Source of the DNA: Methylosinus sporium
Lineage (GTDB): Bacteria > Pseudomonadota > Alphaproteobacteria > Rhizobiales > Beijerinckiaceae
Length of the DNA: 64,000 nucleotides
Direction of reading: 5' to 3'
Assembly: GCF_003113265.1 (NCBI RefSeq)
Contig: NZ_PUIV01000006.1
Coordinates: 62,001-126,000 of the forward strand
A program made the position numbers and the translations under genes. Below are positions 1 through 64,000 of this stretch, piece by piece. The stretch's first letter is position 1; each line of letters begins with the position of its first letter. The notes under the pieces were generated by a model, which ran no database searches, was not told the DNA's origin, and saw only the letters and a program-made list of their open reading frames with translations.

Positions 1-48
1 GCGCTGCGCGCGTCGTCTCGGATTTGTTCGAAAGTCCGCATTGCCGCC

Positions 49-138
49 TCAGATGAACGAAAGAGCCGATACGGCGCCGACAAACGCGCAGCACGAAGCG
101 AGGGAAATGAGAACGATAATCTGCCCGATCGTGCGCAT
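49..138 (-). CDS. 29-residue hydrophobic peptide (possible)
   Basis: A short ORF starting MRTIGQIIVLISL and ending ALSFI, nearly all hydrophobic, so it would form a single membrane span. An AGGGA stretch lies about 10 bases upstream of the ATG on the minus strand. It is the last visible reading frame of the leftward prophage operon and is separated from the preceding gene by a copy of the repeated operator-like motif. Small membrane peptides are common in phages, but nothing identifies the function. An ATG further upstream would give a longer, less credible N-terminus. Confidence 0.35.
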   Translation of the reverse strand: MRTIGQIIVLISLASCCAFVGAVSALSFI

Positions 139-183
139 TGCCTGATTCCCTGACACCAGTTCCAATGTCAGGGAATATATAAA

Positions 184-226
184 GGAAAAATCCCTTAGAC
201 AAGACAAAAAAATAGGGGAAATTCCG
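184..226. promoter_or_regulatory. Operator-like site A
   Basis: Holds GGAAAAATCCCTT at 184-196 and, on the minus strand, GGAATTTCCCCTATT at 214-226 reading leftward. The region is AT-rich compared with its surroundings and lies between the 3' end of the 239-residue-frame gene (stop at 227) and the small hydrophobic ORF. It is one of five prophage sites sharing the 13-mer GGAAWWATCCMTT. Binding by the prophage repressor is inferred from distribution only. Confidence 0.45.
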
Positions 227-901
227 CTACTGGTCGAGACCGCCTCGCTCTGCCTCCCGCTCCGCAGCTCTCTCGGATTCCTGCGCATGGCTCGGCAGGC
301 CGAGCATCTTCCGAAGGTCATCAGACATGTCGCAGGGGCCGCCGACGCGCTCGCGGATGGTCTTGAGGCTATGCTCGGCCTCGTCCCGCGTTATCTCGGA
401 ATAGGGTTTCTTGGCGCTCTTCAGCGGATCTGGCGGCAGGCTTTCGCGAAACCGCTGCATGAGCGCATCGGCGCGCGCCATAGCGCCAGGCGCGAGGTTC
501 TTGCGGCGCTCCACAGCCGCCCGGCGCTCGGCGAGCTGTTCGGCCTCTCGGCGGTCGCGCTCGGCGATGCGGGCTTTTCGGTCGAGTTCGCGGCGAACTT
601 CCTGCGCGATCTGCGCGGCAGTCGGCGCGAAAACGCCATCCCCGAGGCGACCATCGCCGAATTTGAGCATCGTCTCTTCGAGCTCGTCTTTCGGCAGCTT
701 AGCAAGCGCCTCTCCGTAGGCAACAATCTTTAATCGCAGCTCTTGTTTATCGTCTGCCCGTCGAGCAAGCTTTGCAAATAGCTTTCCAATTCCTGCGTAT
801 AACTCACTTGTCGAAGCGGTATTCACTTGGGTCGAGATCGATTGCCCCGGCTGAGAAATCGATGTCGTCAACTGCCCGATTGTTTTCATCTGTCGATCCA
901 T
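227..901 (-). CDS. Phage protein, possible replication accessory
   Basis: About 224 residues from the ATG at 901 (MDRQMKTIGQ); a TTG at 946 or an ATG at 889 are alternative starts and no ribosome binding site decides. The N-terminal third contains a helical stretch followed by LGDGVFAPTAAQIAQEVR. An F-x-P-T-x-x-x-[IL] arrangement like this often appears in phage replication loaders encoded after a replication initiator. A charged coiled coil rich in Arg, Glu and Ala follows. The gene overlaps the 3' end of the replication gene by about 100 bases, so the two are probably co-translated. A helicase-loader role is inferred from position only. Confidence 0.55.
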   Translation of the reverse strand: MDRQMKTIGQLTTSISQPGQSISTQVNTASTSELYAGIGKLFAKLARRADDKQELRLKIVAYGEALAKLPKDELEETMLKFGDGRLGDGVFAPTAAQIAQEVRRELDRKARIAERDRREAEQLAERRAAVERRKNLAPGAMARADALMQRFRESLPPDPLKSAKKPYSEITRDEAEHSLKTIRERVGGPCDMSDDLRKMLGLPSHAQESERAAEREAERGGLDQ

Positions 902-1937
902 TCTTTCGGTTTTCTTCCGCAATAAGCTCGCCGACAACTTCCACAATTGATCCGTTCCGCGGGCGGTCTCGAGCGTGCTGGCGCTCTGAAGCTCTGTTCT
1001 CGCGGGTGACGTAGGTTCGCCACGCAGCGCCGATGTCCGCGGGCGGAGAGGCGCGGGCGCGGATTTCGTCGCGGAAGATCGGCCAGTGCTTGCGGAATTT
1101 CTGCCTGTCCCACCCCTGCGCTTCCGCGTAGGCGATATCCTCGGCCGTTGGCTGATAGTCCGCGGGGATCATCCCGCGTCCTGCGTCGCGTTTTCGGCGC
1201 TCGACGTATCCGACGAGCCAATTCCGAAAGGCCGCATCCCAATCTCGGCAGCGGCGATCGTTTTGCAGCGCATGATTTTGAAACCGCTCGTATTCGCGGT
1301 CGCGCTCGCCCTGGGTCAGGTCAAGTTTCGCGGCAGCGGCGATCATGCCAGTGGTGATTTTCGCATCTTGGCCGAGCGGCCGCTCTGGCTTCCGGCGAGA
1401 GGACTTCTCCGGGGCGGCCCCGGCGGATTCATCCGGCGACGCCTCGGAGATCGGGGCGGTCTCGCGCCCGGGGAGGTTTAAATTTTCTAGGGGGGGTTGA
1501 TTTATATCTCTTGGGGGGGCGGCCTTCGCCAAAGCGGCGGCCATCAACGGCGAAACCAAGCGTGAAACCGCAGCGGTTTCACGCTTGGTTTCACGTGCGG
1601 TTTCACGTGCGGTTTCACGCTCGGTTTCAGCGCCGCGAATGATAGTAACAGCTTCTTCAAGCCCGCATTTATTGCGGTGTGATACCGTTTTAAGCGTCCC
1701 GATCGGGATTCCTTCCTCTGCCGCGGCGCGCGCGAATGTGCGCTTGGTTTCACGTGCGGTTTCACGTGCGGTTTCACGCTCGGTTTCAGCGATTGCCGCA
1801 GAAATCCTTTTCTCTTGCCGCCGAGGGCGGGTGAGCGCGCGCTCAAACATTCCGGCAATAGCAATCGCCTCGCGCGGCTCAACGCCGGCGGCTATCATGC
1901 GTTCTATTGCTGCGGTGATGCTCACGCGCATCCCCAC
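804..1937 (-). CDS. Putative phage replication initiation protein
   Basis: 377 residues from a GTG at 1937 (an ATG at 1931 gives 375). The N-terminus (about 1-45) looks like a helical DNA-binding or dimerisation segment. Residues about 50-135 contain two copies of ETERETARETARETKR separated by a short globular insert. A Pro-rich linker follows. The C-terminal half contains RDWDAAFRNWLVGY, close to the DWDAxWRNW signature found at the C-terminus of many phage replication proteins (DUF1376/DnaT-like group). It is the longest gene of the leftward early operon. The repeats are as striking in DNA as in protein, so the gene may carry the origin internally, as lambda O does. The replication assignment rests on the C-terminal motif, position and repeats. 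Confidence 0.6.
   Translation of the reverse strand: MGMRVSITAAIERMIAAGVEPREAIAIAGMFERALTRPRRQEKRISAAIAETERETARETARETKRTFARAAAEEGIPIGTLKTVSHRNKCGLEEAVTIIRGAETERETARETARETKRETAAVSRLVSPLMAAALAKAAPPRDINQPPLENLNLPGRETAPISEASPDESAGAAPEKSSRRKPERPLGQDAKITTGMIAAAAKLDLTQGERDREYERFQNHALQNDRRCRDWDAAFRNWLVGYVERRKRDAGRGMIPADYQPTAEDIAYAEAQGWDRQKFRKHWPIFRDEIRARASPPADIGAAWRTYVTRENRASERQHARDRPRNGSIVEVVGELIAEENRKNGSTDENNRAVDDIDFSAGAIDLDPSEYRFDK
1552..1592. repeat. Perfect 20-bp inverted repeat, 1-nt spacer
   Basis: Arms at 1552-1571 and 1573-1592 are exact reverse complements separated by a single A at 1572. The arms are made of the same GGTTTCACGCTT units as the neighbouring direct repeats, so one unit pair is inverted relative to the rest. 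In protein it encodes RETKRETAAVSRLVSP on the minus strand. Confidence 0.9.
1582..1632. repeat. 51-bp direct repeat, copy 1
   Basis: Identical over 51 bases to 1741-1791. It consists of 12-base units beginning GGTTTCACG and contains two CACGTG palindromes. The two copies are 159 bases apart start to start, a multiple of three, so both encode the same peptide repeat. Confidence 0.9.
1741..1791. repeat. 51-bp direct repeat, copy 2
   Basis: Second exact copy of the 51-base block at 1582-1632. Its preservation at nucleotide level, including synonymous positions, suggests recent duplication, gene conversion or selection on the DNA sequence rather than on the protein alone. Confidence 0.9.
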
Positions 1938-2029
1938 ATCGCTTTCTCGCGGAAAGGGGCTTGCGCTTCAGGGGAAATTTCCATAGCTTCTATCTCGCCT
2001 CTGGAAGGGCATTCGGTTTGTAGGTTCAA

Positions 2030-2056
2030 CCCCGGAGTGACAGCTCCGGGGTTTTT
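2030..2056 (+). terminator. Rho-independent terminator hairpin
   Basis: An 8-bp GC-rich stem (CCCCGGAG at 2030-2037 pairing with CTCCGGGG at 2044-2051) with a 6-nt loop is followed by five T residues at 2052-2056. The T-run places it on the plus strand, although the visible genes on both sides are on the minus strand. It lies in the roughly 200-bp gap between the methylase gene and the replication gene. It could stop antisense transcripts, or act as a pause or attenuator for the leftward operon. Confidence 0.6.
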
Positions 2057-2130
2057 CTTTGTCCTGGCTCCGGGTTGGAGCGACGCAGGACGGGCTTCTG
2101 GCGATATTCCGGCGCCGGCAAGGGAAAAAC

Positions 2131-2143
2131 AAGGGATAATTCC
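2131..2143 (-). promoter_or_regulatory. Operator-like site D
   Basis: GGAATTATCCCTT on the minus strand, a copy of the prophage 13-mer. It sits directly beyond the stop of the methylase gene and about 200 bases upstream of the replication gene, so it could mark a second leftward promoter that drives replication genes separately. Confidence 0.4.
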
Positions 2144-2144
2144 A

Positions 2145-2714
2145 TTACTCGGGCGGATCGAACTTCGTACGCTCGTTTCCCCAGGCCACCCACCCCCGCC
2201 GCGACTGGCGCGCGAAGAGATCGACCTTCCTGGCGCCCGGGTCGGCGAAGCGATCGACGGCCGCATAGAACTCTTCGGGCTTTCGGGAATGCTCGCGGCG
2301 GACGCCCGGTAGAATGCCCGGTAGCGCCGTCCGGTATGGCGGAGAGCCCACCTTGCCTATGAGCACAGGCTCTTGCATCGAACGGGCGACGTAGCCACAG
2401 CCAACGGCGTTTTTGCCGGCGGCTGTGACCTTGTGCCAAACGATCATCGTCACAAACTTGAAGCCCCATTTCTTGAGCCAGATGAGGTTCGTGGGGAGCT
2501 TCGGCGCCGTTGCCCATAGGAAGAACCATGCGTCGCCGCTGGCGAGGTCTCCGACCGGCAGAGCTGCAATCTCGTCATCGCTCATCGTCGCATATTGGGC
2601 GCGCGGGCCTTTGGTCTCTCCGGCCGCGGAATAGTTCTCGAAGTCGGAAGGCGGGTCGACGCAAAGGATATCCGCGCAGAATGGCGTGAGCGGATCGAAG
2701 AGCCAATTTTTCAC
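2145..2714 (-). CDS. MT-A70-like DNA adenine methyltransferase
   Basis: 189 residues from a GTG at 2714, chosen because GGGGAGAG lies seven bases upstream and the preceding gene stops at 2719. CVDPPSDFENYS (near residue 20) corresponds to the DPPW catalytic motif of the MT-A70 N6-adenine methylase family, here with Ser in place of Trp/Tyr. WFFLWATAPKLP, GFKFVTMIVWHK and RREHSRKPEEFY fit the family's later strands and RxH-KP signature. Phage MT-A70 enzymes commonly protect phage DNA or alter host control by GANTC-type or other adenine methylation. Target site is unknown. The altered DPPW residue should be checked for its effect on activity. Confidence 0.8.
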   Translation of the reverse strand: MKNWLFDPLTPFCADILCVDPPSDFENYSAAGETKGPRAQYATMSDDEIAALPVGDLASGDAWFFLWATAPKLPTNLIWLKKWGFKFVTMIVWHKVTAAGKNAVGCGYVARSMQEPVLIGKVGSPPYRTALPGILPGVRREHSRKPEEFYAAVDRFADPGARKVDLFARQSRRGWVAWGNERTKFDPPE

Positions 2715-2718
2715 GGCG

Positions 2719-2976
2719 TCACTCTCCCCGGCGCCACGGCTGCTTCGTCGCCTTGATCGCGTCGACACCGTAGTTGGCGATGCGCAATCGCCATTCGGCC
2801 AATTCGTCCGTCGATATCCCGTGAACGCTGCACGCCTCGGCTTCCGAGATCATGCCTCGGTCGATTTCGAAAATGAGCGCGAGCTTGCGGATATGAGTCC
2901 AGCGCGTGATCCGCGCGCGGGGATCGAAATCCTTGATCCAATAATTTTCGCTATGGCGCTTCGCTGCTTCGATCAT
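2719..2976 (-). CDS. SciP-like (DUF1153) transcriptional regulator
   Basis: 85 residues from the ATG at 2976, which overlaps the preceding stop as ATGA. Residues about 25-80 (RWTHIRKLALIFEIDRGM, then ISEAEACSVHGISTDELAEW, then RIANYGVDAIKAT) follow the pattern of SciP, the small helix-turn-helix protein that blocks CtrA-activated transcription in Caulobacter: an RW-x5-K start, L/ISxEEACxxxxxxxDEFxxW, and xGxxGLRAT near the end. Normally this is a core chromosomal gene, so a copy in a leftward early phage operon is notable and suggests interference with the host cell-cycle programme. Homology is judged by eye; function in this host is inference. Confidence 0.75.
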   Translation of the reverse strand: MIEAAKRHSENYWIKDFDPRARITRWTHIRKLALIFEIDRGMISEAEACSVHGISTDELAEWRLRIANYGVDAIKATKQPWRRGE

Positions 2977-3185
2977 TTCATCACCACCCAATGTCGAATG
3001 ACGTCCTGCACGACGAGCGCGCAATCCTCGACGGTTCCGCGGATCTTCAGGATTTCGAGAATGGCGTATCGAATAGCCAGCTCGCCGGATTCCATGCCGC
3101 AGCCGAACTCACTCACAGCCCAATTGACCGCACGAACAGCGATGCGCTCGCGCGTCCGCCGCTCAATCGTCGGGGAGGGTTCCAT
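2973..3185 (-). CDS. Hypothetical phage protein
   Basis: 70 residues, start ATG at 3185. The N-terminus is charged (RRTRERIAVRAVNWAV) and the rest is mixed alpha-helical with an aromatic end (VIRHWVVMK). It overlaps the gene before it by 23 bases and the SciP-like gene after it by 4, consistent with translational coupling in the early operon. No family is recognised. Confidence 0.6.
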   Translation of the reverse strand: MEPSPTIERRTRERIAVRAVNWAVSEFGCGMESGELAIRYAILEILKIRGTVEDCALVVQDVIRHWVVMK

Positions 3186-3426
3186 TTTCGAAAAGCGCTA
3201 CCTGCCAGCGCGGGAGATCGTCGCGGCGCTTCGCGAGTTCGCGTAATGCTATCGCGATCCTGTGGCGTTCGCGGCAGCGCTGGCGCATTCGTTCGAGCTC
3301 TTCCGAAGAACGGGAGCCACGCCCAGTTTTCGCCTCTAGGATTTCGATCTGGTCTCTCAGGCCGATGAAGGCGAGCGTCGCTTCGTCTTCTAGAGAACCG
3401 AGCGGCATTTTCGGCGCATCGTCCAT
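3163..3426 (-). CDS. Hypothetical helical phage protein
   Basis: 87 residues from the ATG at 3426, four bases after the stop of the resolvase gene. The middle is a highly charged heptad-like stretch (SSEELERMRQRCRERHRIAIALRE region), so a coiled coil or helical hairpin is likely. No catalytic motif is visible. Its placement between the resolvase and the SciP-like regulator only shows that it belongs to the leftward operon. Confidence 0.6.
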   Translation of the reverse strand: MDDAPKMPLGSLEDEATLAFIGLRDQIEILEAKTGRGSRSSEELERMRQRCRERHRIAIALRELAKRRDDLPRWQVALFENGTLPDD

Positions 3427-3430
3427 GTCG

Positions 3431-4015
3431 TCACCATGCCGGGTTAGAGAGCGCCAGCGGCCGAGTCGCGCGCGTCAGTTTCGCCACGCCGTATTCCCAC
3501 ATGCAGACGCCATCGCTGCGGTCGTAGTCGGGAATGGCGTCGCTGGGGATTAAGCCGAGCATTACGCATTGCTTCCAAACCATCCGCTTCGTGTCTTCGC
3601 GGCGCTGCGCGACTTCGCGCTTGGAAAGGCGCGGCGCTCCACCACGGCGCGGCGGATGTGCGGTTGCGCGGCCGCAAAGGTGGATGCGCGCGCTCGCGAC
3701 CGGGTAGAGATAGACCGGAATATCGTAGCAGCGCGCGACGCCGAGAACTGCGCCCTGATAGAGCAGGCCGGAAATGATAGCCGCTTGATTTTCCTGCGCA
3801 GAGGGGTCGAGGAACCGCTCGCAAACGATCGCATCGACGACGTTCGCGGTGATCCAATCATTGAGCCAAGAGCCGAGCTTGCCGGCGCCGTCGTAATAGC
3901 CCTCGCTTCGGCCTTCCGAATACAGCTCAAACGAAAACGAGCGCGGTGTGCGCTCGCTCTCGTCCCCGTAGCCCACGCCGCACTTCCGCGCGAGATCAAG
4001 CCCGAGGATTTTCAT
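3431..4015 (-). CDS. RuvC-like Holliday junction resolvase
   Basis: 194 residues, ATG at 4015 overlapping the previous stop. The start MKILGLDLARKCGVGYG places the first catalytic Asp at residue 7. AIVCERFLDP gives Glu66, and IPDYDRSDGVCMWEYG gives Asp163, Asp165 and Asp168. This is the RNase H-fold active-site order of RuvC and of phage crossover-junction endodeoxyribonucleases. It would cut branched DNA made during replication or by the RecT module on the other strand. Length fits the family. Substrate preference cannot be told from sequence. Confidence 0.85.
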   Translation of the reverse strand: MKILGLDLARKCGVGYGDESERTPRSFSFELYSEGRSEGYYDGAGKLGSWLNDWITANVVDAIVCERFLDPSAQENQAAIISGLLYQGAVLGVARCYDIPVYLYPVASARIHLCGRATAHPPRRGGAPRLSKREVAQRREDTKRMVWKQCVMLGLIPSDAIPDYDRSDGVCMWEYGVAKLTRATRPLALSNPAW

Positions 4016-4557
4016 CAGGCGTTGCCGGCCGTCGTGCCGATCGTGGGACGGCGCCCACGGCCTCCGCCGACGCGCAGGGGCGTGACATTGCCGGCCGGCG
4101 CGGCCTGCGCTTCCTCGGTCGCCGGCTCCTCGGCTTTCGCCTTTGCCGCCTTGTCCCTGGAAATGCCGCGGCCCTTCTTATCGGGAATGGGCTTGATGCC
4201 CGCGAGCACCTTCGCGCCGTTTTTCTTGCGCTCGGCTTCCGCGCGCTGCTCGGCCTCGTCCGCCGCCATGTCCGCGAGATCGCCGGCATGGCCGTTCTCG
4301 GCGAGAAACTTCTCGAATATTTCGATGCTAAACCGAAAGTGCGCGACCAACTCTTTCGCCTTCAGCTCTTCGGTCCGTATGAGCTTGGCGAGAAACGCAA
4401 GTGCCGGCTTATTGACGTTGCCGGAATCCACCGCGTCCGACACTCGATCGGCAATTCCCTTGTTGAGATTCCCGACCTTGGTTTTGTTCTCATTGATGGC
4501 CTTCGCGAGCGCGACAAGTCGCTTTTCGTTAGGGAATTTAAATGTTTGTTCTACCAT
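4015..4557 (-). CDS. Hypothetical phage protein with basic tail
   Basis: 180 residues from the ATG at 4557 (MVEQTFKFPN), supported by a GGAG six to seven bases upstream. Residues about 1-95 form a compact helical domain (KGIADRVSDAVDSG, ALAFLAKLIRTEELKAKELV). The C-terminus is low-complexity and rich in Lys, Ala, Gly and Arg, ending in a GGGRGRR stretch suited to nucleic-acid binding. The helical part faintly recalls the layout of GapR/DUF2312 chromatin proteins but no signature is convincing. First gene after the Cro-like protein. Confidence 0.55.
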   Translation of the reverse strand: MVEQTFKFPNEKRLVALAKAINENKTKVGNLNKGIADRVSDAVDSGNVNKPALAFLAKLIRTEELKAKELVAHFRFSIEIFEKFLAENGHAGDLADMAADEAEQRAEAERKKNGAKVLAGIKPIPDKKGRGISRDKAAKAKAEEPATEEAQAAPAGNVTPLRVGGGRGRRPTIGTTAGNA

Positions 4558-4600
4558 TTTCCACTCCGTATCCACATGCGTGGTTTGCAAGGTTGCCGTG

Positions 4601-4945
4601 TTATGGTTTTTTCCCTACAACCTTCTTCGCGGGGCCACGGGAATTGCGGGAATTTCTCGAGGCTTTTGGAGACGGTTGACGGTCCTCGGGAGCGGGATGC
4701 TTTCCGGGCCGCGGGATTTCTGAAGGCCATACGGCGGTTCGAGGCCAATGGTCAGAGAGCCAGTTGGCAATTCGATCGGCGGAAGAGACGGTAAATCCAG
4801 CGGGCGAATCGCTGAAAATACAGCGATTCGCCCAATGGTTGTCATTGAGCGCCAGCTTGCAGACGCCGGATGCGGAGCGTCCTGTGTGCTCTTTGTAGAG
4901 ACGCAGGAGCTCGAGGAGCTGAGAACGAAGCGATTTTTCCCACAT
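4601..4945 (-). CDS. Cro-like helix-turn-helix regulator
   Basis: 114 residues from the ATG at 4945 (MWEKSLRSQLLELL); an ATG at 4972 would add nine. The core (LLELLRLYKEHTGRSASGV, then SADRIANWLSDHWP) matches a small regulator common in alphaproteobacterial prophages, in which a helical YxxxTGxSxSxxxxL segment precedes xxxRxxxWLSDHWP. The tail is rich in Pro, Ser, Arg and Lys. Divergent from the CI-like repressor with only about 60 bases between start codons, so the two form the usual lysogeny switch. The lytic-phase role is inferred from position. Confidence 0.65.
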   Translation of the reverse strand: MWEKSLRSQLLELLRLYKEHTGRSASGVCKLALNDNHWANRCIFSDSPAGFTVSSADRIANWLSDHWPRTAVWPSEIPRPGKHPAPEDRQPSPKASRNSRNSRGPAKKVVGKKP

Positions 4946-4973
4946 GCAGGATTTCGTAACGGAAAAAACCATT
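4931..4973. promoter_or_regulatory. Switch operator region (site E)
   Basis: Between the Cro-like and CI-like start codons. Contains GGAAAAAACCATT at 4961-4973 and, inverted, GGGAAAAATCG at 4931-4941. The first continues into ATTATTCGC, matching the ATTATTTCCC that follows site B. The repressor's ribosome binding site GAGGAGG is at 4990-4996. This is where divergent early and maintenance promoters would be expected. Confidence 0.5.
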
Positions 4974-5004
4974 ATTCGCAACCATCGCAGAGGAGGCAAC
5001 GGGC

Positions 5005-5745
5005 GTGACAGACGAGCAGAAAAACGAAGCAAACGACGAACAGACAGAGGCTCTTAGACAAATGATAAGAGAAAGAATTAAAGAGCTTGGATTCAGCAAG
5101 CGGAGTCTGTCTCTGTATATCAAGAGAGACGCATCGTTTATTCAGGATTTGGTAGGGCCAGATGATCCGTCTAAAGCTTGGAAAAAGCCCAAGAAGAAAT
5201 CTATAAACACGAAAGCTCTCATGGACGTTGAGGATGCTCTTCGTTTCGAGAGGGGAGCGCTCACCGGGCTTCTGTCCTCAGAGGCGCAGATTATTCCGTT
5301 CGCACAAATACCTATAAAGCGGAAAATTCCCGTGAACGCCGTTCCCGACCTTCCCTCAGCGCGGAAAATACCCTTATATGAGCGCGTCAATTTACGCACT
5401 GGAGGGGTCCGCATGTCATCAGCGGCCGAATTAGAAACGCCTATTGGGTTGGAATCTAACAACAAAACATTTGCCGTCACCGTCCCGGATGAGACGATGC
5501 GGCCTGCATTCGGGCCTGGGCATAAGGTCATTGTCCAGGAAGATGCTCCCCTCGCTGGAGCGGATTTCGTTTTCCTCGAGATCGAAGGCACAGACGGCGA
5601 GAATGAGGGATTCATCCGGCGCCTGATCGGGCGCACTGACGAGGGACTGCGGGTCGAGACCCTCACTCCCCAGCGGGAAACCGTTATCCAACACGCCGAA
5701 ATCCTCTCTGTCTCTCCCGTAGTGGCTGTCCTGTTCAGGAAATAA
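5005..5745 (+). CDS. CI/LexA-type prophage repressor
   Basis: 246 residues from a GTG at 5005 with GAGGAGG eight bases upstream. The N-terminus (about 15-85) is an atypical helix-turn-helix, with KRSLSLYIKRDASFIQ as the probable recognition region. The C-terminal half resembles the S24 peptidase/LexA oligomerisation domain: AVTVPDETMRPAFGPGHKVIV at 158-178. In this domain the Ser before Met is the nucleophile and a Lys in the VKRL-like strand is the base. Here they are Thr164 and an Arg pair (EGFIRRLIG, 205-206), so self-cleavage may be lost. Its base composition is more AT-rich than its neighbours, with many AGA and ATA codons, as is common for recently acquired control genes. Confidence 0.8.
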   Translation: MTDEQKNEANDEQTEALRQMIRERIKELGFSKRSLSLYIKRDASFIQDLVGPDDPSKAWKKPKKKSINTKALMDVEDALRFERGALTGLLSSEAQIIPFAQIPIKRKIPVNAVPDLPSARKIPLYERVNLRTGGVRMSSAAELETPIGLESNNKTFAVTVPDETMRPAFGPGHKVIVQEDAPLAGADFVFLEIEGTDGENEGFIRRLIGRTDEGLRVETLTPQRETVIQHAEILSVSPVVAVLFRK

Positions 5746-5749
5746 CGTA

Positions 5750-5795
5750 GTAGCGGAAAAATCCATTATTTCCCTTGCTACGGGAAATATCCCTG
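5750..5795. promoter_or_regulatory. Operator-like site B with palindrome
   Basis: Contains GGAAAAATCCATT (5755-5767), followed immediately by the palindrome ATTTCCC-N7-GGGAAAT (5768-5788). It lies between the repressor stop and the first gene of the long rightward operon (5823), so it is the best candidate for the operator and promoter controlling that operon. Confidence 0.5.
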
Positions 5796-5822
5796 GCATA
5801 GTGGCGTCATCCGATTTGCAGG

Positions 5823-6062
5823 ATGACGGCTATGCAGCAACATCGAATTCCCTTCATGGGGCCGGGCGAGGATAATTCCCCGCTCGGCCGCGATCAGATC
5901 GTTTCGCGCGCGGCCCGGTTCCTGCGCCCCTTCCACAACATTGATATTCCGCACGTCGCCGAAGCGATCTTGTGCGCCAATGGCGCGACGTTCGTCGAGG
6001 CGCGCGCGTTCGCCCCCGCCGCCGCTCGCTATGAGCTGGCCCGCCGGAGGGCGTTCTCATGA
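5823..6062 (+). CDS. Hypothetical phage protein
   Basis: 79 residues, first gene of the rightward operon. Start ATG at 5823 (an ATG at 5832 is also possible). Ends as TGA overlapping the ATG of the ATPase gene. It contains a helical stretch, RDQIVSRAARFLRPFHN, and an Ala/Arg-rich end. No recognised family. The overlap implies translation coupled to the recombination ATPase. Confidence 0.55.
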   Translation: MTAMQQHRIPFMGPGEDNSPLGRDQIVSRAARFLRPFHNIDIPHVAEAILCANGATFVEARAFAPAAARYELARRRAFS

Positions 6063-7372
6063 GCGCGCTCAGAATTGTCCGCCTGCAGGCGGAGAACATC
6101 AAAAAACTCCGCGCCATCGAAATCCGCCCAAAGGGAAACGTGATCGAGATCACGGGGAACAATGGCGCCGGGAAAAGCTCAATCCTTGACGCAATTTTTT
6201 GGGCGCTCGCCGGGACGAAGCATGTCCAGGCGAAGCCGATAAGGGACGGCGAAGAGAGCGCGCGCATCGTCGTCGACATGGGCGAGCTCGTCGTGACGCG
6301 CACCTTCAAGCGCGGGGCGGATGGCGAGATCAAGCCGAGCCTGCGCGTCGAGGGCGCGGACGGCGCGGTGTTCTCGAAGCCGCAAACCATCCTGGACAGC
6401 CTACTCGGAACGCTTTCATTCGATCCGATCGAATTCGAGCACAAGGCTCCGAAGGAACAATTTGAGGCGTTGCGGCGCTTTGTGCCGGATTTCGATTTCG
6501 AGGCGCTGGATGCGCAAACGCGCGGCGATATGGAACGTCGGCGCGACGCGAACCGCGACGCGAAACAGAAGCTCGCCGCCGCCGAGCTGATCGCCATCCC
6601 CGAGAACTTCACGGCCATCGACGAGACCGCCATCATCGAAGCGATGACAAGCGCCGCCGAGTTCAATGAGGCAATCGGAAAACGGGAGGAGCGGCGCCGG
6701 CAGGTCACGCAACGTATCGCCGAAATCGATCGGCGCGCGGCGGACCTGCAACGCGATATCGCCGCGATGGAAGAGCGGATAGCCGTCATGCGCTCGACGC
6801 TCCTCGAGGAATCGGCCGAGGCCGAGGAATTGCGGGAGAAGATCGCCGAGGCCGAGCCTCTGCCGGAGCGCCGCGACGTCGCCGATTTGCGCGCGCAACT
6901 GGACGCGGCCCGCAAGCACAATGCCGCAGGCGGCCGCGCGGCGGAGAAGGCTCGCCTGCTCGAGCAGGCGCAGGAACTCGAAGCGGAGGCGCTCCGCCTC
7001 ACGCTGCGAATGGAAGAGCGCGAGCGCACGAAGCGCGAAGCGATCGAACAGGCTAACCTCCCCATTCGCGGCCTTTCGTTCGGCGACGGCTGCATTCTGC
7101 TCAACGGTCAGCCCTTCGAACAGGCGAGCGCCGCCGAGCGCCTTACCGCGTCAGTCGCCATCGCCATGGCGAGTAATTCCCGCTTGCGCGTGATCCGCAT
7201 TTCCGAAGGGGCCTTGATGGACCCCGACACGTTCGAAGCGCTCGAGGATTTGGCCGAACGATTCGATGCGCAGGTTTTTGTGGAGTCCGTGGCGTCTGGT
7301 CGGCCGAGCGCGATCGTCATCGAAGACGGCGCCGTGAAGAGTTTCGGCAGTCACACTGGGGAAGAAAAATGA
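6059..7372 (+). CDS. SMC/RecN-like ATPase of phage recombination module
   Basis: 437 residues. A clear Walker A, GNNGAGKS, is at 33-40 in a RecF/SbcC-style N-terminus (LQAENIKKLRAIEIRPKG). Residues about 160-340 form a long charged coiled coil. The C-terminal ATPase half is short (IRGLSFGDGCILLNG, then RLRVIRISEGALMDPDTFEALEDLAE); the strand expected to carry the Walker B Asp reads IRISEGALMD, so that motif is unusual. ATGA overlaps join it to the genes before and after. The gene order ATPase, DUF3799 nuclease, annealase suggests it acts with the exonuclease, as SbcC acts with SbcD, during double-strand end processing. Confidence 0.8.
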   Translation: MSALRIVRLQAENIKKLRAIEIRPKGNVIEITGNNGAGKSSILDAIFWALAGTKHVQAKPIRDGEESARIVVDMGELVVTRTFKRGADGEIKPSLRVEGADGAVFSKPQTILDSLLGTLSFDPIEFEHKAPKEQFEALRRFVPDFDFEALDAQTRGDMERRRDANRDAKQKLAAAELIAIPENFTAIDETAIIEAMTSAAEFNEAIGKREERRRQVTQRIAEIDRRAADLQRDIAAMEERIAVMRSTLLEESAEAEELREKIAEAEPLPERRDVADLRAQLDAARKHNAAGGRAAEKARLLEQAQELEAEALRLTLRMEERERTKREAIEQANLPIRGLSFGDGCILLNGQPFEQASAAERLTASVAIAMASNSRLRVIRISEGALMDPDTFEALEDLAERFDAQVFVESVASGRPSAIVIEDGAVKSFGSHTGEEK

Positions 7373-8379
7373 ACATCGAAATTCTGCCCGCGCCGAAAGG
7401 CAAGATCACGAAGCCCGGCATTTATGATTTATCAATGGCCGCTTATCACCGTGCCGACATTTGCGATGGCGTATCCATCAGCTCGACTGGCCTGCGGGTC
7501 GCGATATCGAAATCGATCCGCCATTGGTGGGACAAATATCTAAACCCAGATCGCGAAGAGGAAGACGACGCGAGCGACGACACGAAATACTCGATCCTCG
7601 GGCGGGCCGGTCATCACCTTTTGCTTGGCGAGGCCGCGTTCGTCGAGCACTTCGTTTTGCGCCCGAATGAAGCGCCCGACGCAACCGGGAAGATCGGCCC
7701 CTGGAACGGGAACAAGACTTTTTGCCGGAAATGGGAAGCCGAACAAGTCCTCGCTGGAAAAGGAATTCTCACTGAGACGATGCTGAAACAGGTGAAGGGG
7801 ATTGCAAAGTCCTTCGCCGCAAATCCGCATGTCCGCGGTGGAATTCTCAATGGCCTCGTTGAAAAGTCCTTTTTCTGGAAGGACAAAGAGACGGGGGTAT
7901 GGCTGAAGGCTCGCCCCGACGCGGTTCCGCTCGCGGATGAAACGAGCGTCGATGTGAAGATCGTTCAAGATGCGAGCCGGCGCGGCGTGCAGCGCTCGCT
8001 CAACGACTCGAACCTCCACATTCAAGCGGCGCTCGTCGGAATGGGGCTGGAGGAAGTGCTCGGCTGGAAACGCAACGACGGGCTCCGCTATCTCATGTTC
8101 GGAGAGAGCGTGCGCCCGCATTGTTGCGTCATCCAGCCTATCAGCGAATACGCGATCGATTATGCGCGCCTCGAAATCCGCGCAACGCTCCGCAAGATCG
8201 CGGAGGCGCTGAACAATGCGCGCGTTCTCGAAAAGGAAAATCCGAAGCTCGACCGCTTTCCGATGGAAGCGTTCGAAGGATACGAGACGCGCGATTTTCA
8301 GACGGTCTCGCTGCCGAAATATCGGAGCGATGAATACGAAAAGATGATCGAAGGCGGCATTATCCCGAGGTCCGAATGA
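7369..8379 (+). CDS. DUF3799 / RecE-type PD-(D/E)XK exonuclease
   Basis: 336 residues. N-terminal GIYDLSMAAYHRA and SISSTGLR match the entry motif of RecE C-terminal and DUF3799 nucleases. GRAGHHLLLG (78-87) supplies the conserved His. KARPDAVP with D184 and SVDVKI with D195 and K197 form the nuclease core. The family degrades one strand at double-stranded ends to expose single strands for an annealase. It is encoded between the SMC-like ATPase and the RecT-like protein, all with overlapping ends, so the three form one recombination cassette. Confidence 0.85.
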   Translation: MNIEILPAPKGKITKPGIYDLSMAAYHRADICDGVSISSTGLRVAISKSIRHWWDKYLNPDREEEDDASDDTKYSILGRAGHHLLLGEAAFVEHFVLRPNEAPDATGKIGPWNGNKTFCRKWEAEQVLAGKGILTETMLKQVKGIAKSFAANPHVRGGILNGLVEKSFFWKDKETGVWLKARPDAVPLADETSVDVKIVQDASRRGVQRSLNDSNLHIQAALVGMGLEEVLGWKRNDGLRYLMFGESVRPHCCVIQPISEYAIDYARLEIRATLRKIAEALNNARVLEKENPKLDRFPMEAFEGYETRDFQTVSLPKYRSDEYEKMIEGGIIPRSE

Positions 8380-8627
8380 TGGCGCAACTTCTCGCGATGG
8401 ACACACGAGCTTACCCGACTCATTCGCGCTTCGTCGATTTGAGCGGCCAGCAGTTCGGCGACGTGAAGGTGAAGCGATATCTCGGGCGCCGAAAAGAAAG
8501 CATCTATTTCGTCTGCGAATGCGTTTGTGGAAATGAATTCGCAGGATCGAGCACCGATCTGCGCAGAGGCGCGACGAAATCATGCGGCTGTCACAAGCGC
8601 GCCCCGAAGAAGGAGAAGCAACGATGA
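8376..8627 (+). CDS. Small zinc-ribbon-like DNA-binding protein
   Basis: 83 residues from ATGATG at 8376. FVDLSGQQFGDVKVKRYLGR followed by FVCECVCGNEFAGSSTDLRRG and TKSCGCH is a pattern seen in many phage proteins and in homing endonuclease N-termini: an F-x-x-LxG-x-x-FG start, paired CxCG, and an L-x-x-GxTxSCGC end. The cysteines probably bind zinc. Short length and lack of a nuclease domain suggest a stand-alone DNA-binding unit. It is inserted between nuclease and annealase with overlaps on both sides. Confidence 0.6.
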   Translation: MMAQLLAMDTRAYPTHSRFVDLSGQQFGDVKVKRYLGRRKESIYFVCECVCGNEFAGSSTDLRRGATKSCGCHKRAPKKEKQR

Positions 8628-10234
8628 ATGCACAGGTGCAAGTCGATAACGCGCAGGCGCTCGCCCCGTTTGCGCCGCCGCCCGGCTCTTTGCAGGCACT
8701 TACCGTCGTCAACAACGGCGTCGGCTTTCAAGTCGTGCCGCAAAACTTCATGGAAATGGTGAAGCTCGGCGACCTTATGGCGCGTTCCGGCGGGATGATC
8801 CGCTCGCATTTCCGCGAAAACCCCGGCGCCTGTGTCGCTATCGCAAACCTCGCTCTGCGGTGGGGGATGGACCCCTGGACGGTCGCGAACAAGAGCTATT
8901 ACGTCAACGACCAAACTGCGTTCGAGGCGCAGCTCGTCTCGGCGATCATCTTGACGTGCGCGCCGATCGTTGGCCGCCCGAAATACGAATGGTCGGGCGA
9001 AGGCGAAGAGCGCAAATGCAAGGTATCAGTTCTCGGCAAGGACGGTGAAATCTACGACTACGAGACGCCGCAGCTCAGAAAGATCAAAAAGAAGTCGCCG
9101 TTGTGGACCGATGATCCTGACCAGCAGCTCGGATACTACGGCATTCGAGCGATGGCTCGCCGACATTTCCCAGACGTTCTGTTAGGCGTCTATGACCGCG
9201 AGGAGATCGAATATTCTGAGCTTCCGACGTTCCACAATCGCGAGTCGGAACAGCGGTTGCGCGCGAACGAAATGGCCGAGCGGCTGGCGCGCGCGAACGC
9301 GGCCCCGGCGATCGGCGCCGCCGGCTATGACGCAAAGATCGTCGAGCGCGGGACGGCCGAGATCGAAGGGAAGGCCTCTCCCGCGCCCCAGGGCGAGCCG
9401 GAGAAGCCCAAGGAAGAGAGGAAGCCGCGGGACGAGCCCAAACCCGCAGGCGAGCCGGATAGCCGTAAGGCGAGCGTCGAGCCGCAGGCGAAGCCCGACT
9501 ATCCGGCGCTCGTCGAGGACTTCCGCGTCAGGTGCGAGGCCTTCAGCGACAAGGATGCTCTCGAGCATTTCGTGAGCGACTTCGGCGAGCACGAAGACGA
9601 CGCTTGGTATGGAGACGCGCCGAATGATGTTCTCGACCAAATCGACGAGATCGCGAACGCGCGCGTGAAGGCGATCTATGCGGAAGGGCAGGCGCGCGCG
9701 GGCGAGGTCGATGAAGTCATGGGGACGAGCGCGCCTGCCGAAGACGAGCCGTCCTATTCCGAACTACTCCTGACGCTCGAGGCCGATCTGACGGGCGCGA
9801 AGACGGAAGGCGAAGTGAATGAGATCGCCGCGCGCAATTCGGGCGAAGGCTCTTGGTATGTGAGCGCCCCGGCCGACGTGAAGGCGATAGCCGAAAAGCT
9901 CGTCTTGGATAACACGCTCAGGACTCGCGAGGCGGACAAGGCGGCGGCCCCGGCGCCAGCGGCCGAAAAGCCGAAGCGCGCGCCGAGGGCCAAGGCTGAA
10001 GAAAAGCCGACGGAGAAGGCGGTTTCTGCGGTCTCTGCGGCCTCTACCGCTGAAGCGGCGATCTGGACGGAAAATCCTGACCTGCTCGGCAATGCGCGGC
10101 TCAAAGCGTCGCGCGGGAAGAAGCGCTTCAAGATGTGGCTCAACTCGATTTCGCAACACGATTTCGAATTGCTCGCCCCATTCATGGCGGAACTCGAGAA
10201 AACGGCCGCGGCGGCTGTCGTCGAGGAACTGTGA
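8624..10234 (+). CDS. RecT-like single-strand annealing protein with long tail
   Basis: 536 residues from the ATG at 8624, overlapping the previous stop. Residues about 30-215 carry RecT-family features: FMEMVKLGDLMARSGGMIR, CVAIANLALRWGMDPWTVA, KSYYVNDQTAFEAQLVSAII, and the LGYYGIRAMARRHFPDVLLG block. The remaining 300 residues are unusual: a charged linker, two related helical segments (about 285-345 and 365-425, both ending in a WYxxAPxDV motif), then an Ala/Lys/Pro-rich linker and a C-terminal KKRFKMWLNSISQHDFELL segment. Most RecT proteins are near 270 residues. The tail may recruit partners. Confidence 0.85.
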   Translation: MNAQVQVDNAQALAPFAPPPGSLQALTVVNNGVGFQVVPQNFMEMVKLGDLMARSGGMIRSHFRENPGACVAIANLALRWGMDPWTVANKSYYVNDQTAFEAQLVSAIILTCAPIVGRPKYEWSGEGEERKCKVSVLGKDGEIYDYETPQLRKIKKKSPLWTDDPDQQLGYYGIRAMARRHFPDVLLGVYDREEIEYSELPTFHNRESEQRLRANEMAERLARANAAPAIGAAGYDAKIVERGTAEIEGKASPAPQGEPEKPKEERKPRDEPKPAGEPDSRKASVEPQAKPDYPALVEDFRVRCEAFSDKDALEHFVSDFGEHEDDAWYGDAPNDVLDQIDEIANARVKAIYAEGQARAGEVDEVMGTSAPAEDEPSYSELLLTLEADLTGAKTEGEVNEIAARNSGEGSWYVSAPADVKAIAEKLVLDNTLRTREADKAAAPAPAAEKPKRAPRAKAEEKPTEKAVSAVSAASTAEAAIWTENPDLLGNARLKASRGKKRFKMWLNSISQHDFELLAPFMAELEKTAAAAVVEEL

Positions 10235-10740
10235 GCAAGCGCACGAAGATCACGGCCCCGCGCTGCGTCGAATGCGGCGCGGAGGCTGTCCTCGCGACCG
10301 GGCGAGAGGCTTATCCGCATCGGCCCGACCTTGCCGGCAAGATCATGTGGAAATGCCAAATGTGCGCGGACTCACACTGCGGTTGTCATGAGGGCTCGCA
10401 ACGGCCGCTCGGGCGCCCGGCAGGGCCAAAAGTGCGAGAGGCAAGGACGCTCTTGCATAAGCGGATGCTCGACCCGCTTTGGCAGACGGCCGACCAAATC
10501 TATGAGGGCGGATTTGAAAACGAATTGGCTCGCACCATCGTCAGAGGGAAGGCCCGGAGCCGCGTCTATGCGTTCCTCGCGAACCGGCTCTCGATGACGA
10601 AAGAGGAATGCCACACGGGGTCTTTCGATCTCGATCAATGCCGCGCTGCGTGGCGCGCATTGCAAGGGATTTCCTACGCCGAAATTCGCGAATGGGCGAA
10701 GGTTAGAGAGAAGGCCGCGAAAGAAAATGGCGACACGTAA
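10231..10740 (+). CDS. DUF3268 zinc-finger phage protein
   Basis: 169 residues from a GTG at 10231 overlapping the annealase stop as GTGA. CVECGAEAVL and WKCQMCADSHCGCHEGS give two zinc-binding Cys clusters. RPLGRPAGPKVREARTLLHK, DPLW, AYAFLANRL-like and EECHTGSFDLDQC segments complete the DUF3268 pattern. The family occurs in phages near replication and recombination genes and has no established function. It overlaps the next gene by 14 bases. Confidence 0.75.
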   Translation: MSKRTKITAPRCVECGAEAVLATGREAYPHRPDLAGKIMWKCQMCADSHCGCHEGSQRPLGRPAGPKVREARTLLHKRMLDPLWQTADQIYEGGFENELARTIVRGKARSRVYAFLANRLSMTKEECHTGSFDLDQCRAAWRALQGISYAEIREWAKVREKAAKENGDT

Positions 10741-11149
10741 GCTCGTTGTGAAGACCTCCGATTTGCGCAAGGCCATCCCCATGCGCGTGAAGCTTCAAGC
10801 GGCACTGCTCGCAGCGGGCTTCTCATTCGAGGAAGTGACGACGCCCGGCGCCATCGAATTCGACCATACGCCGCCGCTCGGACTTAGGAGAGTGGTCGGC
10901 AATGACTTCGATCCTCCGCAACATGCGCCGCAGTATATCACGCCGCGCGCGAAGGCCGATCATCGGAAGAAGACAAGCGGCGCCGGCGCGACATGCGCCG
11001 ACTCCGACGTTCATAAAATCCACAAGGCGCGGCGTCTCTCGCGCGAGCATGAAGAGTTCCAGGCGCGCATCCTGGCCCCCGACAAGAAGCGGGACGAGAG
11101 GCCGCGATCGAAATGGCCGAAGCGGCAGATAGCGAGGCGAAGAAAATGA
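10727..11149 (+). CDS. HNH-type endonuclease-like protein
   Basis: 140 residues from the ATG at 10727. IEFDHTPPLGLR supplies the D-H pair of an HNH core, YITPRAKADHRKKT a second His, and SDVHKIHKARRL the end of the motif. This arrangement recurs in small phage HNH proteins encoded outside the packaging region. The C-terminus is strongly basic (KWPKRQIARRRK), suited to DNA binding. Cleavage activity is likely from the motif but the target is unknown. Confidence 0.65.
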   Translation: MATRKLVVKTSDLRKAIPMRVKLQAALLAAGFSFEEVTTPGAIEFDHTPPLGLRRVVGNDFDPPQHAPQYITPRAKADHRKKTSGAGATCADSDVHKIHKARRLSREHEEFQARILAPDKKRDERPRSKWPKRQIARRRK

Positions 11150-11511
11150 GAGAGCCGTTCAGACTGAAGCGCACGCGCCAGTGCAAGAAATGCCCGTGGA
11201 AGGTCACGACGGACCCGCACGATATCCCGAGCTATTCCGAGGCGCTTCACCGCGAGCTTTCGCGAACGATCGCGAGCCCAGACATGCCGCTCGGATCAAC
11301 CACGACAATGGCCTGTCATGAGCACGCGCCGGCCGATGAAATGCATTGCGTCGGATGGCTGACGCATCAACTCGGCCCTGGAAATAACATCCCGCTCCGA
11401 ATGCGGATGCGCGATTGCGAGAACGCTCGCGAGATCGCGCTCGACGGCGCGCAGCATAAGCGCTTCGAGGATACTCTCCCGCGCGGGAATGGAGGCCGCC
11501 GCTATGGCTAA
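11146..11511 (+). CDS. DUF6283-like phage protein (CxxCPW)
   Basis: 121 residues from the ATG at 11146, overlapping the HNH stop. RQCKKCPWKVTTDPHDIPSY near the N-terminus matches the CxxCPW signature of DUF6283; later MACHEHA and MHCVGW add Cys and His residues, so a metal site is plausible. Family members occur in phages and actinobacteria without assigned function. It lies in the block of small genes after the recombination cassette. Confidence 0.6.
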   Translation: MREPFRLKRTRQCKKCPWKVTTDPHDIPSYSEALHRELSRTIASPDMPLGSTTTMACHEHAPADEMHCVGWLTHQLGPGNNIPLRMRMRDCENAREIALDGAQHKRFEDTLPRGNGGRRYG

Positions 11512-11710
11512 GGAACCATTCAAAGACCCGTTCGAAAATCTTCCGCGCCGCTCGATGTTCGTGGCCGGCGAAGAGACCCCACCGAAGGCCCAAGAGAAGC
11601 TAAAGCGCATTGCCGGCGCGCGTGCTGCGATCGAAACGAAAGAACCGACGAAGAAACAGACGGCGCCGAAGAAGCGCAAGCCGGCGAAGAAACGAAAGGC
11701 GAAGAAGTGA
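11504..11710 (+). CDS. Small lysine-rich phage protein
   Basis: 68 residues from the ATG at 11504. The N-terminus reads MAKEPFKDPFENLPRRSMF. The C-terminal 25 residues are a Lys/Arg/Pro tail (KKRKPAKKRKAKK at the end) resembling a histone H1 tail, so nonspecific DNA binding is plausible. The stop overlaps the GTG of the next gene. No family recognised. Confidence 0.5.
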   Translation: MAKEPFKDPFENLPRRSMFVAGEETPPKAQEKLKRIAGARAAIETKEPTKKQTAPKKRKPAKKRKAKK

Positions 11711-12078
11711 GCGCGAACCTGCGAACCGAAGTGACGCACCTTATCGCGGAATGCGTCATCGACAACAAAGCGATTCAGGATATCGCCGAGTGCATCTTCG
11801 CGAAGCTCTCGGGCCACAAGGAAGCCGGCGACCTCGCGCTGTGCTGCCGGGAGAGCGAGGGCGACCTCGCTTCCATCGCCCTTCTCACCGCCGCGCTCGT
11901 CGAAGCGCGGCGCGATGGCGAGCGGCAAATGCTCCGGCGCATCCTCGAAACGACAAATAGCGGCGATTTCGCCGAGCGCGACAAGACGGCAATTCGCAGC
12001 GCCTGCTTCCGCGTAGACCCCTCACTTTTGCGGTCACTCTTCGAAGAACGGACGAAGGCGAGCGCCGCCAATGCGTGA
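11707..12078 (+). CDS. Hypothetical phage protein
   Basis: 123 residues from a GTG at 11707 overlapping the previous stop. Predominantly helical (VTHLIAECVIDNKAIQDIAECIF, IALLTAALVEARRDGERQMLRRI). Four to five Cys are scattered and do not form a motif. Encoded between a basic tail protein and a membrane peptide. Function not recognised. Confidence 0.55.
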   Translation: MSANLRTEVTHLIAECVIDNKAIQDIAECIFAKLSGHKEAGDLALCCRESEGDLASIALLTAALVEARRDGERQMLRRILETTNSGDFAERDKTAIRSACFRVDPSLLRSLFEERTKASAANA

Positions 12079-12175
12079 AGCTTTGCCCGCGCTCTTCCTG
12101 GCAATCCCGATGGCGCTCGCGATCGTCGCGTGCCTTCGCATCGGCAAGAATGGAGATCATCGCCATGGGCGATAA
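12071..12175 (+). CDS. 34-residue membrane peptide
   Basis: Starts ATG at 12071 inside the end of the previous gene and ends TAA at 12175, past the start of the next gene (12165). Sequence begins MREALPALFLAIPMALAIVA, a single hydrophobic span, followed by a basic, His-containing tail (RIGKNGDHRHGR). The nested position between two real genes and the typical signal-anchor composition argue for a genuine small protein. Function unknown. Confidence 0.4.
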   Translation: MREALPALFLAIPMALAIVACLRIGKNGDHRHGR

Positions 12176-12953
12176 GACAGATATCGAATGGGCGGACTCT
12201 ACCGTCAATTTTTGGTGGGGTTGCACGAAGGTCAGCGCCGCGTGCGATCATTGCTACGCCGAGACATGGGCGAAGCGATTTGGTGGCGAGCATTGGGGCG
12301 CGGGAGCGCCACGGCGCAAGATCAAGGGCGCGCGCACGCTGCTGCATCGGCTCGACAATGATTATGCGGCATGGGCCGCCGACCATGAATGCGGCCTTCT
12401 CCCGCCTCTGAGCGGAATTCGTCGTCGAGTGTTCTGCATGTCGATGGGAGACCTCTTCGACAATGAGGTTCCGCTCGATTGGTTCGAGGAAGCATGGCAG
12501 ACAATCTATGACTGCAACCTCGTCGATATCATCATCGTGACCAAGCGCCTTGCGATGATCGAAAAGCGCCTCAAGGAGGCGGGCTTCGATGGTTGGCCGC
12601 AACATGCATGGTTGCTGACGAGCGTCCACGATCAGGCGAGCGCCGAGCGGGAAGTTCCCCGACTATTGGAACTGAAATCGAAGCTCGCAATTCCGGTCGC
12701 AGGCCTATCGATAGAGCCGATGCTCGGGGCTATCACATTCTCAGAAAATTGGGATTGGCTGCAATCTCTCGATTGGATCATCGTCGGCGGCGAGAGCGGC
12801 AAAGGCGCGCGAGACAACAATTTCGAAGCGAACGCACGCGTCATGCGCGCGCAATGTCGAGAGGCGGGCGCCCCCTTCTTCGGCAAGCAGAACGTCGGCA
12901 AGAGACCGCTTCCTGACGATTTGCTCGTCAGAGAATTCCCAACAGCATATTGA
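12165..12953 (+). CDS. Gp37/Gp68 family (DUF5131) radical SAM-like protein
   Basis: 262 residues from the ATG at 12165 (MGDKTDIEWADSTVNFWWGC). The family start, IEWxxxTxNxxxGCxKVSxxCxHCYAE, is complete, with cysteines in a C-x6-C-x2-C arrangement. Later VFCMSMGDLFD, IIIVTKR, HAWLLTSVHDQ, GLSIEPMLG and WIIVGGESG are all family hallmarks. These phage proteins are predicted to be related to radical SAM enzymes such as spore photoproduct lyase. Substrate unknown. Cluster spacing differs from the classic CxxxCxxC. Confidence 0.8.
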   Translation: MGDKTDIEWADSTVNFWWGCTKVSAACDHCYAETWAKRFGGEHWGAGAPRRKIKGARTLLHRLDNDYAAWAADHECGLLPPLSGIRRRVFCMSMGDLFDNEVPLDWFEEAWQTIYDCNLVDIIIVTKRLAMIEKRLKEAGFDGWPQHAWLLTSVHDQASAEREVPRLLELKSKLAIPVAGLSIEPMLGAITFSENWDWLQSLDWIIVGGESGKGARDNNFEANARVMRAQCREAGAPFFGKQNVGKRPLPDDLLVREFPTAY

Positions 12954-12997
12954 CGGCCGCGAGCACAACAGCAGTTCAATTTTCAACGGAGAGTGAC

Positions 12998-13255
12998 ATG
13001 GACAAGACCGCTATTTTGAAGAAGGTGTTTGCCGAGGTGGAGCAGCGCACAGGCTTCACTGAGGATCAAATCCGCAACAACACAGCCGGACTGCGCCTCG
13101 GCCCGATTATCGACGCGCGAGCCGAGGTTTGGGGCCGGCTGCATTTCGAACATGGATGGGCGAATACCGCGCTTCAAAACGAGTTCGATAAGGACTGGCG
13201 CGTCATCCGAAACGGCCTCGCGAACTGGGCGAAGAAACAGGTTGCCGCCGCATGA
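12998..13255 (+). CDS. Small helix-turn-helix phage protein
   Basis: 85 residues from the ATG at 12998, with GGAGAG just upstream. The middle (LGPIIDARAEVWGRLHFEHG then WANTALQNEFDKDWRVIRNG) resembles a DnaA domain IV-like or sigma-type helix-turn-helix, where an ARxxxW helix precedes the recognition helix. It could be a DNA-binding regulator or replication helper. The resemblance is only at pattern level. Next gene overlaps by ATGA. Confidence 0.5.
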   Translation: MDKTAILKKVFAEVEQRTGFTEDQIRNNTAGLRLGPIIDARAEVWGRLHFEHGWANTALQNEFDKDWRVIRNGLANWAKKQVAAA

Positions 13256-13410
13256 GCTTCTTTTGGCGCGGCGGGGAAATCATCCCGTTCCAATTTCGAA
13301 AGGACGGTAGAAGCGTAGGGCGGACGGCGATCGTAATTCGGCGGCCTTCCGGGATGGTGAAACGGGCGCGAGCGCGCGTTCTCGCGGCGAGGAAGAGGAT
13401 ACGAATTTGA
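13252..13410 (+). CDS. Small basic phage protein
   Basis: 52 residues from the ATG at 13252, overlapping the previous stop. Begins MSFFWRGGEIIPFQFRKDGR and ends in an Arg/Lys-rich helix (MVKRARARVLAARKRIRI). The composition suggests nucleic-acid binding. The stop TGA overlaps the TTG start of the next gene. Too short to classify. Confidence 0.45.
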   Translation: MSFFWRGGEIIPFQFRKDGRSVGRTAIVIRRPSGMVKRARARVLAARKRIRI

Positions 13411-13688
13411 CCAGTGAAACGACAAAGAAAATCAGCGACGCGATAAGGGCCACGATGGCGTCAATAGAAAATGAGCTGAAGGCGGGCGGAGACGAGCGGG
13501 AATTCAATTTCATGGTTCTTACCGAGCTCGTGGACGCGGAAGGGAATGCAACTGTCACCTCGTCATCGAACATTGGCTGTTTCGGCGATCTGGTTGAACT
13601 GATCGTCTCGTATGTGAACGATTTGAAGGATCGGAAATGCCCGCAATGTGAGGCGGAGCCGAGCGACGAGCCTTGCACGAAGCACTGA
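13407..13688 (+). CDS. Hypothetical phage protein
   Basis: 93 residues from a TTG at 13407. N-terminal helix (ISDAIRATMASIENEL), a central beta-type stretch (EFNFMVLTELVDAEGNATV) and a C-terminal CPQCEAEPSDEPC that may bind a metal. No family recognised. Follows the basic 52-residue protein with a four-base overlap. Confidence 0.5.
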   Translation: MTSETTKKISDAIRATMASIENELKAGGDEREFNFMVLTELVDAEGNATVTSSSNIGCFGDLVELIVSYVNDLKDRKCPQCEAEPSDEPCTKH

Positions 13689-13698
13689 GGGGGATGCG

Positions 13699-14250
13699 AT
13701 GAATTTGGACGAATGGGAGTTGTTGCTCGACAACATCAAAACGACGGATGGCCCGTGCATCGAACTCGACGCGCGGGTCTGCGCCGGCTTCCGATATGCG
13801 GGGGACTGCTACTCGTCATGGATGACGAAGTTTGCCGACGATAATTTCGTGCCGGGAGATCATCGTTTGGTCGGCCGTGTGCTTATCATCGGGGAGAATG
13901 GCGAGCATATCGCGCATTATGGCGCGCAGGCAGTCACGAAGAGCCTGGACGAGGCGCGGGCGCTGTTCCGCTCGATTTTCCCCGGATGGTGGATGAATAC
14001 GGGCGAATGCCATCTGAGCGACGACGTTCGCATCGCGCCAGACTTCAGCGACCCGGAGCATGGGGAACGGCTCGCACGAGAGTTCCCGTTGCCGGAGGTG
14101 AAATATCGCGACGAGCATGGAGACTTCACCTATGGCCCGTTCAATGATGGGTTCGACATAGATCGCCGCCCGGCGGGGAACCTGCCTATCGCGATCATTC
14201 AAGCGATGATCGAAGCGAAGCTCTACATTCTGAAACAGGCCGCGCATTGA
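13699..14250 (+). CDS. Hypothetical phage protein
   Basis: 183 residues from the ATG at 13699, with GAGGGGG upstream. Mixed alpha/beta; contains FRYAGDCYSSWMTKF, VLIIGENGEHIAHYGAQ and FPGWWMNTGECHLSDD. No catalytic or metal motif stands out. The stop overlaps the TTG of the ASCH gene. Function not recognised. Confidence 0.6.
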   Translation: MNLDEWELLLDNIKTTDGPCIELDARVCAGFRYAGDCYSSWMTKFADDNFVPGDHRLVGRVLIIGENGEHIAHYGAQAVTKSLDEARALFRSIFPGWWMNTGECHLSDDVRIAPDFSDPEHGERLAREFPLPEVKYRDEHGDFTYGPFNDGFDIDRRPAGNLPIAIIQAMIEAKLYILKQAAH

Positions 14251-14657
14251 CGCTCGCTCTGAGCATTCGCAATCCCTGGCCCGCCCTCATAACGAGGGCG
14301 GGTTGTCGTGTCATAAACCGGCATTGGCCGACCGATCATCGCGGGCGCATCATGCTGCATGTGAGCAAGACTCCGAGCAACGCGCGAGAATGGGCGGAAG
14401 CGATGGACGTCTTCTCCCTGGCGCATCCGGCTCCGCGGTCGATCTATTTCCCGTTGCCGGCGGACATGCCGCGCGGCGGGCTCTTCGCCTCGGCGCTGCT
14501 CGTCGATTGCGTGAGTCGGCCGCCGAGCGACGCTATGGGCGGGAGATGGTTCACGGGGCCTTATGGCTTCGTCCTACGCGACGTCCGCGCAATTCCCTTC
14601 CGGCGCTGGCGCGGCGACGTCGGGCTCTTTGAGGTTCCCGACCACTTCGCGGCCTGA
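14247..14657 (+). CDS. ASCH-domain protein
   Basis: 136 residues from a TTG at 14247. LALSIRNPWPALITRAGCRVINRHW near the start and GRIMLHVSKTP are typical of ASCH domains, beta-barrel folds related to PUA that bind RNA or modified nucleotides. FASALLVDC and PYGFVLRDV give the later strands. Its last 84 bases overlap the 3' end of the integrase gene on the opposite strand, so it closes the rightward operon. RNA or nucleotide binding is a family-level expectation. Confidence 0.7.
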   Translation: MTLALSIRNPWPALITRAGCRVINRHWPTDHRGRIMLHVSKTPSNAREWAEAMDVFSLAHPAPRSIYFPLPADMPRGGLFASALLVDCVSRPPSDAMGGRWFTGPYGFVLRDVRAIPFRRWRGDVGLFEVPDHFAA

Positions 14658-15830
14658 GATCATCGCGTCGATTTGGTCGGCCCACCATTGCGCGAGCCGC
14701 GCGCGCTCATCCATGTAGTCGCCACGCTGATAGACGCCGCGCACGGTTGCGTCGACATGCGCGAGCGTCATTTCGATAGCCTCGGGACGCCAGAGCCCCG
14801 ACTCATTCGCGAGCGTCGAGAATGACGAGCGGAAGCCGTGCGCCGTCGCAATCTCGGGCTCGACGCCCATGGAACGCAGGGCGCAATTGAAAGCGTTCTC
14901 GGATAGGGGCCGACCGTGGCGCGGCGAGGGGCATAGAAAGTGCGTCCCGAGCTTTTCACTCTGCACCTGCAGCCGCTTCAAGATGGCGATTGTCTGGCGC
15001 GCGAGCGGGGCGCGGTGAGGCTTGCGCATCTTCATTCGAGCGGCGGGGATAGTCCAAACGCCATTGTCCAGGTCGAACTCCCCTGTCCATTCCGCGAGCC
15101 GCAGCTCGCCCGGGCGCGCGGCCGTGAGCGCCAAGAGCATGAGCGCATCGCCGACGCATGATCGCCCCTGATAGGCCGAGATCGTGCGGAGCAGGGCGGC
15201 GAAGCCCTTTCGATCGGTCACAGCCGACCGGGCGCGCGCCGGCGGCGAGGCGATCATCCCGACGAGCAGCGCCGCCGGGTCGCCAGAAACGTGGTCGAGC
15301 GCCGCTGCGAATCGGAAAACGCGGGAGATCATCGCCCGGAGCCGCTTCGCCGTCTCGAATGTCCCCCGGGCCTCGAGGCGCTGGAGGATTTCGAGGATTT
15401 CAGCCGCCTTGATTTCGGCGATCGGCCGCTCGTCCAGATCCGCCCCGATCTTGGCGAGGCGGTCATAGCGGGCCAGCGTGTCGGCGCCGCGGGCATTCCG
15501 GGCTTCCTTCGCCTGCCACATGGACCGGATTGCCCCATATGTCGGCGCTCCCGAGCCAGCGCGGCCCGCTGGCGCGTTTTTCTGCGGCGAGGGGTCAATC
15601 CCGCCCCTGAGAGTGCGGCGCGCGTCCTCGGCGGCTATTCGGGCCGCCTTCAGGCTCATTTCGGGATATGGCCCGAGCGTCATAGATCGCTGCTTGCCCC
15701 GCCACTGGTAGACGAGCCGCCACGATCGCGCGCCGGAGGGATAGAGCCAAAATTGCAGCCCATGGCCGTCCGACAATTTCACCAATTTTTCCGTCGCCTT
15801 GGCGGCGCGGAGCTTCGCGTCAGTGAGCGC
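14574..15830 (-). CDS. int: Tyrosine integrase (DUF4102 N-terminus)
   Basis: 418 residues from the ATG at 15830 (MALTDAKLRAAKATEK); a start at 15863 would add eleven less typical residues. The N-terminal DUF4102 arm-binding domain has KLSDGHGLQFWLYPSGARSW and the LGPYPEMSLKAAR block. A core-binding region follows. Catalytic residues are Arg in TAARPGELRLAEW, the HGFRSSFSTLANE box and Tyr in VRGVYQRGDYMDERARL. It lies about 200 bases from the 3' end of tRNA-Leu, the standard position for an integrase that uses that tRNA. An operator-like site upstream suggests repressor control. Confidence 0.93.
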   Translation of the reverse strand, partial: ALTDAKLRAAKATEKLVKLSDGHGLQFWLYPSGARSWRLVYQWRGKQRSMTLGPYPEMSLKAARIAAEDARRTLRGGIDPSPQKNAPAGRAGSGAPTYGAIRSMWQAKEARNARGADTLARYDRLAKIGADLDERPIAEIKAAEILEILQRLEARGTFETAKRLRAMISRVFRFAAALDHVSGDPAALLVGMIASPPARARSAVTDRKGFAALLRTISAYQGRSCVGDALMLLALTAARPGELRLAEWTGEFDLDNGVWTIPAARMKMRKPHRAPLARQTIAILKRLQVQSEKLGTHFLCPSPRHGRPLSENAFNCALRSMGVEPEIATAHGFRSSFSTLANESGLWRPEAIEMTLAHVDATVRGVYQRGDYMDERARLAQWWADQIDAMISGREVVGNLKEPDVAAPAPEGNCADVA

Positions 15831-15910
15831 CATTTGGTTTTTCTTGGTTCTAATTGCGACCAAGCCCTTACAAACAACCGGAAACCAAGATTCCGCAATC
15901 TATGGAAGGT

Positions 15911-15957
15911 AAGGGATTTCAATTAGGCGGCGGAAAAATCCCTTGTCATTGCGGGAA
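15911..15957. promoter_or_regulatory. Operator-like site C upstream of integrase
   Basis: GGAAAAATCCCTT at 15932-15944, identical to site A at 184-196. AAGGGATTT at 15911-15919 is the exact inverse of AAATCCCTT at 15936-15944, and GGGAAATCC follows at 15953-15961. Placed about 100 bases upstream of the integrase ATG on the minus strand, where its promoter should be. Confidence 0.5.
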
Positions 15958-16037
15958 ATCCAGTGCAGGATTGTCGAAGCGTCAAGGCGGAGCGTGCGGG
16001 ATTCGTTGACCTCCGATTTCCACAGGGAAAAAGCAGT

Positions 16038-16065
16038 TGGTGCCCCTGGCCGGAGTCGAACCAGC
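16038..16065. other. Likely attR (tRNA-Leu 3' end)
   Basis: Phage integrases of this type usually recombine within the T-arm and 3' end of a tRNA, leaving one core copy in the intact tRNA and another at the far end of the element. The intact tRNA end is here. The second copy was not found in the window, so the core boundaries are not defined. Confidence 0.4.
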
Positions 16066-16122
16066 ACTCCTTGCGGAACTCGATTTTGAGTCGAGCGCGT
16101 CTACCAATTCCGCCACAGGGGC
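16038..16122 (-). tRNA. tRNA-Leu(CAA)
   Basis: Cloverleaf read on the minus strand: acceptor GCCCCTG (16116-16122) pairs with CAGGGGC (16042-16048), discriminator A at 16041 and encoded CCA at 16038-16040. The anticodon arm CTCGA-CTCAAAA-TCGAG gives anticodon CAA, reading UUG leucine codons. A long variable arm, as expected for class II tRNAs, is followed by a TTCGACT T-loop. The gene is complete, and its 3' end faces the integrase, so it is the likely integration site and was restored by the element. Confidence 0.95.
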
Positions 16123-16273
16123 GCGGGCCGGCGGGGCCGGCGTCGCGGCGCGGATATTAGCCGGGCCGAAGCCTCCGTCAAGGCGACCTCGCACATCTTC
16201 GAGCCTCGAGCCTCGCTTCCCGACTGCCGAAATGATAAACGAGAGGCGCTCCGCCTTCCGAACCGGTTGGAAA

Positions 16274-16855
16274 ATGATCAAAAAGCTCTACGACTGGACC
16301 ATGTCGCTCGCCGCCAGCCGGCACGCGCCGCTCGCGCTCGGCGCCATAGCTTTCGCGGAAAGCTCTTTCTTTCCGGTTCCGCCGGATGTGATTCTCCTGC
16401 CCATGTCGCTGGCGCAGCCGAAGCGCTCCTGGCTCTATGCCGCGATCTGCACTGTCGGCTCGGTTGCGGGCGGCGCGCTCGGCTACGCCATAGGCGCGCT
16501 GTTCTACGACACGATCGGCCTCTGGCTCATCGATCTCTATGGCTACGCCGCCAAAATGGAGGCGCTGCGCGCCTTCTACGCCCAATGGGGCGCCATCTTC
16601 ATTCTGGTGAAAGGGCTCACCCCCATTCCCTATAAGCTCGTCACCATCGTCTCCGGGCTGATGGATTATAATTTCGGCCTGTTCCTCGCGCTCTCGCTCG
16701 TCACGCGCGGCGCGCGCTTCTTCATCCTCGCCGCCGCCATCAATCATTTCGGCGATTTTCTGCGCGACAAGCTGGAGGCGAATTTCGGCGTGTTCGTCGG
16801 CGGCATGGCGGCGATCGTCGTCGTCGGATTCGTCGTGGCGGCGAAATTCCTGTGA
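16274..16855 (+). CDS. YqaA/DedA-family membrane protein
   Basis: 193 residues from the ATG at 16274. ALGAIAFAESSFFPVPPDVILLPM is the DedA-family entry (ESxxFPxPxD), followed by SVAGGALGYAIGALF and VKGLTPIPYKLVTIVSGLMDYN with conserved Gly/Pro. Four or five hydrophobic segments span the length. DedA-family proteins are inner-membrane proteins linked to lipid scrambling and envelope homeostasis. It overlaps the DsbB-like gene by four bases, so both are in one operon. Confidence 0.85.
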   Translation: MIKKLYDWTMSLAASRHAPLALGAIAFAESSFFPVPPDVILLPMSLAQPKRSWLYAAICTVGSVAGGALGYAIGALFYDTIGLWLIDLYGYAAKMEALRAFYAQWGAIFILVKGLTPIPYKLVTIVSGLMDYNFGLFLALSLVTRGARFFILAAAINHFGDFLRDKLEANFGVFVGGMAAIVVVGFVVAAKFL

Positions 16856-17346
16856 TCGCGGCGCTGCTCTCCACGCGGCGGCGCGCGGCGCTGGTCGTTC
16901 TCGGCGTCGCCGTCGCCACCATAGGCGGCGCCTGGATCTTCGAGGCGATGGGCTTCGCCCCCTGCGAGCTGTGCCTGAAGCAGCGCATACCCTATTACGC
17001 CGGCATTCCGCTCGCCGCCTTCGCGGCCATAGCGCTGCAGCGGGGCGGGGAGGGCGCCGCGCGCATCGCGCTGGCGCTGCTCGGGCTGTTGTTCGCGGCG
17101 GGGACGGCGCTGGCGCTCTATCATTCCGGCGTCGAGCTGAAGCTTTTTCCCGGCCCCTCCGAATGCACGGGGGCGCTGAGCAAGGCCGGCTCCTTCGACG
17201 ATTTCCGCTCCTCGCTCGACAAGATGAAAGTGGTGAGCTGCGATCGTCCGGCGCTGCGCATTTTCGCGCTCACGCTCAGCAATTGGAATGTGCTGATCTC
17301 CGCCGCTCTCGCCGCCATCGCCTTTCGCGCCGCGCGCGGCCGCTGA
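16852..17346 (+). CDS. DsbB-family disulfide oxidoreductase
   Basis: 164 residues from a GTG at 16852. Four hydrophobic spans. CELC at 38-41 (CELCLKQR, followed by a conserved Arg) is the quinone-proximal Cys pair. Cys105 (SECTGALSK) and Cys130 (KVVSCDRP) are the periplasmic pair that reoxidises DsbA. Length and the LKQR sequence fit the DsbB/DsbI family. No DsbA is encoded nearby. Confidence 0.85.
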   Translation: MIAALLSTRRRAALVVLGVAVATIGGAWIFEAMGFAPCELCLKQRIPYYAGIPLAAFAAIALQRGGEGAARIALALLGLLFAAGTALALYHSGVELKLFPGPSECTGALSKAGSFDDFRSSLDKMKVVSCDRPALRIFALTLSNWNVLISAALAAIAFRAARGR

Positions 17347-17462
17347 AATTCTCCGAACGGCCTTGTCGCAGCGGCCGCTCGCGCCATCCTCTGCCCGATA
17401 GAGAATTGACCATTCTCGATCGGCGGCGGCGCGGCCCGCTCGCGAGCAATCGGAGAATTTCC

Positions 17463-17717
17463 ATGCGAGTCTTCCAGCAATACGACATGCAGACGCAGGG
17501 CGTTCAGACCAGCCCGGACGGCTCGCCCAACACGCGGGCGCTCGGCCGGCATCTCATCCTATTGGAGAATCGTTTCAACGAATTGGCGAATGACGTCAAT
17601 CTGATGCAGGACAAGCTGACGAAGATTCTCATCACGCTCGACAAGCTCGCCAATAAGGGCGCGCCGACAAATGGCCCCGTCACCAGCGCGGAGGCGCTGC
17701 GGCGGCTGCTGGGCTGA
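17463..17717 (+). CDS. Hypothetical coiled-coil protein
   Basis: 84 residues from the ATG at 17463. The middle (LGRHLILLENRFNELANDVNLM followed by DKLTKILITLDKLAN) is a strongly heptad-like helix, so the protein is probably a short dimeric coiled coil. N-terminus polar, C-terminus ends in ALRRLLG. No signal peptide. About 115 bases separate it from the DsbB gene. Function unknown. Confidence 0.55.
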   Translation: MRVFQQYDMQTQGVQTSPDGSPNTRALGRHLILLENRFNELANDVNLMQDKLTKILITLDKLANKGAPTNGPVTSAEALRRLLG

Positions 17718-17743
17718 CAGGCGCCGCGAACATCGGGCCGCAG

Positions 17744-18178
17744 CTAGCTTTCGGGGCGCGCGCGCCGAACGACTCCGCAGGCGGCGAAGAAAGCGTTCAG
17801 ACGCTCCGCTTCGCCTTCGAAATCGCCATGGGCGATGGCGACGACTTTGCCGGATCGGCGGTCCACGTCGACCGTTTGTCGGCATTTGTGCGTGTGCCAG
17901 CGCTCGCCTTTGCGTATGCGATCCGTATAGATCACGGCGACGGACGTGTCGGAGACGTCGGCTCGATCGATCTCCGATTCGTAGACGACTTCATCGAATG
18001 TCGCATGCGCCCAAGCCGAGGCGGCGCGATAGGAGTCGATGATCGCGATGCGTCCCGTCACGACGTCGCCGCCGGTGTCGTAGACGCAATCCTCACTCAG
18101 AAAACAACTCGCCGCATCGAAATCATCGCGGTCGAGAGCCTTCGCCAGTCCTTCGACGATCGGGACGATGTCTCGCAT
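17744..18178 (-). CDS. SnoaL/NTF2-like protein
   Basis: 144 residues. MRDIVPIVEGLAKALDRDDF, SCFLSEDCVYDTGGDVVTGR and later paired strands (DEVVYESEIDRADVSD, VAVIYTDRIRKGERWHTHKC) follow the SnoaL-like cone fold. These proteins include small isomerases, hydrolases and scaffolds, so activity cannot be named. It is directly downstream of, and on the same strand as, rlmN, with a 44-base gap. Confidence 0.6.
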   Translation of the reverse strand: MRDIVPIVEGLAKALDRDDFDAASCFLSEDCVYDTGGDVVTGRIAIIDSYRAASAWAHATFDEVVYESEIDRADVSDTSVAVIYTDRIRKGERWHTHKCRQTVDVDRRSGKVVAIAHGDFEGEAERLNAFFAACGVVRRARPES

Positions 18179-18221
18179 GGATATCTTTCCGGAGATCTCG
18201 TTCTTCGGGACCGAGCGCGCT

Positions 18222-19391
18222 CTATTCCACCGCGAGCCGCGCCCGCGCGCGCAGCTTCTCGGTCTCGCTCTTCAACTGACCGCAGGCCGCGAGAATGTCG
18301 CGGCCGCGCGGCGTGCGCACAGGGCTCGCATAGCCAGCGTTGAACACGATGTCGGAGAAGCGCTCGATCGTCTCCCAATCGGAGCACTCATAGGGCGCAC
18401 CCGGCCAGGGGTTGAAGGGGATCAGATTGATCTTGGCCGGAATGCCCTTCAGCAGCCGCACCAATTCGCGCGCTTCCGCCGGGCTGTCGTTGACGCCCTT
18501 CAGCATCACATATTCGAAGGTGATGCGCCGGGCGTTGGAGGCGCCGGGATAGTCGCGGCAGGCGTCGAGCAATTCTCGGATCGGATATTTCTTGTTGAGC
18601 GGCACCAGCTCATTGCGCAGCGGATCACGCACGGCGTGCAGCGAGATCGCCAGCATAGGCCCGCATTCGGCGCCGAGCTTCTCGATCTGCGGCACGACGC
18701 CCGAGGTGGAAACGGTGATGCGCCGCTTCGACAGCGACAGCCCGTCGCCATCGGACATGATCTCGATCGCATTCTCGACCTGCTCGAGATTATAGAGCGG
18801 CTCACCCATGCCCATGAAGACGATGTTGGAGACGGCGCGCACATCCGGCCCCGAGGGCACGAGCCCATCGGTCGGCGGCTCGAGGCCGGGAAAATCGCCG
18901 AGCCGCGAGCGTGCGACGAGAAGCTGCGCGACGATCTCGCGCGTCGAGAGATTACGCACCAGCTTTTGCGTGCCCGTATGGCAAAAGCTGCAATTGAGCG
19001 TGCAGCCCACCTGGCTGGAGACGCATAATGTGCCGCGGTCGCTCTCGGGAATATAGACGCATTCGATCTCCGCGCCCTTGTCATTGGCGTCGACGGGGTC
19101 GAGCCGCAGCAGCCATTTGCGCGTGCCGTCGGTGGAGACCTGCTCGGCCGCGATCTCCGGCAGAGCCAAGGTGAAGCGCTCGGCGAGCTTCGCGCGCACG
19201 ACTTTCGAGATGTTGAGCATCTCGGAAAACTCGCGCGCGCCGCGGAAATAGATCCAATGCCAGAGCTGCGAGACCCGCATTCTGATCTCGCGCTCCGGTA
19301 TCTCTATGGCGCGCAGCGCATCGGCCAGCTCGGCGCGTGTGGCGCCGGCGAGCGACGGGCGGGGATCGGAAGCGGAAGCGGCGGTCATCAA
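18222..19391 (-). CDS. rlmN: 23S rRNA (A2503-C2)/tRNA (A37) methyltransferase RlmN
   Basis: 389 residues. CTLNCSFC (Cys130, 134, 137) is the radical SAM 4Fe-4S cluster. [11 protein letters not shown] is the RlmN/Cfr signature, [13 protein letters not shown] and [18 protein letters not shown] follow, and the acceptor Cys lies in ILAACGQL near the end. The enzyme makes 2-methyladenosine at A2503 of 23S rRNA and at A37 of some tRNAs, tuning decoding. Divergent from the glycosyltransferase gene with about 80 bases between starts. Confidence 0.95.
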
Positions 19392-19469
19392 GTCCTCTTT
19401 TCTGCGAGGAAATCAGTATAACATGCGCGCCGGCCGACTCCATGGGGCGGCGAAGGGACGAAGACGGAC

Positions 19470-20786
19470 ATGGGAGACGGGCGGAAAATCGTCATAGCGA
19501 CCTTCGGCTCGCTCGGCGACATCAATCCTTACGTGGCGCTCGCTCACGCGCTGAAACGCCTCGGATTTCGCCCGGTGATCGCCACCAGCGCCTTTTATCG
19601 CGACTGGATCGAGGGCGAGGGCCTCGGCTTCGCCGCCGTGCGGCCGGACGTCGAGGAATTGACCGAGCGGCTCGGTCTGGACTTGGGCGGCGTCGCCGAT
19701 CGCGTCGCGCGCGACGACGGCTTCATGTTCCGCGAGCTGATCTTTCCCTATCTCCGCCAGAGCTTCGAGGATGTCGCGGCGGCGGGCGAGGGTGCGGCGG
19801 CGGTGGTCGCGCACAGCATCTGCTTCTCGGCGAAGCTCGCCGCGGAACGGCTCGCCGTGCCGCTCTTCGACGGCGTCGTGTCGCCGCTCTTCCTGTTCTC
19901 GGCCTATGATCCGCCGCTCGGTCCGCGCTCGCGCTTCGTGGCCGACCCGCGTTCCGGCCTCGCGCTCGCCTATAACAAAGCGTTAGCTTTCGCGGTGACG
20001 CATTTTCTCGCTTGGCAGGGGCGGCCGATCGCGCGGCTGCGGCGCGAGCTCGGCCTGCCGCATCGACGCGGGCGCGATCTTTTGACCGGCGGCTCCTATG
20101 CGCAGGCGACTCTCGGGCTCATGAGCCCGCTGCTGGCGCCGCCGCAGCCCGATCATCCGGCCAATGTCTTTCTCGCCGGCCATACCTTCCATGACCGTTT
20201 CACCGATGCGGCCGAGGGCTTGCCGGAGCCGCTCGTAGATTTCCTCGAAGCCGGCGCGCCGCCGATCGTCGTGACGCTCGGCAGCTTCGTCGTGCGCGGG
20301 CGCTCGGACTTCTACCGCGCCGCCGGCCATGCGGCGCTCCGCCTGGGGCGGCGCGCCGTGCTGCTGGTCGCGGAGGAGGAGCGAGAGGCTTTGGCCGAGG
20401 GGCTGCCGCCGCAGCTCTTCGTCGCCGGCCATATCCGCCATTCGCTGATATTTCCGCGCGCCGCCGTCGTGGCGCATCATGGCGGCTCGGGAACCTGCGG
20501 GCAGGCGCTGCGCGCCGGGCATCCGCAGCTCATCGTCCCGGTCTTCGGCGATCAGGGCGACAACGCCGCGCGCGTGGAGCGTCTCGGCGTCGGCCGGCGC
20601 CTCCCTTATGAGCAATGCTCGAGGGAGCGCCTCGTCGAGGAGCTGGGCGCTCTCTTTTCCGATGACCGCTACGCCGAAAGCGCCCGCGAGGCGGCCGGGC
20701 GCATCGGCCGCGAGGATGGCGCAGCCGCGGCCGCGGCGAAGATATCGGAGCTTGTCGGATGCGCGGCAGTTGCTGTCGAGGCTTAA
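19470..20786 (+). CDS. UGT-like glycosyltransferase (GT1)
   Basis: 438 residues. The N-terminal domain (KIVIATFGSLGDINPYVALA) and the C-terminal donor-binding region (AAVVAHHGGSGTCGQALRAG, then HPQLIVPVFGDQGDNAARVE) are characteristic of the GT1/GT28 fold used by sterol, macrolide and glycolipid glucosyltransferases. No signal peptide. It likely moves a sugar from a nucleotide donor to a lipid or small molecule; the acceptor is unknown. Two bases separate its stop from the chagasin-like gene, suggesting co-transcription. Confidence 0.8.
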   Translation: MGDGRKIVIATFGSLGDINPYVALAHALKRLGFRPVIATSAFYRDWIEGEGLGFAAVRPDVEELTERLGLDLGGVADRVARDDGFMFRELIFPYLRQSFEDVAAAGEGAAAVVAHSICFSAKLAAERLAVPLFDGVVSPLFLFSAYDPPLGPRSRFVADPRSGLALAYNKALAFAVTHFLAWQGRPIARLRRELGLPHRRGRDLLTGGSYAQATLGLMSPLLAPPQPDHPANVFLAGHTFHDRFTDAAEGLPEPLVDFLEAGAPPIVVTLGSFVVRGRSDFYRAAGHAALRLGRRAVLLVAEEEREALAEGLPPQLFVAGHIRHSLIFPRAAVVAHHGGSGTCGQALRAGHPQLIVPVFGDQGDNAARVERLGVGRRLPYEQCSRERLVEELGALFSDDRYAESAREAAGRIGREDGAAAAAAKISELVGCAAVAVEA

Positions 20787-20788
20787 GG

Positions 20789-21160
20789 ATGACGAAGCTG
20801 GTTCTTATCGCGATCGCGATGATTTTGCTCGAATTATCGTCGGTTCGAGCCGGGGAGGCGCGTCTGACGCTCGCAAAGGGCGAGACGCGGAGGCTCGAAT
20901 TGATCGAGAATCCCTCCACCGGCTATGTCTGGCGTTTCGACCGCGCGGCGAGCACAAATCCGGCCATTGTGCGGGTCGTGGATGGCGGTTTCGTCCCTTC
21001 GGGCGACGAGTCGGAGCCGCCGCGAGCCGGCGCCCCCAGCCTGCGTTTTTTCCGCATCGAGGCCGTCGTCGCCGGCAGAGCGCGTCTCGTCTTCGTCGAG
21101 GAACGGCCTTGGGAGAAGCAGGCGGTGCGCCGCCGGGAGGTCGAGGTTCGCGTGCGCTAG
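20789..21160 (+). CDS. Chagasin-like (I42) protease inhibitor
   Basis: 123 residues from the ATG at 20789. N-terminal signal peptide (MTKLVLIAIAMILLELSSVRA). All three loops that enter the cysteine-protease cleft in the chagasin family are present: NPSTGYVW, GAPSLRFFRIEA and RPWE. It should fold as an immunoglobulin-like inhibitor of papain-type proteases, secreted or periplasmic. The target is unknown, and no protease gene is adjacent. It follows the glycosyltransferase in the same operon. Confidence 0.8.
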   Translation: MTKLVLIAIAMILLELSSVRAGEARLTLAKGETRRLELIENPSTGYVWRFDRAASTNPAIVRVVDGGFVPSGDESEPPRAGAPSLRFFRIEAVVAGRARLVFVEERPWEKQAVRRREVEVRVR

Positions 21161-21203
21161 CGATCTGCGAGCCGGAAGGCGCGCTTCGCGAGACACTGGA
21201 CCG

Positions 21204-22079
21204 CTACGACGATCCTTCCTTCGGCTTCAGCGCATCGGCGAGCCGCATTTGCGCCGAGCCGGGCTCGAGCGGCTTCTGCTGGCTCTCGTGCGGCGCCCAG
21301 CCGGAGAGCCAGACCAGCTCCATCGTCGCGCGCACGCGGCCGTCGGCGTCGGAGAAGCGCGTCGCGTAGATTTCCGCGGCCCGCAGCAGAACGGCGCGCC
21401 GCAGCGGCTTGCGGGAGCGCTGCGTCAGCACATTGGCGGCGCCCATGGCGCGCAGCTCGGCGCAGAGCGCGAACATGGAATCATAGCGCAGCGTGAAGGA
21501 GTCGACGTCGGTCACCGGCAGGGCGAAGCCGGCCCGCTGCAATAGCCCGCCGAGATCGCGCAGATCGACGAAAGGCGAGACGCGCGGGCTCGCCCCGCCG
21601 CAAATCTCGTCCTCCGCCTGGGCGAGCGCGGCGCGCAGCTCGATGAGGCTCGCGCCGCCCGGAAAACAGGCAAGAAAAAGCCCGTCCGGCGCCAGCATCC
21701 GCCGCGCCTGGGCGAGCGCGCCGGGGAGGTCGTCCACCCATTGCAGCGCAAAGCCGGAGACGATGAGGTCGAAGGCCTCCGCCGCGAAGGGCAGCGTCTC
21801 CTCCTCGGCGACGAGATCGACGCTCGGCTCCTGAAAACGCCCGGCCCGCAGCGGCGCGGGCCGCCCGCTCGCCGCGACGATCTGTGCGAAATGCGCCGCG
21901 GGCGTGCAGAGATCGAGCGAGCGGGGGAAGGGACGCTTTATGCCCCTCAGCCGATCGGCGAGATCGTCGGCGGCGCGGGCCAATAGAAAATCGGGCGCGC
22001 CGCGGGACGCCGCCCGCGCCAGCCGGCGGCGCAGCAGGGCGCGGTCGAAAATCGCCGGCGCGGACTGTCCATGTTCCAT
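21204..22079 (-). CDS. BioC/NDUFAF5-like SAM methyltransferase
   Basis: 291 residues. VDLVAEEETLPFAAEAFDLIV followed by LQWVDDLPGALAQARRMLAPDG and FLACFPGGASLIELRAAL is the class I methyltransferase core with the LQWVxDLPG signature shared by BioC and NDUFAF5-type proteins; GGASPRVSPFVDLRDLGGLLQ also fits. The BioC group methylates malonyl-ACP; the alphaproteobacterial homologues near complex I assembly factors probably do not. No biotin genes are nearby. N-terminus starts MEHGQSAPAIFDRALLRRR, the usual family beginning. Confidence 0.75.
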   Translation of the reverse strand: MEHGQSAPAIFDRALLRRRLARAASRGAPDFLLARAADDLADRLRGIKRPFPRSLDLCTPAAHFAQIVAASGRPAPLRAGRFQEPSVDLVAEEETLPFAAEAFDLIVSGFALQWVDDLPGALAQARRMLAPDGLFLACFPGGASLIELRAALAQAEDEICGGASPRVSPFVDLRDLGGLLQRAGFALPVTDVDSFTLRYDSMFALCAELRAMGAANVLTQRSRKPLRRAVLLRAAEIYATRFSDADGRVRATMELVWLSGWAPHESQQKPLEPGSAQMRLADALKPKEGSS

Positions 22080-22303
22080 GCCCCGTCATGCCCCGAACAC
22101 GCGCGCCGCGCAACCGGCGCCGCGCAAGGCCGAATTAAGGCGGAGATTTCCCCAGCTTCTGTCGCGCTTTAGCGAGACAGGTAAGGAAATCTTAGTGTTA
22201 AACCGTAACCGCAACTATGAGATGGCTGGCGCGAATTATGGCCGAAGCTAGAATGCGCGACATGTTCGAATGCGACGCCGGCCATTCGGAGAAGGTGTGA
22301 GCC

Positions 22304-22840
22304 ATGAGCATTTCGTTTCGTCAGCGTATTTCGCGTTACACGGCCGCGGCGGCGCTCGCTTGCGGCCTCGCCTCACTGCCGGGAGCGGCGAGCGCGGCGC
22401 ATAATGTCGTCTCCTACAGCGCCCCGGTGCAGCCGGGCACGGTGGTGATCAGCGCCCGCCAGCGCAGCCTGTTCCTGGTCAATGGGGACGGCACCGCCAT
22501 TCGCTATCCGGTCGCGGTGCCCAAGGCCGGCAAGGAATGGTCCGGCTACGCCCGCATCGACGGGAAATATGTGAATCCCGATTGGGTTCCGCCGGCGGTG
22601 GTCAAGCAGGACCATCCCGAGCTGCCCAATTTCATCCACGGTGGCTCGCCGCATAATCCGATGGGCGTCCGCGCTCTGACGCTCGATCGCAATCAGGTGG
22701 CGATCCATGGCACGACCAATAAAATGCGCGCCTCGGTCGGCACTGCGGCCTCCTATGGCTGCATTCGTATGCTGAACGAGGATGTCGTCGACCTCTATGA
22801 GCGCGTCAGCGTCGGCACGCCGGTGGTGATGACTCCTTAA
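22304..22840 (+). CDS. L,D-transpeptidase (YkuD), periplasmic
   Basis: 178 residues. Signal peptide to about residue 31 (ALACGLASLPGAASA). The YkuD domain ends with VAIHGTTNKM (His135) and AASYGCIRMLN (catalytic Cys153). WVPPAVVK and the HGGSPHNPMGVRAL segment are typical of ErfK/YbiS-type enzymes that form 3-3 peptidoglycan crosslinks or attach lipoproteins. One of two such enzymes in this window. The upstream gap contains GTGTTAAACCG-like AT-rich sequence, but no promoter can be assigned. Confidence 0.9.
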   Translation: MSISFRQRISRYTAAAALACGLASLPGAASAAHNVVSYSAPVQPGTVVISARQRSLFLVNGDGTAIRYPVAVPKAGKEWSGYARIDGKYVNPDWVPPAVVKQDHPELPNFIHGGSPHNPMGVRALTLDRNQVAIHGTTNKMRASVGTAASYGCIRMLNEDVVDLYERVSVGTPVVMTP

Positions 22841-23208
22841 AAAAGACGAGAGCGGAGCCGGTCCGCCGCGTCGCGCAGCTTCGCGCAAGCCGCGCGACGC
22901 AGACTTGTCCCACGGTTTTTCGTTTCGCGAATGCTTCAGCTTGTGGACGTCGGCTCGCCGCCTGTAGACCGGCGGAAACGAATCCACCACTGTGCGACAA
23001 ATCAACGAACGCACATGAGGTTCGCGTCCACACATCGTCGAGTCGGCGGCATTTCAATTGTTTCGAGTAGAGTGAACGAGCAGGACGATTCGTTTCGTCG
23101 GGCGGTTTCCACAAGGGGAGCGCGAAGGCTCGCAGTCAGCGTCTGCGTCTCTGAAGAGAGAAGCGTCCGTCGCCCTTGTCTGGCCGACCCTCACATTAGG
23201 TTTCGCTC
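22841..23208. other. Intergenic region, no gene seen
   Basis: 368 bases between the L,D-transpeptidase and YbjN genes. Includes an AT-leaning stretch and an 8-bp inverted repeat (TGTGGACG / CGTCCACA about 80 bases apart). A minus-strand frame of 102 codons overlaps it but has no family features. Probably promoter and leader of ybjN. Confidence 0.4.
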
Positions 23209-23712
23209 ATGCTGATCGCACCTGACAAAGACTTCGACCGTCCCCGACATCCCGTCGATATCGTCGAGCAGCTGGCCTCCACCAATGACTGGAGCTTCGA
23301 TCGCGACGATGAAGACGAGATTTCGATCTCTGTCGCCGGCGGTTGGACCGACTATCATGTGGCCTTCACCTGGCTGGCGGAGCTCGAGACTCTCCATGTG
23401 AGCTGCGCCTTCGATCTGCGCGTGCCGGAACGCCGCCGCACCGAGGCGCAGGCGCTGATCCGCACGATCAACGAACAGCTCTGGGTCGGCCATTTCGATT
23501 TGTGGCCGAGCGAGGGGGTCGTCATGCACCGCCAGGGCCTGCTGCTGACCGGCGGCGCCCAGCCCTCCGGTCCGCAATGCGCCGCTCTGCTGGACCATGC
23601 GCTGGAGACCTGCGAGCGCTATTATCAGGCGTTCCAATTCGTGCTCTGGGCCGGCAAGGGCGCTAAGGAAGCGCTCGAGACCGCGACCTTCGAGACCAAG
23701 GGAGAAGCATGA
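23209..23712 (+). CDS. YbjN-domain protein
   Basis: 167 residues from the ATG at 23209. NDWSFDRDDEDEISISVAG, YHVAFTWLAELETLHVSCAFD and ALIRTINEQLWVGHFDLWPSEG match the YbjN domain widespread in alphaproteobacteria, related in fold to type III chaperones and implicated in stress regulation. Overlaps proC by four bases (ATGA), an arrangement suggesting co-transcription. Confidence 0.8.
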   Translation: MLIAPDKDFDRPRHPVDIVEQLASTNDWSFDRDDEDEISISVAGGWTDYHVAFTWLAELETLHVSCAFDLRVPERRRTEAQALIRTINEQLWVGHFDLWPSEGVVMHRQGLLLTGGAQPSGPQCAALLDHALETCERYYQAFQFVLWAGKGAKEALETATFETKGEA

Positions 23713-24542
23713 TCCAAATGGCCGACGCGGCCGAGCTGCCCCGCTCCATCACTCTGGTCGGGGCCGGAAAAATGGGTTTCGCCCTGCTGCAGGGCTGGGC
23801 GGCTCGCGGGCTTTCTGGCGCGGGTGTGACCATTGTCGAGCCGCAGCCTTCGCCGGCGCTCGTCTCGCTCGCGCAGGAGCGCGGTTTTCGCCTCAATCCG
23901 GAAAATCGCGAGGCTCCGCGCGCGCTTCTGCTCGCCGTGAAGCCGCAGGCGCTGGATCAAGTCGCGCCGACGATCGCGGGAGAAGCCGGCTCCGATACGC
24001 TCATCGTCTCCATTCTCGCCGGCAAGCGCGTTGCCGATCTCTCCGCGCGACTGCCGCAGGCGCGGCTTTTCGTGCGCGCAATGCCCAACACGCCGGCCGC
24101 CATCGGCCGCGGAATCACCGGCGCCTTCGCCGCGCCCGCCGTCGATGCGGAGAATCACGCGCTGGCCGAGACTCTGCTCGCCGCCGTGGGCGAGGTGGTC
24201 TGGGTCGAGACCGAGCCGCTGGTCGACGCCGTGACTTCCGTGTCCGGCTCCGGCCCGGCCTATGTCTTCTATTTCGTCGAATGCCTGACCAGAGCGGGCG
24301 TCGAGGCCGGCCTGCCGGAGGAGACGGCGGCGCGGCTGGCCCGCGCAACCGTTTCCGGCGCCGGCGAATTATTACGTCAGAGCGCCGATACGACGCCGGC
24401 GACGCTTCGTCAGAACGTCACCTCGCCTGGTGGAACGACCGCGGCGGCGCTCGAGGTTCTGATGGCGGACGACGGGCTCGCGCCGCTGCTGGAGCGCGCG
24501 GTCGCCGCGGCGAAGCGCCGGGCGGGGGAATTGTCCGGCTGA
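23709..24542 (+). CDS. proC: Pyrroline-5-carboxylate reductase
   Basis: 277 residues from the ATG at 23709. VGAGKMGFALLQGW is the NAD(P)-binding motif, VRAMPNTPAAIGRG the substrate-side helix, SVSGSGPAYVFYFVE and the signature VTSPGGTTAAALEVL complete the ProC pattern. It catalyses the last step of proline synthesis, NADPH-dependent reduction of pyrroline-5-carboxylate. Coupled to ybjN by overlap. Confidence 0.95.
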   Translation: MIQMADAAELPRSITLVGAGKMGFALLQGWAARGLSGAGVTIVEPQPSPALVSLAQERGFRLNPENREAPRALLLAVKPQALDQVAPTIAGEAGSDTLIVSILAGKRVADLSARLPQARLFVRAMPNTPAAIGRGITGAFAAPAVDAENHALAETLLAAVGEVVWVETEPLVDAVTSVSGSGPAYVFYFVECLTRAGVEAGLPEETAARLARATVSGAGELLRQSADTTPATLRQNVTSPGGTTAAALEVLMADDGLAPLLERAVAAAKRRAGELSG

Positions 24543-24576
24543 GTGGCGCAAAGCGCTTCCGATTCGGCAAAAACGC

Positions 24577-24604
24577 CCTAAATTAACTTGCCTAAATTGA
24601 CTTC
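24577..24604. repeat. Tandem 14-bp repeat upstream of TetR gene
   Basis: CCTAAATTAACTTG (24577-24590) and CCTAAATTGACTTC (24591-24604) differ at two positions and sit 40 bases before the TetR start. They are AT-rich in a GC-rich context. Regulators of this family often control their own promoter, so this may be the operator or part of the promoter. Confidence 0.5.
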
Positions 24605-24643
24605 TTGGAAGCGGCTGGCTTCGAGCGACGTGAGGAGGCGGCG

Positions 24644-25483
24644 ATGGCGACGAGCGGCAAGACCAACGAAACAGGCAATGGAAGCGGCTCGGTCCGCGAC
24701 CGCATCGTCGAATCCTTGATGCGGCTGGCGGCGCGCCGCGCCTTCGAGGATATAGCGATTTCCGACATCGCCCAGGACGCGGATGTCTCGCTCGCGGATT
24801 TCCGCGACTGCTTTCCGTCCAAGGGCGCGGTGCTGGCGGCTTTCTCGCGCAAGATCGACCGGCAAGTGCTGGAGGATTTTTCCGGCCGCTACGCCTCGGA
24901 GCCCGCCAAGGAGCGGCTCTATGAGGTGCTGCTGCGCCGTCTCGAGGCGCTCGAGCCCTATCGCAATGCGCTGGAATCGATCTCGCAATGGGCTTCGACC
25001 GATCCGCTGGCGGCGGCCGCGCTCAATCGCGAGACGGTCAATTCCATGCGCTTCATGCTGGAGGCCGCCGACATAGACAGCGAAGGCGCGCTCGGCGCGT
25101 TGAAGCTGCAGGGACTCGCCATCGCCTGGTGGCGCGTGCTCGGAACCTGGTTCGACGATCGCGACGTCGATCTGTGCCGCACCAAGGCCGCGCTCGACCG
25201 TGAGCTCTCACGCAGCGAGGCGGTGATCGAGCGGATCGAGGATGTGAGCCGCCTGACCTCGCCGCTGCGCGGTCTGGCGCGGGCGGTGTTCCGCGGAATG
25301 ACCGGCCGCCGTCGCCACCGCCATCATGCGCGCGACCGCGACGATGAGTTCGAGGAAGACTATGAGGAGGCGCGTCGGCGTCATCACCACGCCGAAGAGC
25401 ATTCTCACGGAGAAGGCCACCTCCATGGCGAGGGGCGCCATGAGGAGGGCCATCGCCGGCATCAGGACGACGCCACCGCCTGA
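24644..25483 (+). CDS. TetR-family regulator with His-rich tail
   Basis: 279 residues from the ATG at 24644 (MATSGKTNETGNGSG); a start at 24605 is possible but overlaps the putative operator. The helix-turn-helix is ARRAFEDIAISDIAQDADVS followed by LADFRDCFPSKGAVLAAFSR. A helical ligand domain follows, including WWRVLGTWFDDRD. The last 55 residues are extraordinary: RRRHRHHARDRDDEFEEDYE, then RRHHHAEEHSHGEGHLHGEG, ending in more His. This resembles metal-chelating tails. A role in sensing or buffering a transition metal is inference. Confidence 0.8.
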   Translation: MATSGKTNETGNGSGSVRDRIVESLMRLAARRAFEDIAISDIAQDADVSLADFRDCFPSKGAVLAAFSRKIDRQVLEDFSGRYASEPAKERLYEVLLRRLEALEPYRNALESISQWASTDPLAAAALNRETVNSMRFMLEAADIDSEGALGALKLQGLAIAWWRVLGTWFDDRDVDLCRTKAALDRELSRSEAVIERIEDVSRLTSPLRGLARAVFRGMTGRRRHRHHARDRDDEFEEDYEEARRRHHHAEEHSHGEGHLHGEGRHEEGHRRHQDDATA

Positions 25484-25505
25484 TGGCGGCGTCGTCCCGC
25501 TTTCA

Positions 25506-27998
25506 TCAAAAGCCGATGCGCACTGCCGTCGTCACCGAATGGGCGACCGCCCCATTGCGAGTCGCGACATCGGCGTCATAGCCGATGCGCCAGCCGATGT
25601 TCGGCGCGAGATCGCCCTGCGCGCCGACGCCGACCGTGACGGAGTTGCGATCATAGGTCGGAATGAGGATCGTCTGCGTCGCCATTTGGCTGAGCACGCC
25701 GGCGAGGCTGACGTTCACGCGTCTGGGATCGCGGTCGAGCATCTCATTATAGGCGACCCGCACCCAAGGATTGACGCCCAGGAAAGAGGCCGAGAGCTCG
25801 CCGCCGAAGCGCAGCGTCGTCGCATAGGTCGAGTGCTCTGGATAAACGACATTGCCGCCGGCGGCGCCGCTCTCCGTATAGCCGCGAATGGTCGCATGGG
25901 TCTGCGTCACGCCGAAGAAGGGCGTGAATTGGAAGGCGTCTAGCTTGAGCTTGGCGCCGATCTCGCCGCCGAACGCGTAAGAATCGACGCTGGTGCGGCC
26001 GACGCCGGTGAGCCCATAGGCGCCGAGGCGGCGAATGTCCGAGAAGCCGACGTCCGGCGAGAAGGTCGCCGTTCCGTGCAGATAGAAGAGATCGCCGAAA
26101 TAGCCGGCGTAGAGGCTCGGCGAGACGGTCGGCGAAATGTCGAAATAGCCCAGCGCGCCGCCGCCATATTGGCCTGCGCGCACCGTCGCCGCGACGCCCA
26201 CGCGAATCTCCTTCCAGCCATAATCGACGCCGAAGGAGCCGCCATAGAGCGTGCGGTCGCCGTCGAGCCCGGGCCGCGACGAAGTGGGGCCGAAATCGAC
26301 ATTGCCGCCGAGCCAGGTCGAGAGGCCCTGCGCCGCGAAGACGCCACTCTGCGCGCGTCGAATCGATTGCAGCTGCGCGATGACCGGCGCGGCGGCGCTG
26401 GAGGCGAGGCCGAGAGCGCCGGCGTCGATGCGTCCGAGCACCTGGGGCGTCGTATCGCGCATGGATTTGAGGAACAGCGGATCGACGGCGGTCGGCAAAG
26501 TGAGCTGATAGACGAGGACCATATTGTCGTTGTTCTGGCCGGAGTTGTAGCTCTGGCCCTGCATCACGCCATTGGTCGTGGTGAAATCATTGTCGTTGGA
26601 GACGAAGAGATAAAAGTCGTTCGGCCGGCCCTCGACGAGCGTCGGGACGAGCGCCATGCCCTCCCATTTCTCCGACAGGGTGAGCTGCGATTGCGCCGAC
26701 TGGCCGGGCGCGCCATTGTTCAGATTGAGGCCGAAGCGGGCGAGCTGCGTCGGGTTGAGCATGTTCACGAGCTCGACAGACTGCGCCGGCGTGATCGCCG
26801 GATTCAGCACGCCATTGGGCGCGACCTGGCCGCCCGCCGTCGTATCGGCGGCCGTGCCGGCGACATTGGTCGCCTGTCCGATGTCGACGAGATAGATGGA
26901 TTTGACCATGATCGGATTGCCGCCCGCCGAACCCTGGCCGGTTCCGTCGCGCGCCAGCACGAGGAACTGCTTGTCGTTGAGCGCCACCATCTCGCTCTGC
27001 GCCGCGGTGCGATTGGCGCTGCCGCCATCGCCGTTCTGCCTGTAGGTCGGCAGCTGCAGCACATAGGTCTCGATCGGCGCCGCCGGCGTCGGATTGAGCG
27101 AAATATCATAGACCAGGATGCGCGTATTGTTGCGCGTTTGCTGTCCAGAGGCCTGGTCCTGCATCGTCGCGCTCTGCAGGATCGCGAAAAGCCGGTTGCC
27201 GTCCGGGCTCACCGAGACCGCCTCGAGGCCTTGATTGTTGCGGCGTCCCGTCGTCGGCGCGACGGTCGAGTTGAAGTCGATCGCGCCATTGGTTCGCGGC
27301 AGCAGCGAAGAGGGAACGCCGACCGAGCCGACGAGATTGCCATTGGCGTCGAAATAGAAGATCGACGGGCCATATTCGTCGCTGACGTAGAAGCTGCGGT
27401 CGGTCTTGAAGGCGAGGCCCTCCGCGTCGAGCGATATCTTGCCGGCGCCTATGCCGGCGGCAGGGCTCGGCGCGAGGCGGCCGAAGAGATTGACGGCGCC
27501 CGACCCAGAATCGGCGCCGGTGAATGTCTTGCCCTGATTGTCGCGCAGCAGAACGCCGCCGTCGGGCGTCATCTGCACCTGATTCTGCGAGCTGGTGGAG
27601 GCGGGGAGATTCGCGCCCGAATAGGGCGAGAAGGCGATGTTGAAGCGCAGCAGCCGTCCCGCATAATCGGAGAAGACGCCATTGGCGGGATCGTTGAGGC
27701 CGCGGTCGGGCAGGGCGAGCATGGTCGCGACGAAAGTCGAGCCGCTGCGCCGCCAGGAATAAGGATCGATGGCGAGGCTCGAGAAGGAGCCGAGCGTGTC
27801 GCCGAGGAAATCGACCGTCCCAGCCGGAAGACGTCCGGTTCCGACGAGACCTTGATTGGTGAAGGTCACGCCTCCCATGCTGATAGAGGCGGCCCCGTCA
27901 TTGGCGACGACATTGGGCGTGCGATAGGTCTGCGCCATTGCGGCGCCATGCAGCGCGAGCGTCGAGATGGACGCGAGCAACCAGTTACGAAAAGGCAT
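25506..27998 (-). CDS. Phytase-type esterase with autotransporter barrel
   Basis: 830 residues. Signal peptide to about residue 22 (STLALHGAAMAQ). Residues about 60-510 match the esterase-like activity of phytase family: a beta-propeller with LALPDRGLNDPANG, DAEGLAFKTDRSFYVSDEYG, LEAVSVSPDGNRLFAIL and LLREAEM-like end features (SEKWEGMALV). A helical linker, then a C-terminal autotransporter beta-domain (about 560-830) with alternating aromatic/polar strands and a terminal Phe. It should export the enzyme domain to the cell surface. The role may be phosphate release from organic phosphates, but that is family-level inference. Confidence 0.8.
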   Translation of the reverse strand: MPFRNWLLASISTLALHGAAMAQTYRTPNVVANDGAASISMGGVTFTNQGLVGTGRLPAGTVDFLGDTLGSFSSLAIDPYSWRRSGSTFVATMLALPDRGLNDPANGVFSDYAGRLLRFNIAFSPYSGANLPASTSSQNQVQMTPDGGVLLRDNQGKTFTGADSGSGAVNLFGRLAPSPAAGIGAGKISLDAEGLAFKTDRSFYVSDEYGPSIFYFDANGNLVGSVGVPSSLLPRTNGAIDFNSTVAPTTGRRNNQGLEAVSVSPDGNRLFAILQSATMQDQASGQQTRNNTRILVYDISLNPTPAAPIETYVLQLPTYRQNGDGGSANRTAAQSEMVALNDKQFLVLARDGTGQGSAGGNPIMVKSIYLVDIGQATNVAGTAADTTAGGQVAPNGVLNPAITPAQSVELVNMLNPTQLARFGLNLNNGAPGQSAQSQLTLSEKWEGMALVPTLVEGRPNDFYLFVSNDNDFTTTNGVMQGQSYNSGQNNDNMVLVYQLTLPTAVDPLFLKSMRDTTPQVLGRIDAGALGLASSAAAPVIAQLQSIRRAQSGVFAAQGLSTWLGGNVDFGPTSSRPGLDGDRTLYGGSFGVDYGWKEIRVGVAATVRAGQYGGGALGYFDISPTVSPSLYAGYFGDLFYLHGTATFSPDVGFSDIRRLGAYGLTGVGRTSVDSYAFGGEIGAKLKLDAFQFTPFFGVTQTHATIRGYTESGAAGGNVVYPEHSTYATTLRFGGELSASFLGVNPWVRVAYNEMLDRDPRRVNVSLAGVLSQMATQTILIPTYDRNSVTVGVGAQGDLAPNIGWRIGYDADVATRNGAVAHSVTTAVRIGF

Positions 27999-28133
27999 TT
28001 TATCCCCCGGCTTTAGCTTGGCCGGAGGTCGGTCTATGGCCGCCCGTTAACGATTCCGTGACAGTCTGGCCACGGTCGCTAACAGGACGGAAACATTCTC
28101 AGGCTGTGGCCCTTCCGCCACAATTCGCGAGCG

Positions 28134-28448
28134 TCACAAGGAGACGTAGACGAATTTGAGGCCCTTGAGCGTCGGGTAGTTCTCGCGCAGCGCCTTGGCG
28201 ATCTTGCCGACGAGGTCCTTGTCGCCGGCCGCCGAGGGGCCGACGAAATCCGTTCCCTGCATCCATGTCTCGAGGAAGCAGTGGAGCGTGTTGTCGTAGG
28301 CGTCGTCGGTGGGATGCGCCGTCTTGTCGGCGAGCGAGGCGATTCCGTCGGCGCTGACCTCGAGGCGCCAGTCGCGGTCGTCGACGACCGAGCCGATCAG
28401 CTTCGCAATGTCGGCGTCGGTCCAATCGCCCTTCAAATCAACGGCCAT
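28134..28448 (-). CDS. Hypothetical protein
   Basis: 104 residues from the ATG at 28448, with GGAGCG just upstream. Begins MAVDLKGDWTDADIAKLIGS, contains HCFLETWMQGTDFVG and ends LKGLKFVYVSL. Soluble, mixed alpha/beta, no motif recognised. It is followed upstream (minus strand) by the 63-residue gene with a 112-base gap, so both may be one unit. Confidence 0.55.
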   Translation of the reverse strand: MAVDLKGDWTDADIAKLIGSVVDDRDWRLEVSADGIASLADKTAHPTDDAYDNTLHCFLETWMQGTDFVGPSAAGDKDLVGKIAKALRENYPTLKGLKFVYVSL

Positions 28449-28560
28449 TTTTTTCGCTCCTTGCTGCGCGCGGCTTCGGCGGCGCGGGACAAAATGGACG
28501 AAGGGCCGGGATCGCCTGTCGGATAGCCGACAGGCGCACATCGCGGCCCTTCCCGCAGGC

Positions 28561-28752
28561 TCACTTCTTGGTGAGCTTCGCCACCGCCATGTCGATCGCG
28601 GTCGTCGCTTCGCCGACGGTGAGCCACGCCTCGGCGCGGTCCTCGTTCTTGAAGGATTTGCCGAGATTATACGGCTCCTCGCCCGGAACGTGCAGGAAGC
28701 AGGCCCATTTTCCGTCGGCCTGCTCCTCGACCGTCACTTTGTAGTCCGCCAC
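28561..28752 (-). CDS. Small conserved-looking hypothetical protein
   Basis: 63 residues from a GTG at 28752, with a perfect AGGAGG six bases upstream; this ribosome binding site decides the start, since a much longer open frame reads through upstream. VADYKVTVEEQADGKWACFL begins a short beta-rich protein, ending in a helix (TTAIDMAVAKLTKK). Function unknown. Confidence 0.6.
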   Translation of the reverse strand: MADYKVTVEEQADGKWACFLHVPGEEPYNLGKSFKNEDRAEAWLTVGEATTAIDMAVAKLTKK

Positions 28753-28919
28753 GCGGTCCTCCTGTTGCTTTGCTGCGTCTGTTCTCACGGTGCGCCGGTC
28801 CGTCCCCGGCGCGACTGTGGCGAAGCAGATTGGGCGCCATATGGCGAGACATGCGGCGGCACGCTTATTGAACCTCGCCTCGCGGCCGGCGGAGCGCCGG
28901 GGCAAGGAGGACGAACCCC

Positions 28920-29609
28920 ATGACCGACATTGTTGAAGGGCCGGCGCTGGCCGCTCTCTCCTGCGGCAAGCCCGCCTTTCTCGTCGTGATGCTGCATGGC
29001 GAGGGCGCCGACGGCCAGACCATGGTCGATCATGCGCTGAACTGGGCTCCCACCATGCCCAAGGCCGAATTTCTCGCCGCCGAAGCGCCCGTGGGCGTCG
29101 ATGGCGTGAAGCGCTGGTTCGACGGCGGTGATCCAGAGGGGCTCGCCAAAGGGCTGGCGGCGCTCGAGCGCTTTCTCGAGGCGGCGCTGGCGAAGCGCCG
29201 CCTTCCGGCCTCGCATCTGGCGCTGGTCGGCTTCTCGCAGGGGGCGACGCTCGCGCTGCTCGCCGGCGTCGCGCGGCCGGGGCCGGCGGCGGCGGTGGTG
29301 GCGTTTTCCGGCGGTCCCTATGGCGCTCCGCCCGTCGGCGCCGATGGCGCGCCGCCCATTCTGCTGATCCATGGCGACGCCGACGTGGTTTCGCCGCTCG
29401 CCGCCGCACGCGAGACAAAGGCTGAGCTGACGGGGCAGGGCGCCAAGGTCTGGTCGATGACGCGCAAGGGGCTCGATCATGCGATGGACGACGATGGCGT
29501 TATCGCCGCCGGCGATTTCCTCACCGAGCATGTCGTGCACAAGAAGGGCGCGGCGCAAGACGATCACGACCACGATCACGATCACGACGACCGCGATCAC
29601 GCGCATTGA
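28920..29609 (+). CDS. Carboxylesterase/phospholipase with His-Asp tail
   Basis: 229 residues from the ATG at 28920, GGAGG upstream. Alpha/beta hydrolase of the YpfH/acyl-protein thioesterase group: VVMLHGEGADGQTM, nucleophile GFSQGATLALL, Asp in ILLIHGDADVV and His in GLDHAM. The C-terminus ends in a run of alternating Asp and His (DDHDHDHDHDDRDHAH), absent from usual members, likely binding divalent metal. Soluble, no signal peptide. The natural substrate is unknown. Confidence 0.85.
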   Translation: MTDIVEGPALAALSCGKPAFLVVMLHGEGADGQTMVDHALNWAPTMPKAEFLAAEAPVGVDGVKRWFDGGDPEGLAKGLAALERFLEAALAKRRLPASHLALVGFSQGATLALLAGVARPGPAAAVVAFSGGPYGAPPVGADGAPPILLIHGDADVVSPLAAARETKAELTGQGAKVWSMTRKGLDHAMDDDGVIAAGDFLTEHVVHKKGAAQDDHDHDHDHDDRDHAH

Positions 29610-29666
29610 GGCTCGGCACGGCTCTTGCGGGACGAGGTCAGGCTCTATGCGAAAGGAGATATGGCC

Positions 29667-29876
29667 ATGGCCCTGACCGCCGAGGACATAAAAGAAGGCA
29701 AATGCTATGCGACCCGCGGACCCGAGCGATACAAGGTGATCGCCATCAATCCGCGCGGAATCGTCACCTTCCTGACCTGGGAAGGCAATCAGAAGCCGAG
29801 CCCCCTGCGCGCCAATTGCGGCATGAAGGCCTTTCTCGAAGGCGTGACGAAGGAAATCCCCTGTCCGGCGGAATAG
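29667..29876 (+). CDS. Small hypothetical protein
   Basis: 69 residues from the ATG at 29667, chosen over an ATG at 29661 because GGAG at 29654-29657 is better spaced. MALTAEDIKEGKCYATRGPE then YKVIAINPRGIVTFLTWEGN suggests a small beta-barrel. Two Cys near the ends. No family recognised. Follows the esterase by about 60 bases. Confidence 0.5.
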   Translation: MALTAEDIKEGKCYATRGPERYKVIAINPRGIVTFLTWEGNQKPSPLRANCGMKAFLEGVTKEIPCPAE

Positions 29877-29947
29877 CGGGGCGAGGCCGCGCGAAGATCG
29901 GACGTCGATGACGCATGGCGCTCCCGCAGCGGCGTCCGCCGCTGCGG

Positions 29948-30343
29948 TCACTCGACGTTCAGCTGCCAGGAAATCCCGAATTTGTCCTTCAGCCAGCCGA
30001 ACTTCCTGCTGAAGCCGTAATCGGCCGGCGGCATGAGGTATTCGCCGCCGGCGCTCAGCTGGCCAGCGATTCCGTCGAGCTCTCCTTCATCGGCGCAGGT
30101 GATGAAGAATGAGATGCTCGGCGTGAAGGAGAAGGGATGGGGAATGGGGCTGTCGAAGAAAATGAGCTCCTGGCCGCAGATCGAGACCAGGGCCCGTTTC
30201 ACGCTGCCCGCCGGCTCGGGGCCCGAGCCGTCATAACGATCCATCGTCACGATGCTGCTGTCGGGGATGGAGGCGAGATAGAAGTCGATCGCCTCCTGCG
30301 CGCTTCCCTCGAACATCAGAAACGGCGTCATATTTTTCGGCAT
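29948..30343 (-). CDS. VOC/PhnB-like protein
   Basis: 131 residues. MPKNMTPFLMFEGSAQEAID, FYLASIPDSSIVTMDRYDG, ELIFFDSP and PSISFFITCADEGELD, ending WLKDKFGISWQLNVE, match the PhnB-like vicinal-oxygen-chelate group, often annotated as 3-demethylubiquinone methyltransferase-like. Most members have no proven reaction. Downstream of and co-directional with the histidine kinase operon, though 40 bases from its end. Confidence 0.8.
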   Translation of the reverse strand: MPKNMTPFLMFEGSAQEAIDFYLASIPDSSIVTMDRYDGSGPEPAGSVKRALVSICGQELIFFDSPIPHPFSFTPSISFFITCADEGELDGIAGQLSAGGEYLMPPADYGFSRKFGWLKDKFGISWQLNVE

Positions 30344-30382
30344 GAGAAAGCTCCCCCTCCTTGTCGGCGCATCCGCCGGCGA

Positions 30383-31750
30383 TCACACTGGCAAAGTGAC
30401 GGTCGCGCGCAAGCCGCCGAGCGGCGAGCCCTCGAGCGTCACCTCGCCGCCATGCGAGCGCATGATGTCGCGCGCTATGGCGAGGCCGAGCCCGGAATGG
30501 CTCTCGTCCTGATTGCGCGACTCGTCGAGCCGGTAGAAGGGCCGGAAGGCGTCGTCACGTCGCTCGACCGGAATGCCCGGGCCGTCGTCGTCTATATGGA
30601 TGGTCAGCATATGGCCGTCGTTGACGCCGGTGAGCGTTATGTTTTTCGCGTAGCGCTGGGCGTTGCCGACGAGATTGGCCAGGCAGCGTCGGAAGGCCGC
30701 GGGACGCACGGCCACCAGCCTGCGGCCGGAAAAGTCCGTCTGCGCTCCGAGGCCGCGCCGCTCCGTATCGGTTTTCAGCTCGTCGAGCATCGCCGCGACG
30801 TCGGTCTCCGCCGTCGCCTCGCCGCCGTCGCCGCGCGCGAAGGCGAGATAGGCCTCGACCATGCGCTCCATTTCGTCGACGTCCTTCTTCATCTCGGCCG
30901 TCTCCGCCGTCTCGCCGATGAGGGCGAGCGACAGCTTGAAGCGCGTGATGATGGTGCGCAGATCATGCGATACGCCATTGAGCATTGTGGTGCGCTGCTC
31001 CATGGCGCGCTCGACGCGGCGCTTCATCTCCAAAAAGGCGGCGCCCGCCTGCCGCACCTCGCGCGCGCCGCGCGGGCTGAAAGCGACCTCGCGGCCCTTG
31101 CCGAACTCCTCCGCCGCGCGGGCGAGGCGCAGGATCGGGCGAATCTGATTGCGCAGGAAGGACGTCGCGATGGCGATGATGACCATCGAGGCGATCACGG
31201 TCCAGATGAAGAAGATTTCCGAGTTGGACGCATAGGCCTGGGTGCGATGCGCGAGCAGCCGCATCACCGAATCGTCGAGCGCGACTCTTATTTCCACTAT
31301 GTTGGAGCGCCCCACCGTGTCGATCCAGAAAGGGCGCTGCAGGCGCAGCGACAATTCCCGCGACAAAGTATGGTCGAGCAGCGAGAAGAATGGCTTGGCG
31401 GCCGGCGGCGGCAGCGGCTCCTTGGGCAGGAAATGAACGTCTATGCTCAAATCCTCGCCGGCGATGCGCTGGATGATGTCGCGATGCTCGCCTTTGGGAA
31501 AGGCGTCGTAGAAATCGATCAGCCCGGCGACGTCGCGCGCCACGGCGGCGGAGAGGCGAGACGTCACCGCCTGCCAATGCCGCTCCATGAAGAAATAGGC
31601 GACCGCCGATTGCAGCAGCACGATCGGCAGAATCACGATCAGCAGCGAGCGGGCGTAGAGCCCCTTGGGCATTCGCTCGTGCAGCCAGCCGGCGAAGCGC
31701 CGCCAGAGCTGGCGCGGGGCGTCGAGCGCGGCGGGGAGGGCTAGGGTCAT
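30383..31750 (-). CDS. Sensor histidine kinase of PetR-like system
   Basis: 455 residues from the ATG at 31750, overlapping the regulator stop by four bases. A membrane span (LYARSLLIVILPIVLLQSA), a periplasmic domain of about 130 residues, a second span (FFIWTVIASMVIIAIATSF), HAMP-like region, H-box GVSHDLRTIITRFKLSLALI (His near 248), N-box ANLVGNAQRYAKN, and GLGLAIARDIMRSHGG. It resembles EnvZ-type kinases. It should phosphorylate the adjacent response regulator. The signal is unknown. Confidence 0.88.
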   Translation of the reverse strand: MTLALPAALDAPRQLWRRFAGWLHERMPKGLYARSLLIVILPIVLLQSAVAYFFMERHWQAVTSRLSAAVARDVAGLIDFYDAFPKGEHRDIIQRIAGEDLSIDVHFLPKEPLPPPAAKPFFSLLDHTLSRELSLRLQRPFWIDTVGRSNIVEIRVALDDSVMRLLAHRTQAYASNSEIFFIWTVIASMVIIAIATSFLRNQIRPILRLARAAEEFGKGREVAFSPRGAREVRQAGAAFLEMKRRVERAMEQRTTMLNGVSHDLRTIITRFKLSLALIGETAETAEMKKDVDEMERMVEAYLAFARGDGGEATAETDVAAMLDELKTDTERRGLGAQTDFSGRRLVAVRPAAFRRCLANLVGNAQRYAKNITLTGVNDGHMLTIHIDDDGPGIPVERRDDAFRPFYRLDESRNQDESHSGLGLAIARDIMRSHGGEVTLEGSPLGGLRATVTLPV

Positions 31751-32526
31751 TGCGCTTTTCCGTATTCCTCGGCCTGTCCAACGATGGCGTCCACCCACAG
31801 CCTGTAGCCGCGGCCGCGGATCGTCTGCAAATGGCGCGGAGCCAGCTCGTCGCTCTCGAGCTTGCGCCGCAGCCGGGCCACCTCGACATCGACGCTGCGC
31901 TCGCCCGCGCTCTCGACTTTGCCATTGACGAGCCGCTGCGCCAACCTCTGCCGTGACACGATCTCGCCCGCATTCATCGCCAGCACGCGCAAAATCTCCT
32001 CTTCGCGAGTCGTCAGATGGACGATTCGACCATGTTCGCGCAATCGGCCCTTTTCGAGATCGAAGCCGAAGGCGCCGAAACGCACGCTCGCCGCCGCCGG
32101 GGCGGGGCGGGCCGCGCGGCCGGCGCGGCGCAGAATGCTGGCGATGCGCAGCGACAATTCGCGCGGCTCGAAGGGCTTGGCGAGATAATCGTCGACGCCG
32201 GCCTCCAGCCCGGCCACGCGATCGGCCGTCTCGCCGCGCGCGGTCAGCATGAGAATGGGGGAGGAGCGCAGCGGCTCCGCCTCGCTGCGCAATTTGCGCG
32301 CGAATTCCGGTCCGCTCTCGCCGGGCATCATCACATCGAGGACGATGAGGTCGAAGGTCATGTCCGCGAGCCGCGCGCGCGCCTGGACGGCGTCGGCGGC
32401 GGCGCTGACCAGATAGCCCTCCGCGGCGAGATAGCGCGACAGCAGCGAGCGTATGCGCTTGTCGTCATCGACGACGAGAATATGCGGGCCGGGCTCGGCC
32501 GCGGTCTGCGGCGCCGGCGCGCTCAT
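31747..32526 (-). CDS. petR: OmpR-family response regulator, PetR-like
   Basis: 259 residues. Receiver domain with VVDDDKRIRSLLSRYLAAEG, phosphoacceptor Asp in DLIVLDVMMPGESG and Lys in DDYLAKPFEPREL. Winged helix with LTTREEEILRVLAMNAGE and ERSVDVEVARLRRKLE. It overlaps the MarR gene before it and the kinase after it by four bases each. In Rhodobacter the pair PetP (MarR type) and PetR controls cytochrome bc1 and c2 expression, and the gene order here matches, so the symbol is given by context. Confidence 0.85.
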   Translation of the reverse strand: MSAPAPQTAAEPGPHILVVDDDKRIRSLLSRYLAAEGYLVSAAADAVQARARLADMTFDLIVLDVMMPGESGPEFARKLRSEAEPLRSSPILMLTARGETADRVAGLEAGVDDYLAKPFEPRELSLRIASILRRAGRAARPAPAAASVRFGAFGFDLEKGRLREHGRIVHLTTREEEILRVLAMNAGEIVSRQRLAQRLVNGKVESAGERSVDVEVARLRRKLESDELAPRHLQTIRGRGYRLWVDAIVGQAEEYGKAQ

Positions 32527-33089
32527 GCGGCGTCGTCTTCGGTGTGCTGCCGCCGGCGCCGGCGCGGCGGCAGATGGGCGCGCACTTTCTCGCGGTCCGG
32601 CGCGTTGACCATGGCCAGCAGAAAATCGACGGTCGTCTCGCGCGCCTCCGGCGGCAGCTCGCCGAAGACGCGGCGGAAGCGCTCCGATTGCAGCGTCGCC
32701 AGCTCCTGGGCGAGACGCGCGCCCTTGGCTGTCGGGAAGAGGAGGCGCTGGCGGCGGTCGGTCGCGCCTTCGCGCGCCTCGACGAAGCCGGCGTCGAGCA
32801 ATTGCTTGAGCACGCGGTTGAGGCTCTGCTTGGTGATTTTCAAAATATCGAGCAAGGCGGCGATGGCGAGGCCGGGGCGGCGATAGACGAAATGCAGCAC
32901 GCGGTGATGGGCGCGGCCGAACTGGTAGTTCTCGAGCAGACGGTCGGCGTCGCCGACGAAATCGCGATAGGCGAAGAAGAACAGCTCGATGAGGTCGAAC
33001 ATGGGCTCGCTCTCGGGCGCAGGCTCGCGTCCGACGAGCGCCTGCGTCGAGGCCGGGCGCAAAGGCTTGCGTTCGATGGATGCTTTCAC
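32523..33089 (-). CDS. petP: MarR-family regulator, PetP-like
   Basis: 188 residues from the ATG at 33089. A winged helix (VLHFVYRRPGLAIAALLDIL then KITKQSLNRVLKQLLDAGFV) with EGATDRRQRLLFPTAKG as the wing. LIELFFFAYRDFVGDADRLL precedes it, as in PetP. C-terminus is Arg-rich. Overlap with the response regulator by four bases supports a petP-petR-kinase operon. A candidate operator lies about 130 bases upstream. Confidence 0.82.
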   Translation of the reverse strand: MKASIERKPLRPASTQALVGREPAPESEPMFDLIELFFFAYRDFVGDADRLLENYQFGRAHHRVLHFVYRRPGLAIAALLDILKITKQSLNRVLKQLLDAGFVEAREGATDRRQRLLFPTAKGARLAQELATLQSERFRRVFGELPPEARETTVDFLLAMVNAPDREKVRAHLPPRRRRRQHTEDDAA

Positions 33090-33219
33090 GTCGGGAACCG
33101 CTATATGTCGGTGGAAGCGAAAAAGCCGTGAACCATGCCCTGGACAGGGCGCTCGGAAGCCCGCCCTCTGAATAGGAGGGTGAAACGCCCCTCCGGCGCC
33201 GCTCGATCGTCCTGAACTT

Positions 33220-33242
33220 ATACGTCAGCTATATTGACATAT
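33220..33242. promoter_or_regulatory. Near-palindrome between petP-like and ilvE genes
   Basis: Core GTCA-N7-TGAC (33224-33238) inside a 23-bp near-perfect palindrome, AT-rich in a GC-rich region, about 130 bases upstream of the MarR gene and 100 upstream of ilvE. Size and symmetry fit a MarR-family operator. It could regulate either divergent gene. Confidence 0.45.
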
Positions 33243-33341
33243 TTCTGACCGATGGCTAGTGGTTTGGAGAAGGCCGGCTCGAGACCGGCCGCCGCATGGG
33301 ACGGCCCCCCTTTTTCGCCTTTGACCTCATCGGAGTGTCGG

Positions 33342-34229
33342 ATGTCGGTTTTGCCCTTCGACCAGCGCGACGGCTACATCTGGTTCAATGGCGCGCTCAT
33401 CCCCTGGCGCGACGCCAAGCTCCATGTTCTCTCGCACGGGCTGCACTACGGCTCCAGCGTGTTCGAGGGCGAGCGCGCTTATGGCGGCGTGATCTTCAAA
33501 TCGACCGAGCATTCCGAGCGCTTCAAGCGTTCGGCGCAAATTCTCGATTTCGAGATTCCCTATAGCGTTGCCGAGCTCGACGCGGCCAAGGCCGCGGTGG
33601 TGAAGGCCAATGGCTTCGACAGCTGCTATGTGCGGCCGGTGGCCTGGCGCGGCAGCGAGATGATGGCCGTCGCCGCGCAGAACTCGACGATCAATGTCGC
33701 GATCGCCGTGTGGGACTGGCCGAGCATGTTCGACGTCGCCACGAAGATGAAGGGCATTCGCCTCGACATCGCCGATTATCGCCGGCCCGATCCGCAGACC
33801 GCGCCCTCGCTGGCCAAGGCGGCGGGCCTCTATATGATCTGCACCATCTCCAAGCATCGCGCCGAGCGCCGCGGCTACGCCGACGCTCTGATGCTCGACT
33901 GGCAGGGCCGCGTCGCCGAATGCACCGGGGCCAATATTTTCTTCGTGAAGGACGGCGTGCTGCATACGCCTCTCGCCGATTGCTTTCTGGACGGCATCAC
34001 CCGCCGCACGGTCATCGATCTCGCCCGCCGCCGCGGGATGGAGGTGATCGAGCGCCGCATCATGCCGGACGAGCTGCCGGAGTTCAGCGAATGCTTCATC
34101 TGCGGCACGGGCGCGGAGGTCACGCCGGTCGCCGAGGCCGGTCCCTATCGCTTCACGCCGGGCGCCATTTCGCGCACGCTGATCGAAGACTATACGCGCG
34201 AAGTGAATCCGAAGGCGGCCGCCGCCTAA
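33342..34229 (+). CDS. ilvE: Branched-chain amino acid aminotransferase
   Basis: 295 residues from the ATG at 33342 (MSVLPFDQRDGYIWFNG). PLP class IV fold: VLSHGLHYGSSVFEGERAYG, SCYVRPVAWRG, the PLP-binding Lys in SLAKAAGLYM, and VAECTGANIFFVKDGVLHTP with DGITRRTVIDLAR. It transfers the amino group between glutamate and the keto acids of Leu, Ile and Val. A hairpin (GGCCGG-N7-CCGGCC) about 60 bases upstream lies in its leader. IlvD is encoded elsewhere in the window. Confidence 0.92.
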   Translation: MSVLPFDQRDGYIWFNGALIPWRDAKLHVLSHGLHYGSSVFEGERAYGGVIFKSTEHSERFKRSAQILDFEIPYSVAELDAAKAAVVKANGFDSCYVRPVAWRGSEMMAVAAQNSTINVAIAVWDWPSMFDVATKMKGIRLDIADYRRPDPQTAPSLAKAAGLYMICTISKHRAERRGYADALMLDWQGRVAECTGANIFFVKDGVLHTPLADCFLDGITRRTVIDLARRRGMEVIERRIMPDELPEFSECFICGTGAEVTPVAEAGPYRFTPGAISRTLIEDYTREVNPKAAAA

Positions 34230-34319
34230 AGACGAATTGCTTCGTGTCCTTCGCGTCTTCGTGGTAAAAAAATCCCTCGAAGGCGCGACTGACGCGACGG
34301 GCCGAGGGGGTGGCGAGGC

Positions 34320-35738
34320 ATGGGAAAGGTCACGGGGTTTCTGGAAGTCGACCGGCAGGACCGCAAATATAAGCCGGCCGCCGACCGCATCCGCCATTAT
34401 GACGAGTTCGTCATACCCCTCTCGGAGGAGGCGACGCGCAATCAGGCGGCGCGCTGCATGGATTGCGGCATTCCGTTCTGCCACAATGGCTGCCCGGTCA
34501 ATAATCAGATCCCGGACTGGAACGATCTCGTCTACAACGGCGACTGGCGCCGCGCCCTGGCCAATCTCCACTCCACCAATAATTTCCCGGAATTCACCGG
34601 CCGCGTCTGCCCCGCGCCCTGCGAGGCCTCTTGCACGTTGAATCTCGTCGATCAGCCGGTCACGATCAAGACGATCGAATGCGCGATCGTCGACCGCGGC
34701 TTCGAGGCGGGCTGGGTTCTGCCCGAGCCGCCGAAGAAAAAGACCGGCAAGCGCATCGCCGTCGTCGGCGCCGGCCCGGCCGGTCTCGCGGCCGCGCAGC
34801 AGCTGGCGCGCGTCGGCCATGACGTGCATGTCTATGAGAAATTCGCCAAGGCCGGCGGCCTGCTGCGCTATGGCATTCCCGACTTCAAAATGGAGAAGCA
34901 TCTCATCGACCGCCGCGTGGCGCAGCTCGAGGCGGAAGGGGTGGCTTTCCATTACAATGTGCATGTCGGCGTCGATCTCGAGGCGGAGAAGCTCGTCGGA
35001 GAGCATGACGCCGTGATCCTCTCCGGCGGCGCCGAGCAGCCGCGCGATCTTCCCATTCCGGGGCGCGAATTGCGCGGCGTGCATTTCGCAATGGATTTCC
35101 TGCCGCAGCAGAACCGCCGCGTCTCCGGCGAGCCGCTCGTCACCAATGAGCCGATCCTCGCCTCCGGCAAGCATGTCGTCGTCATCGGCGGCGGCGACAC
35201 GGGCTCGGACTGCATCGGCACATCGGTGCGGCAGGGCGCGCTTTCGGTGACGCAGCTCGAGATCATGCCGCGGCCGCCGGAGAAGGAGGCCAAGCTCGTC
35301 ACCTGGCCGGACTGGCCGCTGAAGCTGCGCACCTCCTCCTCCCATGACGAGGGCTCGACGCGCGAGTTCGCGGTGATGACGCGGGAGTTTCTGGGCGCAG
35401 ACGGCGCCGTCACGGGCCTGCGCTGCGAGCGCGTCGACGGTAAGCTGGCCGCCGTTCCGGGCAGCGAGTTCACGCTGAAGGCCGATCTCGTGCTGCTGGC
35501 CATGGGTTTCGTCTCGCCGGTCCGCGAGGGACTGCTGAAGAAGCTCGCGGTCACGCTGGACCCGCGCGGCAATGTGGCCGCCGACGTCAAATCCTACCGA
35601 TCGTCACGCGAGAAAGTCTTCGCGTGCGGAGACATGCGGCGCGGGCAATCGCTCGTCGTATGGGCGATCCGCGAGGGCCGGCAATGCGCCGCCTCGGTGG
35701 ACGCGTTTCTGATGGGCGAAACAAATCTACCGAGGTGA
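34320..35738 (+). CDS. gltD: Glutamate synthase small subunit
   Basis: 472 residues. N-terminal Cys-rich 4Fe-4S region ([20 protein letters not shown] and [14 protein letters not shown]), FAD motif [20 protein letters not shown], and NADPH motif [21 protein letters not shown]-terminal [20 protein letters not shown] closes the fold. With GltB it makes glutamate from glutamine and 2-oxoglutarate. The large subunit gene is not in this window, which is unusual because gltBD are usually adjacent. Confidence 0.93.
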
Positions 35739-35743
35739 GGAAA

Positions 35744-35935
35744 ATGCCCACGGCCCTGTGGTACTGTGAGAATATCGGAAATTCCGCGCTGCCCTATCTG
35801 CTGCTCGCCATGCCGATGGGCGGAGCCTATCTCTACGGGCAGAAGAAAACGCGCATCGCCTGGATATTGATCGGCGTCTGGGCCGTCGCGCAGATCGTCA
35901 TGTCGGGCCTGACCAACGCCAATTGCGTCGGCTGA
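35744..35935 (+). CDS. Small two-span membrane protein
   Basis: 63 residues from the ATG at 35744, five bases after gltD. ALPYLLLAMPMGGAYLYG and IAWILIGVWAVAQIVMSGL are hydrophobic spans joined by a QKKTR turn. Ends NANCVG. Co-transcription with gltD seems likely from spacing. No family recognised. Confidence 0.55.
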   Translation: MPTALWYCENIGNSALPYLLLAMPMGGAYLYGQKKTRIAWILIGVWAVAQIVMSGLTNANCVG

Positions 35936-35960
35936 CCTTCGATCCGAATAGAGAGCCGAG

Positions 35961-35989
35961 AGCGTGATCCGATGGGATCGGATCACGCT
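35961..35989. terminator. Perfect 13-bp hairpin after gltD unit
   Basis: Arms AGCGTGATCCGAT (35961-35973) and ATCGGATCACGCT (35977-35989) are exact reverse complements with a GGG loop. No T-run follows, so it may be a processing or REP-like element as much as a terminator. Downstream transcription from the left ends here and the next gene is convergent. Confidence 0.5.
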
Positions 35990-36033
35990 TCGGATCGGAC
36001 GAGCGCGGGGTTTTCGTCAGAGCGGGGATCGCG

Positions 36034-36645
36034 TCAGAGAACGTGGACCTGCGTGCCGACCTTCACGCGGCTATAGAGGTCGGTGACGTCGCCGTTCAGC
36101 ATACGTATGCAGCCGGAAGAGACGCCATGGCCGATCGTCCAGGGCTCGTTGGAGCCATGGATGCGGAACATCGTGTCGCGGCCGCCCGAATAGAGATACA
36201 TGGCGCGCGCGCCGAGCGGGTTGTTGGCTCCGCCGCTCATATGGCGCGGCAGATCGGGGCGGCGGTGCAGCATGGCGGAAGGCGGCGTCCAGGCCGGCCA
36301 GGCCTCCTTGCGGCCGATATGGGTGTGGCCGCGCCAGGTGAAGCCCGGTCGGCCGACGCCGACGCCATAGCGGATCGCCTGACCATCGTTCATCGACAGA
36401 TAGAGATAGCGGTTTTGGGTATCGACGGTGATCGTTCCCGGCCGCTGGCGGGTCGGATCGGCGACGACCGAGCGGGTCGACGAAGCTTCGCCGGCGAGCT
36501 GGCCGTCGGAATAGGACGGAGCGCTCGCGGCGGAACGTCCGCTGAACAGGAAGGCAAACGGGTTTTCGAAAGCCTGCGCGGCCGGCGCGGCGCAGCCGAA
36601 CGCCAGAGCGAGCGCGACGGAAAGAGACGGACGACGAAAATTCAT
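36034..36645 (-). CDS. L,D-transpeptidase (YkuD), second copy
   Basis: 203 residues from the ATG at 36645, GGGAGTAG upstream. Signal peptide (LSVALALAFGCAAPAAQAF). Core: WRGHTHIGRKEAWPAWTPPS, RIHGSNEPWTIGHGVSSGCIRM with His163 and catalytic Cys179. Shares the layout of the enzyme at 22304-22840 but the two differ throughout, so they are paralogues and not a recent duplicate. Periplasmic peptidoglycan crosslinking is expected. Confidence 0.9.
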   Translation of the reverse strand: MNFRRPSLSVALALAFGCAAPAAQAFENPFAFLFSGRSAASAPSYSDGQLAGEASSTRSVVADPTRQRPGTITVDTQNRYLYLSMNDGQAIRYGVGVGRPGFTWRGHTHIGRKEAWPAWTPPSAMLHRRPDLPRHMSGGANNPLGARAMYLYSGGRDTMFRIHGSNEPWTIGHGVSSGCIRMLNGDVTDLYSRVKVGTQVHVL

Positions 36646-36804
36646 GATGGCTACTCCCTTCGAGGCCCTCGGGCCCTTCGAGCGGGAGGAAAATGCCGCG
36701 TGAGGCGCGCCGGTTCCGACGCCGGCGCGCTGTCGTCGCGCTTCATTCGAGACGAATTGAACGCGCAATTGACGGCTTTTGCGCGTTTTGAGCGATTTCG
36801 CGCC

Positions 36805-38202
36805 TCAGCGCGTCTCGGCGGCGGACGGCGGGGCCGCTACTGGGGCCGGCGTCGACGCCTGCGTGGCGGTCGGCGCGAGATTTGGCGCGCCCTTCGGCCG
36901 AGACGCGCCCTTGGGCCAAGAGAAGTCGTCGGCGCGGCCGGGCTGGCTCGGCTGTTCGCCGCCCTCTACGTAAATATGATCGACCAGCGCCCGCGCCGCT
37001 GTCGCGCGGGCCTCTTCTCCATTGGCGGCGGGCGATTTTCCGCGCCGGGCCAGCTCGCTGTCGGCGGCGATGGCGCTGGCCGTCAGCGATTGCAGCGGGC
37101 CGATCGCCGGACGATCGGGCAAAATGGGCGCGGCCGCCGGAACAGGGCCGCTCGGCGCGATGATCTGGATCGGCGGGGCGACGGCCGCCGCGGCCTCCGC
37201 GGGCGCGGTTTCCTCGGCGGATGGCCGCATGGACGGCTGGACGGGAGGCGCAGCGGCGGCGTCGGCCGGCGCCGCGTCGGGCGCCGGATGGCGCGCGTCG
37301 AACAGCCGTTTGATCTCGCCCTCGACGAAATGAGCGAGCTTTCGCGCGCCGACATCCGTGAAATGGACGCCGTCCGCCGATCTCAGCTTGACGATGCGTC
37401 CATTTATGTCCGGGCCGAAGGCCTGATATTGGTTGCGCTCATCGGCGAAGGCCTCCCAAATATCGATGAAAGGCGCGCTCTCCTGCGCCGCCGCGCGACG
37501 ATAAATATCGTTGAGCTTGGCCATATCGGCGGCGAAATGCTCATTCTTGGTGACCGGCAGGCCGACCCAGACGAGCGGAATCTTCTTATCCCGAAAAGCG
37601 GCCCTGACGCTCTCCACGCGCTGGGCGTAGCGCTCGCGCCAGCGCGGCGACAGCGCCTCCATCGTCTCCGAGCCCTCGTGAATGGCCTGGCGATCGTTCG
37701 AGCCGATCATGATGACGGTCATGTCGATCTTGTCGCCGCCGGCCAGCAGCTCGCGCGCGGCTTTCGGCCAATCGAAAAAATCCTCGCGCACGAGGCCGGT
37801 GCTGTCCTTGGCCCTGTGCAAAATGCGAATGTCGGCGCGGTCCGAATAGGCCTCCTCCAAGCCGTCGGCCAGCATCTGCCCCAGGCTGTCGCCGATCACC
37901 GCCACATGGAAGGGCGGCGGAGCGTCGGGGTCCTCGGGCTTTTGGGTCTTCTCCTTTTTGGCGGCCTTGCTCTGGCCGCGCCAATAGGCCGGTGCGCTAT
38001 ATTCGCGATGTGGCACCAGGCGGCGCATTCGTCCGGTCTCATGTGCGGGCGGGCGCGCCTGCGGAGCGTGCGGCCTCCCGCCGAACAGCCCTTGAAAAAA
38101 ATCCGCGACAGGGTCCTGCGCGCGGGCGCTCTCGACGCCGCCGAGGAGCAGCGCGACGAGAAGGACCGCGAGGAGGCCGAGAGAATGGGACAGGCTGCGC
38201 AT
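36805..38202 (-). CDS. DUF459 SGNH-type hydrolase
   Basis: 465 residues from the ATG at 38202. Signal peptide or anchor (SLGLLAVLLVALLLGGVESA). A SGNH core at about 115-310: HVAVIGDSLGQMLADGLEE (Ser), TVIMIGSNDRQAI (Asn), and SADGVHFTDVGARKLAHFVE (Asp and His). C-terminal 150 residues are Ala/Pro-rich, low complexity. DUF459 proteins are periplasmic or envelope-associated acyl esterase candidates. The C-terminal tail may span the periplasm or attach to the wall. Confidence 0.75.
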   Translation of the reverse strand: MRSLSHSLGLLAVLLVALLLGGVESARAQDPVADFFQGLFGGRPHAPQARPPAHETGRMRRLVPHREYSAPAYWRGQSKAAKKEKTQKPEDPDAPPPFHVAVIGDSLGQMLADGLEEAYSDRADIRILHRAKDSTGLVREDFFDWPKAARELLAGGDKIDMTVIMIGSNDRQAIHEGSETMEALSPRWRERYAQRVESVRAAFRDKKIPLVWVGLPVTKNEHFAADMAKLNDIYRRAAAQESAPFIDIWEAFADERNQYQAFGPDINGRIVKLRSADGVHFTDVGARKLAHFVEGEIKRLFDARHPAPDAAPADAAAAPPVQPSMRPSAEETAPAEAAAAVAPPIQIIAPSGPVPAAAPILPDRPAIGPLQSLTASAIAADSELARRGKSPAANGEEARATAARALVDHIYVEGGEQPSQPGRADDFSWPKGASRPKGAPNLAPTATQASTPAPVAAPPSAAETR

Positions 38203-38282
38203 ATCGCCAATATAGCGCGGCCCCGGCGGCAAAGCGATCCGGCGTCCCCGCTGCGCGCGCATTGGCGGCCGCGCTCGCGCTG

Positions 38283-38855
38283 TCACCGCAGATGCGCGGG
38301 CGCCTGCGGATTATGCGCCGGATCGGTGTCGTGTTTGGAAAGCTTCTCGACCAGGCGGCCGCCGACCAGCGGCGCGAGATCGGCCTCGAGCGCGTCCGCG
38401 GCGGCTTTCGGATAGACCTCCTCGCCTTCGACATAAAGGGAGAAGGATTTGACGTGCTTGGCTTTCTTGACCGGATCCGCGATCGTCGCCTTGGTCCATT
38501 TATAGAGCGGAAAATGTTCGACGCCCTGTTTCTCCGCCTCGGCGACATAATGCGCGAAAGCGTCGAACTGATTGCTCAGCGCGGCGTGATGCTTGGCCAA
38601 AATCGCCGCGATCGGCGCGAGCGCGGCGTTCTGCGGATCGGTGCGGGCGAGCTCGGCGTAGTCGTCGCTGATGTTCAGCCGGATCTGATAGCGCAGCTCT
38701 TCGCTCATCTTCATGCTCCTCTGGTCGGCGAGACGGGACGCCGCGCCCCGGTCTGCGTCTTGGCGCGTCACGGGGACGATCGGCGCGCTCTGCGCGGGCT
38801 CGGCGAGCCCGAGCAGTGCAAAGCCGGCAAAGAGCGTGCGAATAGCGCTCGGCAT
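38283..38855 (-). CDS. Hypothetical secreted protein
   Basis: 190 residues from the ATG at about 38855, with signal peptide (MPSAIRTLFAGFALLGLAEP then AQS). Mature part is helical and charged (SEELRYQIRLNISDDYAELA, ILAKHHAALSNQFDAFAHYV), with many Lys and His near the end. No catalytic motif. Its stop lies 80 bases from the SGNH hydrolase start, so they may be co-transcribed. Confidence 0.6.
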   Translation of the reverse strand: MPSAIRTLFAGFALLGLAEPAQSAPIVPVTRQDADRGAASRLADQRSMKMSEELRYQIRLNISDDYAELARTDPQNAALAPIAAILAKHHAALSNQFDAFAHYVAEAEKQGVEHFPLYKWTKATIADPVKKAKHVKSFSLYVEGEEVYPKAAADALEADLAPLVGGRLVEKLSKHDTDPAHNPQAPAHLR

Positions 38856-39009
38856 ATGAGCTTCCCTATGACGTCGCCCTGTCGCGTCGATGCAATATCC
38901 TAGTGAATAAGTAGATTGCGTCAACGCCCTCCGTTTCACCGCGCGGCGGCTTGACGCGGCGCCTCGCGCTCCGGCATCAATCCGCTTCCGGGATTTTGCG
39001 GAGCGGCGC

Positions 39010-39705
39010 ATGTTCAAGCAATCGATCTTCGTCGGCGCGGTCCTGGCGCTGCTGTCGTTTTTCGCGCCGATCGGCGTCATGGCGGAGCCGGAGCGTGAGC
39101 GGAGCGCGGCAATCGATCCGGCGGAGGCGCGCGGCGGCGGCTCCTTCGATTTCTATGTGCTGACGCTCTCCTGGTCGCCGGCCTTCTGCGAGAGCGGCGG
39201 CGGCCGCGAATATCGTTCGCAATGCGAGCCCGGCCTCGGCAAGGGTTTTGTCACGCACGGCTTGTGGCCGCAATATGAGCACGGATTCCCCAGCGATTGC
39301 GACGGCGCCGCGACGCCCTCGCGCATGGCGCTCGACCATGCCTCAGGGGTCTATCCCGACGAGGGGCTGGCGCGGCACGAATGGCGCAAGCATGGCCGCT
39401 GCTCGGGCAAGAGCCCGAGCGATTATTTCCTCGATGTGCGCCGCGCGACGCAGAGCGTGACGATCCCTGCGCCATTCGAGCGGCCGCGGGAGGCGCAGCG
39501 CTTCGCGCCGCTCGATATTCAGCGCGCTTTCATCGCCGCCAATCCGCGGCTGCGGCCGGGGATGCTCGCCGTCACTTGCCGCAAGGGCGCGCTGCAGGAT
39601 GTGCGCATCTGCCTTTCGCGCGATCTGCGCGAGTTCCGCCCCTGTCCCGAGATCGTGCGCGGCGCGTGCCGCGCGGGCGAAATCTCCGTGCCGGCGCCGC
39701 TGTAG
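39010..39705 (+). CDS. RNase T2 family ribonuclease, secreted
   Basis: 231 residues from the ATG at 39010. Signal peptide (FVGAVLALLSFFAPIGVMA). CAS1 FVTHGLWPQYEHGFPSDC with His83 and CAS2 RHEWRKHGRCSG with His123 and His128 are both complete. Cys residues fit the T2 disulfide pattern. These broad RNases cleave RNA via 2',3'-cyclic phosphates, here in the periplasm or outside, possibly for nutrient recycling. Four bases before rlmJ. Confidence 0.9.
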   Translation: MFKQSIFVGAVLALLSFFAPIGVMAEPERERSAAIDPAEARGGGSFDFYVLTLSWSPAFCESGGGREYRSQCEPGLGKGFVTHGLWPQYEHGFPSDCDGAATPSRMALDHASGVYPDEGLARHEWRKHGRCSGKSPSDYFLDVRRATQSVTIPAPFERPREAQRFAPLDIQRAFIAANPRLRPGMLAVTCRKGALQDVRICLSRDLREFRPCPEIVRGACRAGEISVPAPL

Positions 39706-39708
39706 ACG

Positions 39709-40560
39709 ATGAATTATCGCCATGGGTTCCACGCCGGCAATTTCGCCGATGTGTTCAAACATGCGCTGCTGGCGCGGCTTCTCCTCTGTCTCACGCGCAA
39801 GGAGACGCCGTTTCGCGTCATCGACACACATGCGGGGGAGGGCGCCTATGACCTTTCCGCAGACGCAGCCGAGCGCACCGGCGAATGGCGCGGCGGCGTT
39901 GCGCGGCTCGCCGATCTCTCCGGCGCCGATGCGCGATCGCGCGAATTGCTCGCGCCCTATCTCGATGTCGTGGGGCCGCTCGGCGCCGATGGACGGCCGG
40001 CGCTCTATCCCGGCTCGCCGCTGATCGCGACGCGATTCATGCGCACGCAGGATCGCGCCGTCTTCTGCGAATTGCGGCCCGACGCATATGACGCGTTGCA
40101 GACGCGCTTTGCGCGCGACAAGCGCGTCAAGACCATTCATCTCGACGGCTATGTCGGCCTCTCGGCTTTCGTGCCGCCGAAGGAGCGGCGCGGGCTCGTG
40201 CTCGTCGATCCGCCTTTCGAGCAGCGCGACGAGACCGAGCGTATGCTGAAGGCCTTGCTCGAGGCGCATCGCAAATGGCCGACGGGCATTTATGCGCTGT
40301 GGCGGCCGATCAAGGACGCGGCGGAGTCTCGCTGGCTGATCGGCGCCTTGCGCGAGAGCGGCGTGAAGAAGATCTTGCGTCTCGATCTTTCGGTGGGCGG
40401 CGCCGATCTGGATACGAAATTGCGGAGCACGGGGCTCATCGTCGTCAATCCGCCCTTCACCTTCGAGGAGGAGGCGAGGGCGATTTGCGCCTTTCTCGAA
40501 AAGCGGCTGGCGCAGGGGCCGGGCGCGAAATGCGAGATCGAATGGGTGAGCGGCGAGTGA
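39709..40560 (+). CDS. rlmJ: 23S rRNA (A2030-N6)-methyltransferase RlmJ
   Basis: 283 residues from the ATG at 39709. MNYRHGFHAGNFADVFKHALL is the family start, VIDTHAGEGAYDLSADAAER is SAM motif I, and LVLVDPPFEQRDETERM carries the DPPF catalytic motif. It methylates A2030 of 23S rRNA. Overlapping upstream spacing with RNase T2 suggests a shared transcript, though functional connection is unclear. Confidence 0.93.
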   Translation: MNYRHGFHAGNFADVFKHALLARLLLCLTRKETPFRVIDTHAGEGAYDLSADAAERTGEWRGGVARLADLSGADARSRELLAPYLDVVGPLGADGRPALYPGSPLIATRFMRTQDRAVFCELRPDAYDALQTRFARDKRVKTIHLDGYVGLSAFVPPKERRGLVLVDPPFEQRDETERMLKALLEAHRKWPTGIYALWRPIKDAAESRWLIGALRESGVKKILRLDLSVGGADLDTKLRSTGLIVVNPPFTFEEEARAICAFLEKRLAQGPGAKCEIEWVSGE

Positions 40561-40724
40561 GATTCGAATCTCGCGCGCCGTCCCTGTCGTGAGGAAATCC
40601 GTGATCGCGCTGTGCATGTCCGAAATGCGGCCGAGCCCTGCTGTCCAGCTCGTGCTAAAATCATGCGTCGATGTGATCGAGCTGCTCGGCCCGTCGATTT
40701 TCGACCAGACGCCCGGAGGCGCGC

Positions 40725-41879
40725 ATGAGGTTTTTCGTCGCATTTTTGTGTAACATCGCCACCATGACGTTCGCGGGATCGTGTTTCGCTTTTTCGCCGA
40801 CCTATTTCACATGGCCGGATCACAGCGGATACAATCTCGATCAGATCTTGCGGATCGAAAGAGCGCCGACGCCGGAATTCGGCGGGTTCTTCTGGTCCCA
40901 CCAATTCTACGTCGGCGACAAGAGCGATCATGACACGATGTATATGGGCCTGCAGCAACAGCAGGACGGCAGACGAAACGTGATCATGTCGATATTCTAC
41001 AAGCCGACGACGGTCGTCGACGCGAATAGCGTCAAATGCCCTCTGCCGGCGGATCGCTACATTTCGTGTCAGGCGTCGCAGAATGCCGGCGACCAGGCTC
41101 CCGGCGCGCAGATCGTCGCGACCTATCCCTGGGTCGAGGGTCGTGATTATCGGCTGCGCGTCTGGAATGTCGACGGAAGCTGGTGGAACTTCTACGTCAT
41201 GGACATGACGACGAAGGAGGAGACCCTTTTCGGCTCGATCGACAGCCAGGACTTCCCGAAAGGACGTCTCAATCCGACGAATTCGAGCGTCCAGTGGGAG
41301 GAAGTGTTCGGCGGTCAGCAGAGCCGCGGCAATTGCGCCTATTCGCCGCAAAAAGTCGTGTGGACGAGCCCCACGATGGACAATCTCGGCGTGGCTCCGA
41401 AGACATATGGCTATGACGGGACGCAAGCGCCTTTCAAGATCTTTCCCGAAGCCGGGAACAGGCATTACGAGACGCTCACCTGCCCGCTCGGCGGCGTGCC
41501 GATGGGCAATTACGGGGCGAGCGCCTGCTATTATCTCGGCGACGCCGGAAAATCCTGCTCTGATGTCTGCACCTCGGCGCGAACCCTGCCGACGACGACA
41601 TGCAGCGCGGCGGTCCCCTACACGCTCGGTGGAATCGCCTCCGATCGCGTGACATCGCCCTATCTCGGCACGCCCGGGCAGGGAGGGGATGTCGGAAGAT
41701 GCGACAGCGTGCTGGCGGCGCTCCAGCTGCCGAAAGCGGAGGCCGGCACGCGCATAAATCCCCAGGAGGGGCTCGGCTGCCACCGCTATGCCCCCAAGAG
41801 CTGGTGGCTCTTGAAGCCCGACACGACGGCCGCCTCGTCGGCGCCCGGCGCGCAGCGCGTTTGCGGCTGCGGTCCCTGA
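40725..41879 (+). CDS. Secreted DUF3472-like protein with Cys-rich end
   Basis: 384 residues from the ATG at 40725. Signal peptide (FLCNIATMTFAGSCFAF). The N-terminal two thirds (HQFYVGDKSDHDTMYMGLQQ, NVIMSIFYKPTT, YPWVEGRDYRLRVWNVDG) recall DUF3472 carbohydrate-associated proteins. Residues after about 260 contain many Cys (CPLGGVPMGNYGASACYYLG, CSDVCTSARTLPTTTC) suggesting disulfides. GC content is slightly lower than neighbours. Function unknown; extracellular binding is plausible. Confidence 0.6.
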   Translation: MRFFVAFLCNIATMTFAGSCFAFSPTYFTWPDHSGYNLDQILRIERAPTPEFGGFFWSHQFYVGDKSDHDTMYMGLQQQQDGRRNVIMSIFYKPTTVVDANSVKCPLPADRYISCQASQNAGDQAPGAQIVATYPWVEGRDYRLRVWNVDGSWWNFYVMDMTTKEETLFGSIDSQDFPKGRLNPTNSSVQWEEVFGGQQSRGNCAYSPQKVVWTSPTMDNLGVAPKTYGYDGTQAPFKIFPEAGNRHYETLTCPLGGVPMGNYGASACYYLGDAGKSCSDVCTSARTLPTTTCSAAVPYTLGGIASDRVTSPYLGTPGQGGDVGRCDSVLAALQLPKAEAGTRINPQEGLGCHRYAPKSWWLLKPDTTAASSAPGAQRVCGCGP

Positions 41880-42072
41880 GCCAGACGAGAGGGGAGAGCG
41901 AGGCGCGGCTCCGCGCGACGACGCGAGAGGCGGGATCAAATCTCCGGCGCGGCGCCTCGCGCGGCGCCGGTCGTCATCGCGCCTATGCCTTCAACATGGG
42001 CTTCACGCGGCTGCCGCCCCTGACAGCCGCGACGAGCGCCAATGTCAGCGCCATGCCGTCCTCCCTTGCGTC

Positions 42073-43917
42073 TCAGCCTTCTGGAACCTCGCGCACGGCG
42101 CCGCGCGCGGCGCTGGTGGTCATGGCCGCATAGGCGCGCAGCGCCTTCGAGACTTTGCGCGCGCGTTTCGCCGGCTTCCAGGCGTCCTTGCCGCGCGCTT
42201 CTTCCGCCGCGCGGCGCTTCGCCAGCTCGTCATCGGAAACGGCGAGGCGGATGGAGCGCGCCGGAATGTCGATCTCTATCGAATCGCCCTCGCGTACCAG
42301 GCCGATGAGCCCGCCCTCGGCCGCCTCCGGCGAGACATGGCCGATGGAGAGGCCCGATGTGCCGCCCGAAAAACGCCCGTCGGTGATGAGCGCACAGGCT
42401 TTGCCGAGGCCTTTCGATTTCAGATAGCTCGTCGGATAGAGCATCTCCTGCATTCCGGGGCCGCCGCGCGGGCCTTCATAGCGGATCACCACCACATCGC
42501 CGGCGACGATCTTTCCGTTCAAGATCGCATCGACCGCGGCGTCCTGGCTCTCGAAGACGCGCGCCGGGCCGGCGAATTTCAGAATGGAATCGTCGACGCC
42601 CGCCGTCTTCACGATGCAGCCGTCGAGCGCCAGATTGCCGGTGAGAACCGCGAGACCGCCATCCTTGGAGAAAGCGTGGTCCGCGTCGCGCACGGCGCCC
42701 TTCTCGCGATCGAGATCGAGCGCGTCGAAACGGCGGCTCTGGCTGAAGGCCACTTGCGTCGGCACGCCGCCGGGCGCGGCGCGGTAGAAAGTCGCGACGC
42801 TCTCGCTATTGGAGACGCGCACGTCCCAGCGCGACAGCGCCTCGCCGAGCGTGGCGGAATGGACGGTGGGGAGCTCCGTATGCAGCAGGCCGGCGCGCGC
42901 GAGCTCGCCGAGAATGGCGTAGATGCCGCCGGCGCGATGCACATCCTCGAGGTGAATGTCCGGCACGCTGGGCGCGACCTTGCACAGAACCGGCACGCGC
43001 CGCGACAGGCGATCGATATCGGCCATCGTAAAGGGAACTTCCGCCTCATAGGCGGCGGCGAGAATATGCAGCACGGTGTTGGTGGAGCCGCCCATGGCGA
43101 TGTCGAGCGTCATCGCGTTCTCGAAAGCCTCGAACTTCGCGATGGAGCGCGGCAGCACGCTGGCGTCATCCTGTTCGTACCAGCGGCGGGCGAGATCGAC
43201 GATGAGATGGCCGGCCTCGACGAAGAGGCGCTCGCGATCGGCGTGCGTCGCCAGCACAGTGCCATTGCCGGGCAGGGCGAGGCCGAGCGCCTCGGCGAGG
43301 CAGTTCATCGAATTGGCGGTGAACATGCCGGAGCAGGAGCCGCAGGTGGGGCAAGCGGAACGCTCGATGACCGCGACGTCGGCGTCGCTGACCTTGTCGT
43401 CGCCGGCGGCGACCATGGCGTCGACGAGATCGAGGGCGTGAGCCTCGCCATGCAGCGTGACCTTGCCGGCCTCCATCGGCCCGCCGGAAACGAAGATGGT
43501 GGGAATGTTCAGCCGCAGCGCGGCCATCAACATGCCTGGGGTGATCTTGTCGCAATTGGAGATGCAGACGAGAGCGTCAGCGCAATGGGCGTTGCACATA
43601 TATTCGACGCTATCGGCGATGATCTCGCGCGAGGGCAGGGAATAGAGCATTCCGTCATGGCCCATGGCGATGCCGTCATCGACGGCGATCGTGTCGAACT
43701 CCTTGGCGACGCCGCCGGCCTTCTCGATCTCGCGCGCGACGAGCTGGCCCAAGTCCTTCAGATGCACATGGCCCGGCACGAATTGCGTGAAGGAGTTGGC
43801 GACGGCGATGATCGGCTTGCCGAAATCATCATCCTTCATGCCGGTGGCGCGCCACAGGCCGCGCGCGCCCGCCATATTGCGTCCATGGGTGGTGGTGCGG
43901 GAGCGGAACGGCGGCAT
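42073..43917 (-). CDS. ilvD: Dihydroxy-acid dehydratase
   Basis: 614 residues from the ATG at 43917 ([20 protein letters not shown]). [20 protein letters not shown] and [20 protein letters not shown] carry the Fe-S ligand cysteines. [20 protein letters not shown] is the C-terminal signature. It dehydrates dihydroxy acids in valine, isoleucine and leucine synthesis, feeding IlvE. Family length is 560-620, so it is intact. Confidence 0.95.
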
Positions 43918-44151
43918 TGGGCGGCTCTCTTCTTCTTGCAAAACGCGTGTTCCCGGATGCACTATCCCAACGAGCAAGGCCCCGCAACCAGTCGACGCCC
44001 ATCGAGCCCCGGCGTCGGGAGGCGGGCGGCTCGGCCCGCGCCCGTCATGCGGGGCGCGGCGCGAAGCGCGCCGTCCAGCAGTTTTATTTCGAACGATATA
44101 GGCGAATACGCTCAGGTCTCCTGAAAAATCGGCTCCCGCCCGAGGATTGCG

Positions 44152-44166
44152 TTAACGGAAAATTAA
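44152..44166. promoter_or_regulatory. Full CtrA box
   Basis: TTAA (44152-44155), seven bases CGGAAAA, TTAA (44163-44166) is an exact match to the TTAA-N7-TTAA site bound by the alphaproteobacterial response regulator CtrA. It lies 32 bases upstream of the sugar transferase ATG, overlapping the expected promoter. Binding is inferred. Confidence 0.6.
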
Positions 44167-44197
44167 GGTATATTACTTGCGTGTATTTTCGGGGTCG

Positions 44198-45640
44198 ATG
44201 CGTATGTGGTTGGATTACAGCGACTCGCGGGAGATCGCGTGGTCCCATAGGCCAACGCTGAAGTCGAAGCGTATTTCTCTGTATAATTTCGCCGCTGGAT
44301 TTGCGGCCTTCGATATGATCGCTCTCCTCTTCACCGGTTTCCTATGCGCCGATCTTTTCAGCTCGCCGCGATTTTCGGGCCAGCCGCCGCATGACGGGCA
44401 AATCTGGGCGATTTTCTTCGCCGCGGCTCTGCAATTCGGTCTGGCGCATATTTTCGAGCTGTATCGGACGCCCACCATATTGGACCGCCGCCATGTGCTG
44501 AGGCGCGCGGCTCTTTCCTTTCTGTCCACCTTCGCCATGATGATCTGCATCGCCGCGGCGACCAAGTCGGCGGAGAGCTATTCTCGCCTCTGGTTCTTTT
44601 CCTGGGCCACGACCAGCGCATCGCTCGCCATCGTCGCGCGCGCTCTGGTCCTGAAGCGCATTCGGCGGGCGCTCTCGGAGAGCGCCTTCGTCCATCGCGC
44701 CTTGTCGGTCGGCGTGTTCTGCGCGCCGCTGCATCCGCGAGAGATCGAGGGCGAGACCCGCAACGAGGAGGTCGTCGTCGGCTACGCCAAATATAACGAT
44801 CTCGCCGAGCTCGCGGATTTGTCGGATCGCATCGTCCAGGACGAGATCGATCACGTCTATCTCGCGGCGCCATGGGACAAGATCCCGCTCGTTCTCCGCA
44901 ATCTCGATCTGCTGCGACATTTGTCGACCCGCGTGTTCGTTCTGCCGGCCGATCGGCGCGTTCTCGCGGATATGTGCGGCGTCGCGAAATTCGGCGACCG
45001 CATCTCCTTTTGCGGCATGGAGGAGCCGATCCACGGCTGGAGCTTGTGGTTCAAGCGGCTCGAAGACATTGCTATCGCCAGTTGCGCCCTCGTCGCGCTC
45101 GCGCCCTTGATGGCCGCGACAGCCCTCGCGATCAAGCTCGACTCTCCGGGCCCTGTCTTTTTTCGTCAAAAGCGCGTCGGATTCAATGGCCGCATTTTCC
45201 AACTGTGGAAGTTCCGTTCCATGTTCGTGGAGCAGACAGACCCGCACGCCGCCGTTCAGACGAGCCGCGACGATCCGCGGGTCACGCGCGTCGGTCGTCT
45301 GATTCGCCGCTCGAGCATCGACGAATTGCCGCAGTTATTGAATGTGATCGTGGGGGATATGTCGATCGTCGGCCCGCGGCCTCATGCGTTGTCGACCAAG
45401 ACAGACGGGCGCAATCTCGAGGAGCTCGTCGACTATTATGCGGTGCGCCACAGGGTGAAGCCGGGCATGACCGGCTGGGCGCAAGTCGAGGGATTTCGTG
45501 GCGAGCTGGACACGCTCGACAAGCTTCGCAACCGGGTGGATTGCGACCTCTATTATATCGACAATTGGACGTTGATGCTGGACATCGGCATCATATTTCG
45601 AACGCTGAAGATGGTGCTCCACGATTCTCGCGCCTATTGA
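44198..45640 (+). CDS. Polyprenyl-phosphate sugar-1-phosphate transferase
   Basis: 480 residues from the ATG at 44198 (GGGG five bases upstream; TTG at 44177 unlikely). N-terminal four membrane spans, CoA-binding-like middle ([20 protein letters not shown]), and a C-terminal sugar transferase core: [84 protein letters not shown]. It starts exopolysaccharide or holdfast-like repeat units by loading a hexose-1-phosphate on undecaprenyl phosphate. No other polysaccharide genes adjoin it, which is unusual. A CtrA box upstream suggests cell-cycle control. Confidence 0.9.
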
Positions 45641-45715
45641 CGCGGCAATCATCGTTCGAGAGGCGGGGGAGGGCGCGTTTCGGCGAGGAGCCGCGATTCG
45701 CCCGCTTCGTCGCCG

Positions 45716-46042
45716 TCAATACTCCCGGATCGCATCCTTGATGATCACGACGCCGACGGCCTTGTCGGCGTCCATGCCGCTCGACAATCGATGCGGGCCG
45801 AGATGGTCCTTGCTGTCGGGATATCGATTGAGCATCACCAGTTCGATCAGCGGCGAGCCGCAATCATAGAGACTGTCGTCCTCGCCATGGACCATGACGC
45901 GCGCCGCTGGCGGCAGCTTCTGCAAGGCTTCGATCAACTCGCCGACCGTCTTCGGGCGTTCTCTGGTGAATGTCGGTTCGTCGGGCAATGTGATCTCCTC
46001 TGGAGCGTTTTCCGCCGGCGCCTCTGGCGTCGGACGGCTCAT
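45716..46042 (-). CDS. Hypothetical protein
   Basis: 108 residues from the ATG at 46042; longer upstream frame is low complexity. PEEITLPDEPTFTRERPKTV then GELIEALQKLPPAARVMVHG, EDDSLYDCGSPLIELVMLNR and KAVGVVIIKDAIREY. The ELIEALQKLPPxAxVMVxGxDD pattern occurs in small proteins encoded near phage and plasmid genes. Convergent with the sugar transferase. Confidence 0.6.
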   Translation of the reverse strand: MSRPTPEAPAENAPEEITLPDEPTFTRERPKTVGELIEALQKLPPAARVMVHGEDDSLYDCGSPLIELVMLNRYPDSKDHLGPHRLSSGMDADKAVGVVIIKDAIREY

Positions 46043-46334
46043 GCAAGAAACGGAGCGACGCTCGCCGGCGCGCTTCGGGCGGCGCAGAAGAGTCGGGAGG
46101 AGGGTGGAATTGACCACCCGCCGAGAATGGCCCGAGCCCATCGGGGAAGATGTGCGCGAACGCACAGGGCCGATAGCCTCTTTCGCCGGCGTAGCTGCCG
46201 CTATTTTCGGCGGCGTCCGTCTGCGCATGGTCGAGGCGGCGCCGAGCCTCATTGCGGCGCTGCTTATTGAAGCCCCGGCGCGCGGCGATATTTGACAGCT
46301 CGGCCATTCACCGAGGCACAGTCGGGCGTCACGA

Positions 46335-47537
46335 ATGACGGCATTGTTTTCGCTCGATCGACTCTTGACGAGACATATCGCTGCGGGGTCGCTGACGCTC
46401 GTCGGGCCGGACGCCGGCGTGCGCCGTTTCGGGCGTGGCGCGCCGGAGGTGACGATCGAGATAAAGGATCGCAATCTCGCGCAAAAGCTGATGCTGGCGC
46501 CCGATATCGCGCTGGGCGAAGCCTATATGGACGGCTCTTTCACCGTCGCCAGCGGCGACGTCTATGATTTTTTCGATCTGTGCTTCGCCAATTTCGGCCG
46601 CGGCTACGGCCATTGGCTGTGGCGCGCCGGCGCCATGGCGCGGCGCCTGCAAAAGCGCATCGGGCGCAGCAATTCGCTGAGCGCCGCGCCAGACGAAATC
46701 CGCTCGCATTACGATCTCTCGGACGAGCTCTATTCGCTGTTTCTCGATTCCGAGCGTCAATATTCCTGCGCCTATTATCTCACGCAGGAGGATACGCTCG
46801 AGCGGGCGCAGGAGCAAAAGCTCGCGCATCTCGCCGCCAAGCTGATGCTGCGGCGCGGACAGCGCGTGCTCGACATCGGATGCGGCTGGGGCGGCCTCGC
46901 GCTCTATCTCGCGCGCGTCGCCGATGTCGAGGTGACGGGCCTCACCTTGTCGCAGGCGCAATGCGACCATGCGCGACGGCGCGCGCGGGAGACGGGGCTC
47001 GACAATCGCGTTCGCTTTGTCCTGCGCGATTATCGCGAGGAGACGGCCTGCTATGATCGCATCATATCGGTCGGCATGTTCGAGCATGTGGGATACGGCC
47101 GCTATTGCGAATTTTTCGGCAAGTTGCGCGATCTTCTGGTCGACGACGGCGTCGCCTTGATGGACACGACCGGCAGCGCCGCGGGGCCCGGCGCCGGCAG
47201 CCCATGGATCGAAAAATATATCTTCCCCGGCGGCCATGTGCCCGCTCTCTCGGAGATCGCGTCGGCGATCGAGCGCGCCGGGCTCTTTGCGACCGACATT
47301 GAAATTCTCCGCCTCCACTATGCCGAGACGTTGAGAATGTGGCGGCGGCGATTCAAGAACAATTGGTCGCGCGTCGCCGAAATATACGACGATCGGTTCT
47401 GCCGAATGTGGGATTTCTATCTCGCGAGCTGCGAAGCGGGATTTCGACATTCCGGCCTCGTCGACTTCCACATTCAGCTGGCCAAGCGCATCGACGCGGC
47501 GCCGCTCACGCGCGACTATATGTATCGCTCGATCTGA
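46335..47537 (+). CDS. cfa: Cyclopropane-fatty-acyl-phospholipid synthase
   Basis: 400 residues from the ATG at 46335. N-terminal lipid-binding region, SIRSHYDLSDELYSLFLD-type motif (EIRSHYDLSDELYSLFLDSE), SAM motif VLDIGCGWGGLALYLARVAD, then QYSCAYYLTQEDTLERAQEQ and MFEHVGYGRYCEFFGKL. Converts unsaturated acyl chains in membrane phospholipids to cyclopropanes, usually in stationary phase or stress. Complete. Confidence 0.92.
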   Translation: MTALFSLDRLLTRHIAAGSLTLVGPDAGVRRFGRGAPEVTIEIKDRNLAQKLMLAPDIALGEAYMDGSFTVASGDVYDFFDLCFANFGRGYGHWLWRAGAMARRLQKRIGRSNSLSAAPDEIRSHYDLSDELYSLFLDSERQYSCAYYLTQEDTLERAQEQKLAHLAAKLMLRRGQRVLDIGCGWGGLALYLARVADVEVTGLTLSQAQCDHARRRARETGLDNRVRFVLRDYREETACYDRIISVGMFEHVGYGRYCEFFGKLRDLLVDDGVALMDTTGSAAGPGAGSPWIEKYIFPGGHVPALSEIASAIERAGLFATDIEILRLHYAETLRMWRRRFKNNWSRVAEIYDDRFCRMWDFYLASCEAGFRHSGLVDFHIQLAKRIDAAPLTRDYMYRSI

Positions 47538-47557
47538 CATTCGAAGGAGACGATCGC

Positions 47558-48127
47558 ATGGCGTCCGGCGACGAGACCAATGGAGTTCGCGAAGCTGTCG
47601 GCGTGTTCGACGCGGCCGATGCGCTGCAAGAGGCGGTCGACGAATTGCAGACCTCCGGCTTCGATCGCGCCGACATCAGCCTGATGGCCGGCGAGCTGAC
47701 GGTGCAGCAAAAGCTCGGTCACGCATATGAGAAAGCCGAGGATGTCGCAGACGACCCCGATGTTCCGCGCGGCGCCTATATCTCGCCCGAGTCGATCGGC
47801 GAGGCGCAAGGCGCGCTGGTCGGCGGCCTCGGCTATATAGGCGCGATCGGCGCGGCGGGGCTGATCTTCGCGAGCGGCGGAACCATGGCGGCCGCGCTCG
47901 CGGCGGCGGCCATCGCCGGCGGCGGCGGCGGGCTGGTTGGAGCACTCTTCGCCAGGCTGATCGGCGAGCATCACGCGCAATATCTGCAAGAGCAGCTGGA
48001 TCGCGGCGGCATATTGCTATGGGTGCGCACGCGCGACGCCGCGCATGAGAAAAGCGCCGTCGATATTCTCAACAAGCACTCTGGCCGCGACGTCCATGTG
48101 CATGGCGTGCCCGACGCGCCTTTGTGA
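47558..48127 (+). CDS. Membrane stress protein-like, glycine-rich
   Basis: 189 residues from the ATG at 47558, AAGGAGA upstream. Soluble N-terminus (REAVGVFDAADALQEAVDEL), then Gly/Ala-rich hydrophobic hairpin (LVGGLGYIGAIGAAGLIFAS, AAIAGGGGGLVGALF), and C-terminal soluble part (GGILLWVRTRDAAHEKSAVD). This layout is like DUF1269-type or general stress membrane proteins. Shortly downstream of cfa, so a membrane-stress operon is plausible. Confidence 0.65.
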   Translation: MASGDETNGVREAVGVFDAADALQEAVDELQTSGFDRADISLMAGELTVQQKLGHAYEKAEDVADDPDVPRGAYISPESIGEAQGALVGGLGYIGAIGAAGLIFASGGTMAAALAAAAIAGGGGGLVGALFARLIGEHHAQYLQEQLDRGGILLWVRTRDAAHEKSAVDILNKHSGRDVHVHGVPDAPL

Positions 48128-48350
48128 GAGGCGCGCGGTCTTCTTGGTCTCGGCGGCGAACGCGAAGATTCGTCGCCGAGACGCATTTTGAAAATCAGCG
48201 TCGTCGCGCCGGTCCCTGACCAGAATGGAAATTTGTCGGTAAATCGCGCCACGAGCCATTGATTTCGAGGCGATGACGGAACGAGAATTCCCCGCAAAAC
48301 GAACGCAAATTTTCCGGCAATAGTCAGGGATGAGTCAATGACGCGGCTCG

Positions 48351-49688
48351 TTATGGCCGCAAGCCCATCAATTCGTCTCCCTGAAAAACAGCCGCCGTCT
48401 CCGGTTCGGCATCGAACGCGCACTCCCTCGCCATCCAATTCGGCACGAGCCCGTGTTCGTGCAGTTTCTCTACGACCGACTCGCGACAGAGCGAGCACGG
48501 GGTTTTCTCGTACAGGTGGAGCAGCACTTCGCGGCTCTCGTCCGGCGGGACGGTGACATCGTCAAGCAGGCTGAGAATCGATGCGCCAACCCCGTGCCAT
48601 CCATCCTCATCGAGTTGGATGTTTCGCACCGCGCTTTCGATTGCGCTGAAATCACCGGGTTGATAGCTCCCGCAAAGCAGCCGAATGGCTGCGGCGAGCG
48701 TCGCCTCTTTCTGGAGGAACCAGAAAGCGAGATCTCTGACCTTGGCGTCGTTCAGCCTTTGCAGCACCCTGACCGCCTGCCAAGAGATTCGTCTGTTCTC
48801 GCCATTGACCAACGGGAATAGCGTCTCGGGATCCAAGGGATAGTCGCGCATGGTGAATATCCTGAGATAGGCGCGAATCCTCACATCGTCTCTCGTGACC
48901 AAGAGATCCCGCGCTGCCGCAATCAGGTCGTCGGCGGCGGCGGACTTGATCCAAGAGCGCGGAAACCCCTTCTTCGGATCGAGCGTTGCCTTCACCGTCA
49001 AATAGCTTGGGATGTCCTTGTCTTGGTCCCCTTGGGCGACGGGCTGGTCGGACCGCTGATCTCCAGCCGCGAGTGACATCAACCGGTCGAGTTCGGCGGA
49101 AATCGATCGCGCCTTTTCCAATGCGGCGGCGGTCGCCACGGCTCCGTCCTTGTCGCTCAGAGCGTCGACCCACGAGCGGTAGGCCCAGCCATCCTCTTCA
49201 AGGAAGTTTTGCAGTAGTTCAGAGTGATACAGTCGGATCAGGAGAAGGAAGACTTCCAGCCCTTCGAGGCGTATCAGTTCTTCGCCGCATGGCTGCGCCA
49301 TACGCGGGAAATGGGCGTTTCTGACGGCGTTGCTTTCGACGAAATCCCGCAGGCGGCGACGTTCGGCACCGGTCCGTGCGGTCGCGAGAAGGCAGAGGAC
49401 GCCGAAGATCTGCACGATGTCCCGGTCGTCGTTTTCCGGCTTGAAATCGTCCAGACAAGGCAGCAGGTTCGTCCAGTAAAGCGGGCTTCGCCCGGTCATG
49501 GCGATCAGTCGATTAAGATACGGCGCTCTCCCTTCCTCGCATTGCGGATCATAGATCTGGACCGTCTTGCAAGCCGCGAGAAGCGCCGCCTGCAACTCCT
49601 CGTTCGACGGGTTGGAGGCCAGTATGAGTGCGGCCCGTCCCGAGCCTTTCCTCAGGGAATCTCGGAAATTTGTAAGATCCTCGGACAT
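48351..49688 (-). CDS. Orphan 445-residue helical repeat protein
   Basis: From the ATG at 49688. Almost entirely alpha-helical with HEAT-like repeats (EGLEVFLLLIRLYHSELLQN, RISWQAVRVLQRLNDAKVRD, AFWFLQKEATLAAAIRLLCG). Near its C-terminus CSLCRESVVEKLHEHG. No signal peptide, no known catalytic motif. Codon usage and gap sizes differ from neighbours: 220 and 360 bases of noncoding sequence flank it. It may be an acquired accessory gene. No function can be assigned. Confidence 0.6.
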   Translation of the reverse strand: MSEDLTNFRDSLRKGSGRAALILASNPSNEELQAALLAACKTVQIYDPQCEEGRAPYLNRLIAMTGRSPLYWTNLLPCLDDFKPENDDRDIVQIFGVLCLLATARTGAERRRLRDFVESNAVRNAHFPRMAQPCGEELIRLEGLEVFLLLIRLYHSELLQNFLEEDGWAYRSWVDALSDKDGAVATAAALEKARSISAELDRLMSLAAGDQRSDQPVAQGDQDKDIPSYLTVKATLDPKKGFPRSWIKSAAADDLIAAARDLLVTRDDVRIRAYLRIFTMRDYPLDPETLFPLVNGENRRISWQAVRVLQRLNDAKVRDLAFWFLQKEATLAAAIRLLCGSYQPGDFSAIESAVRNIQLDEDGWHGVGASILSLLDDVTVPPDESREVLLHLYEKTPCSLCRESVVEKLHEHGLVPNWMARECAFDAEPETAAVFQGDELMGLRP

Positions 49689-50047
49689 CGCATCTCCAGC
49701 CGAGCTGGCTCGGTCACTGACGCCGGAGTGCTGGGCGACCCCAAATGGCTTCGCCAGCAATCCCTACCGGATTTTAAAGGTCAATAAAAAGGCGGTCGGC
49801 TAAAGGCCGAGGTCGAACAGATTCGAAGTGCGCAGCAGAACATCGAGCGGGATGGAAGGTTAGCGCTACCGGCGTTTGAAACTCCGCCCTTGCCGACCAA
49901 CTCCTGCTTTGCTCACTTAGCTCCTTGACAGCGAACGAGACTCGATCGCCGTCAAGGCGTTTGCTGGTAAATTTGTGTTCGGTTTACCGGAGGATTTCAT
50001 GCCGCTGCCGGAATCTTTTCGTTCCCGTCAGGCGGTCGCCGTTACGC
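49689..50047. other. Intergenic region, no gene seen
   Basis: 359 bases between the orphan helical protein and nrdJ. A weak hairpin (TCGGC-TAAAG-GCCGA near 49796) is present. No ribosome binding site plus start combination with family features was found. It contains the downstream end of nrdJ and promoter of the orphan. Confidence 0.4.
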
Positions 50048-53000
50048 TCAGCTGCAGCCTGTGGTGCTGCCGCAGGTCTCGCATTTCAGGCATGTTCCAT
50101 TGCGCACGAGCGTGAAATTCGCGCATTCGGGGCAGGCTTCGCCGACATAGCCTTTCATCCGCGCTTCGGCGCGCTTGTCGGCGACGCTCTCCACCGGGCG
50201 CGTCGGCGCCGTCCAGCCGAGCTCGGACAAGGGCTGCTCCACTTCCTCGGCGGGGCTCTCGCGCAGCGCCGTCGCGCCGCCGCGCACCAGCATCAGCCGA
50301 TCCGTCTTGGAGCGCAGCAGGCCTTTCGAGACGATGGACGAAGCGCTCTCCGGCGCCTTGCCCTCATGCTCGCCCTTGCCGAGCACGTCATGGCCGATAT
50401 CCTCTGGCGACACATGGGCGAGGTCGTTGCGGCCGAGATAGGAGATCGCCAGCTCGCGGAACACATAGTCCAGAATGGAGGTGGCGTTCTTGATCGCGTC
50501 ATTGCCCTGCACGAAGCCCGCAGGCTCGAAGCGCGTGAAGGTGAAGGCGTCGACATATTCCTCGAGCGGCACGCCATATTGCAGGCCGAGCGAGATGGCG
50601 ATGGCGAAATTATTCATCAAGCTGCGGAAGGCCGCGCCTTCCTTGTGCATGTCGATGAAAATCTCGCCGAGGCGCCCGTCCACATATTCGCCCGTGCGCA
50701 GATAGACCTTATGGCCGCCGACGGCCGCCTTCTGCGTATAGCCTTTGCGGCGATCGGGCAGCTTCTCGCGCTCGCGCACCACTTGATGCACCACGCGCTC
50801 GACGATGCGCTCGGCGATGGCCGCCGCGCGCGCCGGCGCATTGGCGGAGATGATCTCCTCGGCGACTTCCTCCGCCTCGTCGTCCGCGTCGGAGACGAGC
50901 TGCGAGGAGAGCGGCTGCGACAGCTTGGAGCCGTCGCGATAGAGAGCGTTGGCTTTCAGCGCCAGCTTCCAGGACAGGAGATAAGCCGCCTCGCAATCCT
51001 CGATCGTGGCGTCATTGGGCATGTTGATCGTCTTGGAGATCGCGCCCGAGATGAAGGGCTGCGCCGCCGCCATCATGCGAATGTGGCTCTCGACCGAGAG
51101 ATAGCGCTTTCCCGTGCGCCCGCAGGGATTGGCGCAATCGAACACGGGATAGTGCTCCGTCTTCAAATGCGGCGCGCCCTCCAGAGTCATGGCGCCGCAA
51201 ATGTGGACATTGGCGGCCTCGATGTCCTGGCGCGAGAAGCCGAGATGGGTGAGCAGATCGAAGCTCGCATCTTCCAGCGCCGCCGCCGGAACCTTCAGCG
51301 CGCCGGTGAGGAAATCCGCGCCGAGCGTCCATTTGTTGAAGACGAATTTGATGTCGAAGGCGGAGGCCAGCGCCTTTTCCACCGTCTCGATCTTCTCGTC
51401 GGTGAAGCCGCGCGCGCGCAGTGAGGTCGTGTTGATCGCCGGGGCGTTGGAGAGCGAGGCGTGGCCGACGGCGTAAGCCTCGATCTCTGCGATCTCGGAC
51501 TCTCTATAGCCGAGGGCGCGCAGCGCTTCCGGCGCGGCGCGATTGACGATCTTCAAATAGCCGCCGCCGGCGAGCTTCTTGAATTTCACCAGAGCGAAAT
51601 CCGGCTCTATGCCGGTGGTGTCGCAATCCATGACGAGGCCGATCGTGCCGGTCGGCGCGACGACGGAGACTTGCGCATTGCGATAGCCATGCTCCTCGCC
51701 GAGCGCGAGCGCCTCGTCCCAGGCGCGCGTCGCGCGGGCGATGAGCGCCGCATCGGGGCAGGCGGCGTGGTCGAGCGGCACGGGCGCGGTCGCGAGGCCC
51801 TCATAGCCGGCGCGCTGGCCATGGGCGGCGCGGCGGTGATTGCGAATGACGCGCAGCATGGCTTCGCGATTGGCCTCGAAGCCCGAGAAGGGGCCGCGCT
51901 CCTTGGCCATTTCCGCCGAGGCGCGATAGGCGACGCCGGTCATGATCGCCGAGAGCGCGCCGCAGAGCGCACGGCCGGCCTCGCTGTCATAGGCGATGCC
52001 GGAGGACATCAGCAGGCCGCCGACATTGGCGTAGCCGAGGCCGAGCGTGCGATATTCGTAAGAAAGTTGCGCGATCTCCCGCGAAGGGAATTGCGCCATC
52101 AGCACGGAGATTTCCAGCACGATGGTCCACAGCCGCACGGCGTGCTCGTAGGAATCGACGTCGATGCGCTTCGTCTGCGGATCGCGGAACTGCAGCAGGT
52201 TCAGCGAGGCGAGATTGCAGGCCGTGTCGTCGAGGAACATATATTCCGAGCACGGATTGGAGGCGCGTATGGCGCCGCCGGCCGGGCAGGTGTGCCAATC
52301 GTTGATCGTCGTGTGGAACTGAATGCCGGGATCGGCCGAGGCCCAGGCGGCGTAGCCGATCTTCTCCCACAATTCGCGAGCCTTCAGCGTCTTGGACGGC
52401 TTGCCGTCGAGACGGCGCGTCAGCGTCCAATCGCCGTCGGTCTCCACCGACTTAAGGAATTCGTCGGTGACGCGCACGGTGTTGTTGGAGTTCTGGCCGG
52501 AGACGGTGAGATAGGCCTCGCTGTCCCAATCCGTGTCATAGGTGTCGAAGGAAATGTCCTTATAGCCCTGACGCGCGAATTGAATGACACGCTTGATGTA
52601 ATTGTCCGGCACCTCGGCGCGGCGTGCGGCTCTGATCTCGCGCTTCAGCGCAGGGTTCTTCTCCGGGTCGAAGCAGTCGAAGCCCGGCCCCTCGCAATTG
52701 ACGCAGGCGCGCAGCACGGCTTTCAGATGCTTCTTGACGATCTTGGAGCCGGCGACGAGCGAGGCGACCTTCTCCTCCTCCTTCACCTTCCAATCGATGA
52801 AGGCCTCGATATCGGGATGGTCGACGTCGACCACTACCATTTTGGCGGCGCGGCGCGTCGTGCCGCCGGATTTGATCGCGCCCGCCGCGCGGTCGCCGAT
52901 CTTCAGGAAGGACATGAGGCCGGAGGAGGAGCCGCCGCCCGAGAGCTTTTCCTTCTCGCCGCGGAGCTTGGAAAAATTGGAGCCGGTGCCGGAGCCATAT

Positions 53001-53677
53001 TTGAACAGGCGCGCCTCGCGCACCCAAAGATCCATTATGCCGCCGTCATTGACGAGATCGTCCTCCACCGACTGGATGAAGCAGGCGTGCGGCTGCGGAT
53101 GCTCATAGGCGGTCTTGGACTTGGTCAGCTTGCCGGTTTGATAATCGACATAGAAGTGGCCCTGGCTGGGGCCGTCGACGCCATAGGCCCAATGCAGGCC
53201 GGTGTTGAACCATTGCGGCGAATTGGGCGCCGCCATCTGGCGGGCCAGCATGTAGCGCAATTCGTCCTGAAAGGCGGAGGCGTCCTCCTCCGTGTCGAAA
53301 TAGCCGCCCTTCCAGCCCCAATAGGCCCAGGCGCCGGCGAGACGGTCGAACACCTCGCGCGCCGAGGTCTCGGAGGAATAGCGCTCCGCCTTGGGCAGAA
53401 GGGCGAGCGCCTCCGAATCGGGAATGGAGCGCCACAGGAAGCTCGGAACCTCGTGCTCCTCGACGCGCTTCAGCCGCGCCGGCACGCCGGCCTTGCGGAA
53501 ATATTTCTGCGCCAGCACGTCGACGGCGACCTGGCTCCAATCGGCCGGCGCGTCGATGTTCTCGAGCGAGAACACCACCGAGCCGTCAGGATTGCGGATC
53601 TCGCTACGCGCCGCGCGAAACTCGATATCCGCATAAGGGGACTGTCCGGCTCTGGTGTGGCGTCGGTCGATCTTCAT
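50048..53677 (-). CDS. nrdJ: Class II B12-dependent ribonucleotide reductase
   Basis: 1209 residues. The class II core includes [20 protein letters not shown] with the active-site N-P-C-x-[32 protein letters not shown] and [12 protein letters not shown]. The C-terminus (about 1178-1209) is a zinc-ribbon region, [20 protein letters not shown] followed by CGSTTGC, that carries the redox Cys pair. Adenosylcobalamin-dependent, works with or without oxygen. Length and zinc ribbon match the large alphaproteobacterial NrdJ. No NrdR box or cobalamin riboswitch was recognised upstream. Confidence 0.95.
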
Positions 53678-54195
53678 CTCGTCCTATTCCTCGAAAAATA
53701 TGCGCGCGAAACCGCGCGCGGCCGCTGGCGTCGGCCGTGTGGAAGCGTCGATTTTGTGGGACTCTACGTGGGGAAACGCAGATACCGACGCCTCGCCGCG
53801 ATAAAAGGGCCGCCGTCGCGACGAGGCGCGCAGCGCGGGCGAGCATCGAGGCGAGCGCCGCCCGTTCGGGGCGCGCTGCCGGGCCTCTTCGATCTTCCGT
53901 CGCTGCGTCATAGGTGACACTCCGACAGTGCGTCAGTCCGGGGACGGCGTCAAGATATGGTGTGACTAATTAATTTGGTGACAACATGTTGCAGAAAGTC
54001 GTGGATTATGGGGAGAAGCCGACTCGGGCGTGGCTGTGAGAGTCGACGCGCGCGCCATTTTCGGCAAGGCGGCCCGATCGGGATGATTCTCCCATTCGAT
54101 TTTCCTCGTCTTGACGTGGCGGGGCGCGGAGGAGTTAGTTGCGCGCTGGCGGCGCCGGGGCAATAGGCGCCAGAAAGGCCTTCAGGAGGTTAGTC
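53678..54195. other. Divergent control region for nrdJ and MxaD-like gene
   Basis: 518 bases without a convincing gene. Features: GCGCGCG-AAAC-CGCGCGC hairpin at 53702-53719 in the nrdJ leader, AATTAATT at 53968-53975 and palindrome CAACATGTTG at 53982-53991 in an AT-rich patch that probably holds promoters. A 78-codon minus frame (53684-53920) lacks family features. Confidence 0.45.
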
Positions 54196-54741
54196 ATGTC
54201 ATTCGTCGTCGCGCGCCGGGGGTTCCTGGCCGCCTTGTCGCTAGCAGCTCTGGCCTCGTCGGCCGCGCTCGCTCACGGCCCCTCGCGCCAGAAGGTGACG
54301 GAGACGATCGAGATCGCCGCTCCGGCCGAGAAGGTCTGGGCCATCGTCGGCAATTTCCAGGATCTGAGCTGGCTCCCGCCCGTCGCCAAGACAGAAGGGC
54401 AGGGCGGCAACACGCCCGACAAGGCGACGCGCCATCTCACGCTGAAGAATGGCGGCGAGATCGACGAGTTGCTCACCAAATATGACGAAAAGGACTTCTC
54501 GCTCGCCTATCGCATCGAGAAGGTCGATGTGAAGATCCTGCCGGTGAACAATTACTCCTCGACGATCACGGTGAAGCCGCAGGGCGACAAGAGCGTCGTC
54601 GAATGGCGCGGCGCCTTCTACCGCGGCTTCCCCAACAACGACCCGCCGCCGGAACTCTCGGACGAGGCGGCTCTGAAGGCCGTGACCGATCTCTACAAGG
54701 CCGGCCTCGCCTCGCTGAAGGCCAAGGTCGAAGGCAAGTGA
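54196..54741 (+). CDS. MxaD-like SRPBCC protein, secreted
   Basis: 181 residues from the ATG at 54196, AGGAGG upstream. Signal peptide with Arg pair (VARRGFLAALSLAALASSAA then LA). Mature part begins HGPSRQKVTETIEIAAPAEK and continues VWAIVGNFQDLSWLPPVAKT, the SRPBCC lipid- or ligand-binding fold. HGPxxQKVxExxEI with VWAxVGxF is characteristic of MxaD, which in methylotrophs aids methanol dehydrogenase to cytochrome cL interaction. Overlaps the next gene by four bases (GTGA). No mxa or xox structural gene is in the window. Confidence 0.75.
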   Translation: MSFVVARRGFLAALSLAALASSAALAHGPSRQKVTETIEIAAPAEKVWAIVGNFQDLSWLPPVAKTEGQGGNTPDKATRHLTLKNGGEIDELLTKYDEKDFSLAYRIEKVDVKILPVNNYSSTITVKPQGDKSVVEWRGAFYRGFPNNDPPPELSDEAALKAVTDLYKAGLASLKAKVEGK

Positions 54742-55694
54742 TCGTCAAATCCTGGGGCAGGGCGGCGCGCGCCGCCCTTCTCGGGCTCGTTCTCGCTTCG
54801 CCCGCGGGAGCGGACGAGGCTTTCGTCACCAATCAGGGCAGCGGCGATCTCACCATCGTCGATCTTTCGACCATGGCGCCCGTCGCGACCCTGCCGATCG
54901 GCGGCAAGCCGGCCGGCGTCGCCGTCTCGGCGGATGGCGCGCGCGCCTATGTGACCAGCCCGGAAGGCAAATATCTCTCCGTCGTCGACACGCGCGAGCG
55001 GCGCGTCCTGCGCAAGATCCCGCTCGAGGGCGGTCCGCTCGGCCTCGCCGTCGCGCCGGACGGCAAGCGCGTCTATGTCGCCGATATGTACGAGCAGCGG
55101 CTCTTTTCGGTCGATCCAGAGTCGGGCGTCGTCGCCACGGCGCAAGTCGGCGTCACGCCCTCGGGCGTCGCGGTGACGCCGGACGGAAAGACGATCCTCG
55201 TCGCGATTCGCGACGCCAATAAAATCGCCTTTGTCGATGCGGCGTCCTTTCAAAAGCTCGGCGAGCTCGAGGTCGGCCGCCATCCTTTCGGCGTCACCAT
55301 CGACGCGGACGGAAAGCGCGCCTATTCCGCCAATGTCGAATCGGACGATGTCAGCATCATCGATCTTTCGAGCCGGCGCGTCATCGCCAGGGTGAAGGTC
55401 GGCAAGCGGCCCTATTGCGTGGCGCTGGCGCAGGGCAGGGGCTTCGTCACCGACCAATATGCGGAATCGGTCAGCGTCTTCGATCTTTCGACCTTCGCGC
55501 CGGTGGCGCAGGTGAAGGTCGGCGAATATCCAGAGGGCATCGGCGCGAGCCGGGACGGCAAGACCATCTATGTCGCCAACTGGTTCACCAATGAGTTCTG
55601 GTCGATCGCCGCCGACAGCCTGAAAGTGGTCGCCAAGGCCAAGACCGGCGACGGCCCGCGCGCCTTCGGGGCTTTCATCCGCGCGACGAATTGA
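54738..55694 (+). CDS. YVTN beta-propeller protein, periplasmic
   Basis: 318 residues from a GTG at 54738. Signal peptide (ARAALLGLVLASPAGADEAF). Seven-bladed propeller from repeats of the YVTN type: AFVTNQGSGDLTIVDLSTMA, YVTSPEGKYLSVVDTR, VYVADMYEQRLFSVD, YSANVESDDVSIIDL, FVTDQYAESVSVFDL, YVANWFTNEFW. Many relatives are encoded next to PQQ-dependent alcohol dehydrogenases. Coupled to the MxaD-like gene, so it may bind or chaperone a periplasmic dehydrogenase. The last 20 bases overlap the convergent monooxygenase gene. Confidence 0.8.
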   Translation: MIVKSWGRAARAALLGLVLASPAGADEAFVTNQGSGDLTIVDLSTMAPVATLPIGGKPAGVAVSADGARAYVTSPEGKYLSVVDTRERRVLRKIPLEGGPLGLAVAPDGKRVYVADMYEQRLFSVDPESGVVATAQVGVTPSGVAVTPDGKTILVAIRDANKIAFVDAASFQKLGELEVGRHPFGVTIDADGKRAYSANVESDDVSIIDLSSRRVIARVKVGKRPYCVALAQGRGFVTDQYAESVSVFDLSTFAPVAQVKVGEYPEGIGASRDGKTIYVANWFTNEFWSIAADSLKVVAKAKTGDGPRAFGAFIRATN

Positions 55695-56889
55695 CATGCT
55701 CCGGCCGCACGCCGAGGCCGACCAGCCGCGCCGGAATTTGCCGTAGGACCGGGAAGACGTCCAGAAGCCGCAGCGCCAATGGCGGGTCGAAAGGCTTGTC
55801 CGCGGCGAGCACATTGCTGATCACGCGATTTTGAATGAAGAGCTGCAGCCGCTGCGTCATCCGCGCCGGAAATTCCCGGCGCTTCTGCACGGCGCCGACA
55901 TCCGCGTCGGTCAGCGTTCCATCGCGCAGCTTTTCGGCGAGCAGATTGGCGGTCGCCACGGCGTCCTGAATCGCCAGATTGACGCCCACGCCGCCGACAG
56001 GCGACATCGCATGGGCGGCGTCGCCGATGCAGAGCAGGCCCGGCCGGCTCCAATTCTTCAAGCGATCGACCTGCACGGTCAGCAGATTCACATCCTCCCA
56101 ATCGCGCAAATCCTCGACGCGATCGGCGAGAAAGGGAACGCAATCGGCGATGGCGTGACGAAATTCGTCGATCCGGCGGCCGCGCAGCGCCTGCGCTCGG
56201 CCCTTGGGGATCACATAGCCGATCTGCCAATAGGCGCCGCGCTCGATCATCGCCACCATGCGCCCGGGCGCGACGCGGCCGAATGTCTCCTCCGGGTCGT
56301 CCGCCTCGCGCCGCAGCTTGAACCACAGCACATCCATCGGCGCGCCGAAATCCTCGACCTCGAGGCCTGCCGATTCGCGCATTCGCGACGTCCGCCCATC
56401 CGCGGCGATGGTGAGATCGGCTCGGATCTCGAGCGGCCCCTCCGGCCCCGTGGCGCGCACGCCGACGATGCGGCCGTCCTCCTCGACGAGGCCCTCGGCG
56501 GCAGTCTGCATCAGCAAGCGGAAATTTTGCAGCTTCTTCGCCTCGCCGGCGATGAAGTCCAGAAAATCCCACTGCGGCATGAAGGCGACGAATTTGCACA
56601 AGGTCGGCAGGCCGCGGAAATCGGCGATGACGAATTTGCGGTCCCCCAGAAAGGCCGAGAGCTGAAACGCCTTGCGATGCGGCAGCTTCAGAAACTCTTG
56701 CAGCAGGCCGAGCTCGAAGACGAGTTGAAGCGTCGAGGGGTGGATCGTGTCGCCGCGAAAATCACGCAGGAAATCCGCGTGCTTTTCGAGGACGATCGTC
56801 TCGACGCCGGCGCGGGCGAGCAGAAAACCCGCCATCAGCCCCGCCGGGCCGCCGCCGACGACACAGCATTTCGCGGAAATCGTCGCCAT
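55675..56889 (-). CDS. FAD-dependent monooxygenase (PHBH-type)
   Basis: 404 residues from the ATG at 56889. FAD motif CCVVGGGPAGLMAGFLLARA, then DG motif TIAADGRTSRMRESAGLEVE, and GDAAHAMSPVGGVGVNLAIQ binding FAD ribityl. This is the flavin hydroxylase fold used in aromatic, ubiquinone or tetracycline hydroxylation. No substrate genes nearby. It follows pstS on the same strand by 50 bases. Confidence 0.85.
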   Translation of the reverse strand: MATISAKCCVVGGGPAGLMAGFLLARAGVETIVLEKHADFLRDFRGDTIHPSTLQLVFELGLLQEFLKLPHRKAFQLSAFLGDRKFVIADFRGLPTLCKFVAFMPQWDFLDFIAGEAKKLQNFRLLMQTAAEGLVEEDGRIVGVRATGPEGPLEIRADLTIAADGRTSRMRESAGLEVEDFGAPMDVLWFKLRREADDPEETFGRVAPGRMVAMIERGAYWQIGYVIPKGRAQALRGRRIDEFRHAIADCVPFLADRVEDLRDWEDVNLLTVQVDRLKNWSRPGLLCIGDAAHAMSPVGGVGVNLAIQDAVATANLLAEKLRDGTLTDADVGAVQKRREFPARMTQRLQLFIQNRVISNVLAADKPFDPPLALRLLDVFPVLRQIPARLVGLGVRPEHVNSSRG

Positions 56890-56939
56890 CGGCCGCTCCC
56901 TGAATCGAAGGCCGCCAGCGGGCCCCTTCGCCTTTATGG

Positions 56940-57986
56940 TCAGTTCAGCAGCGGTTTTCCATTCGCATCCTTCACATTGGCCGCCCAGCTCTTGCGGATG
57001 AGAGTCACAACGGAGGGCGGCATGGGCTCGAAATCGAGCTCTTCGGCCGCCGCTGCGCCTTTGGCGAAGGCCCAGTCGAAGAATTTCAGGGCCTCCAGCG
57101 CCGCCGCCGAATCCTGCGGCTGCTTGGGCAGCAGAATGAAGGTCGCCGCCGCGATCGGCCAGGAGGCGGCGCCCGGCTGCCCGGTGAGCAGGCGGAAAAA
57201 GCCCGGCGCGCTCGCCCAATCGGCGTTGGCGGCGGCGGCCTCGAAGCTCTCCTTGCCCGGCGCGACGATCTTGCCGTCGCTGTTCACCAGGCTGACGGTG
57301 GTGAGCTGGTTCTGCCTGGCGTAGGCGAATTCCACATAGCCGATGGCGCCCTTCGTCGTGGCGACATTATTGGCGACGCCTTCATTTCCCTTGGCGCCGA
57401 GGCCGAGCGGCCATTCCACGGCGACGTTCTCGCCGACCTTCTCCTTCCAATCGGCGGAGACGCGGGAGAGATAATCGGTGAAGCAGAAAGTGGTGCCGGA
57501 GCCGTCGGAGCGATGCACGACGACGATCGGCTTCGCCGGCAGAGTGAGCTTCGGATTGCGGGCGCGGATCGCCGGATCGTCCCAAAGCTTGATCTCGCCG
57601 AGGTAGATGCGGGCGAGGAGCGGCCCGTCGAGGACGAGTTCATTGGCTCCGATCCCATCCAAATTGACGACGGGGGTGACGCCGCCCACCACTTGCGGCC
57701 ATTGGATGAGCCCGGCGGCGTCGAGTTCCTTCGCCGTCAGCGGCTGGTCGGAGGCGCCGAAAGTGACGGTGCGCGCCTTGATCTGCCGTATGCCGCCGCC
57801 CGAGCCGATCGATTGATAATTGACGCGATTGCCGGTTTCCTTCGAATAGCTCTGCGCCCATTTGGCGTAGACGGGCAGGGGAAAAGTCGCGCCGGCGCCG
57901 GAAATATCGAGGGCGCGCGCGCTCCCCATGGAAAGGATTGCCGCTAGCGCGGCGTGAACAATGAGCCTCGAAGCCTTGGAAATCAT
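56940..57986 (-). CDS. pstS: Phosphate ABC transporter substrate-binding protein PstS
   Basis: 348 residues from the ATG at 57986. Signal peptide (LIVHAALAAILSMGSARA). GAGATFPLPVYAKWAQSYSK, YQSIGSGGGIRQI, TFGASDQPLTAKEL, and PIVVVHRSDGSGTTFCFTDY are the PstS phosphate-binding sequence. Periplasmic phosphate capture for the Pst transporter. No pstC, pstA, pstB or phoU gene is present nearby, so the operon is split or this is an additional copy. Confidence 0.93.
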   Translation of the reverse strand: MISKASRLIVHAALAAILSMGSARALDISGAGATFPLPVYAKWAQSYSKETGNRVNYQSIGSGGGIRQIKARTVTFGASDQPLTAKELDAAGLIQWPQVVGGVTPVVNLDGIGANELVLDGPLLARIYLGEIKLWDDPAIRARNPKLTLPAKPIVVVHRSDGSGTTFCFTDYLSRVSADWKEKVGENVAVEWPLGLGAKGNEGVANNVATTKGAIGYVEFAYARQNQLTTVSLVNSDGKIVAPGKESFEAAAANADWASAPGFFRLLTGQPGAASWPIAAATFILLPKQPQDSAAALEALKFFDWAFAKGAAAAEELDFEPMPPSVVTLIRKSWAANVKDANGKPLLN

Positions 57987-58227
57987 GCGGCCGTCCCTTG
58001 GAATTTCGACGCGAGGCTCTTGTCCGCGAGAGCTGGAAGTCAATGGTTTCAGCTCTCTGCGGCGCGCCTTGGCGGCGCGGCGGCTGTCGTCTTTCTGTCA
58101 CACGCCTCCTTTTCCACGACTTCGCGCCAAAAGCAAAGCTCACGACGCGGAAGTGGCGCGCCCGACTGGACATTGCGCCGTCTTGACGCAATAAGGAGCC
58201 ACGCAAACATTCTTGGACGCTTCCGAC

Positions 58228-58635
58228 ATGTCCTACATCATTCGCTTCTTCACCTGGTGGAACCGGGCGACGCTCAGCACGGGCCTGTGGACGCTGCTCT
58301 ATGGTGAGCGCGTCGGGACGGATGAGTTCGGCAACGTCTATTACCGCCGCCGCGGCGGCAAGAAGGACAAGGCGCTCGGCTTCGAGCGCCGCTGGGTCAT
58401 CTATAAGGGCTATGCCGAGGGCTCGGCGACGCCGCCCGGCTGGTATGGCTGGCTGCACCACACGGTCGACACGCCGCCCACCCAGGAGAAATACGCGCCG
58501 AAGGAATGGGAGCTTCCCTATCGCCCCAATCTGACCGGCACTTCTGCCGCTTATCATCCGCCTGGTTCGATCCTGGCGGAGGGCCGCCGCGCTCCCGCCG
58601 GCGGCGACTATCAGGCCTGGACCCCCGAGGCTTGA
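58228..58635 (+). CDS. NADH:ubiquinone oxidoreductase subunit NDUFA12
   Basis: 135 residues from the ATG at 58228. [68 protein letters not shown] and [12 protein letters not shown] form the NDUFA12/B17.2 accessory subunit pattern found in mitochondria and alphaproteobacteria. It packs on the matrix-side arm of complex I. Complete and typically positioned upstream of the DUF2155 gene. Confidence 0.93.
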
Positions 58636-58753
58636 GGCGAGACGGTCGCGGCTTCGCCCGCGACCATCGATCCGCCACGCTCTTCCTATTCAACGACGGC
58701 GCATGAGGCGCGGGCGGCCGGCCCGAGCCAGAGATCGGAAACGAGACCCGATT

Positions 58754-59422
58754 ATGATCTCCCGCTGCTTCCGCCTGCGTTTCGCTCTGTCCGGGGCCGC
58801 CTTGCTCATTGGCCTCGGCGCGGCGGCCGCCGATCCGATCCGCAATCCGACCGCTATATTCGCCGGGCTCGACAAGACGACCGGCCGAATCATCAATTTC
58901 GACGTCGCTATAGACGAGACCGTGCAATTCGGCTCGCTGCAGGTGACGCCCCGCGTCTGCAACACGCGTCCCCAGACCGAAGCCCCTCAGACAACGGGAT
59001 TCGTCGAGGTCGACGAGCAGGATACGGGGAAGAACGAGGCCAAGCGGATTTTCTCCGGCTGGATGTTCGCCGCGAGCCCCGGCCTGCATGGCGTCGAGCA
59101 TCCCGTCTATGACGTCTGGCTGGTCGATTGCCGCGGCGGCAAGGAGACGGTTCAGGCTCCCGCGAGCGAGCCCGCCGCCCCGGCCGCTCCGCAGGAGAAG
59201 AAGCGCTCCCGCTCGCGCAAGGTGGAGCCAATCGCCCCCGTTCCGGTCGAGGCGGCGCCGATCGGGCCGCGCGATTCGGTTCCGCCAGAGGGCGCGAAGG
59301 CCCCGGAGAGCGCCGAGCCCGCGGCCGCGGCGCCGGCCGAAAAGCCCAAGAAGAAGAAAAAGAAGCCGTCGGCTCAGCAGGCTCCGGCGCCCGCTACGGC
59401 TCCATCGCCTTTTCCGTTCTGA
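58754..59422 (+). CDS. DUF2155 periplasmic protein
   Basis: 222 residues from the ATG at 58754. Signal peptide (LSGAALLIGLGAAAAD). AIFAGLDKTTGRIINFDVAI, ETVQFGSLQVTPRVCNTRP, FSGWMFAASPGLHGVEHPVY and DVWLVDC make the DUF2155 core, whose usual place is after the NDUFA12 gene. The C-terminal 85 residues are Pro/Ala/Lys-rich, including a run of Lys. Function unknown. The last 29 bases overlap the convergent aat gene. Confidence 0.85.
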   Translation: MISRCFRLRFALSGAALLIGLGAAAADPIRNPTAIFAGLDKTTGRIINFDVAIDETVQFGSLQVTPRVCNTRPQTEAPQTTGFVEVDEQDTGKNEAKRIFSGWMFAASPGLHGVEHPVYDVWLVDCRGGKETVQAPASEPAAPAAPQEKKRSRSRKVEPIAPVPVEAAPIGPRDSVPPEGAKAPESAEPAAAAPAEKPKKKKKKPSAQQAPAPATAPSPFPF

Positions 59423-60101
59423 TCTCCGGCTCCCGCCGCAATATGGCGACGATCTCGCGTCCGGGCACGGGCGAATCGTCCGGCCAGGCGGCGAAGCGGG
59501 CCGGAGCCGACAAAGCCTCTTCCAAAAGCCCATGATAGGCGTCGCGGCCTATCTCGATCGCCCCGAGCGAGGCCAGATGCGTGGTTATGAATTGCGTGTC
59601 GAGCAGGCGGAAGCCGCCTTTGACCAGCCGCGCGACGAGATGCGCCAGCGCCACCTTGGAGGCGTCGGTCTCGACGTGGAACATGCTCTCGCCGAAAAAA
59701 GCGGCGCGCATGGAGACGCCATAGAGGCCGCCGACCAGCCGCCCCTCCCGCCAGCACTCGACCGTATGGGCGAAGCCCATGTCGAACAGCTTGCGATAGA
59801 GCCGCTTGATCTCAGAATTGATCCAAGTGTTCTCGCGCTTGGGCGCGGAGGCGGCGCAAGCCGCTATCACGGCGTCGAAATCCGTATCGACCCGGACCTC
59901 GAAATGGTCCGAGCGAATGGTTTTGGCGAGCGAACGCGAGACCTTGAACGCATCCAGCGGGAAAATGGCGCGCTCCTGGGGGTCGACCCAGAAAAGCTGC
60001 TCTTCGTCGGCGCTTTCCGCCATAGGGAAAAGGCCGATCGAATAGGCGCGCAGCAGGATCTGCGGCGTGATGGCGTAATCTGCGTGTGAAGGGCGCGACA
60101 T
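59394..60101 (-). CDS. aat: Leucyl/phenylalanyl-tRNA-protein transferase
   Basis: 235 residues from the ATG at 60101. ILLRAYSIGLFPMAESADEE and LFWVDPQERAIFPLDAFKVS at the N-terminus and LVGGLYGVSMRAAFFGESMF followed by LLDTQFITTHLASLGAIEI are the Aat signature. It adds Leu or Phe to proteins with N-terminal Lys/Arg so they are degraded by ClpAP (N-end rule). Convergent with the DUF2155 gene. Confidence 0.95.
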   Translation of the reverse strand: MSRPSHADYAITPQILLRAYSIGLFPMAESADEEQLFWVDPQERAIFPLDAFKVSRSLAKTIRSDHFEVRVDTDFDAVIAACAASAPKRENTWINSEIKRLYRKLFDMGFAHTVECWREGRLVGGLYGVSMRAAFFGESMFHVETDASKVALAHLVARLVKGGFRLLDTQFITTHLASLGAIEIGRDAYHGLLEEALSAPARFAAWPDDSPVPGREIVAILRREPEIRTEKAMEP

Positions 60102-60281
60102 TTCGCAGATTGTAGCGCAATGCGCGCCGGAATCGAGAGCGTTCCACTCCAGGTGAGCGGAGATCGAGCGCGAATGCGCTCGGCCCCCTCGTCTTCGTCG
60201 TTGAACCCCGCCCCGTCCAGCTATCGCTGGCCGACCCTCCGAAGGGGAGGGTGGATAGGCCCCGCCGCGTCTTCGGCGTCG

Positions 60282-62231
60282 TCAGCCCTCGCCGATCACC
60301 TCGAGGAAGCTGTGCGCATCCTCCTTGCGCTCGAAGACATGCGGAGCGATGCCGCGCTTGCTCAGCGCTTCCTTGAGCTTCAAGCGCAGGAAGGCGCTGG
60401 TCGTATAGCGCGTCGTCGTCAGATAATAGTTCTCCAGCATATATTGGATCATCTCCGCATAGTAATCGTAGAGATGCTCGCTGATGCGGAAATTGTCGAG
60501 ATTGACGACCTGATTGACACGCTTGTCGATCTTCTGGCAGGCATCGATCAGCATTTTGCGCAGATCGTCGATATCGCGCTTGGAGCGCGCGCTCCAGCCC
60601 TCGAGATTGAGGAACTGAATATTGCGATCGGCGTCATAACTCACGCGATCCTGCAGATCGAGATTGAGCAGATCGGAGATCAGCCCCATCGGCTCGTCGA
60701 TGAAGATGCGCCTGTCCATCGGGATCGGATGCTTGACGATGGGCTTGAAGTCCATATGCGGGAGAATGTCCCGCTCTATGTCTATGCCCGGTGCGACCTC
60801 GATCAGCTCTAGGCCTTCCTTCTTCAGCTGGAAGACGCAGCGCTCGGTGACATAGATCACCGGCTGCTCGCGCTTCTGCGCATATTTGCCGCTGAACGTC
60901 ACCTGCTCGACGAATTTCAGGAATTTGCGCGCGCGGCCTTCCTTGAGGATTTTCACCTCGCCGTCCTGAATCGCGATCTCGAGCCCGCCGGCCGTGAAAG
61001 TGCCGGCGAAAACGACGCTGCGCGCGTTCTGGCTGATGTTGATGAAGCCGCCGCAGCCGTTGAGGCGTCCGCCGAAGCGGCTGGTGTTCACATTGCCCTG
61101 CTCGTCGCATTCGGCCATGCCGAGGCAGGTCATGTCGAGGCCGCCGCCGTCATAGAAGTCGAATTGCGTGTTCTGATCGATGATCGAATCGGCGTTGGTG
61201 GCCGAGCCGAAGGAGGAGCCCGAGGCGAGCACGCCGCCAATGGCGCCGGCTTCCGTCGTCAGAGTGATGAAGGGCGTGAGCTTCTCTTCATTGGCGACTG
61301 CGGCTATGCCCTCCGGCGCGCCGACGCCGAGATTGACGACGCCATTGGGCGGCAGCTCGAAGGCGGCGCGGCGTGCGATGATCTTGCGCGCGTCGAGCGG
61401 CATTTTCGCCATGCTCTCGACCGGGACGCGGATCTCTCCGGCCAGCGCCGGATTGTACATGACGCCGTAATTCATCCGGTGCAGCTCGGGCTGATCGGCG
61501 ACGACCACGCAATCGACCAGAATGCCCGGAACCTTCACATCCTTCGGGCGGATGGAGCCGGCCTCGACGATGCGCTCGACCTGGGCGATGACGATGCCGC
61601 CATTATTATGCGCGGCCATGGCCTGGGCGAGCACGTCCAGCGTCAGCGCCTCCTTCTCCATGCTGATATTGCCGGAAGGGTCGGCGCTGGTGCCGCGGAT
61701 GAAGGCCACGTCGATCTTGGTCGCCGTGTAGAAGAGCCATTCTTCTTCGTCGATGACGACATGCTTGACGATCTCTTCCGTCGTCACTTCGTTGACGCGG
61801 CCGCCGCCGAAGCGCGGATCGACATAAGTATAGAGGCCGACCTTGGAGAAGAGGCCGGGCTGGCCCGCGGCGCAGGCGCGATAGAGCTGGGAAATGACGC
61901 CCTGCGGCAGGTTGTAGCCGAGAATCTTGTTCTCGGCGGCGGCCTGTGCGACCTTGGGCATACGGCCGAAATTGCCGGCGATGACCCGGCGCAGCAGGCC
62001 CTCGTGGTGCAGGCGGCCAGTGCCGAGCCCTTTGCTGTCGCCGGCGCCGGCGGTCATGATGAGCGTGAGGCCGCGCGGCCCGCCGGTCTCGACGAAGCGC
62101 TTCTCCAGCGCGGCGTGCAGCGCCTCCGGAATGCAGCTCTGAACAAAGCCGGTCGTGGTCAGAACGTCATTTTCGCTGATGAGCGCAATTGCTTCGTCGG
62201 CGGTAATGACCTTGTTGTTCTTGTTGTTCAT
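60282..62231 (-). CDS. Acyl-CoA:acetate/3-ketoacid CoA-transferase with extra C-terminal domain
   Basis: 649 residues from the ATG at 62231 (MNNKNNKVITADEAIALISE). Two-domain CoA-transferase core of the YdiF type: VLTTTGFVQSCIPEALHAAL, AGAGDSKGLGTGRLHHEGLL, IRGTSADPSGNISMEKEALT, and TLTTEAGAIGGVLASGSSFG with the probable catalytic Glu. The core ends near residue 515. A further 130 residues (SARSKRDIDDLRKMLIDACQ, KIDKRVNQVVNLDNF, YAEMIQYMLENYYLTTTRYT) are helical and unusual for YdiF (about 530). Transfers CoA between acyl-CoA and acetate or keto acids. Confidence 0.88.
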   Translation of the reverse strand: MNNKNNKVITADEAIALISENDVLTTTGFVQSCIPEALHAALEKRFVETGGPRGLTLIMTAGAGDSKGLGTGRLHHEGLLRRVIAGNFGRMPKVAQAAAENKILGYNLPQGVISQLYRACAAGQPGLFSKVGLYTYVDPRFGGGRVNEVTTEEIVKHVVIDEEEWLFYTATKIDVAFIRGTSADPSGNISMEKEALTLDVLAQAMAAHNNGGIVIAQVERIVEAGSIRPKDVKVPGILVDCVVVADQPELHRMNYGVMYNPALAGEIRVPVESMAKMPLDARKIIARRAAFELPPNGVVNLGVGAPEGIAAVANEEKLTPFITLTTEAGAIGGVLASGSSFGSATNADSIIDQNTQFDFYDGGGLDMTCLGMAECDEQGNVNTSRFGGRLNGCGGFINISQNARSVVFAGTFTAGGLEIAIQDGEVKILKEGRARKFLKFVEQVTFSGKYAQKREQPVIYVTERCVFQLKKEGLELIEVAPGIDIERDILPHMDFKPIVKHPIPMDRRIFIDEPMGLISDLLNLDLQDRVSYDADRNIQFLNLEGWSARSKRDIDDLRKMLIDACQKIDKRVNQVVNLDNFRISEHLYDYYAEMIQYMLENYYLTTTRYTTSAFLRLKLKEALSKRGIAPHVFERKEDAHSFLEVIGEG

Positions 62232-62581
62232 TTCCCTCTGGTTTCCTCCTCGCGGCCCGGCAGGGCGAAGGCCGCGGGCGCTCGTCTTTTCCCGCATCCG
62301 CCATTCATGGGCGCCCGGTGTCGAACCGGCGCCGACACTAGAGTTTGCGACAGGGTTTCGCAATAGCGCCAGGAAAAGGCCGCAGTCGCGAAAGAGCGCC
62401 AAATCCGTCCGGCGACTGCGTCTCGGCGTCGCAGCGAGGCGAGCGCATTGCGGCGCCGGAAAGCGCGTCTTCCGTGGATAAAATAATATTTATCTTATAG
62501 ATTTTAGTGATTATGCTCCAGCCTTGGGCGGTGAGGCGCGGCCGCGCTATGCGATTTCCTACGGCGTCGACAGAGCAGACT
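62232..62581. other. Intergenic region with AT-rich promoter patch
   Basis: 350 bases between two divergent genes. AT-rich stretch at about 62478-62508 (AAAATAATATTTATCTTATA) stands out in a GC-rich window and likely holds the promoter for the cupin gene. Nothing else recognised. Confidence 0.45.
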
Positions 62582-63070
62582 ATGAGCAAGCTCAGATTTC
62601 TCCTGGCGGGCGCCGCAGCGGCGACCCTCCTTGCGCAATCGTCACACATTGGCGCCGAGCCGGAAAAGAGTTTCGTCTATACGCCCGCCGACGAGGTCCC
62701 GTTCAAGAGCCCGCTCGGCCTCGGACCCGCGCAGGCGGTGCTCGCCGGCGATCCGTCCAAGCCCGGCCTCTATGTGGTGCGCGTGCGTTTTCCGCCCGGC
62801 CATCATTCCAACCCGCACTTCCATTCGCGCGATCGTTACGCCGTGGTGGTGAAGGGCACATGGTGGAACGGCGTCGGCGAGGAACTGGATTTCAAAAAGG
62901 CGCGGCCGGTGACGGCGGGCTCCTATGTGCTGCATCCGGCCGGCGGCGTGCATTGGGATGGCGCGGGCGAGGAGGAGGTCGTCATTCAGATCTCCGGCGA
63001 AGGGCCGGTGGAGACGACGCAAGTGGGGGCGCCGGGCGCTCCGCAGGGCTATTGGCCGAAGCCGAAGTGA
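62582..63070 (+). CDS. Secreted cupin-domain protein
   Basis: 162 residues from the ATG at 62582. Signal peptide (FLLAGAAAATLLAQSSHIGA). Cupin metal motif HSNPHFHSRDRYAVVVKGTW (His-x-His with Arg/Glu partners) and AGSYVLHPAGGVHWDGA. DUF4437-like periplasmic cupin. Single domain; dioxygenase, isomerase or chemosensing function cannot be chosen. The end overlaps the convergent downstream gene by 22 bases. Confidence 0.8.
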   Translation: MSKLRFLLAGAAAATLLAQSSHIGAEPEKSFVYTPADEVPFKSPLGLGPAQAVLAGDPSKPGLYVVRVRFPPGHHSNPHFHSRDRYAVVVKGTWWNGVGEELDFKKARPVTAGSYVLHPAGGVHWDGAGEEEVVIQISGEGPVETTQVGAPGAPQGYWPKPK

Positions 63071-63372
63071 GAGCGGCTGGTATCCAGCGAGGCGATGGAG
63101 CGTCGCTCCATCGCATTCATGGCGTGCGCCGCGGCGTCGGAAAGCGCCGAGACGCCCAATAGCAGAACGGCGGCGAGCGAGGCCGATACGAGAATGCGGA
63201 GCGCCGTGGGCAGAGGTTCGTCTGCGGCCGGCTGCGGCGCCACGACGACGAGGCGCGGTGCAATGCGCGGGGGGAGAGGCCGGCCGTCCGCGCCCTTCGA
63301 GCGCAGCACGCGCAGCGAGGCGCGGAGCTCTTTTCTGAGCGCTTCGTCTTTTGCTCGAGCGTCTGCTTCCAT
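63049..63372 (-). CDS. Hypothetical single-span membrane protein
   Basis: 107 residues from the ATG at 63372. N-terminal charged helix (ARAKDEALRKELRASLRVLR), one hydrophobic span (LRILVSASLAAVLLLGVSAL) and a short polar tail. Directly downstream of the OpgH-type gene, 16 bases apart, so it is likely in that operon. No family recognised. Confidence 0.5.
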   Translation of the reverse strand: MEADARAKDEALRKELRASLRVLRSKGADGRPLPPRIAPRLVVVAPQPAADEPLPTALRILVSASLAAVLLLGVSALSDAAAHAMNAMERRSIASLDTSRSHFGFGQ

Positions 63373-63388
63373 CGGCCCTCATGCAGAA

Positions 63389-64000
63389 TTAGCGATCGAA
63401 CGCCGCGGGCGTCGCAACCGCTTCCGCCTCCTCTTTTCGCTCGGGTCGGCGCTGCAGCCGGCCGAAGATCGCGGGAGGCGCGAATTCTTCCGGGACGCCG
63501 CAGAGTCCCATGCGGGCGAACCAAGCTCCGAGATTAGGCGAAGCGCTGGCCAGCGCAAAGGGAATTGCGACGATATATCCGAAGGTCGAGGGCGCCGACC
63601 AGAGCGCCAGCGCCGGCGCCGAAACGGCGGCGAGCGAGAGAACCAGCGCGCCGAACAGGAATGCAGGGCGCAGCGCGCGCGCCGTCTCTCCTGCGTCCAG
63701 ACCATGCGCGTCGCGTGTTTGCGCGTCCCAACCGGCCGAGCCGCCGCGCAGAATCATGCGCGCCAGCAGCAGAGTGACGCTGAAGCTCGTGACAGCGCCG
63801 ATGACGAAGGAGGCGGCGATCTCCAGCCCCGCGCCGAGCGCCAGGAGGGCCGCGCCGCCGTAGCGTCGCGCGCCGCCCGGCGTCATTGCTATATCGGCGT
63901 AGCCGGCGAGCTTGGGCGCGAGATAGAGCAGGAGAAAGAGAAGATAGAGCGTCGCCGCCGACTGCGAAGGAAAATTCGAGACGTCCTGAACGAGCGGCAG
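63389..64000 (-). CDS. OpgH/MdoH-type glucosyltransferase, C-terminal part (partial)
   Basis: The frame is open across the right window edge (203 codons seen). It encodes a late membrane region: LYLLFLLLYLAPKLAGYADI, RRYGGAALLALGAGLEIAAS, FVIGAVTSFSVTLLLARMIL, RGGSAGWDAQTRDAHGLDAG and later GVPEEFAPPAIF. The order PKL, yGG-x-E, GWxxQxRD and PEE-PP is the C-terminus of MdoH/OpgH glucosyltransferases that make periplasmic glucans. The catalytic domain lies to the right of 64000. Confidence 0.75.
   Translation of the reverse strand: MPLVQDVSNFPSQSAATLYLLFLLLYLAPKLAGYADIAMTPGGARRYGGAALLALGAGLEIAASFVIGAVTSFSVTLLLARMILRGGSAGWDAQTRDAHGLDAGETARALRPAFLFGALVLSLAAVSAPALALWSAPSTFGYIVAIPFALASASPNLGAWFARMGLCGVPEEFAPPAIFGRLQRRPERKEEAEAVATPAAFDR

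Follow-up and report, generated by a model that had tools for sequence, protein, structure and literature searches.

Introduction

In Caulobacter, SciP opposes the CtrA-activated genes of late S phase (PMC4241560, PMC8865702), and two alleles, sciP(T24I) and sciP(T65A), relieve SciP function (PMC4241560). Homologs of GcrA are encoded by phiCbK-like Caulobacter phages (PMC3556154), and phage analogs of CcrM are known (PMC9437464). A literature search for SciP together with phage or prophage, with most subscription papers outside its scope, yielded no report of a phage-borne SciP.

Here we describe P0001, a protein encoded by a prophage of Methylosinus sporium. Judged by its sequence, P0001 is a member of DUF1153, the family of small helix-turn-helix proteins that includes SciP. 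Similar to the GcrA homologs of phiCbK-like phages, which were proposed to reset the state of the host, it is a phage protein homologous to a cell-cycle regulator of Alphaproteobacteria. Unlike them, it is related to another regulator, from another protein family: S-phase genes are promoted by GcrA, and SciP holds back the genes that CtrA activates. The window, i.e. the whole stretch of DNA that was analysed, is 64,000 nucleotides long (G000:C9:62001–126000).

A DUF1153 gene in the early operon of a prophage

The P0001 gene lies exactly where the original prediction had placed it (2719–2976, minus strand); it starts with ATG and codes for 85 residues followed by a stop codon. Its coding score is +0.166 per codon, compared to −0.102 for the overlapping antisense ORF. 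Against the Pfam DUF1153 profile (PF06627) P0001 scores 47.7 bits (E 1.7e-12), well above the curated cut-off of 23.5 bits, which bears out the predicted membership in the SciP/DUF1153 family. A sequence search of the PDB found only two structures, both of DUF1153 proteins: 2OA4 (SiR5, E 1.4e-7) and 2JRT (E 7e-7). The AlphaFold model, of modest quality (mean pLDDT of 68.8), is a four-helix helix-turn-helix domain (helices 28–40, 45–52, 56–69 and 71–76). Its best fold match is again 2JRT, and the match is weak (Foldseek probability 0.99 but E 0.066; VIA Z 5.2), so the model and its fold matches were used as support only. Taken together with the location of the gene (see below), window 2719–2976 almost certainly encodes a phage-borne DUF1153 regulator.

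The SciP motifs that had been picked out by eye are roughly right, although their spelling was loose. The basic start is RWTHIRK, i.e. RW-x4-K and not RW-x5-K. The helix containing SxEAC is present as SEAEACSVHGISTDELAEW, with DEL in place of DEF, and the C-terminal GxxGxxAT-type end is present as GVDAIKAT, with one glycine and not two. That P0001 is a decaying fragment of a captured host protein or of a transposase helix-turn-helix, devoid of function, is very improbable. Its second-best Pfam family is indeed the IS3-type transposase domain HTH_Tnp_1, and its branch in the tree is long. However, the HTH_Tnp_1 score is 15.7 bits, below that family's own cut-off and far below the DUF1153 score; the frame is intact, carries a coding signal and has overlapping neighbours; the core residues RW, RK, G, EAC, S/T-x-DE, W, G and T are retained, and unrelated phages have retained such genes.

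The prophage is about 61.7 kb long, and positions 1–16061 of the window are its right part. It is bounded by a 25-bp att repeat of the tRNA-Leu 3′ end, with copies at C9:78037 and C9:16322. In the window, the attR core lies at 16037–16061 and the tRNA-Leu gene at 16038–16122, next to a tyrosine integrase gene (14574–15863, minus strand; phrog_1, E 5.2e-56). A rightward early operon carries a recE/exonuclease VIII-like gene (7369–8379, plus strand; phrog_412, E 1.6e-44) and a recT-like gene (8582–10234, plus strand; phrog_561, E 8.4e-55). With int, recET, terminase, portal, tape measure and central tail fibre genes, the element is a complete-looking lambdoid prophage. The element is also present in IMG/VR, where it is a provirus of 60,037 bp, identical over the 12 kb compared. 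The predicted prophage origin of the gene holds: a gene related to a family of host cell-cycle regulators lies inside an att-flanked prophage with a full set of morphogenesis genes. As a separate observation, the C-terminal extension (residues 462–601) of the product of the portal gene (L084:6941–8755) matches phrog_755, which is annotated as RNA ligase and is probably a mislabelled portal domain.

In a compact operon that points left, the P0001 gene has the fifth place; the genes of this string overlap and run away from a divergent phage-type repressor gene (5005–5745, plus strand), which supports the predicted leftward early operon. The repressor has an S24-type C-terminal domain (phrog_4 repressor, E 0.0016; PF00717, E 0.0046, below the curated cut-off). 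Beginning opposite it, the string consists of a probable first gene in the Cro position, whose true start is probably internal (4601–5032, minus strand; phrog_7669, E 1.2e-18), a gene for a 191-residue early protein (4015–4590, minus strand), to which searches against Pfam and PHROGs assigned no function, a RuvC-like Holliday junction resolvase gene (3431–4015, minus strand; phrog_159, E 1.4e-7), two small genes, the DUF1153 gene and, after a 7-bp gap, an MT-A70 family adenine methyltransferase gene (2145–2711, minus strand; PF05063, E 2.8e-26; phrog_359, E 2e-48). The first of the two small genes encodes an 87-residue protein (3163–3426, minus strand), a look-alike of which, by eye, also precedes the methylase at the corresponding position in the IMG/VR phage L102. 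The second encodes a 70-residue protein with no family match in Pfam or PHROGs (2973–3185, minus strand; coding score 24.1). Its stop codon overlaps the P0001 start (ATGA), so translational coupling is likely. Farther downstream and in the same direction lies the gene of a 377-residue early protein (804–1937, minus strand). By analogy, the string has the arrangement of the cro-side early genes of lambda.

Departures from SciP and the CtrA circuit of the host

The host is a methanotroph close to Methylocystaceae. Its genome carries pmoA and contains both partners of the canonical circuit, in line with the predicted CtrA control of this host. Its CtrA is 86% identical to the Caulobacter CtrA query. 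Its SciP is a canonical 91-residue protein encoded on another contig (G000:C13:35228–35479); the named SciP sequences nearest to it are those of an unclassified alphaproteobacterial MAG (97%) and of a Methylocystaceae MAG (95%).

P0001 and chromosomal SciP share a small size, a single helix-turn-helix-type domain and the core of RW..RK, G, EAC, S/T-x-D/E-E, W and G...T, but P0001 is not a close SciP, which qualifies the original prediction. Identity to the host SciP is 26–28%. The N-terminal arm YVIGPDGxPLTxxDLPP, which precedes RW in the host SciP and in the chromosomal relatives aligned, is absent from P0001, whereas both Rhodobacterales DUF1153 proteins of known structure, 2OA4 and 2JRT (RHOS4_12090), keep it. 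The basic motif RWVxRRKAEVV of SciP reads RWTHIRKLALI in P0001, with RW and RK kept and the first arginine of RRK lost (IRK). The C-terminus is TKQPWRR instead of TRxQQYR, and the gene belongs to a prophage early operon and not to the chromosome. Because the arm was looked for and is absent, we class P0001 as a divergent DUF1153 protein and not as a SciP ortholog.

From the 41-residue spacing of the two Caulobacter alleles, we infer that T24 and T65 can only be the equivalents of two threonines of the host SciP: T21, which belongs to the arm, and T62, with which the recognition helix starts. P0001 has a serine at the T62/T65 place and no residue at the T21/T24 place. The loss-of-function allele sciP(T24I) would thus map into the arm, and the arm therefore probably matters for SciP function.

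In a careful tree built from few columns, which covers the proposed comparison with the chromosomal copy, P0001 stands by itself at the end of a long branch (5.8 changes per column), although placement with the host clade was not rejected (p-AU 0.23). Recent capture of the host SciP is unlikely as the source of P0001, given the low identity and the long separate branch; the p-AU value tempers this reading. A second tree test that used all rows of the same family (p 2.6e-8) was discarded because these rows include paralogs and do not form one clade.

The prophage has no full CtrA box (TTAA-N7-TTAA). The box that the original prediction had pointed to does exist and is the only one in the window, at 44152. 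It is chromosomal, however, about 28 kb beyond the att site and a short way ahead of an ORF for a probable exopolysaccharide sugar transferase, and was rejected as a part of the P0001 system. If P0001 acts via CtrA, its targets are then host genes. The heptamer TGTCGCG, reportedly a SciP site, is not enriched in the prophage (20 observed vs 25 expected). GANTC is apparently depleted relative to a Markov shuffle, and this is not a phage trait, because the chromosome shows the same (2.4 per kb in the prophage vs 1.9–2.6 per kb in the chromosome).

These departures bring in the main rival to a role in the CtrA circuit, which we consider a plausible reading, if clearly short of an even chance: P0001 may be a transcription factor dedicated to the phage, a DUF1153 helix-turn-helix recruited for phage promoters (early shut-off, late activation) that has lost its contact with CtrA. 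The missing arm, the altered basic motif, the very long branch and the lack of CtrA boxes in the prophage all agree with it, as does the cro-type lambdoid operon, the usual site of phage regulators. On the other side, most of the DUF1153 members found are chromosomal SciP-type proteins, and two of the phages described next stand against it.

DUF1153 genes in other phages

DUF1153 members above the cut-off were found in at least four further phages: Erythrobacter phage XM05, two IMG/VR phages (G957 and G958) and a prophage of a genome of the same family as the host (G154). With P0001, DUF1153 genes, as recognised by the profile, occur in five unrelated phages. This recurrence is new, and so is its rarity (1 of 50,697 named phage records). 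Phages of such bacteria seem to have borrowed the SciP-type switch repeatedly.

One copy that argues against a purely phage-dedicated factor is that of G957 (2840493055_000001; L210:5905–6198). It is a near-canonical SciP of 97 residues (126.4 bits), arm included, and is surrounded by HK97-type head genes. The tree places it among the chromosomal SciPs of a probably sphingomonad-like family (f14), and it is apparently a recent capture from a host of that family.

The prophage of G154 (contig C222) offers a second counter-argument, as it pairs its DUF1153 gene with a CtrA paralog. The DUF1153 gene (L078:7681–7923) encodes 80 residues (45.6 bits) and overlaps the genes of a C5-methylase and a primase. 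Upstream of it lie RuvC-like and MT-A70 genes; those of terminase, portal and capsid follow downstream. Similar to P0001, the protein is divergent, and its gene shares an early/replication module with genes of the RuvC-like and MT-A70 types. Unlike P0001, it sits between C5-methylase and primase, in a phage that also encodes the CtrA paralog. The latter (231 residues; L215:2832–3527, G154:C222:23331–24026) lies between the early module and terminase and falls in phrog_731. It is 66% identical to Caulobacter CtrA, compared to 85% for the chromosomal CtrA of G154. Its presence raises the plausibility of phages working on the CtrA circuit.

The XM05 protein, XM05_97 (PV416404.1; L087:8031–8225), was found with the host SciP as the query. 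It has 64 residues, scores 65.0 bits and is annotated as hypothetical; read from its sequence, it is SciP-like. Similar to P0001, it is a phage-borne DUF1153 protein without the arm, but it comes from a 152-kb phage, no common gene neighbourhood was seen, and its sequence is closer to canonical SciP. In G958, the DUF1153 member (69.8 bits) has DnaB, MT-A70, RuvC-like and RecT genes nearby.

The recurrence of methylase genes raises another alternative: P0001 could be not a transcription regulator but a partner of the MT-A70 methylase or of replication proteins, for instance one that confers specificity, assists DNA loading or serves counter-defence. The P0001 gene lies immediately upstream of MT-A70, both G154 and G958 also have MT-A70 and RuvC-like genes, and the G154 gene overlaps those of C5-methylase and primase. 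Yet the DUF1153 gene does not adjoin MT-A70 in G154 or G958, and most MT-A70 phages examined have no DUF1153 gene, with none found beside MT-A70 in the other phages examined. We regard this partnership as improbable. Related phages have the RuvC/MT-A70 cassette without a SciP-like gene; the DUF1153 gene is therefore optional cargo.

Close relatives of P0001 were found neither in named phages, genome contigs and nine other species of the host genus nor, besides the same provirus, in viral contigs. A PHROGs scan of P0001 and the G957 protein gave no matching family save a marginal transposase match (E 0.094).

Possible role of P0001

The mechanism we favour, tentatively and at somewhat less than an even chance, is drawn by analogy: P0001 may dampen CtrA-activated promoters of the host as a trimmed SciP-like antagonist. 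Upon release from the repressor, P0001 would be made together with the other early proteins. It would act on host transcription by binding CtrA and/or SciP-type promoter DNA and would keep the late cell-cycle genes that CtrA activates (those for flagella, pili and division, ccrM, and ctrA itself) at a low level, and the infected cell would be kept from dividing while the phage replicates. The expected effect would be a lowered expression of motility, pilus, division, ctrA and ccrM genes. The original prediction had suggested that such a protein could favour S phase. This does not follow directly, because SciP restrains CtrA-activated S/G2 genes and in Caulobacter opposes those of late S phase (PMC4241560, PMC8865702); any shift towards S phase would at best be an indirect effect.

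We favour a CtrA antagonist because its target, CtrA, is present in the host, and because of the biology of SciP, the precedent of the phage GcrA homologs, the recurrence in phages and the CtrA paralog of G154. Against it stand the absent arm, IRK in place of RRK, the low identity to SciP, the long branch, the absence of CtrA boxes and of heptamer enrichment in the prophage, and the status of the gene as optional cargo. A broader and more doubtful proposal is that pieces of the CtrA circuit are portable and have come to be carried by alphaproteobacterial phages again and again (SciP-type antagonists, joined in at least one prophage by a CtrA paralog). They would form an early module for host takeover, by which the CtrA regulon is rewired in infection or lysogeny, with P0001 as a minimised member. 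If phages have indeed captured SciP-type proteins recurrently, in one case along with a CtrA paralog, the CtrA switch would be a direct phage target, and the phage proteins would be natural minimised SciP variants, useful for finding the parts of SciP needed to block CtrA.

DUF1153 loci outside the five phages

Several other candidates were rejected as phage DUF1153 genes. At the loci examined, the second DUF1153 copies of the host genus and of three further genomes (G121, G141 and G069) look chromosomal. A match on a Phaeobacter plasmid (H3) is the helix-turn-helix of an IS3 transposase. Canonical SciPs in IMG/VR (L086/L211 and L208/L209) lie at contig ends beside host-like genes; they are flanking or ambiguous and were not counted. 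One of these contigs (3300020599_000180) also encodes a GapR-domain protein (PF10073; L209:5183–5500) in a phage-like stretch that adjoins the canonical SciP, possibly at a boundary between phage and chromosome.

Three further DUF1153 loci lie in other settings. In G242, a divergent DUF1153 gene (L202:8188–8493), whose partner in the tree is the G154 prophage protein, lies between apparent flagellar hook-type and fliF-type genes. G551 has a second, divergent copy (L201:5983–6264) in a region that looks mobile by eye, near abiE-like, ArdC-like and transposase ORFs. On the Paracoccus plasmid pAK2, a DUF1153 protein is encoded at L088:7917–8222, between decarboxylase and peptidoglycan-binding genes.
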